From the IMG/VR virus record IMGVR_UViG_3300025325_000089, positions 1 to 36,061 of that record: a stretch of DNA of 36,061 bases. One strand, 5' to 3'. Shown in pieces: positions 1 to 36,061 of the stretch (positions are counted from its first letter, which is position 1; every line of letters begins with the position of its first letter). The translations under genes and the position numbers were made by a program. Origin of the DNA: a virus. The notes beneath the pieces were generated by a model. It worked only from the letters and a program-made list of their open reading frames with translations. It ran no database searches and was not told the DNA's origin.

Positions 1-115
1 TAAAGAATACCGTAGTGCCAGTTAAATCTATAGCTATCCCGTCTTGGTCGGTTAAAGTTAAAGTTATATTAGTTGTATCGCCTCTAATTATTACTAAGTT
101 TATTGATATAGGCAT
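1..115 (-). CDS. Partial structural protein with BppU-N/Ig-like start, cut by left window edge
   Basis: The gene starts at ATG 115-113 behind a good ribosome site (GGTGGAGTAAAT just before ATG) and runs off the left edge after 38 codons. The visible protein begins MPISINLVIIRGDTTNITLT and continues with a second beta-like stretch ending ...DLTGTTVFF. The pattern 'GDT..ITLTLTDQDG.aiDLTG..V.F' resembles the N-terminal domain of baseplate upper proteins (BppU-N) and similar small Ig-like phage domains; that is inferred from pattern only. It directly follows the portal gene (2 nt gap), so it is co-transcribed with packaging genes. The C-terminus is outside the window. Confidence 0.6.
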   Translation of the reverse strand, partial: MPISINLVIIRGDTTNITLTLTDQDGIAIDLTGTTVFF

Positions 116-117
116 AT

Positions 118-2175
118 TTACTCCACCACCGGTATTACCGTACAGGTACAATTCGGGTGTAACGGTGGGCCTTCCACGCTATCGTAATCTATATTATAAG
201 TTCCGCCTTCTGTACCGCTTATAGACTGCCCTGGCTCTAAATAGGTAGTCTCTAGACCTAAGACCGTTCCGTGTATAGCTTGGCAGAATTGACAAGCCCC
301 TGGATTAGCAAACCACTCTTTTTTAACTACGAAGCCGGTTTGCCGGTAGGCTTCTAAAGTAGCTTCGGTACTTGCGTCTAAAGTCTCGGTTCGCGCTATT
401 CTTTCGGCTCTAAACTTTTCGCTACTACTATAAAAACTTTCTATCTTTTTAGTAGTATCTCTTAGAGTAGCGTTATTTAGAGTTGCGTCGGTTAGTATCT
501 TTTCTAGTTCTTGCCTAGTTTCTCGATTGAAATTCAAACCGGCTCTGGCTAATCTATCCTTTAGATTATCCGTTATTCGTTGCGTTATCTCAAACTTTAG
601 CTTTTCTTCGCCGGCTAACTGTAAAGCGATTGGGCCTTGGTCTTTAGCCAATTCTACCAAAATCGGATAGACTTCTTCTATTAGTCTTTTAGTTTCTTCG
701 TCTAAATCAAATAAAATATCGTTATACGCTTTCGACCTAACGAACTGCGGAGTTAGTCTATCTATAACTACCTTCTCTTGTTTTTTTAAGAATTTAACTA
801 CTTGCTTTTTCGTAACCTTAGCGTACTTCTCTTGCATCTTAATAAGCGAAATTCTAAAGTTCTCCTTAGTTTCGGGACTAATAATTAGCGCTTTAATCTT
901 CGGTCTTTTATGGTGGATTATTTTAATAGTCGCCTTGCCATTTTCCTTTTTAACGTCAGTTAGAATTTTCGCTGCTATTGGCGAGCCGGCCGGAGATAGA
1001 TTAAACGGCAGGTAAAACTGGTTTCCGCCTTCTGTTTCTCCTAAACCTTTTTCGGCTCTAATCTCGTCTCTGGTTTTCCACATATTGATAGCGGCAGTAT
1101 CTTCGGAAAGTTGGGAGGTTCTATCTTCTGGGACGGGCGACTCGTATCTAACGGTAATCGAAGGGTCGCCGTAGGTCTTATCGATATAAGTTTCTAAAGT
1201 ATCGGCTATTCGATACATCTTCGGGTCGATAACTCTCTTAGCGAAAATATACTCGCTACTTTCGGCGTTTGCTCTATTTACGTCCTCGGTAATACCTAGA
1301 ATTGGTTTAGGAACTCGAAACATCGCCATAATATCATCTCGGCTCATATGCTTAGCGGTCTCTAAAGCTATCCCTTCTAAACCTGTTCCTAGTTGTGTAA
1401 AAGTAACTTCGGAGTTTCTAACGATTGCTACCTTACCGGCGTTATCAACGCTTCCATACTCGCTTCTCCAGCGTTCCTTAAGCTGCTTAAAATCGTCCTC
1501 GTTCATTTGCGGTACAGATAAAATACCGCTAGGACGAGCGTTATTAAATAAGAAGTTTCTAGTAAATCTAGAAGCGTATTCTTCTGTTTGTATATAAAGC
1601 TGTCCGGCCGCGACTACTCCGTAACCTCTAGATGGGTCTTCAGGATTAGGTAGCTTAAAATGCATTACTTCGTCTAATTCTAGGGGTACTTGCTCTCCGC
1701 TCGGTAGGTTATAAACGTAGCCCGTTATATATCCGTTCTTAGCCATTATTACTTGGACTAAATCTGGTCTTAATAAATAAATCTCTTTAGGCTTTCTCGA
1801 AACCTCACCAACCCTAAAATACCAAAAAGCCTCTCCGGTTAATTCTATAAAGGCTTGGGTCAATTCAAATAAAACAAACTGCGAAATAAAAGGATTAGGT
1901 TTTCTTAGCAGGGTAATAAAAGGGTGGTTATCGATTTCTACTTCATCGCCTCTAGAATTATCTTTAACTATTTTGAATTGTATTTTTCCTACTTCTCCAG
2001 CTATCGCCCCTACGCAAGTCCAGACGTAGCCGACGTTACTTTTTAATTGGGTTCTTTTAGTAATAGCGTTGGGATTAGACCAATCCAGCATAAAAGTATT
2101 CTGCGAAGGTGTATTATCACCAAATCCGGCGAATAGTTTTCCGACTATTGGTATTCGGACAAGCGGGTTAGCCAT
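118..2175 (-). CDS. HK97-type portal protein fused to a MuF-like head morphogenesis domain
   Basis: The first ~400 residues are a phage portal: an N-terminal 'GYVWTCVGAIAGEVG' helix, 'PFISQFVLFEL', a clip/stem segment with 'GYVYNLPSGE' and 'EVMHFKLPNP', and 'RDDIMAMFRVPKPILG', typical of HK97 portals. The portal forms the dodecameric DNA channel and packaging vertex. From about residue 440 a helical segment leads to a MuF/SPP1 gp7-like domain: 'RIARTETLDASTEATLEAYRQ', then 'ACQFCQAIHG' and the final 'HPNCTC', the metal-ligand pattern of the Mu F family (minor head protein). At 685 aa it is longer than a stand-alone portal (about 400-450), consistent with a true fusion. It lies 27 nt after TerL. 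No Shine-Dalgarno is visible before the ATG; the leader is very AT-rich. Confidence 0.9.
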   Translation of the reverse strand: MANPLVRIPIVGKLFAGFGDNTPSQNTFMLDWSNPNAITKRTQLKSNVGYVWTCVGAIAGEVGKIQFKIVKDNSRGDEVEIDNHPFITLLRKPNPFISQFVLFELTQAFIELTGEAFWYFRVGEVSRKPKEIYLLRPDLVQVIMAKNGYITGYVYNLPSGEQVPLELDEVMHFKLPNPEDPSRGYGVVAAGQLYIQTEEYASRFTRNFLFNNARPSGILSVPQMNEDDFKQLKERWRSEYGSVDNAGKVAIVRNSEVTFTQLGTGLEGIALETAKHMSRDDIMAMFRVPKPILGITEDVNRANAESSEYIFAKRVIDPKMYRIADTLETYIDKTYGDPSITVRYESPVPEDRTSQLSEDTAAINMWKTRDEIRAEKGLGETEGGNQFYLPFNLSPAGSPIAAKILTDVKKENGKATIKIIHHKRPKIKALIISPETKENFRISLIKMQEKYAKVTKKQVVKFLKKQEKVVIDRLTPQFVRSKAYNDILFDLDEETKRLIEEVYPILVELAKDQGPIALQLAGEEKLKFEITQRITDNLKDRLARAGLNFNRETRQELEKILTDATLNNATLRDTTKKIESFYSSSEKFRAERIARTETLDASTEATLEAYRQTGFVVKKEWFANPGACQFCQAIHGTVLGLETTYLEPGQSISGTEGGTYNIDYDSVEGPPLHPNCTCTVIPVVE

Positions 2176-2202
2176 TAGCTATAAATATAACATAAATAGT
2201 CA

Positions 2203-3486
2203 TTAAATAAAATCAAATTCAACATTTGGTTGATAAACTAAGCGCCAGCACATCTCTAGAGCATCGATAACGTCTAGATTTTCGCTATCGGGATAATCCT
2301 GCATCTCTTGCCAAAGTTCGTTATCACCCTTAAATAAGATCTGTCCGGTGTTAATAAAAGGCTCTAAACTCTCGATACGCTCCTCTTTTTTCTTACTTTG
2401 GTTTATCCCCTCGAACGGTATGTAGCGACCCCTATCTTGGCTTTTTTCCTTAATAACGTCTAAAAAGTATTTCTGGAATTGTACCGACTCTATCCCAAAC
2501 CTCTCGAATTGGTAGGGTAAGTTAAAGATAGTTCGGATAGTTTCTTCGGGCGGCATTTGCTTACCGATACTTTCTACCTCGTAGACTTTACCGTTCTTAT
2601 CTTTTCCTAAAACTACGATACCTACTAAACTACCCTTCTTAGTTTCTCCTAGAGCTAAATCGCAAGAACCCCAGTATTTAACTATCTCCGGTAGGTATTC
2701 GTATTTTTGCGGCTTAAAGTAAGTAAACTCGTTAGCTTCGGGAAATTGGACTAAATAGTATCGCTTCCAATCTTTACCGGTCGTTTGCGATTTCTGTTGC
2801 TCTAATCTTTCTTGGTTTATTCTGCCTTCCGCTATAGCTTGCTCTAGAGGTACTCTAACCTTTTTATAAAGCGGGTCTTTGTAGGCGGTCTCGAAGATAC
2901 TATTCTCGATACAGTTTCCGCTTAATACCATTTTACCCCAGTCGCCCTCTAGCATACGAACTATTTTAGAAAATTGCTCTTGCCGTTTTATTAGTCCGGC
3001 TTCTTCGACTACTACTATATCCCCACCCTCGCCGACTACTCTTTCGCCTTCTCTAGTTATATTTCTAGAGTCTACGCTAGTAATATAAATCCAGCCCCCG
3101 TCATACCACCGCAAGGCTTGCTTACTCATCTGCACTTTTAGTTTTTCTATATCGGAAATATCGGCGTTAATTAGACCTTTATATAACTTAGGGTGGTTAG
3201 AGATATGCTCTAAAACATACTCCATAATCTTCTGGGCTTTTTCTTCACTACCGGCGACAATAGGTATTTTTAGATTGCGGAAAACTGCTAGATAAAGACA
3301 GGCTATCGCTATATCGTCCGTTTTACCGTAGCGCGTAGGAGCAGAAATCCAAACCCACTTATATTTAGGATTAGTAACCGCTTCGAAAATATCGCACTGC
3401 CCGTCGGTTAAATCAAACGGCTTACCCTGTTTCGTTCGGAACAGGCTCGCTACCAGCGTCTTTATTATCCGGTTCTTCTTCGTCAT
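2203..3486 (-). CDS. terL: Terminase large subunit
   Basis: This is the packaging motor ATPase and nuclease. Seen: a Walker A-like 'SAPTRYGKT' (residues ~48-56), a Walker B 'DIVVVEEAG' (~156-164) with paired acids, coupling motif 'LSGN' (~188-191), and a C-terminal RNase H-like nuclease with 'GSCDLALGE' (first catalytic Asp ~276) and a final 'DVIDALE' acidic motif. At 427 aa it is a normal length. The chosen start overlaps the TerS gene by 65 nt, which is unusually long; no strong ribosome site precedes it, so a later non-ATG start is possible. It sits between TerS and portal, the usual packaging order. Confidence 0.92.
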   Translation of the reverse strand: MTKKNRIIKTLVASLFRTKQGKPFDLTDGQCDIFEAVTNPKYKWVWISAPTRYGKTDDIAIACLYLAVFRNLKIPIVAGSEEKAQKIMEYVLEHISNHPKLYKGLINADISDIEKLKVQMSKQALRWYDGGWIYITSVDSRNITREGERVVGEGGDIVVVEEAGLIKRQEQFSKIVRMLEGDWGKMVLSGNCIENSIFETAYKDPLYKKVRVPLEQAIAEGRINQERLEQQKSQTTGKDWKRYYLVQFPEANEFTYFKPQKYEYLPEIVKYWGSCDLALGETKKGSLVGIVVLGKDKNGKVYEVESIGKQMPPEETIRTIFNLPYQFERFGIESVQFQKYFLDVIKEKSQDRGRYIPFEGINQSKKKEERIESLEPFINTGQILFKGDNELWQEMQDYPDSENLDVIDALEMCWRLVYQPNVEFDFI

Positions 3487-3784
3487 AGGCTTTCTGTAAT
3501 ATACCGGCTATTTCTTCGGTACTCTTAGTATCGTCGAAAGTAACCGTAGCTTTCTGTAAGGGTTTGCCGTCCATATAAGCCCAGACTAATTCTATTGCCT
3601 TTAAGTCTCCACCTAGAGCCTTGTCGATAACTTTAGCCCCTAGAGCTTGCTTAATTCTAGGGTCGGAGTTCATCATCTCCCTAATAGTCTCGGTTATAGA
3701 ATAGCCTTTAGGCGGCCTACCGCTTGGGTTGCCGCTCTCGCCTGGTTTGAAAGAAGTATCGTTAGCTTTATCTTCGTTTGACAT
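3422..3784 (-). CDS. Terminase small subunit-like protein (DUF5681-type)
   Basis: The N-terminus carries 'FKPGESGNPSGRPPKG', the signature of the DUF5681 family, found just upstream of phage large terminases and taken to be a DNA-binding small subunit. The middle part is helical ('ETIREMMNSDPRIKQALGAK', 'ALGGDLKAIELVWAYMDGKP'). The C-terminal 20 residues are acidic and overlap the TerL reading frame by 65 nt. 120 aa is within the family range. A possible promoter (TATAAT on the minus strand) lies ~25 nt upstream of its start. Confidence 0.8.
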   Translation of the reverse strand: MSNEDKANDTSFKPGESGNPSGRPPKGYSITETIREMMNSDPRIKQALGAKVIDKALGGDLKAIELVWAYMDGKPLQKATVTFDDTKSTEEIAGILQKAYDEEEPDNKDAGSEPVPNETG

Positions 3785-3895
3785 ATCCCTGTAATTTCCC
3801 TGTTCTTATTATATCAAATTGGAGCGTCAGGGTCGGTATCGCACCGCCTTCTCTAGCTTGGAAAGCCAGCGTCTTACTTTTAGACGACTGACGCT
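3785..3895 (-). promoter_or_regulatory. Intergenic hairpin and weak promoter upstream of terminase genes
   Basis: This 109-nt gap between the Mom-like gene and TerS holds a minus-strand TATAAT at 3808-3813 without a clear -35 box. Near the Mom stop there are alternative stems: CGTCT (3870-3874) with AGACG (3882-3886), or the wider AGCGTC (3868-3873) with GACGCT (3890-3895). No U-run follows on the minus strand, so a plain terminator is not supported. It may be a promoter plus attenuator separating modification genes from packaging genes. Confidence 0.3.
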
Positions 3896-4535
3896 AGTTA
3901 ATCTCTTTAAGATAAGGTTTTCTAAATTTCTCTACTAACTCTTTTAAGCTAGGTTCTAACGGCATTAGGTATTTATACTTACGCTTTATTATTACTTTCT
4001 CTACTTCGCTATCTATATTTTTCCTAATCCAGTCTAGGCTATGAGTATTATACCTCTTACCGATTGTTCTAGTTTGATATACAACCCCTCTTAATTTAAT
4101 TAAGTTAGCTTGTCCGGCTCTACCCATAAAAACCCAATTACCCGCTTGGTATATCTTACCTAAGTGTCCGTAATTAGGGTCGGAGAAAGAAACTACTAAC
4201 TTAATTCCTTTGTTAGCTTTTTTTAATAAATTAAGCGCTATCGAAACTATTTTAGTAACTGCCGCTTCGTGCGTTCTCAAAGCTATTCTAGTCAACTCGC
4301 AGATTTCGGTTTGCTTTAACCCGAACGGCCTACCTATATTTCTACTAGCTCCTCGGCTAAATATAACTACCCCAATAAATTTATTATTTTCCCAGACTCC
4401 TATTCTTACCGACTTACCGTAAGGCATCGATTTAGAATAATGCCAATTTTCTACCGCGTATTTAGCCGCTTGGAACGTGCAGAAATCAAGGTGTAAATTT
4501 CGCTCCGCATTCGGGACATTCAACTTCTTTTGCAT
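3894..4535 (-). CDS. Mom-like DNA base-modification protein (GNAT fold)
   Basis: Phage Mu Mom modifies adenines in DNA (methylcarbamoyl addition) and protects phage DNA from restriction. This 213-aa protein has the family's pattern: 'WHYSKSMPYG' near residues 31-40, 'VWENNKFIGVVIFSRGA', 'ELTRIAL' (~80-86), and the GNAT core 'SFSDPNYGHLGKIYQAGNW' (~116-134). It overlaps the ParB-like gene by 50 nt and belongs to a 3-gene modification group with it. A Com-like zinc protein, the known partner of Mom in Mu, is encoded 28 kb away at 32167-32364. ATG 4535 is used; no strong ribosome site precedes it, so translation may depend on coupling or on an activator. Substrate and chemistry are inferred from the family. 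Confidence 0.8.
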   Translation of the reverse strand: MQKKLNVPNAERNLHLDFCTFQAAKYAVENWHYSKSMPYGKSVRIGVWENNKFIGVVIFSRGASRNIGRPFGLKQTEICELTRIALRTHEAAVTKIVSIALNLLKKANKGIKLVVSFSDPNYGHLGKIYQAGNWVFMGRAGQANLIKLRGVVYQTRTIGKRYNTHSLDWIRKNIDSEVEKVIIKRKYKYLMPLEPSLKELVEKFRKPYLKEIN

Positions 4536-4983
4536 CGAATTTGTCTAATAAAGCCTCGTTACCGGTAGGCGAGAAATTATCTAGTAATTCTTGTAAGTTT
4601 ACCGCTTTACTTAAATCAACTTTATAATCTTCTAGGTTTATTTTAACGCCGTTAATTAACTCGGCTAAGTCTGTATCGATATAATATCCGGCGCGGTCGT
4701 TATCGCTAATAGCTATTTCTATTTTTTCTTCTTCGGTTTTTACGTTTACTATACTAACCCAAACATCCTCAATCCCTAAATCCTGTAAAATTCTTAGACG
4801 CATATTTCCGCCTAAGACTTCGCCGTCCGGAGTTATAACTAAAGGTTTATAAAGATACTCGCCGGTTATTTCTTTAATCCTTGTAAATTGTCTTTTTAGC
4901 CGCTCGAAGTCGTCTTTAGTTATCGCTCTAGGGTTCTTGTCCCAATTCCTTAATTTAGATATATGCCAGATAGTTTTTTCCAT
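4486..4983 (-). CDS. ParB/Srx-fold domain protein with C-terminal zinc knuckle
   Basis: The N-terminal half matches the ParB-like nuclease/Srx domain: 'KNPRAITKDDFERLKRQ', 'PLVITPDGEVLGGNMRLRIL' (box-II-like GG.MR at ~58-62) and the following 'LGIEDVWVSIV'. The C-terminus ends in 'CPECGAKFTP' (~156-165), a CxxC knuckle common in ParB/methylase-type phage proteins. Such domains bind DNA and often sit beside phage DNA-modification enzymes rather than partition genes. It starts at a TGATG overlap with the 82-aa gene upstream and overlaps the Mom-like gene, so the three are translated together. A role in targeting or regulating DNA modification is inference. Confidence 0.8.
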   Translation of the reverse strand: MEKTIWHISKLRNWDKNPRAITKDDFERLKRQFTRIKEITGEYLYKPLVITPDGEVLGGNMRLRILQDLGIEDVWVSIVNVKTEEEKIEIAISDNDRAGYYIDTDLAELINGVKINLEDYKVDLSKAVNLQELLDNFSPTGNEALLDKFDAKEVECPECGAKFTP

Positions 4984-5231
4984 CAGCTTATTTTAGAGTT
5001 TCCTTTATCCGGTAGCTTATCGGTAACCATTATATTTCCGTATTCTATCTCGCCTTTTATTAAGTCTACTTTTTCGACTTTATTCTTTAACATACCGACC
5101 CTCTGGCGTTCGACCATTAGGATAACGTCCCAGTCTATATTTATTCGGTTTACCGCCCGTTCGTGGAACTCTTTGTCGTGCTGTAGGTCTAGCATCGTTT
5201 GTAGGTTTCTCTTTTCGATTGAAAATTTCAT
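4983..5231 (-). CDS. Small protein of unknown function in the modification operon
   Basis: This 82-aa protein shows no family I recognise. It is charged, with an N-terminal 'KRNLQTMLDLQHDKEFHERA' helix and 'INIDWDVILMVERQRVGML'. The stop overlaps the ParB-like start by 1 nt (TGATG) and its own start overlaps the glycosyltransferase gene upstream by 4 nt (ATGA), so it is clearly part of the same polycistronic message. Confidence 0.7.
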   Translation of the reverse strand: MKFSIEKRNLQTMLDLQHDKEFHERAVNRINIDWDVILMVERQRVGMLKNKVEKVDLIKGEIEYGNIMVTDKLPDKGNSKIS

Positions 5232-6037
5232 TTTATATGGTAAGGCTGTAATTGCCAGCCGTTTTTATCTTTTTTCCAGACTACGCTTACTATTTTACCA
5301 TCTACCAGTAAATCTTGCTTCGGGGTTATATGTATAGTTTTAATTGTCCAATTAACGTAGGCTTTATAACCTTCTTTTAGAACGTCCATAACGTAGCAAA
5401 CGTCTGGGCCGAAGCACTCCGCGAAGAACCGATATTTTATATTCTGATATAAATAGGCTAGGGTTAGATAACAATAGAAACCGCCGCCTGTAATAGGTTC
5501 TAGACTCTCATATTTAGGCGGCTCTAAAGTCTTTTGTATAGTCGGGTTTCTTAAATCGTCTACTTTCCAAACTCCGGCCATTTTAATTCCGTGCCTACCA
5601 ACCTGTACCCCTTCTATATAGCCGACATTGTAATCTAGTTGGAAGTCGTCGTACATCTTACGAAAGGCGTTCGGAGGAACTAAAGTATCATCCTCGATAC
5701 CGAAAACGTAGCTACCCTTAATATCTTTTTTACTTCGTTCTTTCATTTCGATTATCCGGTTGCGTTGTATCGAAATCCTAGTATTAGTCGGGGCAGGATT
5801 TCCGCTAATTAAGATTTTAGAGCCGTTAAATTTATCTTTCCGTTCTTCTAAGAAGGCGGTCGTCCTATTGATTATATTCTGATTATCAGTATCTATATAA
5901 AAATAAACTTCCGTGCCGAGCCAAGGCATTTCTAAGTTATCTAAACTAGGTAAAAACCTATCTAGCGCCCACTCTCTAGTTAGCGGTACGAAAACGGTTA
6001 CAAGCGGCTTTTCCGACGGTTTTATTACTTTAAGCAT
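5228..6037 (-). CDS. GT-A fold glycosyltransferase (family 2-like)
   Basis: The protein opens with 'PLVTVFVPLTREWALDRFLPSL', the first strand of a GT-A nucleotide-sugar domain, and has 'YVFGIEDDTLVPPNAF' (~residues 108-123), where 'EDDT' stands at the place of the metal-binding DxD motif. A later 'GGGFYCYLTLAYL' and 'FGPDVCYVMDVLKEGYKAYV' fit the acceptor side ('D..Y..dlkekGyk'). At 269 aa it has a compact single domain with no membrane segment, so it should act in the cytoplasm. It overlaps the next glycosyltransferase upstream by 13 nt. Sugar and acceptor cannot be told; DNA base, virion protein or host surface are all possible. Confidence 0.75.
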   Translation of the reverse strand: MLKVIKPSEKPLVTVFVPLTREWALDRFLPSLDNLEMPWLGTEVYFYIDTDNQNIINRTTAFLEERKDKFNGSKILISGNPAPTNTRISIQRNRIIEMKERSKKDIKGSYVFGIEDDTLVPPNAFRKMYDDFQLDYNVGYIEGVQVGRHGIKMAGVWKVDDLRNPTIQKTLEPPKYESLEPITGGGFYCYLTLAYLYQNIKYRFFAECFGPDVCYVMDVLKEGYKAYVNWTIKTIHITPKQDLLVDGKIVSVVWKKDKNGWQLQPYHIK

Positions 6038-7074
6038 TGTTCGAAAGTATCTAGGTAAACTTGCCTCATTTTATTCCAAGAAAGTCTTTCGGCTATTTCG
6101 TTAGATTTTTCGCTTAATCTTTCGACTAACTTATCGTCGCTCGCTAATTGGTCTATCTTATCCGCTAATACTTGAGGTTTAGTCTGGTGGCTTGGCATAT
6201 GCATCCTAGTAAAAAGCATTTTTCTACTATCAGTATTTATTAAGGACTCGGCCTCTAGTATCTCGTTCTGGGGCGGTAAGTTAGTCATTATCGGTACTAG
6301 GCCGCGAGATAAGCTCTCTTGTAGCTGTAAGGATAAGCCGCCGTATTTTCTAGGTAGAAGTAGACAATCATACTCTCCGACGTAATTTTCCCAATAGTTC
6401 TCTACTTCTCGGTCGTCTATTCTAGTATTAAAAGGGCTAGGGTTTTCTATATAAAACTGCGACTTAATAATAAACTCGACGTTTTTACTTTTAACTAGAG
6501 GTATAGCTTCCAGAACTATATCCGTTCCGTTCCGATTATCCTCAGTCTTATGGCCGGCGATATGTAAAAATCTTCTAGCTTTAGTCTTTTTGGTAAAAGT
6601 TAGAACTTCTCTATTTATAGGTACGGGTAATTCGATAATCTTTACTTTATCGCTAAAGTTATTTCTAACATCGTCTAAATTCCAATTAGTCGGCGCGGCT
6701 AGTACGTCTGGGAAAGCCCAGTCCGGCCTAACGAAATAATCTAGAAATTCGTAATTAAATTGGTTAATAGAGATGACACCTTTTTCTTTGGCTAGGGAAA
6801 ATAATCTGTAAGAATAAGGAGACTCGATAGTAAATACTAAATCTATATCGGTTAGAAGCCAATTAAAATCTACTTCGTTAGGGAAGCCGTGTACAAACTT
6901 TACATTATCGCCGGTATACCATCGAGGATAGGTTTTAGCAATCTTACCTTTAGACTGATTAACCGCCGTTATATCTACAACTAAAGTTTTATCAGGTTTA
7001 ATATGGTCGTAAAACTCTTTTGTTTGTACCCCAAGTCCCGTACTATCGCAACGGGCTACTAGACCAATTCTCAT
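6025..7074 (-). CDS. GT-B fold glycosyltransferase (family 1/4-like)
   Basis: This has a two-Rossmann GT-B arrangement: the N-terminal 'MRIGLVARCDSTGLGVQTKEF' strand-loop-helix and a C-terminal donor domain with 'FLHIAGHKTEDNRNGTDIVL', 'YDCLLLPRKYGGLSLQLQES' and 'SRGLVPIMTNLPPQNEIL'. The 'GGLSLQLQE' segment corresponds to the E(x7)E region of GT1/GT4 enzymes. 349 aa is standard. It overlaps the GT at 7071-8714 by 4 nt (ATGA). Product unknown; it works with the other cassette enzymes by position. Confidence 0.82.
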   Translation of the reverse strand: MRIGLVARCDSTGLGVQTKEFYDHIKPDKTLVVDITAVNQSKGKIAKTYPRWYTGDNVKFVHGFPNEVDFNWLLTDIDLVFTIESPYSYRLFSLAKEKGVISINQFNYEFLDYFVRPDWAFPDVLAAPTNWNLDDVRNNFSDKVKIIELPVPINREVLTFTKKTKARRFLHIAGHKTEDNRNGTDIVLEAIPLVKSKNVEFIIKSQFYIENPSPFNTRIDDREVENYWENYVGEYDCLLLPRKYGGLSLQLQESLSRGLVPIMTNLPPQNEILEAESLINTDSRKMLFTRMHMPSHQTKPQVLADKIDQLASDDKLVERLSEKSNEIAERLSWNKMRQVYLDTFEQCLK

Positions 7075-8714
7075 AAGTTTTTATACATCGGCTCACCGGC
7101 TCTCCCGTCTAAGTGGTAGCTTCTTTTCATATCTCCGCTCGGAGCGTAAACCATTATTTTCCAATCATTCCAGCCGGCCTTGCCCCTGTCCTTATAATCG
7201 CTAATTACTCTACCGTGAACCTTATCCTCTATAAAAGACTTCTCCTCCGGATTAAAATACTTATCTAGCGTTTTTATATAAAATTCGGTAGAGGCGAGGT
7301 GCGGTCGTTGCGACCACTGCGCCGTTCTAATTATGGGAACGTCGTTAATAGTTATCGGTTGCTCGTCTAGCATCAAATGCTTATGGTCGGGTAGTATAAG
7401 AGCCTCGTGGTGAAATCTAATTAAATTAGCGTCGCCCTCTAGAATAGTTTTCTGTAATGCCTCCCAAGGTATATATTCGCAGAGCGGCGTGTCGTGTTCT
7501 ACAAAAAGAATAAGCGGAGTTTTAACATCTCTTAATACTTTTCTAGTCATACCGGACTGGTGGTTAAACTCGTCGAACATTACCGGAGTAACTTTTTTCC
7601 ACTCGAAATTAGTTTTCCAAAGTATTCGTCTAATATACTCCTGATAATCATTATTACTCTCCTTTTGCTCCTCACGCACGCCGTCAATCATTAAAATTAT
7701 TTCCGAACCTGGCAGTTTATCTCTTACGCTTAAAATAGTTTCTTCTATAATCGAAGTATCGGGGTTAGACTTTATAGGCGAAGTTGGTATTAAAACTGTA
7801 ATAAGGCCGTAATCCATTTTAGTTTTCGATAGATAACTAATATCTTCTTTTATATTATATTCTAGTTTCTTTTTATATTGTTGCCACCAAGAGAAAACTC
7901 GATTATTAACGTTAGGATACCTGTCGTAATAGTTTACAAATACCCCTTTTAGCTTTTTCCAGTCCGTTAGAATAGGGAAAGGTAAATCAGAAGAAGCAGA
8001 GTTAGTAAAAAGGTAACGCCAATAATTAGTAGCTTTCGCATTTTTAGGTATTTTATCATCTACGATAGGAACGCATCCAGCCTCTAAGGCTTCGTAGAAA
8101 CGAAAGGTATCAGGAGTTTCCGGCCCAGAGGGGCAAATAGCTATCTTCGTTCTAGATAATAACTCGTAATAGTCTTTTCTACTTAAACCCTCGGTAAACC
8201 TTTCAGTTTCGTTTAAGAACCCTTTATACTGCTCGTCCTCTAATAAAGCGTGCATAAACTTAGCGGCTAGTTTTCTTCGTTTATGAGTTATCTGTCCAGA
8301 AAAAGCCCAATCGTAGTCTTTCACTCCGTCGTTTTTGCCTATAAGTTCTCTAGCGTCCGGAGGCCAGCCATCGCCTAAATACCTGTCTGCTATTTTAGGT
8401 TTATGAAAGTCTGGGGTCATTTGATAAACTAATAAACGTTTGTGTTTTAGCTTATCTATCGGAAATACGTTTTCTTCGTCTCCGGCTAAAATAATTAAAA
8501 CCCAATCTAGGTTTTTTATATCCTCGTTTATTTCGTCTACCTTATCAGAGTGGGAACGGGCAGGGATAATAACTATCGCTCCGCCGCTTTCGACCATTTT
8601 ATCTTCGTGCCAGAACTCCTCGCCGGAGAATATATACTCTAAAAGACCCTCGTCCCAGTAACCCCGATTAGGAGTATCTTCTTTATAGCTTTTCCAAACT
8701 ACCGGTATTCTCAT
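7071..8714 (-). CDS. Two-domain glycosyltransferase (exostosin/GT47-like plus GT2-like)
   Basis: The N-terminal ~290 residues resemble exostosin-type GT-B enzymes: 'WAFSGQITHKRRKLAAKF', 'SRTKIAICPSGPETPDTFRF' and 'YEALEAGCVPIVDD'. After a helical linker the second half starts 'GLITVLIPTSPIKSNPDTSI' and has 'ILMIDGVREEQKES' and 'LILFVEHDTPLCEYIPWEAL', a GT-A domain in which 'EHDT' is the DxD equivalent. A 547-aa fusion of a GT-B and a GT-A domain could catalyse two successive sugar transfers. It overlaps both neighbours by 4 nt (ATGA). No membrane segment or signal peptide is visible. Confidence 0.75.
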   Translation of the reverse strand: MRIPVVWKSYKEDTPNRGYWDEGLLEYIFSGEEFWHEDKMVESGGAIVIIPARSHSDKVDEINEDIKNLDWVLIILAGDEENVFPIDKLKHKRLLVYQMTPDFHKPKIADRYLGDGWPPDARELIGKNDGVKDYDWAFSGQITHKRRKLAAKFMHALLEDEQYKGFLNETERFTEGLSRKDYYELLSRTKIAICPSGPETPDTFRFYEALEAGCVPIVDDKIPKNAKATNYWRYLFTNSASSDLPFPILTDWKKLKGVFVNYYDRYPNVNNRVFSWWQQYKKKLEYNIKEDISYLSKTKMDYGLITVLIPTSPIKSNPDTSIIEETILSVRDKLPGSEIILMIDGVREEQKESNNDYQEYIRRILWKTNFEWKKVTPVMFDEFNHQSGMTRKVLRDVKTPLILFVEHDTPLCEYIPWEALQKTILEGDANLIRFHHEALILPDHKHLMLDEQPITINDVPIIRTAQWSQRPHLASTEFYIKTLDKYFNPEEKSFIEDKVHGRVISDYKDRGKAGWNDWKIMVYAPSGDMKRSYHLDGRAGEPMYKNL

Positions 8715-9376
8715 AATCTAAATAATATATTAGCCTGATTAAAGTTCATATCGCCATTAAAAGGAGCGCCGTCTATAAAAGCCTTATAGCCGACCTTAGT
8801 TAATTTATTATAGATTTCGGGATAACTATTATTAAAGACGGGGCTAAATTCTATAAATAAGTTATTAACTCTTTTAGCTAAAATTAAATCCCAAAGTTTC
8901 TCGATTGCGTAAACTTCGTTACCTTCTATATCAATTTTTACTAACTCTATATTACCGATTGCTAAACCGTAGTAGGGAGATTTAGCGTTAATCCATTCGT
9001 TTTTTACAGTAACCTTAGATGCTATAAGGTTCTCGGCTAAATTCTTATTTAATAAACTTAAGTTGTTTTTATCGCCGTCTATAGCTAAAACGCGGTAGCC
9101 TAGTTTAGCCGCTATTATCGTATACCAACCTATATGACAGCCTAAATCCCAGAAATAATTATTTTTATCCCCGTCCTCTAGAACTTTCTTTATTATTTCT
9201 GTTTCCGGTTTCTCCCAAGCTCCGGTATTTATTAGGGTTCTGGAAACGTCGTCTTTACCGGAACAATAACCGGCGACGTTTTTATATCTTTCGTAGTTGT
9301 AGACCCACATAAAGCCTATCGAGGTTTCTATCTTAAAACTATCGTGGTCAGAGTGTCCGGCTTGGCATTGGTTCAT
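8711..9376 (-). CDS. FkbM-family SAM-dependent methyltransferase
   Basis: SAM-binding motif I is 'FWDLGCHIGWYTIIAAKLG' followed by 'RVLAIDGDKNNL' (acidic ribose contact). The family-defining motif is 'VKIDIEGNEVYAIEKL'. FkbM enzymes methylate hydroxyls, very often on sugars, which suits the neighbouring glycosyltransferases. 221 aa is a normal length. The gene overlaps the next methyltransferase upstream by 29 nt and the GT downstream by 4 nt. Confidence 0.82.
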   Translation of the reverse strand: MNQCQAGHSDHDSFKIETSIGFMWVYNYERYKNVAGYCSGKDDVSRTLINTGAWEKPETEIIKKVLEDGDKNNYFWDLGCHIGWYTIIAAKLGYRVLAIDGDKNNLSLLNKNLAENLIASKVTVKNEWINAKSPYYGLAIGNIELVKIDIEGNEVYAIEKLWDLILAKRVNNLFIEFSPVFNNSYPEIYNKLTKVGYKAFIDGAPFNGDMNFNQANILFRL

Positions 9377-10031
9377 AGGCGGTTTTATCAGTTTCTTTTA
9401 ATAACCTTTTATTTATCTTTTTGGCGGTAATCCAAGTCCACTCCGGATAAATCAAACCGTACTGTTCTTTATCTATAGTTAGGCCGCTTTTATCTAGTAG
9501 CCAAGATATATAAGGGTACGGATAGTGGTGGCTAAACGGTTCGTGTTCGTCGCCTTCTATAAACTGGAAAAGGAAAACCCCGTTTTCTGCGAGAACGCGC
9601 CCTACTTCCTTAAAATAACTCTCGACCCCTTCCTTATCGATATGCTGGAAAACCGTTACCGAATAGATAAAGTCGAAATAGTTATCCTCCAACGGCAGAG
9701 TTCGGCCATCGTTGTCTATCAATTCTAAATTGGGGGGTTTAGAACCGTCTGCGTTTAATAACCTAGCTGTCTCGCCGGCTATTCTTATTAGACGCTCCGA
9801 TATATCTACCCCGCACCAGTAGGTATCGCGTCTATATCTAGATAGGGGAATTAACAACCTACCTATACCGCAACCTATCTCTAAGTTTTTTGTAGCGTGA
9901 ATTGGCGACTCTTTAGCAATTATACTTAATTCTACTTCTAGAGATATTTCGGGGTCGTGCATTTCTAAAGCTATATTTTTAGACTTAGCTTTATCGTCCC
10001 AGTATTTCTTTTCGATATCAACTCTTTTCAT
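9348..10031 (-). CDS. Class I SAM-dependent methyltransferase (Methyltransf_11-like)
   Basis: The protein has 'LEIGCGIGRLLIPLSRY' (motif I), 'WCGVDISERLIRIAGE' (motif II acid) and 'LPLEDNYFDFIYSVTVFQHI', followed by 'EVGRVLAENGVFLFQFI', the classical small-molecule methyltransferase series. Substrate unknown; a sugar methyl or similar change is likely given its neighbours. It overlaps both adjacent methyltransferase genes (29 and 14 nt). Confidence 0.85.
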   Translation of the reverse strand: MKRVDIEKKYWDDKAKSKNIALEMHDPEISLEVELSIIAKESPIHATKNLEIGCGIGRLLIPLSRYRRDTYWCGVDISERLIRIAGETARLLNADGSKPPNLELIDNDGRTLPLEDNYFDFIYSVTVFQHIDKEGVESYFKEVGRVLAENGVFLFQFIEGDEHEPFSHHYPYPYISWLLDKSGLTIDKEQYGLIYPEWTWITAKKINKRLLKETDKTAYEPMPSRTL

Positions 10032-10764
10032 AGAATAGGTGTACCTCGTGCTGGTAATCTAACAAGGTTTCTTTATACCCAAACGCTTTAATCCAGTTCC
10101 TTAAATCAGTTAGGTATTCTTTATATTGGTGAAACATAAATTCGGGGTGGCCGCTTAACCATATTTTTGGTCTATGCTTTTTTATAGTATCACCTGCCCC
10201 TTCCAAAACTCGCCACTCGCTACCCTCAACGTCCAGTATTATTGCTGTAGGATAAGGTATAGTTTCCGCTATCTTATCTATCTTAAACTGCGGCAATCCG
10301 TCAGCTTCTTGATATAACTCACTAAACCCGTGGGCTTTCTCAATCTTTCCTCTAGCATAAATAGGCCACCCGTCTTTATCAGTTACCCAACCCAAACCCT
10401 TAAATATATTTTTATCTGGTTTCTTTGGCATTGGCCTATGTAGATTGCTAGCGAAACCAGCAAAACAACCTAAAGGTTTCTTTAATTTATTAGCTTCCCA
10501 AACCGCTTTAATAACCGGCCAAGCCTTGTAGTTTGGTTCGAATAAAACCACGTGCGCCCCCCACATTTGGCACAACGCCGGCATTTCGCCTAGCTCCGCA
10601 CCGACATAATAAACTATATCTAGCTTACCGATATTCTCGTGCATAGACTCAAGGCGTTTCTTTTCCCAACCCTGCTTGGTGTACCATTCCGGTCTTGCCG
10701 CCCTATGTTCGGGAAGTTTTATCTTAAACTTACCGTTTATTAACGTGTCAACCATTTTTACCAT
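10018..10764 (-). CDS. FkbM-like methyltransferase, second copy in the cassette
   Basis: The segment 'IVYYVGAELGEMPALCQMWG' with 'HVVLFEPNYKAWPVI' fits SAM motif I and its acidic partner, and 'AIILDVEGSEWRVLEGA' is the FkbM family motif. It is only distantly similar to the FkbM gene at 8711-9376, so it is not a recent duplicate. 248 aa. The start has two possible Met codons (1 and 4); AAAGGTG lies upstream, favouring the first. Confidence 0.75.
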   Translation of the reverse strand: MVKMVDTLINGKFKIKLPEHRAARPEWYTKQGWEKKRLESMHENIGKLDIVYYVGAELGEMPALCQMWGAHVVLFEPNYKAWPVIKAVWEANKLKKPLGCFAGFASNLHRPMPKKPDKNIFKGLGWVTDKDGWPIYARGKIEKAHGFSELYQEADGLPQFKIDKIAETIPYPTAIILDVEGSEWRVLEGAGDTIKKHRPKIWLSGHPEFMFHQYKEYLTDLRNWIKAFGYKETLLDYQHEVHLFYEKS

Positions 10765-10767
10765 ATT

Positions 10768-10944
10768 CTACTTTTCACCTTTAGGTATCATAAATCTTTC
10801 TATAAAGTCAGAGGACATCCCTATGTGATAACTATTGGCTACAACTTGAGTAACTATATTAAATACCAGTTGACGAGTAATTAAACCTTTTTCGTAAAGT
10901 AATAAAAGACCTTTAACTAAATCCTCAAACCCTAATTCTTTCAT
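10768..10944 (-). CDS. Small helical protein of unknown function
   Basis: This 58-aa frame begins MKELGFEDLVKGLLLLYEKG and ends ...FIERFMIPKGEK with TAG at 10770-10768. Its start overlaps the stop of the upstream glycosyltransferase gene (ATGA), and its stop is 3 nt before the methyltransferase start, so it fills an otherwise empty gap in the operon. It is predicted mostly helical; I recognise no family. Confidence 0.6.
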   Translation of the reverse strand: MKELGFEDLVKGLLLLYEKGLITRQLVFNIVTQVVANSYHIGMSSDFIERFMIPKGEK

Positions 10945-11870
10945 TTATTTATAACCTCCAATATTTTAGCCCACCTTTGTAAATAAGTGTGGTCTCTTTT
11001 AGTGCGCTCGTGGCCGGCTATTCTTATTCTTTCGCGCTCCTCGTCGTGGGTTAGAAAATAATCTATAGACTGCTTTAAGTCATCGAAGTTACCGAAAGTA
11101 TAAGTAATTAGTTCTTTTTCTAAATCGAAGTAGTCCTCGATACCTTTTATATAAGGAAAGATAATAAATCCGCCCCTGCCGGTCGTCTCGAATAGTCTAT
11201 CGGAGAAGTAATAAGGATAATTAAAATTAGGTGAAAGAGTATCGCCGATAACTATTTTCGTAGAGGCGTAAAGAATGTTCAACTCCCTGCCACGAATAAC
11301 ACCCTTACCATCCCCGCCCCAATGCTCGAACTTATCTTTATAAGTTTCTTTTAGCCAGTCTATCAGTTTTGGCCGCCAAGCCCACTCCTCGTGATAACCC
11401 CGACTACCTACAAATACAACATCTTTAATAGGGCTAAAGCCTTCGTATATATAACACTCTTTATCGTAAACTCCGGCCGGCATAAAATATCCTTTTACTT
11501 TGGTGTTTTTATTTAGCCAGTCTGCCATTTGAGGGTCGACCGTAAAGAAATAGTCCAAATCAAAAAGCTCGCTATCTTTGTATTCGTCCCACCTTTTAAT
11601 ACCCATATATAGGTCTAAGTGGTAAGTCAGAGTAGGTATTTTTCGCCTCTTTAGTTCCCTGATAGCTTCTCTAAGCATATCCGTATGCCACCCGTGGGTA
11701 TGTACCCAAATAAAAAGGTCGGAACGCTTAGCGCTATCAACTACCTGCTCCGCACTAGCGCGCTGTTCCGGTAATTTAATTACTTCGTGTCCTAGAGACT
11801 CTAAAGATAAAGCGTGGTGGTTCTCGCTACTAAAAGGCACATCAAAGTTTCCTAAGAAAGTAATTTTCAT
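10941..11870 (-). CDS. GT-B glycosyltransferase (CgeB/Glyco_trans_1_2-like)
   Basis: The start 'MKITFLGNFDVPFSSENHHA' followed by 'LGHEVIKLPE' is a GT-B N-domain. 'DLFIWVHTHGWHTDMLRE', 'DYFFTVDPQMADWLNK' and 'VVFVGSRGYHEEWAWRPKLI' lead to a C-domain with 'RLFETTGRGGFIIFPYIKGI' and 'LITYTFGNFDDLKQSIDYFL', the pattern of CgeB-like family 1 transferases. 309 aa. It heads the sugar cassette and overlaps small genes on both sides by 4 nt. Confidence 0.8.
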   Translation of the reverse strand: MKITFLGNFDVPFSSENHHALSLESLGHEVIKLPEQRASAEQVVDSAKRSDLFIWVHTHGWHTDMLREAIRELKRRKIPTLTYHLDLYMGIKRWDEYKDSELFDLDYFFTVDPQMADWLNKNTKVKGYFMPAGVYDKECYIYEGFSPIKDVVFVGSRGYHEEWAWRPKLIDWLKETYKDKFEHWGGDGKGVIRGRELNILYASTKIVIGDTLSPNFNYPYYFSDRLFETTGRGGFIIFPYIKGIEDYFDLEKELITYTFGNFDDLKQSIDYFLTHDEERERIRIAGHERTKRDHTYLQRWAKILEVINK

Positions 11871-12058
11871 TTAATCTTCTTAATTTTAATACTGCTTTTT
11901 TTATCTTTCTGTTCGGCTTTTTGTGCAGTTCTAAAAGCCGCTACTTTTTTCCAGTAGTTTTCTATCCTCGGCTGTATTTTATCTTTGGTATGGTTACGCA
12001 TCCGGTGTTTTGACTTCCTAGCGCAACTACAAACCAAAAACTCGACATTAGGTTTCAT
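11867..12058 (-). CDS. Small basic protein of unknown function
   Basis: This 63-aa protein is strongly basic, with a Lys-rich C-terminal tail ('KAEQKDKKSSIKIKKIK') and a 'CSC' near the start. It overlaps the GT gene downstream (ATGA) and the 57-aa gene upstream (ATGA). A nucleic-acid-binding role is possible from charge only. Confidence 0.55.
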   Translation of the reverse strand: MKPNVEFLVCSCARKSKHRMRNHTKDKIQPRIENYWKKVAAFRTAQKAEQKDKKSSIKIKKIK

Positions 12059-12228
12059 TTTCTATCTTCTCTAGTTAGTATTTTAGCTTCCGATTGTTGA
12101 CCTAGAACGCTAAAAGTATCGCAAAATACTTCTAATAGCTTCTCGAACTTATCAATCGTATAATCGTTAGTAGTAACTGTATCTAACTCTATTAGCCATC
12201 TAACTATCCGGTGTTTATTTTTCGCCAT
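12055..12228 (-). CDS. Small protein of unknown function
   Basis: A 57-aa frame reads MAKNKHRIVRWLIELDTVTT... and ends ...KILTREDRK with TGA at 12057-12055, overlapping the next start (ATGA). The upstream sequence GGTGATAAAAT just before ATG 12228 gives a reasonable ribosome site. It is helical and charged, with no recognised family. Confidence 0.6.
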   Translation of the reverse strand: MAKNKHRIVRWLIELDTVTTNDYTIDKFEKLLEVFCDTFSVLGQQSEAKILTREDRK

Positions 12229-12239
12229 ATTTTATCACC

Positions 12240-12683
12240 TCAATCCCATATTAACTCGCTCCAAGTTTCAATCTCTTTTAGTGGTATCGGTATTAAGCTA
12301 GTTTTTTTATTATTACCGGAAATTTGATACTCGCCTTTTTTATACATATTAGCAAGCTGTTTAAGAAATCTAATCTCGATAACAAAAAACTTATCCCAGG
12401 CGTTAATTACCCAATAATCCGCAGTCGTAGTGGTAATTCCGCTTTCCTTATTATTATCTGATACTTCCAATGCAAAATGCGTCCTGCCGAAATTACCGTA
12501 TTTTACTTCAAACGAGAGTCCTACTTTCGGCGCAGTTATATCCTTACCCTTATACCCCTCTAGTCTATACGCTGTCGGGTCGAGGTATTTTTTTATCCTG
12601 TCTAGGACTGCAACTTCTGTCGGTAATCCTACTTGGTTATAATCGGTTTGGAAATCCGACTTTCTACCTTCGAGGATTTTCAT
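12240..12683 (-). CDS. Probable PD-(D/E)XK nuclease-fold protein
   Basis: Residues ~46-61 read 'KDITAPKVGLSFEVKYG': an Asp on one strand and an 'ExK' (EVK) on the next, the core of PD-(D/E)XK nucleases, with 'DYWVINAWDKFFVIEI' as a later strand pair. 147 aa suits small phage resolvases or endonucleases of this fold. It lies in the early region with an exonuclease and ssDNA-binding protein, so a part in recombination, repair or host DNA breakdown is plausible. Assignment rests on the motif only. Confidence 0.5.
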   Translation of the reverse strand: MKILEGRKSDFQTDYNQVGLPTEVAVLDRIKKYLDPTAYRLEGYKGKDITAPKVGLSFEVKYGNFGRTHFALEVSDNNKESGITTTTADYWVINAWDKFFVIEIRFLKQLANMYKKGEYQISGNNKKTSLIPIPLKEIETWSELIWD

Positions 12684-12751
12684 TTTAGTAATCTCTTGGT
12701 CTTATAAACTATCGTCCAGAATATACGAGCTATAAATCTTTTAGTTTTCAT
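12680..12751 (-). CDS. Possible 23-residue cationic peptide gene
   Basis: An ATG at 12751 behind TTAGGAAAAA opens a 23-codon frame encoding a basic amphipathic peptide (starts MKTKRFIARIFW, ends KRLLK). Its TGA overlaps the nuclease-fold gene start (ATGA) and its start lies within the end of the 64-aa gene. It may be a translated coupling leader rather than a working peptide. Confidence 0.35.
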   Translation of the reverse strand: MKTKRFIARIFWTIVYKTKRLLK

Positions 12752-12935
12752 TTTTTCCTAAAACCTCTTTTAAGACTAAAATCGCCGACTCTCTATATAT
12801 TTCGATTATCGCCTGCTTAAAGTTATCAGGTAGACTCGATAAGTTAATACCGTGCTTAATTAAAACTTCTGATACTATTAGTGCGCTTTTGTCTGAGAAC
12901 TTATCTAGATATTCTTTTGTTTCGGTTTCGTTCAT
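12741..12935 (-). CDS. Small protein of unknown function
   Basis: The start is ATG 12935 (MNETETKEYL...), not an upstream in-frame codon at 12995, because a near-perfect ribosome site (AAAGGAGGTGGG, ~12939-12950) lies just ahead of it and it makes a 4-nt ATGA overlap with the gene before. The 64-aa product is helical ('FKQAIIEIYRESAILVLKEVL'). It should be among the better translated early proteins. Function unknown. Confidence 0.7.
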   Translation of the reverse strand: MNETETKEYLDKFSDKSALIVSEVLIKHGINLSSLPDNFKQAIIEIYRESAILVLKEVLGKNEN

Positions 12936-13453
12936 AATCCCACCTCCTTTAAGTAGCACATACAGGTTTCTAGAGGGTCGACTTCTATTTTCCACTTACC
13001 GCATTCTGCGTGCCGGTAGAACTGCGGATAATCCTTTTTAACCTTAAACCCGACGTTCTGCTCGTGTTCTTTTACTTCTATCATAAGGTCGCTCTGGCTT
13101 AAACTTTTAGCTTTAGAAATCCAATTTTCCTTATTAGTCGGGCTAATCTTATCCTTTATTATCATTAGACGCTCGTAGGATATATCGACTAGGTCTTTAG
13201 GGTCGAAGCCTAGTTTAAGACAGTAAAGCTCGTATAAGTGTATAAATTTATAGTGAGTGGTCGGACTTAGTCCTAACTCCGGCGCGGCTAGAAAGCTATT
13301 AAAACTCTCGTGTCCTAGCTTCTCCCAATATCCCTTTTCTCTATTCTCCCAAAGTAACTGCCCTAAAAATAACCACCTCTGCGATATATCTTTAACTAGG
13401 ATTATTATTTTTTCAAAGTTCTTATGCGCTTGTTGGACAGTTAAATCACTCAT
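12932..13453 (-). CDS. Helical phage protein with C-terminal Cys/His cluster, unknown function
   Basis: The middle part ('FLGQLLWENREKGYWEKLG', 'SFNSFLAAPELGLSPTTHYK', 'DISYERLMIIKDKI') resembles the DNA-associated helical proteins near phage and plasmid replication genes, where a helix-turn-helix-like unit ('LGLSPTTHYKFIHLYEL') is followed by a charged tail. The last 30 residues hold H, C and CxC (HAECG...ETCMC), a possible metal site. 173 aa. It lies between 49-aa and 64-aa genes with direct overlaps (TAATG, ATGA). Confidence 0.65.
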   Translation of the reverse strand: MSDLTVQQAHKNFEKIIILVKDISQRWLFLGQLLWENREKGYWEKLGHESFNSFLAAPELGLSPTTHYKFIHLYELYCLKLGFDPKDLVDISYERLMIIKDKISPTNKENWISKAKSLSQSDLMIEVKEHEQNVGFKVKKDYPQFYRHAECGKWKIEVDPLETCMCYLKEVGL

Positions 13454-13602
13454 TAGTCTAACTCCAACTTCGTCTTTTCTATTATTTCGTGCATCCGCTT
13501 TTTATAATAGTTCTCGAAGTCTATTATCTGATAAGCCTTGCGTTCCCAAATCCTGTAAATAACGGCTCTTAAGGTTTGGCTAGGAGTCTTTTCCTTGTTC
13601 AC
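13453..13602 (-). CDS. Small helical protein, GTG start
   Basis: GTG at 13602 is preceded by GGAAGGAGATAAA, a strong ribosome site, and overlaps the stop of the 53-aa gene (GTGA). The 49-aa product starts MNKEKTPSQTLRAVIYRIWE and ends ...KTKLELD with TAA that overlaps the next ATG (TAATG). It is basic and helical; no family recognised. Confidence 0.65.
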   Translation of the reverse strand: MNKEKTPSQTLRAVIYRIWERKAYQIIDFENYYKKRMHEIIEKTKLELD

Positions 13603-13760
13603 TTTATCTCCTTCCAAGTATTGCTATCAGGGTCGAAGTATTTTCCTTCTGCTGTGTCAATAAGATGACCCCTAAAATCTCTGACATTTATCAAGTCTTT
13701 ACTGGTAACTTCGTCTCTGCCTTCCCACTCGTCATAAAGAAATATAATAAATCTTTTCAT
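13599..13760 (-). CDS. Small acidic protein of unknown function
   Basis: The frame opens at ATG 13760 inside an ATGA overlap with the ssDNA-binding-like gene and encodes 53 aa (MKRFIIFLYDEWEG... ...DSNTWKEIK). The C-terminal coding sequence contains the ribosome site of the next gene. It is part of the early operon; function unknown. Confidence 0.65.
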   Translation of the reverse strand: MKRFIIFLYDEWEGRDEVTSKDLINVRDFRGHLIDTAEGKYFDPDSNTWKEIK

Positions 13761-14251
13761 TTTGGCTCAAAGTATTTTTGGCAGTATTTATATTCGGCTA
13801 TAGCGGCCGGAGTTCTTTCGGCCATCGCCTCGTTATCACCCGCCCACCTAACCGAATACTCGTTATCCTTAGTATACTTACCGGATTTCTTAGTAACGAT
13901 AATATCCTTTTCCTTAAACTCCGCTTCGCTTTTAATAAGCTCCGAGAGCGGGTGTCCTAGTCTCGGCCCAGACTCTAGCACTCTAAACTCCTTAGCCTTA
14001 TGGCTATAGATAACAAACCCCCAACAGCGCTTGGGTGTCGGGATATTACCGTTTTTATCCGGTCTGGTAAACATTGGCTCGACCGGTGCGTCTGGGTTAA
14101 AGATTATTTGCGATATATACCTTCCGGCGGCCTTAGTCCCCCACTTCTTATACTCGTAGATACCGTCTAATACTCTAATTCTATTCTCGCCCTCGTCCCA
14201 ACTCATAAATAGGCTAGGCTTAATATACTCGCTAGGATTAACTTTTTTCAT
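13757..14251 (-). CDS. Probable phage single-stranded DNA-binding protein
   Basis: The order 'GENRIRVLDGIYEYKKW', 'APVEPMF', 'PKRCWGFVIYSHKAKEFRVLE' resembles phage OB-fold ssDNA-binding proteins, in which 'NRIRiLs..i.GW' begins the barrel and a 'kr.WaFvVYd....k.qilE' strand pair follows. 164 aa is a typical length. The gene overlaps the RecB-like exonuclease by 14 nt, the expected recombination/replication pairing. Unlike many SSBs the C-terminus (…KYFEPK) is not strongly acidic, so this is a fold-pattern call, not certain. Confidence 0.55.
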   Translation of the reverse strand: MKKVNPSEYIKPSLFMSWDEGENRIRVLDGIYEYKKWGTKAAGRYISQIIFNPDAPVEPMFTRPDKNGNIPTPKRCWGFVIYSHKAKEFRVLESGPRLGHPLSELIKSEAEFKEKDIIVTKKSGKYTKDNEYSVRWAGDNEAMAERTPAAIAEYKYCQKYFEPK

Positions 14252-15047
14252 TTTCGACCTCCTCTAGTAGCTTTAGAGTCTCCGGAAATACCGCTATCTC
14301 TTTCGGCTCGTCTATCTTGCCTCCGTGTAGAGTAAGATAAGTTTTATAGATATTAGTAAAGTCCTCTATAGAGTAATCGGTTACTTCTTTAAGCTCCCAA
14401 TTCTTGCCGGTAAAAGGTAACTCTTTAGTTTCTTTTCCGTTCCCTTTATGTAGGCTACCTACTCTAAGAACCCCTACCTTATCTATCTTAGTCCCGATGC
14501 TTTCCTCGTAGGCTTGTTTGTAGGCCAGAACTTGTAGCTGGTGTGAGAAGTGAATTGCGTTACTGGTTTTCCAGTCTATTAACCAAGTCTCCTTACCTAT
14601 TTTTCCTACGAAATCTAGAGTACCCGCGTATTTATACTTCTTGGAGGCTACGATTTGCTCTGATTGATAGTCTTTAGGCTTCCACTTACCGAACCAGTCT
14701 ATAAAAGCTAGTAAAGCTACCTTTTCTTTAATAGTAGGGTAGTCTGTAAGAAGATTTAACTCTAGCCCGTTTAATAGCTTTTCTAAAGCGTCGTGGATTT
14801 TAGAACCGAAGTCTCCGGCGGTTTCGAATATCCGATTAGCTTCTTCTTCGGTATTAGTTTGCCAGAACTTCTTTAGTCCGTAGGGAGTAGGCGCGGCTTC
14901 GGCTAAGATTGAGGTGGTCGCCGGTACATATTCGCCGTCTAACCAGTAGAAGTGGTCGGTGTCGGTTTCTAGTCTAACTAGCTCACCGACTTTTAGTTGA
15001 AAGACTTTACCGTTAGCTTTGATGAAATCTAGCTTTTCTTTTTCCAT
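14238..15047 (-). CDS. RecB-like PD-(D/E)XK exonuclease
   Basis: The nuclease motifs are clear: a conserved His in 'GSKIHDALEKLL' (~85), 'YAGTLDFVG' (Asp ~145), 'TWLIDWKTS' (Asp ~158, Lys ~160) and 'HQLQVLAYKQAY' (Q ~170, Y ~176), the AddB/RecB/Cas4-type series. Such phage enzymes trim DNA ends for recombination-dependent replication together with an annealing or ssDNA-binding protein, which here follows immediately. 269 aa. The ATG lies 8 nt after GGAGG, which is within the 39-aa gene upstream, so the two are coupled. Confidence 0.85.
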   Translation of the reverse strand: MEKEKLDFIKANGKVFQLKVGELVRLETDTDHFYWLDGEYVPATTSILAEAAPTPYGLKKFWQTNTEEEANRIFETAGDFGSKIHDALEKLLNGLELNLLTDYPTIKEKVALLAFIDWFGKWKPKDYQSEQIVASKKYKYAGTLDFVGKIGKETWLIDWKTSNAIHFSHQLQVLAYKQAYEESIGTKIDKVGVLRVGSLHKGNGKETKELPFTGKNWELKEVTDYSIEDFTNIYKTYLTLHGGKIDEPKEIAVFPETLKLLEEVENEKS

Positions 15048-15148
15048 AAAGCCTCCGGTTTCAAGTTAGACCAATACTTATAAGGAACGGTTCGAGGTTG
15101 GTTCGCTAGAATTTCCTTATTTCTAGCTTTTTGCCGTTTAGTTAACAT
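15029..15148 (-). CDS. 39-residue basic peptide gene, coupled to exonuclease
   Basis: ATG 15148 is preceded by GAGAAAGGATTTT, a fair ribosome site. The product is MLTKRQKARNKEILANQPRT... and ends WKKKS with TAG; it is highly basic. The last codons carry the GGAGG that serves the exonuclease, and the genes overlap by 19 nt. It is the first frame after the structured RNA at 15181-15390 and could be either a real peptide or a leader for coupled translation. Confidence 0.5.
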   Translation of the reverse strand: MLTKRQKARNKEILANQPRTVPYKYWSNLKPEALWKKKS

Positions 15149-15180
15149 AAAATCCTTTCTCTTTTGCATCGCTTCTAATA

Positions 15181-15390
15181 TCGGTAGTCTCGAACTGGTA
15201 CACCGGCTTTACGGTAGACGACGGGCGGGATTTCTAGGTCTGGGGTTTCGCCTTCCGACCTTCGGTTTACACCTCTTGCTGTCCAGTTACTTGCCAGCTT
15301 TCAAACCGCCACGGACTCCTCTGGTTCGAGACTCCGAAACAGCCCCCCGTAAAAGCGGTTAGCTTAAACCGGACGCAGTTTCGGAAATAT
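15181..15390 (-). ncRNA. Candidate structured RNA in early operon leader
   Basis: The 274 nt between the 59-aa gene and the 39-aa gene are far richer in G+C than the surroundings and hold nested inverted repeats. AGTCTCGAAC (15186-15195) pairs perfectly with GTTCGAGACT (15324-15333), closing a ~128-nt domain. Inside it CGGTTT (15263-15268) pairs with AAACCG (15303-15308), GCTG (15278-15281) with CAGC (15295-15298), and GGTC (15237-15240) with GACC (15257-15260). Directly beside the closing stem, CCGAAAC (15334-15340) pairs with GTTTCGG (15378-15384) around a small CGGTT/AACCG hairpin. I match it to no RNA class I know. Strand is taken from the flanking genes; stems alone do not fix it. Confidence 0.6.
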
Positions 15391-15422
15391 ATTGTTAAGG
15401 TGGTTATCTCTCTCCTAACTCC

Positions 15423-15602
15423 CTAGTGGTAGGCGAAGCGACTATTGCTAATCAACTCCGGCCAAATATCTCTAATCTTTCTAACCGCTACTTGCTCGGC
15501 CGCTCCGTAGTTGCGTTTCTCGTAAAGTCTGTTAATGACCTCTCTATCCTCCGGAGACGCAACGTCTAGAAATAAGCCTTCTAACATTGACCCCTTTCTC
15601 AT
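15423..15602 (-). CDS. Small protein of unknown function
   Basis: ATG 15602 is chosen because AAAGGAAAA lies directly before it; an in-frame TTG at 15641 has no such site. The 59-aa product (MRKGSMLEGLFLDVASPEDR... ...NSRFAYH) is a mixed helical protein with 'YEKRNYGAAEQVAVRKIRDI'. It follows the HTH gene and precedes the structured RNA. No family recognised. Confidence 0.6.
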   Translation of the reverse strand: MRKGSMLEGLFLDVASPEDREVINRLYEKRNYGAAEQVAVRKIRDIWPELISNSRFAYH

Positions 15603-15644
15603 TTTTCCTTTCACCTCACTTTCTACCAAGAATTGTACCAAGTC

Positions 15645-15839
15645 CTAAACCCTTTGTAAACCCCCCAATTTAGGTTCAATCCTGTTCTTTTGCTTCCGGT
15701 AACGCTTATAAATAGCGTACGCGCTAACTCTAAATTGGGGCATTTTTGAAATCTCCCTAAAACTATAACCCTCGGCGTCGTGTAAAATTACAATAAGATT
15801 TCGTTGCCTTTCGTACCTTCTACTCTTTGCTTCTATCAT
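15645..15839 (-). CDS. Small helix-turn-helix DNA-binding protein, probable regulator
   Basis: The 64-aa product has 'QRNLIVILHDAEGYSFREIS' followed by 'MPQFRVSAYAIYKRYRK', a classic helix-turn-helix layout similar to sigma-70 region 4 or resolvase HTH units ('GyS.reIsk....s..avykrYrk'), with basic ends. ATG 15839 is used. There is no Shine-Dalgarno; a TATAAT lies 7 nt before the ATG, which suggests a leaderless message. As first gene of the leftward early operon next to the control region, it is the best candidate for binding the palindromes at 16033-16047 and 16188-16203. Confidence 0.65.
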   Translation of the reverse strand: MIEAKSRRYERQRNLIVILHDAEGYSFREISKMPQFRVSAYAIYKRYRKQKNRIEPKLGGLQRV

Positions 15840-15846
15840 CAACTGT

Positions 15847-15852
15847 ATTATA
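15847..15852 (-). promoter_or_regulatory. -10 box of early leftward promoter
   Basis: TATAAT reads on the minus strand within GTATATAATAC, ending 7 nt before the HTH gene ATG, so transcription would begin at or next to the start codon. The -35 region is poor (no TTGACA at 17 nt), which would allow control by an activator. Confidence 0.45.
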
Positions 15853-16008
15853 TACCCCTTGTCTACCCTAAGCGAGTTTTTCGAAATTTTTTCGTTTTTG
15901 TTTTCTTTTTAAGAATAAAAAAAGGTTAATACTGTTCTTACAGGTTTTCTTTATTTCCTACCGCTTAGAAGGTCTTGAAAGGGGTTGAGTGTTAGAGAAG
16001 GGGAAAAC

Positions 16009-16038
16009 TTGACAAACGCCGGTTTTTTCAATTATACT
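16009..16038 (+). promoter_or_regulatory. Strong sigma-70-type promoter on plus strand
   Basis: A consensus TTGACA (16009-16014), an 18-nt spacer and TATACT (16033-16038) make the best promoter in the window. Start of transcription would be near 16045. It points right, against nearly all genes, and no coding frame with a ribosome site follows before the terminator at 16120-16149. The -10 box is part of the palindrome TATACT-AAT-AGTATA. Confidence 0.7.
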
Positions 16039-16047
16039 AATAGTATA
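16033..16047. promoter_or_regulatory. Palindromic operator candidate overlapping -10 box
   Basis: TATACT AAT AGTATA is a perfect inverted repeat with a 3-nt centre covering the -10 box and the expected start of transcription of the plus-strand promoter. A protein bound here would block the promoter. Confidence 0.45.
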
Positions 16048-16149
16048 TCTACCTTTTTTAATGAGCTAAAAAGGGATTAGAAAGTTTATTTTTGTTGCAA
16101 CAATTTTTTCCTACCGCTTGAAACCATCTTAACGGGTGGTTTCCTTTTT
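16045..16149 (+). ncRNA. Candidate ~105-nt small RNA
   Basis: It is bounded by the TTGACA/TATACT promoter and an intrinsic terminator. Inside are CCTTTTT...AAAAAGG (stem around TAATGAGCT) and the palindrome TTGTTGCAACAA. No frame of useful length with a ribosome site is present. It could act as an antisense or decoy regulator at the control region, or as a replication primer RNA; function is inference. Confidence 0.5.
16120..16149 (+). terminator. Intrinsic terminator of the plus-strand small RNA
   Basis: GAAACCATC (16120-16128), a 6-nt loop and GGTGGTTTC (16135-16143) form a 9-bp stem with one U-G pair, followed by C and five T (16145-16149). Confidence 0.75.
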
Positions 16150-16187
16150 GTCTAGTCAGATTATTTAGTATCTCAATAACGAAAAAT

Positions 16188-16203
16188 ATACTATATATAG
16201 TAT
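16188..16203. promoter_or_regulatory. 16-bp perfect palindrome
   Basis: ATACTATATATAGTAT is a perfect 16-bp palindrome. Its half-sites ATACT/AGTAT are the same as in the palindrome at 16033-16047, with a wider centre. Likely a second binding site for the same regulator; it also contains TATACT on both strands. Confidence 0.45.
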
Positions 16204-16212
16204 TAAAAGAAG

Positions 16213-16347
16213 GGGTGAAGGCTAGCATTAAGCTAGACGAAACCCGCCCCGAAGTTTCGTTGTTACCTTCACCCAGTAGTTGTCTGGCGGGTGAGAAGCC
16301 GGCTAAGACGGCGGGGGTGCGGTCTTATAACCTGCCGACTCTCACCC
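16213..16347. ncRNA. Two tandem structured elements with related closing stems
   Basis: Element A: GGGTGAAGG (16213-16221) pairs with CCTTCACCC (16266-16274). It encloses two hairpins, CTAGC/GCTAG (16222-16226/16232-16236) and CGAAAC/GTTTCG (16238-16243/16254-16259), giving a three-way junction. Element B: GGGTGAGA (16289-16296) pairs with TCTCACCC (16340-16347) and encloses TAAGAC/GTCTTA (16304-16309/16322-16327). The region is GC-rich in an AT-rich setting. On the minus strand, element A ends in CCTTCACCCC then TTCTTTT, so it could also end the transcript of the gene at 16357. It may be a tandem RNA or a replication-origin structure. Confidence 0.5.
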
Positions 16348-16356
16348 ATAAGAAAG

Positions 16357-16617
16357 CTACCCCACCGACTCTATTCGGGCGATAGCAGTTTCCAAGCCAA
16401 TTTCTCCTCCTCTATATTCGGAGACGGTAGCGATAACAAAATCTGCGTAAGCTCGCGCCTCCGGATAGGACTCGACCAAATCCCGATAGCAAGCGTAGAG
16501 GCCGTTAGCCAGAACACGCTCGCCGACCAGAGATTTGTCCACCAAAGGTGTGTCAAGTACGAGTAGGTAGTGGACAGCCACGCAGCATACTCGTCGCAGC
16601 AACTCTTGGTAGTCAAT
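16357..16617 (-). CDS. Unknown small protein, probable non-ATG start
   Basis: This frame gives the most protein-like product here: 'LVGERVLANGLYACYRDLVE', 'SYPEARAYADFVIATV' and a helical C-terminus. There is no ATG. AGAAGGGAG at the end of the gene upstream fits an ATT at 16617 (86 aa, spacing ~9) or an in-frame TTG at 16602 (81 aa). An overlapping frame that uses TTG 16616 is less convincing, being rich in Trp and Ser without order. Its GC content is clearly higher than its neighbours', a sign of different origin. Function unknown. Confidence 0.45.
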   Translation of the reverse strand: MDYQELLRRVCCVAVHYLLVLDTPLVDKSLVGERVLANGLYACYRDLVESYPEARAYADFVIATVSEYRGGEIGLETAIARIESVG

Positions 16618-16623
16618 GACTGC

Positions 16624-16767
16624 TCACTCCCTTCTATTTTTTAAGTAACTATTTATTAGGTCTCTTATTAAAATTAAGGTATCTATTCGGCGCTTCTCGT
16701 CGTTCCAGAAGAACCTTAGATTTTCGATATACTTATCTAAAAATACAGTAAAATCGTCATCCTCCAT
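16624..16767 (-). CDS. Small charged protein of unknown function
   Basis: ATG 16767 lies 7 nt after AAGGG and inside the end of the HNH gene. The 47-aa product (MEDDDFTVFLDKYIENLRFF... ...YLKNRRE) has an acidic head and a basic tail. Its last codons supply the ribosome site for the next gene. Confidence 0.55.
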   Translation of the reverse strand: MEDDDFTVFLDKYIENLRFFWNDEKRRIDTLILIRDLINSYLKNRRE

Positions 16768-17086
16768 CGCCTAGCCCTTTTATTATATTCTTATAATCTA
16801 TTTTTTTATGGTAATCGACCGCCCGCTTTTTAAGTAGAGTATATGCTTTTTTCCCGATTGTGTTAATAACGTAGTTTTCCCACTCGATAGGCCGGTTAGT
16901 AAAATAGATATGGCAGGACTGGCAAAGACATAGAGCGTTTTTTAGGTTGTGCCGGATTTGCTTATAACTCCGGCTAATAATATGGGCACATTGGAGATTG
17001 TTTTTACTTCTGCACCTATGACAAACTCCGGCGCTTCTTATCTTTAGAGAAAATAGTTCGTCAGCTTTTTTTAGCGGGGTTTTCAT
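16757..17086 (-). CDS. HNH endonuclease
   Basis: Zinc ligands C22 and C25 in 'GVCHRCRSKNNLQCAHIISR' (with H35 in the 'AHI' motif), 'HNLKNALCLC' (Asn ~47-50) and 'CQSCHIYFTN' (C55, C58, H59) form a complete HNH/treble-clef nuclease. At 109 aa it is a free-standing small HNH protein such as those found near phage packaging or replication genes. Here it is far from TerL, so a packaging role is less obvious; host DNA nicking or homing is possible. Confidence 0.85.
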   Translation of the reverse strand: MKTPLKKADELFSLKIRSAGVCHRCRSKNNLQCAHIISRSYKQIRHNLKNALCLCQSCHIYFTNRPIEWENYVINTIGKKAYTLLKKRAVDYHKKIDYKNIIKGLGDGG

Positions 17087-17116
17087 TGAGGATTTTTTTG
17101 ACGTTGAAAAGCAAAG

Positions 17117-17248
17117 TTACCAAATCAACGTTACTACGCGGATTAAGATTGCAGAAATAAGTATTAGGAAAGCTAGCAGACTTACCAAACCTAAAACTGC
17201 CGTTATAAAAACTATTTTTCCAATCCACTTTAAGCCGTTGTCCCACAC
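17117..17248 (-). CDS. Small single-span membrane protein
   Basis: GTG 17248 opens a 43-aa frame: MWDNGLKWIG, then ~25 hydrophobic residues (VFITAVLGLVSLLAFLILIS) and a short IRVVTLIW tail. It is in the same frame as the transglycosylase stop 45 nt upstream, so low-level read-through would attach a membrane anchor. There is no clear ribosome site. An overlapping 61-aa frame in another phase (17061-17246) lacks order. As it follows lysis genes, a spanin- or holin-like accessory role is possible but unproven. Confidence 0.4.
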   Translation of the reverse strand: MWDNGLKWIGKIVFITAVLGLVSLLAFLILISAILIRVVTLIW

Positions 17249-17293
17249 AATTAAATTTACTACTAATCGGGAAGTTTGCGCAATAGGTGGGGG

Positions 17294-17914
17294 TTAAATA
17301 AAGCCGGCTTGTTTAGAACAAGTAGGCCAAGCGTACCAAGCCCAAGCAACACCGCGTTGGGCTTTTCTAGCGTCCCAAATCTGCTTAGCAACTTTAATGT
17401 TAAAAACGGGGTCGGCTAATTGTTCTCGACTATATCCGTGATTATCGGCTACTTGAAAGAGTCCGTAATTGTGTTGATTATAGGCGGCATCGTAACCGTC
17501 TGCCCAATTATTATATCCGCTCTCGCACATAATAAGGTCGTGGAAGCGTGCATCTTCCCACCAAACGCTATAAATAAGTTTTAGTACCTGGGTATTATTT
17601 GTAGATAAAAACCTTACTTGGGGCTTCTGGTAGGCTACGGCTAGTCTAATTTCTTCGGCGCGTCTTGCTTTAACTATTTTAATTTCTTTAACCTGTTTCT
17701 CTAATTTCTTTAATTTTTGCTCTAGAAGTTTATCTTGGTCTTGAAGTTTTTTATTTGTTTCTCTTAACTCTTGGTTCTGCTTCTCCACTTCTCTACTCTC
17801 GGCTCTTATAGAAGCCGAATTTCTACCCTCGATAATTAAGGCTAGGGTAATAAGTAGAAGGAAAATTATCACGAACCGAAGCTGGTTCGCTAAAACAGGT
17901 TTAAGTTTTATCAT
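17294..17914 (-). CDS. Membrane-anchored transglycosylase/lysozyme-like protein
   Basis: Residues ~11-29 (QLRFVIIFLLLITLALIIEG) form one N-terminal membrane span; ~36-85 is a charged coiled coil; the C-terminal domain has 'LIMCESGYNNWADG' (catalytic-type Glu ~131), 'NYGLFQVADNHGY' and 'DPVFNIKVAKQIW', the pattern of SLT/Rpf-like muralytic domains. Cys130 and Cys199 could form a disulphide. The protein would sit in the membrane with its lytic domain outside. It is separated from the other lysis genes by the plus-strand insert and has its own -10 box. It may aid lysis, or act at entry if packaged. Confidence 0.75.
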   Translation of the reverse strand: MIKLKPVLANQLRFVIIFLLLITLALIIEGRNSASIRAESREVEKQNQELRETNKKLQDQDKLLEQKLKKLEKQVKEIKIVKARRAEEIRLAVAYQKPQVRFLSTNNTQVLKLIYSVWWEDARFHDLIMCESGYNNWADGYDAAYNQHNYGLFQVADNHGYSREQLADPVFNIKVAKQIWDARKAQRGVAWAWYAWPTCSKQAGFI

Positions 17915-17989
17915 ATTGGCTCGTTTTACAGTTCGAGCCGAACTGATATACCTTAGACATCTAGAAAGATGCTTTTACTGTTAGTCTAT

Positions 17990-17995
17990 ATTATA
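17990..17995 (-). promoter_or_regulatory. -10 box for transglycosylase gene
   Basis: TATAAT on the minus strand lies ~75 nt upstream of the ATG at 17914; no good -35 is seen. Between it and the gene is a GGCTCG/CGAGCC hairpin (about 17920-17941). On the plus strand the same AT-rich patch holds TATACT (17992-17997), a possible -10 for the acidic gene. Confidence 0.35.
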
Positions 17996-18006
17996 CTATA
18001 AAGAGC

Positions 18007-18053
18007 AAAAAAGTACGCCTTTCACCAAAAATATACGATACTAGCGTACTTTT
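18007..18053. terminator. Bidirectional terminator-like hairpin
   Basis: AAAAGTACGC (18009-18018) and GCGTACTTTT (18044-18053) form a perfect 10-bp stem around a 25-nt loop. On the minus strand the stem ends in six T, as expected for ending the late tail/lysis message. On the plus strand it ends ...CTTTTATTTT. It lies between the acidic plus-strand gene and the transglycosylase promoter. Confidence 0.55.
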
Positions 18054-18080
18054 ATTTTGAACTTAAAAGGAGGTGATATT

Positions 18081-18212
18081 ATGTTTGACGACGACCCAAA
18101 GATTAACGGCGAAACTAACGGCGAAGAAACTCCTGTAGCAGACGAAACCGGAGATAAACCCGAAGGTGAGGCCGAAGCAGAAACCGGAGAAGGTGAAGAA
18201 AAGGACGAATAG
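18081..18212 (+). CDS. Very acidic 43-residue protein, opposite strand
   Basis: AAAAGGAGGTGATATT directly before ATG 18081 is one of the strongest ribosome sites in the window. The product starts MFDDDPKINGETNGEE and ends EGEEKDE; about 18 of 43 residues are Asp/Glu with only three Lys and no aromatic residue after Phe2. It is the only convincing plus-strand protein gene and is followed by a 10-bp hairpin. It has the look of a 'moron': an independent unit between lysis genes. DNA mimicry or anti-restriction/anti-host function is one idea from the charge; there is no homology evidence. Confidence 0.6.
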   Translation: MFDDDPKINGETNGEETPVADETGDKPEGEAEAETGEGEEKDE

Positions 18213-18247
18213 TGCTATAATAGTTTTAATCCTTTTCTCTTTTACTT

Positions 18248-18281
18248 AGTCGCCCCTTTTTGCATCGTTGGAGGGGCGACT
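18248..18281 (+). terminator. Hairpin after the acidic gene
   Basis: AGTCGCCCCT (18248-18257) pairs perfectly with AGGGGCGACT (18272-18281), 14-nt loop, followed by TTGTATTTG. The U-tract is interrupted, so ending of transcription may be partial, allowing read-through into the micro-frame that follows. The right arm contains the GGAGG that could serve the TTG at 18282, so the hairpin would also hide that ribosome site. Confidence 0.45.
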
Positions 18282-18383
18282 TTGTATTTGATATACTTTG
18301 TTATTGTTTTACCGGTAGCGGTAAAAGTATATAAAACTATATCAAGAAAAGCAAAAGCCCGAACTAGACAGGGAAGGAGGTGA
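18282..18383 (+). CDS. Possible 33-residue membrane peptide, TTG start
   Basis: TTG 18282 lies 7 nt after GGAGG and opens a frame encoding a hydrophobic head (YLIYFVIVLPVAVKVY) and a basic tail (RKAKARTRQGRR), ending at TGA 18381. The layout is like small toxins or holin-type peptides. It lies between two plus-strand hairpins. Coding status is uncertain because the frame is short and the start is not ATG. Confidence 0.3.
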   Translation: MYLIYFVIVLPVAVKVYKTISRKAKARTRQGRR

Positions 18384-18419
18384 CGAAGTTCAGGCTATTT
18401 GCTATATCTGACAGGCTTC

Positions 18420-18441
18420 GGGTATTTATATACCCTTTTTT
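18420..18441 (+). terminator. Intrinsic terminator of plus-strand insert
   Basis: GGGTAT (18420-18425), loop TTAT, ATACCC (18430-18435), then six T. A competing pairing of CCCGAA (~18359-18364) with TTCGGG (~18417-18422) would break the terminator stem, a possible attenuation switch. The stretch between (18384-18419) has a second GGAAGGAGGTGA motif with no start codon at proper spacing. Confidence 0.6.
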
Positions 18442-18458
18442 ACCACTTACTAATACTA

Positions 18459-18692
18459 CTACTTTTTTATATTACTTGCGAACTCCCTAATCACGGTAAT
18501 AATACCTGCGGTTCTAAGTCCCCATAAAGACCCTGCAACGATGCTATTATCGGCAGGTAGGTTATATATAAGCGCTCCGGCTACGGCCGCTACGACGATT
18601 GTAGCGACACCAGTAATCTTCTTAGGGAAGATTAGCTGCGCACCTTTAACGACAGCTACTAGAACCGGCGCAAGTTCGATTAAATCTACCAT
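18459..18692 (-). CDS. Holin
   Basis: This 77-aa protein has two hydrophobic stretches (LAPVLVAVVKGAQLIF and ITGVATIVVAAVAGALIYNL) and a basic end (FASNIKK), the size and layout of small phage holins that open the inner membrane. It follows the endolysin gene by 14 nt and has AAGGTGGTGA upstream of ATG 18692. Function is inferred from topology and position. Confidence 0.7.
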   Translation of the reverse strand: MVDLIELAPVLVAVVKGAQLIFPKKITGVATIVVAAVAGALIYNLPADNSIVAGSLWGLRTAGIITVIREFASNIKK

Positions 18693-18706
18693 CTTTTATC
18701 ACCACC

Positions 18707-19318
18707 TTACTTGACTCTTAACTTCCAACCTATTCTAATTAAGTTTGGGTTAGTCGCTAAGGAGGGGTATCTAGATTTATTCAAAACTACTAATCTTTGC
18801 CAAGTAGTTTTATAGCGTGAGGCAATTAAAGATAGAGTATCGCCGGACTTAATCGTATAGTAAACGATAGTCGGCGGTTTAGGTTTTGGCTTAGGTACTG
18901 GTTTAGGGGCAGGTTTAGGTATTAGAACCCTCGGTCTTAGTATACCTAAAATACCTCTATAAGAGTGTCCTTGTAAGTGAGAAGGGGAGTTAGGCGGCCA
19001 GTTCTGGTCGAAGCCGGTAAAACTAAATAGATTTCCTTTAACGAAGATATCTGTATGACCCCAACGCGGGTCGGCAGGAGAACCGCCCCAGATAATTATA
19101 TCGCCGGCTTTAGGGACGTTAGTTAAAGTCTTTTTATATTTTAGGAAGTATTTAGAAGGGGCGTTAGCGAAAAGATTAACAGCGTTACCCCAGATTGGCG
19201 GATAACCTAGATTTTTAATCCAGTATTGGACTATATCTACACACTGGGCGCCATACCATTTATCAAAATCTGCATATTTTCCGTTCCACCTAGAGATAAA
19301 CTTAGATAGGCTAACCAT
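18707..19318 (-). CDS. Endolysin: CHAP amidase/peptidase with LysM wall-binding domain
   Basis: The N-terminal CHAP domain has '[12 protein letters not shown]' (catalytic Cys26), '[10 protein letters not shown]' and 'RWGHTDIFV' (catalytic His88). A Pro/Lys linker (~134-149, repeated PKP) leads to a LysM domain, '[20 protein letters not shown]' (~153 on), ending in '[12 protein letters not shown]'. The protein (203 aa) has no signal peptide, so it relies on the holin for export. Domain order is typical for phages of hosts with exposed peptidoglycan. Confidence 0.9.
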
Positions 19319-19337
19319 TTATTTTATTATATCACCC

Positions 19338-19760
19338 CTACGGTAATTTTAATTTGCCTTCTCGCATATCCTTTATAAACTTTATCGCCTCGTTCTGTAC
19401 TAACTTACCGTTCTCGGTATTTTTAACTAAAAGTTCTAGGGTGTTTTTTAATTCTCCGGCGGGGCCAAATAGTTTAGTATATTCTTCGACCTTCTTAAAA
19501 AGCTCTTGGTTTACACCTTCTAGCTTACCTATTTTTTGCTGTAAATCGTTTACTTGAACTTGTAGGGTTTCGCGTGACGACCTCTCTGCGTTTAATTGTC
19601 CTGTTAGGGTGGCGATTAACTCCCGATTGGCGTTATGCAGTTTTTCTTCGGCCTTATCGATACCGGCAAAGAAATTCCTATAACCGTAAGCGATAGAGAA
19701 AATTACCGCTCCTATCCCTAGAAGTGTATTCGGATGAAAGATAATTTCAAAGATACCCAT
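19338..19760 (-). CDS. Membrane-anchored coiled-coil protein, possible lysis accessory
   Basis: One membrane span near the N-terminus (PNTLLGIGAVIFSIAYGY) is followed by a ~100-residue heptad-like coiled coil ('AEEKLHNANRELIATLTGQL', 'LQVQVNDLQQKIGKLEGVNQ'). 140 aa. Size and layout recall the inner-membrane spanin/Rz type or haemolysin-XhlA-like phage proteins, but no family motif is visible. It lies directly before the endolysin. Confidence 0.55.
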   Translation of the reverse strand: MGIFEIIFHPNTLLGIGAVIFSIAYGYRNFFAGIDKAEEKLHNANRELIATLTGQLNAERSSRETLQVQVNDLQQKIGKLEGVNQELFKKVEEYTKLFGPAGELKNTLELLVKNTENGKLVQNEAIKFIKDMREGKLKLP

Positions 19761-19773
19761 TATTAAGACTATA

Positions 19774-20682
19774 TCAGATAAGCTCCACTATTATAATTGC
19801 CGGAAAAGTAGTATCGGCTTCCATCGATAAAGTACCAGTTCCAGTTGCCCTTAAAGCGGTTAGGTTATAAGTATGTGAACCGCTAGACGGGCTTTCTACT
19901 GTAAAACCGTCCATTTCAAAGTTTGTATTTGCATTAGGTAATGGTGTTCTTATTGCTTGTAAAGTAACCCCACCTTCCTCTATATTTAATCCGGCTCTAT
20001 CTGCGGCAACGCTAGATTGTATTAAACAAATCCCGCTTATTTTTATTTTTCTACCTGCCGGTATAAGAACCGTAACCGATAATCCGGTTAAATCAACCTC
20101 GCTGGTAATAGAACCTTGGTCGTTTAGTTGTTGTCTATAGCCAATAACTCCAGGGGTCGGGGTGCGGTTATAAATTAAGTTACCGATTGTATCTACTACT
20201 GATAAAATCGTGCTAGATACCGTTGGGCCGGCGGGGTCAACTTGTCCTTGATTGATATTATTCTGGGCGGCTATAGTAGTTGCACCGGTAGTAACAATCG
20301 CTAATCTTATATGGTTAGTAGCTAGGGAAGGCGAGGCCGCGTTATTAGCTACTTCGTTATAATCAATTACTCCGTCGTCTCCTAAGTCAACGTAAGTATC
20401 CTTACTAGCGGTAAAATCTCTTGCGGCTACTGCGCTTGCGGTTATTCGTTTTCCGCCAATATAGGTAACTACGCTAGTCATCGAGGCGGTGCGGTCAACT
20501 GCCGGATTATCGGCCGTCCAAACTCCGCCGCTCGCTACGAAATTATAAAAAGACTCGCTCCTAAAGGTTTCTAATTTATTATTGGCAGTAGCTAAAGAAC
20601 CGTCCGCCAAACCCTCGTGGGTGTCGTGGTGTTCGGTGGGGTCTATTGTTTCGCCTGTAGGATAGGTAGGTGTTTGAGGCAT
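19774..20682 (-). CDS. Tail-tip/appendage protein, paralogue B
   Basis: The first ~150 residues align with the neighbour at 20684-21607: 'IDPTEHHDTHEGLADGS', 'NNKLETFRSES', 'FVASGGVW', 'GKRITASAV', 'DLGDDGVIDYNE', 'LATNHIRLA'. The C-terminal halves differ; here a beta-rich sandwich ends 'FPAIIIVELI'. This common base plus variable end fits receptor-binding or appendage proteins on the tail. 302 aa; AGGA lies before the ATG. Confidence 0.65.
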   Translation of the reverse strand: MPQTPTYPTGETIDPTEHHDTHEGLADGSLATANNKLETFRSESFYNFVASGGVWTADNPAVDRTASMTSVVTYIGGKRITASAVAARDFTASKDTYVDLGDDGVIDYNEVANNAASPSLATNHIRLAIVTTGATTIAAQNNINQGQVDPAGPTVSSTILSVVDTIGNLIYNRTPTPGVIGYRQQLNDQGSITSEVDLTGLSVTVLIPAGRKIKISGICLIQSSVAADRAGLNIEEGGVTLQAIRTPLPNANTNFEMDGFTVESPSSGSHTYNLTALRATGTGTLSMEADTTFPAIIIVELI

Positions 20683-20683
20683 T

Positions 20684-21607
20684 TTAGTTGTGTCCTATTA
20701 TTATCATCTTAGAACCAGCCGTTAGAGTTGCTCCGCCTCCTGTATTTACAATATGAACTGCGGTAATAAGCGTACTGGCTCCCGAAACCCACTTACCGGC
20801 TACGTCGTCTTTACCAGGAGCGTTGGCAGCACCGCCAGAACCTGAGTGTACGACCGTTCCAGTAACTACTTTTTCGTCACTATCAATTAAATTCTGAACT
20901 AAGTAGTTTAGTATTTCTCTAGTTCCGCTCGTAGACTCCGCCGGTATACCGGTAGTGCTACCAAGTGTAGTATCGGCCGCTCCGTTAACCGACTTTCTCC
21001 AAGAGTAATTAGCTCCACTATCGTTGTTAAATCTTAGAGTTAGTATCTTGGTAGCCGACTCGTTATCTAAGAATATAACTTGTAAAACTTTTCTACTTGG
21101 GTAACTTTCAATCGAGATATTAGACGGTGTACCTTCTTTTAATTCACACATAGCTAAAGTCCAGGGGCTTAGATTTCTTCTATCATAGACAACTGTAATT
21201 CCAGTACCATCGGTTGTTATATAGGCAATTCTAATATGGTTAGTTGCTAAAGCCGGTACGTTAGAAAAAGCAGTACCCTCGTTATAATCTATGGTTCCGT
21301 CAGTCCCTAAATCGACAGCCGTAAATTTAGAAGCGGTAAAGGCGTGGGCTGAAACGGCGGAAGCAGTTATCCTCTTACCGCTTATATAAGCAACGATACT
21401 CGTCATAGAGCCGTTTAGACTGGCTCCTAAACTATCGGCAGACCAGACGCCACCGGAAGCTACAAAATCGTTAAGCGTCTCGCTTCTAAAAAGCTCTAGT
21501 TTATTATTATTTACATCCTCCGAACCGTCGGACAAGCCGTCGTGAGTCGCCTTGTGTTCGGTCGGGTCTATTATTTGGTCTATCGAGTAAGTTGGGCCTC
21601 CACTCAT
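20684..21607 (-). CDS. Tail-tip/appendage protein, paralogue A
   Basis: It shares the N-terminal module of the 302-aa neighbour ('IDPTEHKATHDGLSDGS', 'NNKLELFRSET', 'FVASGGVW', 'GKRITASAV') but has another beta-rich C-terminal half ('SGTREILNYLVQNLIDSDE', 'GTVVHSGSGGAANAPG'). 307 aa. TTAGGAGTTATT precedes ATG 21607. Tandem duplication followed by C-terminal divergence is seen directly; the receptor-binding role is inferred. Confidence 0.65.
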   Translation of the reverse strand: MSGGPTYSIDQIIDPTEHKATHDGLSDGSEDVNNNKLELFRSETLNDFVASGGVWSADSLGASLNGSMTSIVAYISGKRITASAVSAHAFTASKFTAVDLGTDGTIDYNEGTAFSNVPALATNHIRIAYITTDGTGITVVYDRRNLSPWTLAMCELKEGTPSNISIESYPSRKVLQVIFLDNESATKILTLRFNNDSGANYSWRKSVNGAADTTLGSTTGIPAESTSGTREILNYLVQNLIDSDEKVVTGTVVHSGSGGAANAPGKDDVAGKWVSGASTLITAVHIVNTGGGATLTAGSKMIIIGHN

Positions 21608-21615
21608 AATAACTC

Positions 21616-23307
21616 CTAACTAGGCGAGTCTGGATTGTTAATAGTTTCCAGCTTGCCTACAGACTCATCTTGGCTTGCTAACTGCTTATAAAAATTGACC
21701 GGTAGTTCTTTCGCCTCTATTACCAGTTTAGCAGGTTCGTAATTTATTCGTCCAATCTGTAAGATTATCGTTCCGAAATCCCTAAAAGACATACCCCATC
21801 TATCTACATCCCAACGAGCTTTACCCCAACGGCTAGAGCCGTTCTGCCCGATATTGGCTAAAGATATAACCTCGCCGACGTGTAAGTTTTCTATATCGAT
21901 ACCGGCCGGATTATCGCTTATATTGCTATCGATTAACTCTATGTTAGACCGCATTCTCGGAGAGTTGTTTTCAGTTAAGACTTTAGAAACTATTTTATCG
22001 GCGGTATCTTCGATAGTTACGCGGTTATCAGTTATAGCTACCGACTTAACCCCGAACCTATCTATTAAATCCTCGTCCTCATATTTCTTATAAAAGTTGA
22101 CTCCGGCCGCTATTTCGCCGCCGGTAAAGTAAACGGTATTAACTATATTTTGGCTAATAGCGGTAAGGTTATTTATTGCGACGTTTTTTCCGTAAACTAA
22201 GCGATGCTCGTAATCTTCGCTAACCTCCCTTAAATAAATAATGTTATTAGCTTGGTCTATATAAAAGTAAAAGTTAGGCGGGCAAAGCTCAACTATCTTA
22301 TTTATACACTCTAGAATAGTCATTACTTTGAAAGTGTAACTAGCAGAAGTTAGAGTTGGTTCTAAGGAAGCTCCGCCGTAAGATATTTTCCCGCCTCTTT
22401 CTATATATAAATCTAGTATATCCCGTAGCATCTCCGAAGGGTCAATATCACTATAACTTATAGTGGTAGTAAGGTTGGCAGGTTCTATTTTGTAATGTAA
22501 ATCACCAGCTTGGGGGTAGTATCCTATACCGTTATCATTCCAAAGCCAAGAGACCTCGTCGCTAATCCCTGCTAAATCGTAGTAAAGATTAGGAGTACCG
22601 GCGCTACCAGGGGATATAACAAAATGGTAATAGTTACCTTGTATTAGTTTTACCCCGAACGGAAATTGAAAAGTTGCCTCCCAAGTATCAGGAGCGATAT
22701 CAATTAAGTCCGACCCGAAAGTAATAACTCCGCCGGTAGGTATTACACTATTCGAAGAAGGTAGCCCGCCGTCGTCCTCAACTAAGTCAAAATTTTCCAT
22801 TGCCTGATAAGCGTCTAAATAAAGATGGAATTTTTTAATAGAGTCAAAGTTAGCCCGAAACCTAAAAGAAATGTAATCTTGTCCTGCGTTTATAGCGAAA
22901 GAGTCGGGCGACCCACCAGAAGACTCGTCTATTATATCGGCAGTAGCAGTTTCGTAGACCTCTGCCAGATAATCGTTTAAGTCTGCCCCGAAACCTAATA
23001 AAGTAACTTCTGTATATTTTTCCTTTTCTGAAAAGTAAGGATGATACTCGCTAATAAAACCCTGAAATAAGTTTTGCCCTTCCGGAGTTTCTTTATCCTG
23101 AACTGTAATTATTACTTTATTATTAAATTCTATATCGGTTCCTAAAGTATCGGGGTCTCTAGCTAGCAATAACTTAATTTCACTACCAGCCGAATTTAAC
23201 TCTTGTGTAAAGGAAGGTTCGCTAGCAACGTCGTCCCAAGTAGTTAGGAAATTATCAGCGTTATCGTAAACTTTATAACTGTAAGTTTTTTGGTCTGGGC
23301 TACTCAT
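21616..23307 (-). CDS. Tail hub/baseplate protein (Tal-like, gp27-type)
   Basis: The N-terminal part 'YSYKVYDNADNFLTTWDD' and 'KVIITVQDKETPEGQNLFQG' with 'YTEVTLLGFGADLNDYLAEV' and the middle 'MTILECINKIVELCPPNFYF' with 'IIYLREV' match the hub proteins that close the tail tube. A beta-sandwich seems inserted at ~130-260. The C-terminus has 'IENLHVGEVISLANIGQNGS'. It follows Dit and the beta-sandwich gene. 563 aa; GGAGATTATCT precedes ATG 23307. Confidence 0.72.
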   Translation of the reverse strand: MSSPDQKTYSYKVYDNADNFLTTWDDVASEPSFTQELNSAGSEIKLLLARDPDTLGTDIEFNNKVIITVQDKETPEGQNLFQGFISEYHPYFSEKEKYTEVTLLGFGADLNDYLAEVYETATADIIDESSGGSPDSFAINAGQDYISFRFRANFDSIKKFHLYLDAYQAMENFDLVEDDGGLPSSNSVIPTGGVITFGSDLIDIAPDTWEATFQFPFGVKLIQGNYYHFVISPGSAGTPNLYYDLAGISDEVSWLWNDNGIGYYPQAGDLHYKIEPANLTTTISYSDIDPSEMLRDILDLYIERGGKISYGGASLEPTLTSASYTFKVMTILECINKIVELCPPNFYFYIDQANNIIYLREVSEDYEHRLVYGKNVAINNLTAISQNIVNTVYFTGGEIAAGVNFYKKYEDEDLIDRFGVKSVAITDNRVTIEDTADKIVSKVLTENNSPRMRSNIELIDSNISDNPAGIDIENLHVGEVISLANIGQNGSSRWGKARWDVDRWGMSFRDFGTIILQIGRINYEPAKLVIEAKELPVNFYKQLASQDESVGKLETINNPDSPS

Positions 23308-23989
23308 AGATAATCTCCAAGGTTATATCTGCTGGGTCAAACTGGTAACTTTTCGACTCCTCTTGTGCCGGAGTAATAACCGATAAACCTTTTCTTTCTC
23401 TAATATAAAAATCAGGCTGGTTATTATAAAGAGTATCAGCTGAGACTAACCAAAATCTTGCGGGATTTCCATTATCAAATTGCGTTTGTATATACTCAAT
23501 CATCGCTTTATTAGCTAAGAAACTCTGATCTCTAGCCGGCGGAAAGAATATAAACTGCGAGTTTCTAGACCCTAGTATCGGGTAAGTTACAGGGTCGTTT
23601 AGAGTATCTAGGTCTATAAAATCGCCAACAGCCAATGTACCAGAACCCCAATCGTACTGGACGAGTAGTATATCGGTATAGCTAGTAGTTCCGGAATTAA
23701 AGGCAGTATTTATACTTAACTTAACGTCTTTTATAACTGCTCCAGCAGGTATAGAAGCTAGGCTAAAGGAAAGTCCGGTAACGTCTACGTAGTAATCAAA
23801 ACTAGGGTCTGCGACAATTTGGTGACCTACGTTATAAAGACCGTTTGCGTAAGGGTCAAGTTCTATAGTTGCTATAGCTGTCCCTTTTCTAGCTTCGTCT
23901 AACCCATTAGGTACTCCGATAACCGAAGAACGAACGTAACCAGAGTTAGACTGGTCAACCGCTATTGTTACGCTTTTTCTGTAAGCCAT
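23300..23989 (-). CDS. Beta-sandwich tail protein of unknown role
   Basis: ATG 23989 (MAYRKSVTIAVDQSNSG) is chosen: an in-frame ATG at 24055 would overlap the Dit gene by 65 nt and give a false signal-like N-terminus. AGAGG lies 10 nt before the chosen start. The 229-aa product is beta-rich ('IKDVKLSINTAFNSGTTSYT', 'ILLVQYDWGSG'), like the DNRLRE-type carbohydrate-binding sandwiches in structural proteins. It sits between Dit and the hub and so is likely a virion part. Confidence 0.6.
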   Translation of the reverse strand: MAYRKSVTIAVDQSNSGYVRSSVIGVPNGLDEARKGTAIATIELDPYANGLYNVGHQIVADPSFDYYVDVTGLSFSLASIPAGAVIKDVKLSINTAFNSGTTSYTDILLVQYDWGSGTLAVGDFIDLDTLNDPVTYPILGSRNSQFIFFPPARDQSFLANKAMIEYIQTQFDNGNPARFWLVSADTLYNNQPDFYIRERKGLSVITPAQEESKSYQFDPADITLEIIYE

Positions 23990-23990
23990 A

Positions 23991-24776
23991 TTAGATATAC
24001 CTCTTAGTATAAGAAAAGCCGAAAGTAACGCTACGGCCAGTAAAATTATCTTCATAGACTAGCTTTCTGGAAGTCCCTGGCTCGAAACTTAAAAACTTGC
24101 CGGTATAATCTACTTCAGTTCCGTTTACTGTTAAGGTCTTAGTAAAGCAATTAACTACTAGAACGTCGGTATTAACCCAATCTCTAGTGATACTTATTTC
24201 TTCGCCGGTATCGGGATTAGTCAAAGTAACTATCTTACCAGTCGCCCCACTTAGCGAAGCAAAGGTGAGAGTGATAGTAGGCAAGGCTTTATAGTTACCT
24301 AAAATGTTAAAGGTCTTTTCGCCGTAGAAGGCAGTTATAGCCGCACCCATCGCTATAGCGGTCGATTGCTCTCTATAACCGAACGGGTCGGAACAGATAA
24401 AATTGATAGAAAATGGTATAAAGCCACCTTGAGCCTCACTAAAGGTGATATTTTGCATTGTAGCGGTATAGACCCTCTCAAAGCCCCCTTGGTCTATTTT
24501 CAGAGGCTTTTCTTTAGGAGTAAGGTATTGCATTAGATTGTCTCTTGCTAACTCGGCTGCGGGGCGATTAGGAGCGATTATGGTTCCATCGATGATAATT
24601 TCACGCTGATTAAAGTCCGCCGAGACCATTTTACCGCCGTCGTCGTTAGCCAAGCTCTTAGAATTGACCGCTCTAGTTGGGATAGAGTGGGATAATCTTT
24701 TAGTGAACTGAACGTACTCGACGTTGTCGAGGCGAACATAATTAAAATAGACTGGAAACAAATTATTATTTGCCAT
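23991..24776 (-). CDS. Distal tail protein (Dit-like, siphovirus tail family)
   Basis: The N-terminal half has the siphovirus Dit pattern: 'YVQFTKRLSHSIPTRAV', 'REIIIDGTIIAPNRPAAELA', 'NLMQYLTPKEKPLKI', 'YTATMQNITFSEAQGG' and 'FSINFICSDPFGYRE'. The C-terminal half is the galectin-like beta domain. 261 aa is standard. It starts inside the end of the tape measure gene (11-nt overlap). It forms the hexameric ring joining tube and hub. Confidence 0.82.
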   Translation of the reverse strand: MANNNLFPVYFNYVRLDNVEYVQFTKRLSHSIPTRAVNSKSLANDDGGKMVSADFNQREIIIDGTIIAPNRPAAELARDNLMQYLTPKEKPLKIDQGGFERVYTATMQNITFSEAQGGFIPFSINFICSDPFGYREQSTAIAMGAAITAFYGEKTFNILGNYKALPTITLTFASLSGATGKIVTLTNPDTGEEISITRDWVNTDVLVVNCFTKTLTVNGTEVDYTGKFLSFEPGTSRKLVYEDNFTGRSVTFGFSYTKRYI

Positions 24777-26523
24777 TGTTTATAGTCAAACCCATTTGGG
24801 CAAGCTCCGTATTTCTACTTAATCTTTGTAAAAAGTTATCTGCTTGGACTTCCGAACCGATATTTATTGGCCCAGATATATTAGTCGTTACCGAGCGGTT
24901 ATTTACTGTATCGCCGACGTTAGAAATAGCCGCCGGAGATAATCTACCCTCGAACCCTTTAGTTAGGTCTCCTATATCCTTGAACATAGTTCCGTAGAGG
25001 TCTGATATCCTAAGAGTACCTTTTTCTACCATTTGAACTAGACTAGGAGAGTGCTTACTAAAAGGATTTAACTTACTTAGACTATTACTAACGCTACTCA
25101 TCTGGCTCTTAATCCAATTAAAGGCATCTCTAAACGGCCCAACTATAGCGTTATATATAGAACCAGCTAAATTCTTGATATTAGTATAGAGCGACTTATA
25201 CCAGTTAATAGTAAATTTTATATATTTAATAACTAAGGTCAAGAATTGAGCTACAAATTTTAGGTGTCTCACAAAGACAACTAAAGCCCCGATAACTAAA
25301 GCTCCGGCGACTACTGCTAGAACTTTTAGAACGGGGATAAGTATTGGCTTTATTAAGACCCATAAATCTCTTAGAGCCGGCCAAAGTTGGGTTTTAATAG
25401 TTTTCCATAAATCTTTAACCGCCGGTAAGACGTAAGTCCTAAAGGCAGAAGCGAAAAGTAAAAAGCCGGTTTTAACCGTATTTATAAAAGGCATAAAGGC
25501 GTTTATTGTATTCTGTAGGCCGCCGAAGTGTTGGATTAACTTCTGTAAACCTAGTCCTAATAAAGCACCGGCCGCTATAAAAGGTATAAGCGGCGCCATC
25601 GTAGCGATAATACCGGCGGCTAGAGCCGCTAAAGCGGGAACTAAGCCACCGGCTATCGCTCCGGCGATAATAGGTAAGTGAGGTGCAAGCTGGCCTAATA
25701 ATGCGGTAATTCTTTTCAAAAGACCCTCTGGGCCTCCCATAGAGGCGAGCCACTCGTTAAACTTATCAACCAATGGGGCTAATCGTTCGACAATAGCCTG
25801 TCCGACTAATTCTTGGAAGTCGTTAAAAGTATTTCTTAATCTAGTCATAGAACCGGCAAATGTAGTACCGGCTGCCTTAGCTGAACCGCCAAATTCTGTT
25901 TTTAGCTCTTTTAATATCATCGCTTGAGCCTTAGCAGCTTGACCAGTTTCTACTAATCTTTTAATAGTCTCTTGGTCGGTCTTATTAAAATTAACTCCGA
26001 CTCTACGTAAAGCGGTTACTCCTAGTATCGGGTCTTGTAAAGCCTTACCTAATTGAATTGCAGAGGATTTAGTATCCTGACCTAACGCTTGAGACATATT
26101 AAGCATTGTTTCGGTAGCCTCTGGGAAAATATCCTTACTTATTTTGGTAAAGGTTAAAAGTAGGTTCTCGCCGGATTGGACTTGCTCGTCGGAAAATACG
26201 GTCGTACTCTGGAAAGCCTTAGCCAGCTTACTAACTTGGTTAGCGGTAACTCCGGCAACGCCGCCGGTAGATTTTAATACTGCCTTAGTTTGCGTTAATA
26301 CATTTTGGCTTTCTTGAAAGGCTTGTACCGACTTAACGCCGAATAGCGCTGCCCCTCCTGCGGCCGCAGTTAAACCTCCCAAAAGAGCAAACGAGCCAGT
26401 TTGGGCAGACTTCATCAACTTAGAGAAAGCCCCAGTCTTTTGGCTGGCTTTATTTAGACCCTGCTCGTAAGGTTTAGAGTCTAAATCTAGAGTTCCTTTT
26501 ATCGCAAATACTTCTGTAGCCAT
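24766..26523 (-). CDS. Tail tape measure protein
   Basis: It follows the frameshifted chaperones and has the usual composition: Ala/Gly-rich helices, 'TSFAGSM-like' turn 'AGTTFAGSMTRLRNTFND', hydrophobic stretches at ~283-335 and ~395-415 (membrane-active), and 'GPFRDAFNWIKSQMSSVSNS'. 585 aa predicts a tail of roughly 90 nm by the 1.5 angstrom per residue rule, short for a siphovirus. No strong ribosome site is visible before ATG 26523. Confidence 0.88.
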   Translation of the reverse strand: MATEVFAIKGTLDLDSKPYEQGLNKASQKTGAFSKLMKSAQTGSFALLGGLTAAAGGAALFGVKSVQAFQESQNVLTQTKAVLKSTGGVAGVTANQVSKLAKAFQSTTVFSDEQVQSGENLLLTFTKISKDIFPEATETMLNMSQALGQDTKSSAIQLGKALQDPILGVTALRRVGVNFNKTDQETIKRLVETGQAAKAQAMILKELKTEFGGSAKAAGTTFAGSMTRLRNTFNDFQELVGQAIVERLAPLVDKFNEWLASMGGPEGLLKRITALLGQLAPHLPIIAGAIAGGLVPALAALAAGIIATMAPLIPFIAAGALLGLGLQKLIQHFGGLQNTINAFMPFINTVKTGFLLFASAFRTYVLPAVKDLWKTIKTQLWPALRDLWVLIKPILIPVLKVLAVVAGALVIGALVVFVRHLKFVAQFLTLVIKYIKFTINWYKSLYTNIKNLAGSIYNAIVGPFRDAFNWIKSQMSSVSNSLSKLNPFSKHSPSLVQMVEKGTLRISDLYGTMFKDIGDLTKGFEGRLSPAAISNVGDTVNNRSVTTNISGPINIGSEVQADNFLQRLSRNTELAQMGLTINNGK

Positions 26524-26543
26524 AATAAAAACCGCAATTAGTT

Positions 26544-27205
26544 CTAAGAGCTAAAGAATTGCTTTAACTCGGTCAAACCTTCTGCGGTGTAATCCTGACC
26601 TTCTTCAATTTCGTCTATTATATCACGGCTTTCTCTTTCTAGTGAAGATAGATAATTCTTACCGCCGTCTTTGGTAAACGGCGCGGCCGAAGCGATAACC
26701 TTATCTATCTGTTCTATCGCGTCTAATCTTAAAGACTGCTCTAACAAAGCATAGAACCTAATCGCATATTCGTCGAGTATAGTTTCTACGGTGTAGCCTG
26801 GGTATCTTCTAAGGAAGTAGGCGAGGACTCGGAGAAATCGGACTTTTTTTTTGACTCCTGATTTGCCGGAGTAATACCAGCGGCCTCAAGAGCCTTTTTA
26901 TCTTCGGGTGTAGAAAGACTATCTAGAAATTCTAGTAATCGGCCGGCTTGGTCTATAGAAATATCTATATTATCTTTCTCTAAATCGGGGATTATTGGGT
27001 AAAGAAGTTTAACAAACCGCTCTAAAGCTGCTATGGCAGTTGGCTCGTCGACTCGCTCTTGCTTAAAGACTTGGGCTAGTTTAGTCAATTCTATAAGAGA
27101 CTTTAGCTTCGGAGGCTCGACTATATAAGTCTTACCGCCTAACTTAACTTCGCCTTTGTCCGGCATTATTGTATCAAGGTCAAGTTTCTTAGTATCAACT
27201 GCCAT
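26544..27205 (-). CDS. Tail assembly chaperone fusion made by -1 frameshift
   Basis: The 139-aa chaperone frame and the downstream frame (26544-26747) are joined by a -1 shift at a run of nine A (26844-26852 on the plus strand as T). After the shift the frame is open without stop for ~98 codons: VRFLRVLAYFLRRYPGYTVE, TILDEYAIRFYALLEQ, then ...ELKQFFSS. 'LDEYAIRFYALL' is typical of the second (T-part) of lambda gpG/GT-type chaperones. The full product is ~220 aa. A free start at TTG 26747 would be poor. The fusion would bridge tape measure and tube subunits. Confidence 0.75.
26786..27205 (-). CDS. Tail assembly chaperone, unshifted form (gpG-like)
   Basis: 139 aa: 'VKLGGKTYIVEPPKLKSLIE', helical middle, then a Ser/Thr/acid-rich tail 'SDFSESSPTSLEDTQATP' that is read only when no shift happens. 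It lies between the tube gene and the tape measure, the fixed place of tail chaperones. It is expected to be made in excess over the fusion. Confidence 0.75.
   Translation of the reverse strand: MAVDTKKLDLDTIMPDKGEVKLGGKTYIVEPPKLKSLIELTKLAQVFKQERVDEPTAIAALERFVKLLYPIIPDLEKDNIDISIDQAGRLLEFLDSLSTPEDKKALEAAGITPANQESKKKSDFSESSPTSLEDTQATP
26844..26852 (-). promoter_or_regulatory. Slippery A-run for programmed -1 frameshift
   Basis: Nine consecutive A (minus strand), read as TC-A AAA AAA AAG, allow both tRNAs to re-pair after a -1 slip. The shifted frame stays open to the stop at 26544. Confidence 0.7.
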
Positions 27206-27240
27206 AGAACAGCTTCTTTCAACAATAGCTCGCTAAGTTA

Positions 27241-27783
27241 CTAGCTTACGTTGGTTATACCAATGTGGCCAAATCTGCGGCCATCTCCGTAAGTTTCGTC
27301 TATCAGCGCTTTGAACGTTACCTTAAAAATTCTCTGATTGTCAACCTCGTAGTTCATCTCTACGCTAGATATAGGAACAGCTTTGTAAATAACGACATCT
27401 TCGTTAGTTACAGCGGCCGCGTCGGCTACTGGGTGAAGAACCAAAATCGCCGCCTTATTAGTCCTAAGACTATAACCGGCAGAGCGACCTAAGTTCACTC
27501 TATCGCCTTGCGAACCAGTGCTTAAATCGGAAGCACCGATAGCCCGATTGAGGTTTCTTACACTAGGCTCGGCTAACGAAACTTCAATCTCTAGGCTCTC
27601 GCCTGTAAGTACCATATCTATCGGAGATGAGCCGTACTTATCGGCCGTAACGTCTGCGAAGTCAGGCTCGTAAACAAAGTTTACCCCTTCCTTGGTATTA
27701 CCCAAGTTCACGGAGTTAAACACTATGTTCGAAACCCCTATACGCAGGTTACGAATATCTGGCGACGTATAAAAGTCTGCCAT
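27241..27783 (-). CDS. Major tail (tube) protein
   Basis: 180 aa with 'RNLRIGVSNIVFNSVNLGNT', 'VNFVYEPDFADVTADKYGSS' and 'SVEMNYEVDNQRIFKVTFKA', the pattern of siphovirus tube proteins. GAGGAGGTAAGTT before the ATG is a very strong ribosome site, as expected for an abundant virion protein. It stands between the tail terminator and the chaperones. Confidence 0.82.
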   Translation of the reverse strand: MADFYTSPDIRNLRIGVSNIVFNSVNLGNTKEGVNFVYEPDFADVTADKYGSSPIDMVLTGESLEIEVSLAEPSVRNLNRAIGASDLSTGSQGDRVNLGRSAGYSLRTNKAAILVLHPVADAAAVTNEDVVIYKAVPISSVEMNYEVDNQRIFKVTFKALIDETYGDGRRFGHIGITNVS

Positions 27784-27797
27784 AACTTACCTCCTCA

Positions 27798-28187
27798 CTA
27801 AGATATTAGGTCAAGGTTTCGGTAAGTCAGTTCGAACGACGCTTTTAATAGTTTGCGGTCGTTCACGTCACTGTCCAAGTCATCTATCCGACCTAATGCC
27901 TTGATATTATATATCTGGTAATCTGGTAGAAAGAGAACGGCGTTACGGTGTAGAAGCTCGAATACTTGGTGTATTTTAGCGTCGGCCGCACCGTGGTCTT
28001 TATACCGCGCCCAGACGTCGATGGTCTGGTACTCGACCCCAGTATACTTATCAGGCTGGTTACTTGGTACTGATACCAACATAATAGCATCTTCTATATC
28101 TTCTGGCAACTCGCCGATAAAGATAGTAGTTCCGACTACACCTATATTATTTTCTTCTAACCAATCCGCTAATTGAGAGGCTATCAT
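27798..28187 (-). CDS. Tail terminator/minor capsid protein (DUF3168-like place)
   Basis: 129 aa: 'QLADWLEENNIGVVGTTIFI', 'YQTIDVWARYKDHGAADAKI', 'VFELLHRNAVLFLPDYQIY', 'LLKASFELTYRNL'. Length, alpha/beta layout and location directly before the tube gene match tail terminators. It overlaps the gp10-like gene by 4 nt. Confidence 0.65.
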   Translation of the reverse strand: MIASQLADWLEENNIGVVGTTIFIGELPEDIEDAIMLVSVPSNQPDKYTGVEYQTIDVWARYKDHGAADAKIHQVFELLHRNAVLFLPDYQIYNIKALGRIDDLDSDVNDRKLLKASFELTYRNLDLIS

Positions 28188-28543
28188 ATTCTTATAGTAG
28201 CAAAAGCCCTTCTAAAATACTCGTCCTTATTTCTTAATACCGCTTCGGCAGGGTCTCTTAAATATCTGCTTTTCCTGCCCTTCTTAAACCCGTGCGGCGG
28301 GGTTTCGAACTCCCACCTTCTAGCGTAAAGTGCGTCCGCCGGTGGGCCTTCTCCAAATCTAATCTCGTGGCGCATTAGTCCTAACCTTTTAACTCTACCG
28401 GTATTCTGTAGAGTACCCTTATCGTGCGGTACTTGTTGCTTAGAGCGACGTTCTATATCTAGCATCATTAACGCTATCGACTTATCTAACGCTAGAACGC
28501 TTTTTGCCTTATATTCTCTTGACTTATCGGTTATTTTTATCAC
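28184..28543 (-). CDS. HK97 gp10-like head-tail/tail completion protein
   Basis: 119 aa with 'PHDKGTLQNTGRVKRLGLMR', 'EIRFGEGPPADALYARRWEF' and 'PPHGFKKGRKSRYLRDP', like the minor capsid/gp10 family ('p.dtG.L..S......g......yg..YA.yvE.G'). It overlaps both neighbours by 4 nt in the connector operon. Confidence 0.7.
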   Translation of the reverse strand: MIKITDKSREYKAKSVLALDKSIALMMLDIERRSKQQVPHDKGTLQNTGRVKRLGLMRHEIRFGEGPPADALYARRWEFETPPHGFKKGRKSRYLRDPAEAVLRNKDEYFRRAFATIRI

Positions 28544-28869
28544 GATATCAAATTAAACCTCTTTAGATAACACTTTAGAAACTCGACGTTATTTTCGAAA
28601 GTCCGCGACTTAACTATCCTCTCGACTCTAAAGGTCTCGTCGTCGGCGTTTAGTACGTCTCCTCTAGAAATATCCTCGCCAGGGTTAAACCAAGCGATAG
28701 CATCCGAGCCGGTTTCTTCCATATTGGCTCGACCACTAAGAGTCGAAGTAATATATCTAAATCTGCCTATTAGAGTTTGGTTTAGGTTGGGGTTGTAGTT
28801 TATTAACTTACCATAACGGTCTACCCGCATCGCTACTTTAACGATGCTTTGGTTCATTTCTGGTTTCAT
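28540..28869 (-). CDS. Head closure (stopper-like) protein
   Basis: 109 aa; small beta-barrel features 'GEDISRGDVLNADDETFRVE' and 'RIVKSRTFENNVEFLKCYLK' are common in head-closure proteins that cap the connector. The call depends mostly on its place between the adaptor and the gp10-like gene. Confidence 0.6.
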   Translation of the reverse strand: MKPEMNQSIVKVAMRVDRYGKLINYNPNLNQTLIGRFRYITSTLSGRANMEETGSDAIAWFNPGEDISRGDVLNADDETFRVERIVKSRTFENNVEFLKCYLKRFNLIS

Positions 28870-28877
28870 AAACTATA

Positions 28878-29435
28878 TTATAGCAGGACTTTTTGATAAC
28901 CTTCCAGTAGACCTTTATTTACGTCGTCTATTAGCTTCCCGTATTCTTCCGCGTAGCCTTCGATAGACCGTTTAGTAAAGTTCTGGGGGTTCTGTAATAT
29001 CCTCGAAACTAGAACGGTAGCAACTATAGAAATGGGATTTGGTATAGCGGCCTGTCCTAAATCGCCAACTATTTTTATATTCTTACTACCAATAGTCCAT
29101 CGCCCACCTCTAAGTAAAACGCTATTTTTATAAGCAGTATTAAGGGGATAAAGAACGTAATCTTCGCCTTCAACTAATAATAAAGTTACGTCTAAGTCGT
29201 CGTCTACATAGGAAATAGAGTCTATAGTCGCCCAATCTTCTATAAATAACTCTCTTTTACCGGTGCCGTCGTAGTATCTAGTAACATCGGTATCTGCGTT
29301 AAAAGTCCTGCCCGTATAAGTATCAATAAAAGTCATCACCGCGCTAATAGCGGTTTCTAGAGTAGTTACCTCGTAATCTGAAAGAGGCCGCTTAAGATAA
29401 GCCTCGATTTTAGCTTGGTCGGTATAGTCTGCCAT
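28878..29435 (-). CDS. Head-tail adaptor (gp6/gp15-like connector)
   Basis: 185 aa: 'EAYLKRPLSDYEVTTLETAI', 'VMTFIDTYTGRTFNADTDVT', 'RYYDGTGKRELFIEDW' and the C-terminal helices 'ATVLVSRILQNPQNF' are characteristic of HK97 gp6-type adaptors ('I..yTgr.f......ryydG.g...l.l'). It follows the capsid genes, as usual. Confidence 0.8.
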   Translation of the reverse strand: MADYTDQAKIEAYLKRPLSDYEVTTLETAISAVMTFIDTYTGRTFNADTDVTRYYDGTGKRELFIEDWATIDSISYVDDDLDVTLLLVEGEDYVLYPLNTAYKNSVLLRGGRWTIGSKNIKIVGDLGQAAIPNPISIVATVLVSRILQNPQNFTKRSIEGYAEEYGKLIDDVNKGLLEGYQKVLL

Positions 29436-29438
29436 AGT

Positions 29439-29606
29439 CTAGACATTGGTAGCTTCACAATGCTTACATTTTAATTCCGAATAGTTGCTGTAGAACGGGG
29501 GCTGTTCGAAGCCAGGGTGGCAGATACAACCGCATTTTTCTACCTGCGGTTCTTCTTTAGTTTCTTTCGGTTCTAATATAGCCTCGTTCTTTGCGTCTTT
29601 TATCAT
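29439..29606 (-). CDS. Small zinc-ribbon protein
   Basis: ATG 29606 has AAGGGGGTAAGCT before it. The 55-aa product (MIKDAKNEAILEPKETKEEP...) has CGCICH (~25-30) and CKHC (~47-50), a likely four-Cys zinc ribbon after an acidic-basic tail. It lies between capsid and adaptor genes; role unknown, perhaps a small head component. Confidence 0.65.
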   Translation of the reverse strand: MIKDAKNEAILEPKETKEEPQVEKCGCICHPGFEQPPFYSNYSELKCKHCEATNV

Positions 29607-29622
29607 AGCTTACCCCCTTAGC

Positions 29623-29647
29623 CCTGCCCTCGGACAGCAAGGGCAGG
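29623..29647 (-). promoter_or_regulatory. Strong hairpin after the capsid gene
   Basis: CCTGCCCT and AGGGCAGG form a perfect 8-bp GC-rich stem around a 9-nt loop. No U-run follows on the minus strand, so it is more likely an mRNA-stabilising or processing element at the 3' end of the capsid message than a full terminator. A second small stem (AAGGT/ACCTT) lies between it and the capsid stop. Confidence 0.5.
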
Positions 29648-29670
29648 ATAAGGTAATAAACCTTAGCTAA

Positions 29671-30972
29671 TTAGGATACTGTACCTGTTCCGATTAGCAC
29701 GAAAGCCTCTGGGAATTGAACCAAGTTGTTAGCTCGGAACTCCGCCCTAAGAGCTTTAGCGTTCTGCTCGGCTAGGTTGACAGCATTAGCACCAGAGTCG
29801 TGAACTGTCGCCTCGGTAAGAGTGGTGAGGTTAAGTCCGGCTTTCCTAATAAGGGTGCTAAACTTCAAGTTCCCAAAGACAATGAAGGGTTCGTTTTCGT
29901 CACCCACTACATTGATATCGGGTAGAACTTCGACTAACTCATAAGGATAGCCCCAGATAGTACCGGTGACTCCACCGTTTACCCCAGGTTGCCAAATGTA
30001 GTTATCGTTTTGGTCTTTAATTCTTTGAACTAAACCAAGCAAGGTTCGGTGAAGGTAGAATTTAGCACCTACTAAAGCTCCTCCGTGAACCGTATAAATT
30101 GCTCTGTTTATATCATCGAAGTCAAGGTCGGCAAGAGCCGCACCTATAGTGACCGCGCCAGTACCGGCGGTACGTAGAATACCGCTAGTTGCGTCGGTAA
30201 AGACAAGAGTATCAATCAATCGGGCGCTTTCGAGGGCGAAGTCTTGGGTCAATTCGCTAAAGATATTGACTGCCGCATCTTCGTTTAGCTCGTCAGTTAC
30301 GATTGCGATACCTGCAAACTTTCTCAAGTTTACGGTGTCTTGACCGAACGTCATCTTAGTTCCGGTCTTGGCAACGAGTTCGCCGGTTTCGTACATAGTT
30401 ACTCCGCCAACTTTCTTGTTAAGAACAAGCGAGTTGGAACTAATAGTAACCGTTCTAGCGTCCCGCGCGGCTACTCCGTACACATCTTCAAGACGTGCAA
30501 CTTCTGCGACGAAGTCTCGGTCAACTAGGAAACCACCATCGGCGTTAGTAGTTTCGTTCTGATAGCCAGCTTTCTCTATTGCGTACTCGTTAAATCGCTT
30601 TAGAGTCGGTTGGTCATCTCGCATAAGAGCCTGAAGTCCTTTGAAGAACCTCACCTCTTTCGACATCTGTTCGATATCGGTTTTAACTTCTACAGTTGGA
30701 GTGTTAGCACCAATGTTTTTACTAACCACTGGCTCTATCTTCTCAACTGCTTTAGTTACGGCCTCGTCGACCTTTTTGGTAAGAACACCGGCAACTGAAT
30801 TAGTAATCTTTTCCAAGGCATCCTCGGAAAGAATTACCTCGTCGACAGTATCACCATCTTGGTCGTCTTTGGCTTTGGCCTCGGCTTCTAACGTTTCGAG
30901 TTCTTTTGCTTCCTCGTCGGTTAGAGTTTCGCCTTTAGCCTTTTTTTCTTGTAACTCTTTTAGTCTTTCCAT
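29671..30972 (-). CDS. Major capsid protein, HK97 fold with delta domain
   Basis: ATG 30972 is used, since GGAGGTAATA lies directly before it; the upstream in-frame ATG at 30984 is itself part of that site. The first ~100 residues are a charged coiled coil ('RLKELQEKKAKGETLTDEEA'), the scaffold-like delta domain that the protease removes. Then 'NETTNADGGFLVDRDFVAEV', 'TKMTFGQDTVNLRKFAGIAI', 'LTQDFALESARLIDTLVFTD' and 'GYPYELVEVLPDI' are HK97 capsid signatures. 433 aa. Confidence 0.92.
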   Translation of the reverse strand: MERLKELQEKKAKGETLTDEEAKELETLEAEAKAKDDQDGDTVDEVILSEDALEKITNSVAGVLTKKVDEAVTKAVEKIEPVVSKNIGANTPTVEVKTDIEQMSKEVRFFKGLQALMRDDQPTLKRFNEYAIEKAGYQNETTNADGGFLVDRDFVAEVARLEDVYGVAARDARTVTISSNSLVLNKKVGGVTMYETGELVAKTGTKMTFGQDTVNLRKFAGIAIVTDELNEDAAVNIFSELTQDFALESARLIDTLVFTDATSGILRTAGTGAVTIGAALADLDFDDINRAIYTVHGGALVGAKFYLHRTLLGLVQRIKDQNDNYIWQPGVNGGVTGTIWGYPYELVEVLPDINVVGDENEPFIVFGNLKFSTLIRKAGLNLTTLTEATVHDSGANAVNLAEQNAKALRAEFRANNLVQFPEAFVLIGTGTVS

Positions 30973-30984
30973 TATTACCTCCAT

Positions 30985-32085
30985 CTAGTTATCAGTACCA
31001 GATAGAATTTTGTTCACGCCGACTATAATAAGTTCGACTTGCTTATCGATAATCTGCGCGTGCTTCTTGGTCGTGACTAAAACCAACTTACGCTTACCCT
31101 TATTCTCACGCTTGTCGGTGACAAAGGCGGTTTTAATAGTATCCGCCATAGCCGACATCTGGGTTTGTAGCCCAGAAATTTGAGATGATAGGGTTTCAAT
31201 ACTTTTATCTTCGTCGATTTCTTCTATAGACTTAAATTCTGGTGCTTCTTCATCAAAATCTCCGTAATGACTCTTTAGGTGGTTATAAATTCCTTTTCTG
31301 TCTCCGCTAGGTACGTCTACTCCGCCTCTTGCTCCTAGTAAAGCTCCCATAGCGGCTTTAACTCCGTTCCAAACTACGGAGTGAGAACCGGCCGCTAAGT
31401 GGTGGGGAAGTTTATAACTAGATTTAACGTCAGGATTTTCGCTATCGAACCAAGTAGAGATTGCCTTTAGTTTCGTCATATCGTCGCCGCATTCTCTAAT
31501 CTGCATTGGCCCATTCCAAGCCATATCTTTATCGGCGAGTGGGGTTTTCTTATAGCCGATAACGCTCTTATCGGATATACTCTTATCTTCGCTGTCAGTA
31601 ACTTCGCTAAATTCTTCAATCTCGTTAGTTTCTAGACCTTTACTTTTAGCGGTTACCATAGCTTCGCTATTAGCTGGCACCGGAACGACGCTAAATTCTA
31701 GCATCTCGCTTGCCGTCCAAGTATTATTTTCTTCGTCAAACTCTTTACCTATAAAACCAACCGAAAGACCGGTTAGATAACCACCGAGAATTAAGTTATA
31801 TACCTGATTGGCAAGCATTGAGATTTCGGTAGCGAGCTTAAAACGGGCGATAAGCTGTCCGGCAGATTTGCGTAAAGATTGGGTTCTACCTATTGGTAGG
31901 CTTTGATAATCGTGGCCGTATAGGACTGGGCCTCCGGCGGCCATAAACTTTTTAACGTTTAGACCTTTTATATCTATCTTCTCGCCTTGTCTATCTATAT
32001 CCTCGGTTGCGACTATACCCTCGACTTCGCCTTCGGCAAGTTTCTGGGCTTTAATAAGTTTAACTAATAATTGCTTTTTTAACAT
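30985..32085 (-). CDS. HK97-family prohead protease with C-terminal extra domain
   Basis: ATG 32085 follows TTAGGAGTAAG, a better start than an in-frame TTG at 32109. Catalytic-type residues: His58 in 'GPVLYGHDYQSLPIGRT' and Ser108 in 'GGYLTGLSVGFIGKEF', with 'EFSVVPVPANSEAM' completing the fold. After ~170, a second domain 'SYKLPHHLAAGSHSVVWNGV' is found, the 'YKLPHH' extension seen in some phage proteases, then a coiled coil (~305-330). 366 aa. It would cut the capsid delta domain. Confidence 0.88.
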   Translation of the reverse strand: MLKKQLLVKLIKAQKLAEGEVEGIVATEDIDRQGEKIDIKGLNVKKFMAAGGPVLYGHDYQSLPIGRTQSLRKSAGQLIARFKLATEISMLANQVYNLILGGYLTGLSVGFIGKEFDEENNTWTASEMLEFSVVPVPANSEAMVTAKSKGLETNEIEEFSEVTDSEDKSISDKSVIGYKKTPLADKDMAWNGPMQIRECGDDMTKLKAISTWFDSENPDVKSSYKLPHHLAAGSHSVVWNGVKAAMGALLGARGGVDVPSGDRKGIYNHLKSHYGDFDEEAPEFKSIEEIDEDKSIETLSSQISGLQTQMSAMADTIKTAFVTDKRENKGKRKLVLVTTKKHAQIIDKQVELIIVGVNKILSGTDN

Positions 32086-32097
32086 CTTACTCCTAAC

Positions 32098-32152
32098 AAA
32101 AATCCGCAAATAAATATACGCTTGTATTGACTCAAGGTCATTTATTTACGGA
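32098..32152 (-). terminator. Terminator/attenuator before the protease gene
   Basis: On the minus strand TCCGTAAATAAAT pairs with ATTTATTTGCGGA (13 bp with one U-G), followed by five T (32102-32098). The protease ribosome site begins only a few bases later. It would limit read-through from the repeat-protein genes into the head genes. Confidence 0.6.
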
Positions 32153-32166
32153 CTACTATGGTCTCT

Positions 32167-32364
32167 TTATTTAGTTTTCAGTACGATTTTATTATATTGA
32201 CTTCTAGGCTTACTGTCAATAGCGAACGAGTCGCGCTGGCTAACTATATATAATCGATTGACTGCCTTACAACGGTGGCACTTAATCGAACCGACTGCGG
32301 TTGAGAATAATCCTAGCATACCGGCGCAGTTAAAACAGCGAACGTCTGGGATATTTCTACTCAT
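32167..32364 (-). CDS. Com-like zinc-finger protein
   Basis: 'VRCFNCAGMLGLFS' and 'IKCHRCKAVNRLYI' give four Cys (10, 13, 29, 32) in the arrangement of phage Mu Com ('RC.nC..LL.....iEIKCpRCk..n'), the RNA-binding protein that opens the mom ribosome site for translation. 65 aa matches Com (~62). A Mom-like enzyme is encoded far away at 3894-4535. AAAGG lies before ATG 32364. Com-like proteins also occur near head genes of phages without Mom, so regulation of Mom is inferred only. Confidence 0.7.
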   Translation of the reverse strand: MSRNIPDVRCFNCAGMLGLFSTAVGSIKCHRCKAVNRLYIVSQRDSFAIDSKPRSQYNKIVLKTK

Positions 32365-34021
32365 ATTGTACCTTTCCGCTTATAGAGTAAGGTTCGATAG
32401 TTATTATTCTATCAGAACCTAATTTACCTTGTATATAACTTACTTTAATTTCGGCCTCTATACCGCTTGCCTTAATCGCCAAATTGTAATTCTTTTCTAG
32501 GACAAACTTAGGATACCTAATCTTCTCGGATAGTAAGAAATACCTTAACGACTTAGTAATTTTAACTTCCCTAAATATCGAGTATTTAAGGGACTTAGTT
32601 ATGGCGTTTTCTTTGAAGATATAATAGGTTAGCGATTTAGTTATCGCTTGGTCGGTTAAGACTTCGTAAGTAAGACCTTTGGTTATAGATACCGTTCTAA
32701 AGATAACGTACCGAAGCGATTTGGTTATAGCGTTTTCTAAAGCGATGCTATAAGTAAGACTCTTGGTTATCGCTACACCCTCTATAAATATCCGGTAGGT
32801 TAGGGATTTAGTAATTGGGTTTTCGGTAATAACTGTATATTTAAGGTCTTTAGTTACAGATAGACCTTGGCCTTCAATAACGTAAGTTAAGTTTTTAGTA
32901 ATCGTAACTTCGGCTAGAACTTTATAAACTAGCGTTTTGGTAATAGCTGTCTCTATAGATATATAGTAGGTTAGGCTCTTAGTAACTGCCGCCGGAGTAG
33001 TTATAATCGTGTATTTAAGACTCTTAGTAACCGACTGCTCAGATAGAACTACGTATTTAAGAGACTTCGTTATAGAGGTGGGAACGACTACTATATATTC
33101 TAGGGATTTAGTTATCGCCGTATCGGTAATAATTCTGTAAGTTAGCGACTTAGTAAGGGTAGTATCGGTAAGAACCGTGTATTTTAGGCTCTTGGTTATT
33201 GCTTGCTCGCTAGTAACTATATAGGTAAGCGATTTCGTAACTGCAGTATCGGTAACTACCCGATAAGTTAAACTTTTAGTAACGGCATTATCTGTAATAA
33301 CTTCGTAGGTAAGACTCTTAGTTATAGAGGTATCGGTAAGAACCGTATACTTTAGGGATTTTGTAATCGCGGTAGTAGTTACCTGCTCGAAACCGAAGTT
33401 AATCTGGTCGGTCTTTAGTTGGAACGGGGCTAAGACCGCGTAGGTTAAAGACTTAGTAATTGCGTTTTCTTTTAGAACCTCGTAATTTAAGGATTTAGTA
33501 ACCGATATTTCTTTAATTACTTTATAGGTAAGAGATTTCTGAACAATTAAAAGGTAATAAACCTTAACTTGTATATGGTCAATGTTTAAGCGGTTAGTAT
33601 CTCCTGTACCTAACTGAAGTCCTCTAAGTCTAAAGTTAGCATCGCTAAACTCGTCTCTTGTCCAGCTTCTACCCCAAGTATCTGCACTCCCACCATAGGT
33701 CTTATTATCATCCGGAGTAGCGCTAAAAGCGGTAGAGTCTTTAGCGGTAGAATATGTAGAGCCACCATCCCAAGAAAGAGCTAATCTTAATCTCCTATCA
33801 TTGCCAGCCCCGTTTTGGGCGTGTCCCTCAACCGTAGCTTCAATACCTACGATTATCGCATTTGCAGGTAAAGCGCTGATAATATCAAAGGTAGAGTAAA
33901 TTTCAAAAGCACCGTTACTAATAGTATCCGCATAAGCATCATCAGTAGCGTGGGCATTATCCGGAAGTGTCCAATGAGCCGCCGCATTCGCTGTAGGTGA
34001 CTTAAATCCTGTATCAGCCAT
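32357..34021 (-). CDS. Repeat fibre-like structural protein 2 (23 KSL-Y repeats)
   Basis: The N-terminal ~155 residues form a beta-sandwich ('GFKSPTANAAAHWTLPDNAH', 'DRRLRLALSWDGGSTYS', 'NIDHIQVKVYYLLI'). Then 23 copies of a ~14-residue unit (consensus TKSLTYxVLTDxAI) run to about residue 495, broken once by 'FQLKTDQINFGFEQVTT'. The end ('IEAEIKVSYIQGKLG') is beta-rich. Every unit alternates hydrophobic and polar residues, as in beta-solenoids. It overlaps the preceding repeat gene by 1 nt (TAATG). Virion fibre or adhesin is inferred from location near head genes and beta-repeat form. Confidence 0.6.
   Translation of the reverse strand: MADTGFKSPTANAAAHWTLPDNAHATDDAYADTISNGAFEIYSTFDIISALPANAIIVGIEATVEGHAQNGAGNDRRLRLALSWDGGSTYSTAKDSTAFSATPDDNKTYGGSADTWGRSWTRDEFSDANFRLRGLQLGTGDTNRLNIDHIQVKVYYLLIVQKSLTYKVIKEISVTKSLNYEVLKENAITKSLTYAVLAPFQLKTDQINFGFEQVTTTAITKSLKYTVLTDTSITKSLTYEVITDNAVTKSLTYRVVTDTAVTKSLTYIVTSEQAITKSLKYTVLTDTTLTKSLTYRIITDTAITKSLEYIVVVPTSITKSLKYVVLSEQSVTKSLKYTIITTPAAVTKSLTYYISIETAITKTLVYKVLAEVTITKNLTYVIEGQGLSVTKDLKYTVITENPITKSLTYRIFIEGVAITKSLTYSIALENAITKSLRYVIFRTVSITKGLTYEVLTDQAITKSLTYYIFKENAITKSLKYSIFREVKITKSLRYFLLSEKIRYPKFVLEKNYNLAIKASGIEAEIKVSYIQGKLGSDRIITIEPYSISGKVQYE
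32535..33550 (-). repeat. Tandem ~42-nt coding repeats (protein-level)
   Basis: Twenty-three units of 14 (sometimes 15-16) codons. Protein units are highly alike (T-K-S-L-x-Y) but codons for K, S, L and T vary freely from unit to unit, so DNA identity is low. Confidence 0.75.
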
Positions 34022-36061
34022 TATGCGCCCTCCTGATAAACTCTAATCGTAACGTGATTATTAGCATCGTAGTAATCTCCAACGCCAACGGTTATAGAGC
34101 CGTCTAAATCGAAGTCGGTATCTGCTCCGGTAGTATTATCGCTATCTAAGTTTTCCCAACTCGCTAAGGTATAGTTATAAATCTGTAAGTAAACTGTCGA
34201 AGTAGTAGGGGCAAGTTCGGTCTGCCCGTTCCAATGTATATTTATATCGTCGGTGTCGTTATCGTGCCTATATCTATAATGGTGTATTGCAAATTCTACC
34301 CCTTCACCTTCTATAGCCACTCTTACCGCGTCATCGGTCGCAACGTCTAGATAGTCTTGCGAAGAATACTGCGTTGCTAGAGGAGTTTCGTTGGCCGGTA
34401 GGCTCGCTTTGGCTTCCCTTGTATAAAAGGTTCTAGCTATAGCGTAAGTTAAACTCTTAGTAATAGCGGTATCGGTTATAACCTCGTAAGTTAGGTTTTT
34501 AGTAACCGCTACTTCTTTCAATACCCGATAAGTCAGGCTCTTAGTTATCGCAGTCTCTACCACAACGTGATAAGTTAAAGATTTAGTTAAACTATCGGTG
34601 GTTAAGACCCTATATTCTAGGGACTTAGTTACTGCCGACGGGGTAGTAAAGACCGTATATTTTAAGCTCTTAGTTACTGCCTGTTCCGAAACTACTATAT
34701 AGGTAAGACTTTTGGTTACTGCCGTATCAGTTACGACTCGATAAGTCAACGATTTAGTAATCGAGGTAGAAGTTAAGACCTCGTAATTAAGAGATTTAGT
34801 TATTACTATATCCGTTAGGATTTCGTAGGTAAGAGCTTTGGTTATAGCCGAGTCGGTAATAACTGTATATTTAAGAGATTTAGTAAGCGCTTCTGCTTGC
34901 TTAACCGTATACTTTAGGGATTTTGTAATCGCCTGTTCGCTGGTTACTATATAAGTAAGAGACTTCGTAATCGAACTATCTGTTAAGACGGTATATTTTA
35001 AGGACTTCTGTATTAGAACCGGCGCGGCGGCCTCAACCTCGTAGGTAAGAGACTTGGTAATAGAACTATCGGTTAGTACGCAATACTTTAGAGATTTAGT
35101 TATCGGCTGTTCTATAAAAACCCGATATTCTAGAGATTTAGTTACAGAGTCGGAAGTTAATACTGTGTATTTAAGAGATTTAGTAACTGCCGTATCCGTT
35201 AGAACCGTATATTTCAAAGACTTAGTAACAGACTGCTCGGAGGTAACTATATAAGTTAGGCTCTTTGTAACTGCTGTATCGGTTAGAACCCGATAGGTAA
35301 GAGATTTCGTAACCGCAGAAGGGGTTGTGATAATTGTATATTTAAGAGATTTCGTAATCGCAGCGACTTCGGTAGTAACTGTATATTTAAGACTCTTTGT
35401 TACGGCGTTTTCTTTTAATACTCTGTAGGTGAGGGACTTCTGCACTGCGGTATCTGTTAAGACGGTATATTTTAGGCTTTTGGTAACCGCAATTTCTTTT
35501 AGAACGGTATATTTTAGTGATTTTTGGATTGTTTCTGTAGAAACCGCCGAACCTAAATTGTAAACTGTGAAGTTATCGGTGTCGTTGTCTGCATCCATAT
35601 CATCGCCGGAATTTACCAATACCGTACCACCACCCCAAGCTAATCCTGCTTTGCCTGCGGCGGTTATATCGGTGTCTGTGGCAGAAGCTACTTCTACGCC
35701 ATCTATATAGAATTTGAGAGCCGAGCCGATTATTTCTAATTTACAAATCGCACCGTTATAAGGTGGGGAAAAAGCAGAACCTAAAGTAGCCCAACCACCT
35801 GCCGTAGTTCTTTTATAAAGCTGGCAAGTATTAGTTCCGCCTTGGTCGTTTATGCGAACTGCGTACATATTATCTGCGTCCTGAACCCTTACCAAAGCGT
35901 ATTGAGGAGAAGAAGTACCAGCATCCAAAATGCACATTTCAAACTCAACTGCGTAATCAGCCGAGGGGTAGGTTGCGTCTGCGGTATAGATAACCCCATC
36001 ATTCAAATCTCCTGCGGGACTGGCTCTATCTGTAGCCGCCATAGCGGAAGCCCCTGTACCT
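34021..36061 (-). CDS. Repeat fibre-like structural protein 1 (26 KSL-Y repeats), N-terminus cut by right edge
   Basis: The frame is open to the right edge (codons for GTGAS lie before the first Met at 36042), and the visible N-terminus begins within a LamG/concanavalin-like domain ('YAVEFEMCILDAG', 'GAICKLEIIGSALKFYIDGV', 'GKAGLAWGGG'), so the true start is probably outside the window. Next are 26 copies of the ~14-residue KSL-Y unit (~174-532), then a C-terminal beta domain ('EGVEFAIHHYRYRHDNDTDD', 'NHVTIRVYQEGA'). It shares the repeat type but not the end domains with its neighbour. LamG-like domains bind sugars, so host-surface binding is plausible. Confidence 0.6.
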   Translation of the reverse strand, partial: GTGASAMAATDRASPAGDLNDGVIYTADATYPSADYAVEFEMCILDAGTSSPQYALVRVQDADNMYAVRINDQGGTNTCQLYKRTTAGGWATLGSAFSPPYNGAICKLEIIGSALKFYIDGVEVASATDTDITAAGKAGLAWGGGTVLVNSGDDMDADNDTDNFTVYNLGSAVSTETIQKSLKYTVLKEIAVTKSLKYTVLTDTAVQKSLTYRVLKENAVTKSLKYTVTTEVAAITKSLKYTIITTPSAVTKSLTYRVLTDTAVTKSLTYIVTSEQSVTKSLKYTVLTDTAVTKSLKYTVLTSDSVTKSLEYRVFIEQPITKSLKYCVLTDSSITKSLTYEVEAAAPVLIQKSLKYTVLTDSSITKSLTYIVTSEQAITKSLKYTVKQAEALTKSLKYTVITDSAITKALTYEILTDIVITKSLNYEVLTSTSITKSLTYRVVTDTAVTKSLTYIVVSEQAVTKSLKYTVFTTPSAVTKSLEYRVLTTDSLTKSLTYHVVVETAITKSLTYRVLKEVAVTKNLTYEVITDTAITKSLTYAIARTFYTREAKASLPANETPLATQYSSQDYLDVATDDAVRVAIEGEGVEFAIHHYRYRHDNDTDDINIHWNGQTELAPTTSTVYLQIYNYTLASWENLDSDNTTGADTDFDLDGSITVGVGDYYDANNHVTIRVYQEGA
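34435..35535 (-). repeat. Tandem ~42-nt coding repeats (protein-level), first array
   Basis: Twenty-six units with consensus TKSLKYTVLTDTAV; three have QKSL instead of TKSL, and single units read KAL, KNL or SLN/SLE. Unit length is nearly fixed at 14, with +1 or +2 residue insertions at the turn (for example TTPSAV, AAAPVLI). Confidence 0.75.

Follow-up and report, generated by a model that had tools for sequence, protein, structure and literature searches.

Tandem KSLxY repeats in two putative adhesion fibre genes of an uncultured phage, and candidate modular relatives before the head-tail adaptor

The window analysed here is the whole of IMG/VR virus record IMGVR_UViG_3300025325_000089 (36,061 bp, positions 1 to 36,061). 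Two genes for repeat proteins, A and B, are found at its end. Gene A (34021..36060, reverse strand) is open at the contig end, which cuts its N-terminal part, and the first ATG inside the window gives an ORF of 673 aa (34021-36042, reverse strand). In contig L007, which is 99-100% identical, the intact gene A encodes 1082 aa, adding ~409 N-terminal residues. A LamG/ConA-like lectin domain (35557..36000, reverse strand; residues 15-162) was detected with Pfam Laminin_G_3 at 1.1e-5 and 26.1 bits, under the cut-off of 27.6 bits, which the complete L007 protein passes with 30.1 bits; the LamG heads of relatives L055 and L033 reach 74 and 148 bits, respectively. The domain is followed by an array of 26 KSLxY units of 14 residues (34417..35526, reverse strand) and a C-terminal beta domain (34021..34416, reverse strand), the latter common to protein A of L012 (46.5% identity over 129 aa). 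An A/B gene pair is also present in L012.

Gene B (32357..34021, reverse strand), which has a 99% identical copy in L007, encodes a 554 aa protein made up of an N-terminal beta-sandwich domain with weak CBM35/CBM22-like Foldseek matches (33542..34021, reverse strand), a second array of 23 units with one interruption of 31 residues (32513..33541, reverse strand), and a C-terminal tail (32357..32512, reverse strand) which, unlike that of relatives placed before the adaptor, is devoid of a PY motif. The cassette is placed before genes for an S78 prohead protease (30985..32109) and an HK97-type major capsid protein (29671..30984), and its upstream genes are visible in L007. A gp6-like head-tail adaptor, which in relatives lies directly after the repeat gene, is encoded at 28878..29435 (phrog_442, 1.2e-14), and a portal with a Mu-F domain at 118..2175, all on the reverse strand. 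Tail-tip genes are present in the window as well, at about 19774-24776.

The unit consensus is T-K-S-L-(K/T)-Y-x-V-x-x-(D/E)-x-(A/S)-(I/V). An earlier, sequence-only reading of the window had described 26 and 23 copies of a 14-residue unit of nearly fixed length, with almost invariant Lys and Tyr, set between beta domains, and these counts and positions were confirmed. In gene B, 22 units fit the strict motif and one K-D-L unit brings the total to 23. K2, L4 and Y6 are present in 49/49 units, which is partly forced by the search motif [TQ]K.L.Y.[VIL], and S3, V/I8 and T1 in 43/49, 48/49 and 45/49, respectively. Spacing is 14 residues with a few cases of 15-16, and the flanking domains are of the beta/lectin type, such as LamG. 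A back-translated two-unit DNA pattern gave 27 matches in the window as against none in 100 dinucleotide-preserving shuffles. At the DNA level, TRF found no tandem repeat across the array region, and units share on average 51% of their residues and 54% of their nucleotides. As codon identity at identical residues (0.399) is close to that expected from codon usage (0.380), recent slippage was rejected as the source of the window arrays. Random codons together with held K, L, Y and V/I point to old units kept by strong selection at the protein level.

The metagenome search that had been suggested was carried out as a DNA pattern scan, and identified KSLxY arrays in 47 viral contigs. The family amounts to about 1,190 units, spread over some 50 proteins, from a few units in cut fragments to 73 per protein; multi-unit duplications were seen in some relatives (L055). 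Neighbouring units are spaced by 14 residues in 712 cases, 15 in 375 and 16 in 29. Conservation of Y (~100%), K (95%), L (92%) and V/I (92%) is somewhat inflated by the first-pass K-L-Y motif. By comparison, 257 Gb of prokaryote genomes held three pattern stretches, namely one clear array (L057), one look-alike (L058) and one chance match (L056), and on this ground an origin as a cellular gene was rejected. The view that the repeat belongs to no named family was upheld, since Pfam, PHROGs, the PDB and 50,697 phage records gave no fitting one: tblastn of the B, L028, L012 and L023 proteins detected no KSLxY array in the phage records, and a profile of 78 array sequences had no PDB match at E <= 1.

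In relatives, the gene order is portal, protease, major capsid protein, two small conserved genes, fibre/lectin-type genes, repeat gene and gp6-like adaptor, with the adaptor 13-130 bp downstream of the repeat gene in more than 20 loci. In another group, of about ten loci, the repeat gene is followed by an uncharacterised protein of ~460 aa instead of the adaptor. A search outward from the adaptor, with profile A2 built from 16 adaptors, returned 70 viral loci, several of them near-duplicates or cut by contig ends. In the 65 that were inspected, the gene just before the adaptor encodes a KSLxY array in 29 and another product in 32, and is replaced by the contig end in 4; given that the adaptor seeds were taken from KSLxY loci, the 29:32 split is not a frequency. 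Many of the 32 encode another tandem repeat: a SERDxEIxGxxxxx stalk of exact period 14 (L079, L100, L102, L104, L106-110, L115, L116, L121), a DSGxGSEAVxILxxI stalk of period 18 (L081, L082, L087, L090, L094) or a stalk of ~24-residue units (L113/L114). In MW202473, a head homologous to the N-terminal domain of B is followed by ~28 aa repeats in a fusion to a tail protein of T7-gp11 type, as judged by the record annotation and phrog_394.

The repeat genes placed before the adaptor in relatives end in a PYxxKxSPY tail. This C-terminus is alike across stalks, reading RIYPYKRKPLNPYRPIGKVL behind KSLxY, NPYCPKENPYNKKISPYTR behind SERD and TYTRKTSPYSKKTSPYTRKTSPYKK behind DSG repeats, and PY..PY occurs within the last 60 residues in 12/13, 8/8, 4/5 and 1/1 of the proteins by class, as against 2/818 other ORFs at the same loci.

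The heads are shared between stalks. One head of ~385 aa is carried on KSLxY (L011, L045), SERD (L102) and DSG (L081) stalks, that of L011 being 46.5% identical over 387 aa to that of L102 (E 1e-110) and 38% identical to that of L081. A second head occurs on KSLxY (L012, L017, L049), on the 24-residue repeat of L113 and on the repeat of Hiyaa gp13; Hiyaa is a cultured Streptomyces phage with S. lividans as laboratory host, and the L012 head is 35% identical to that of gp13. The exchange is also evident between close relatives. L024 and L035 have flanks that are 96-97% identical, yet their heads (~310-345 aa) share 32% identity and their arrays have 28 and 32 units, the breakpoints mapping to the start codon and the array interior. 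Likewise, the C-terminal units are kept in L043/L013 (17 and 10 units) and L037/L018 (22 and 17 units), while the N-terminal ones diverge and the number of units differs. The comparison of copy number proposed earlier thus revealed differences between relatives with similar flanks (10/17, 17/22 and 28/32 units). In three further pairs (L025/L022, L107/L116, L023/L051), adaptors are 73-90% identical and the heads are unrelated or absent. Exchange of the head between near-identical phages is what parts that bind receptors commonly show, and the C-terminus would be the end that is kept, as judged by these alignments.

Taken as adhesion fibres of the virion, A and B would each consist of a lectin/CBM-like head, a repeat stalk and a C-terminal anchor, most likely at the neck; a probability of roughly 60% is assigned to this reading. 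The N-terminal head would face outward and bind the host surface, most likely a glycan, and the KSLxY array would form a beta-repeat stalk, either rigid or semi-flexible, with a reach that would grow with the number of units. The C-terminus would attach the fibre to the virion, most likely at the neck, i.e. at the head-tail adaptor or the adjoining capsid. Anchor and position would be kept, and the head, and even the repeat family of the stalk, would be freely exchanged by recombination. We infer both the presence of A and B in the virion and their place at the neck, as well as the fold and the glycan receptor. The same slot is occupied by repeats that are unrelated to each other, which suggests that the array serves as a stalk and that binding falls to the head. 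Hence, of the earlier proposal of a host-surface adhesin with a face of Lys and Tyr rows, the adhesin stands as the best reading of A and B, strengthened by the head swaps, and the Lys/Tyr row is unlikely to be the binding face. Two features of the window count against a neck fibre, namely the position of the cassette before the protease and the A and B C-termini without a PY tail. Neck anchoring is therefore borrowed from the relatives, and the anchor of A and B may differ from that of the relatives. Among these, the roughly ten loci in which the ~460 aa protein takes the place of the adaptor also count against it.

The A/B type of fibre is most likely a little-known, mix-and-match part for host recognition. 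The chances are about even that it belongs to a class of neck fibre that is widespread among uncultured tailed phages, has so far gone unrecognised and is anchored by its C-terminus, with the slot before the adaptor holding one of several interchangeable lectin-like heads, one of at least four unrelated stalks of 14-28-residue units and a single conserved PY-rich anchor. Work on phage host range has mostly concerned the tail tip. If the reading is true, many uncultured phages possess, in the modular fibre encoded before the adaptor, a second recognition organ that evolves fast, and host-range prediction must take it into account. The stalk amounts to a natural experiment: repeats with units of 14, 18, 24 and 28 residues, unrelated to one another, seemingly serve one purpose, and selection would accordingly act on length and periodicity rather than on sequence. 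The PY tail and the adaptor together offer a handle for finding fibres whose head and repeat match nothing.

Only analogues were found in the literature on the slot before the adaptor. In the sources consulted, the neck passage structure (NPS) of lactococcal 936/P335 phages is located between capsid and tail by immunogold and forms whiskers that end in knots and, in some cases, contain carbohydrate-binding domains; the whiskers are diversified by domain exchange (PMC4759559, PMC10684548). It works like the proposed fibre, as do the phiCbK head filament and the RcGTA head fibre, although the neck position of the NPS was seen by immunogold, whereas that of the KSLxY fibre is read from adaptor synteny in relatives. 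The NPS gene, as described there, lies before the major tail protein, and the published NPS example exchanges the C-terminal domain, whereas KSLxY proteins exchange the N-terminal head and keep the C-terminus. A KSLxY array is not reported in the NPS literature consulted, and tblastn of the B, L028, L012 and L023 proteins against the 50,697 phage records gave no lactococcal match at the limits used.

Alternatively, the C-terminus could be anchored on the capsid shell, with the adhesive function unchanged, as in the head fibre of RcGTA or the filament of Caulobacter phage phiCbK. This is unlikely, even though the cassette lies between the major capsid protein and the adaptor or, in the window, beside the protease and major capsid protein genes. 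A precedent is phiCbK gp76, a candidate head filament of 2,799 aa, encoded near head genes, that contains a ConA-like lectin domain as well as tandem duplications (PMC3556154). By description, gp76 resembles the KSLxY proteins in its great length, lectin domain, tandem duplications and position near head genes, but its duplications are visible in DNA, whereas the window units are synonymously saturated. The RcGTA head fibre, which is flexible and lies on the particle surface, binds to capsule polysaccharide (PMC7296036); it differs in having an N-terminal anchor in a pentameric spike base, and no KSLxY-type repeats are described for it. Against capsid anchoring, the repeat gene touches the adaptor and not the major capsid protein gene in most relatives, and the cousin architecture in MW202473 is fused to a tail/adaptor protein. 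As no sequence relation was found and the location is read from gene order, the KSLxY fibre is not filed as a member of the NPS, phiCbK or RcGTA types.

It is rather improbable that A and B are ordinary tail or side fibres that are encoded out of place and act at the tail tip. The cassette does include other tail-fibre-type proteins, and a relative of the L102 head adjoins lysis genes in MW202647, a tail-fibre position. Hiyaa gp13, which has a homologous head in the slot directly before an annotated head-to-tail adaptor but carries another repeat and no PY tail, is annotated as a 'minor tail protein', and 'minor tail proteins' of mycobacteriophages contain DSG-like repeats too. On the other hand, the window has separate tail-tip genes, and the conserved position precedes the adaptor instead of following the tail-tip genes. 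The presence of related heads and of DSG-like repeats in tail-fibre settings does indicate that tail fibres have head and stalk modules in common with these proteins, which makes attachment at the neck the least certain part of the adhesion fibre reading.

With respect to the stalk itself, the KSLxY array is likely a beta-rich, folded stalk. It shows an alternating I-K-L-x-Y-x-V pattern, high beta propensity and a charge/hydropathy balance on the folded side (+0.22), which, together with the strong purifying selection, make a disordered or amyloid-like linker improbable. With B as the sole input, AF2 modelled one strand of seven residues and one bridge per unit at pLDDT 60-80. Using an in-register alignment of 78 sequences, the best model (pLDDT 75, pTM 0.68) is a parallel coil with a strand and a bridge per unit, and only this one of the five models is fair, the other four scoring 54-43. 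Such moderate confidence, unstable between models, speaks for a linker, as does the tendency of AF2 to over-predict solenoids for repeats (PMC11795689); owing to this bias, no more than a beta-rich, folded stalk is held likely. In VIA, the array model from the bias-prone AF2 aligned with MpAFP (3p4g) at Z 9.3 and rmsd 1.9 over 93 residues. Foldseek and VIA matches of the array were generic (solenoids, CsgA, CAP, LpxD) and were not read as homology; the Foldseek match to the PDB was poor. The best Foldseek matches of the whole-protein model, none below E 0.001, were short beta-sandwiches (CBM35/CBM22), read as the N-terminal domain. The beta-solenoid proposed earlier is thus weakly supported, the strand-and-bridge coil being offset by the single fair model, the poor Foldseek match and the AF2 bias. 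Charge coupling between units, taken as a guide to parallel or antiparallel packing, was confined to one cross-unit pair (7 to 5', z -4) with none on the diagonal, an asymmetry that speaks mildly against a simple hairpin ladder. The triple beta-spiral, as in adenovirus, was considered as a further candidate fold.

An internal head, scaffolding or ejection protein is very improbable despite the position in the head module and a single stretch of the array that weakly matched phrog_15087, a 'head scaffolding protein', in PHROGs (3.5e-6), because scaffolds are not known to bear swappable lectin heads and the match is confined to the repeats and not listed for L012, the one other array protein scanned against PHROGs. 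Scattered low-score matches of the array in Pfam, PHROGs and the PDB (DUF4906, TIP49_C, thioredoxin, 'head scaffolding') vary between array segments and were therefore rejected as repeat artefacts.

The nearest look-alike to KSLxY is the short Y-T-V repeat of Pfam YTV (PF07639), which scored 13.5 bits on the window, under its gathering cut-off of 21 bits, and matched 4/78 ten-unit KSLxY windows at E <= 0.01. The described YTV members are Cys-rich bacterial wall proteins (PMC8567305), from planctomycetes, whereas KSLxY belongs to a viral gene without Cys at consensus positions, Cys reaching 5% at position 7 (1,193 units).

In L007, a contig near-identical to the window that carries the whole of the first KSLxY repeat gene, two small-protein genes (78-782 and 1006-1422) lie before the fibre cassette. 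Homologues were found at L011, L016, L017, L020, L025, L028, L035 and L044, and at all of these loci, as in L007, the fibre cassette is preceded by the two small proteins. One is of 167-238 aa and includes the motif MAATVEI.E.N...NMGS, and the other, of ~140-170 aa, includes W.WGV.YKDG.ELHQF..G.FHQI. In the subset searched, neither had a match in Pfam or PHROG (E 0.01 for each). Both are candidates for a role as partner of the fibre or as part of its base.

A short motif, LL(Q/L)E(N/T)GDK(L/I)LLE.GD.I..DG, recurs at the N-terminus of repeat proteins that lack a large head domain (L009, L013, L018, L021, L034, L043, L047 and L054); in L021, L026 and L047 it also appears C-terminally or in between arrays. 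The place of the adaptor gene directly after the array is taken at L013, L014, L018, L033, L037, L041, L043, L050 and L054 by a gene for a ~460-aa protein (IKSFRGGKSDYEDRGIYGSFK..KNLNIRG), for which Pfam and PHROG searches of a subset of these loci returned no match.

The window also includes a minus-strand cluster (6025-11870) of glycosyltransferase (GT1-type, exostosin GT47/RXYLT1-like and Glyco_trans_1_2) and methyltransferase (FkbM-type and other) genes, the targets of which could be Thr/Ser-rich virion proteins, the KSLxY repeats among them, DNA or the host surface. A Mom-family DNA modification gene (3894-4535, minus strand; PF25680, 1.1e-43) adjoins a DUF5681 gene (3422-3784) and the terminase gene.

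The phage repeat protein at L012 (4218-6911) matches YTV (PF07639), a repeat of planctomycete cell-wall proteins, at 28.4 bits, above the cut-off of 21; this is either chance or a hint of the host. Near-perfect 14-aa repeats, VTKWLTYSVTFPAY, were also seen in an ORF of a Bacteroidetes MAG (L058, 2377-2760), and these resemble the KSLxY repeat, but the L058 units are almost identical to one another.
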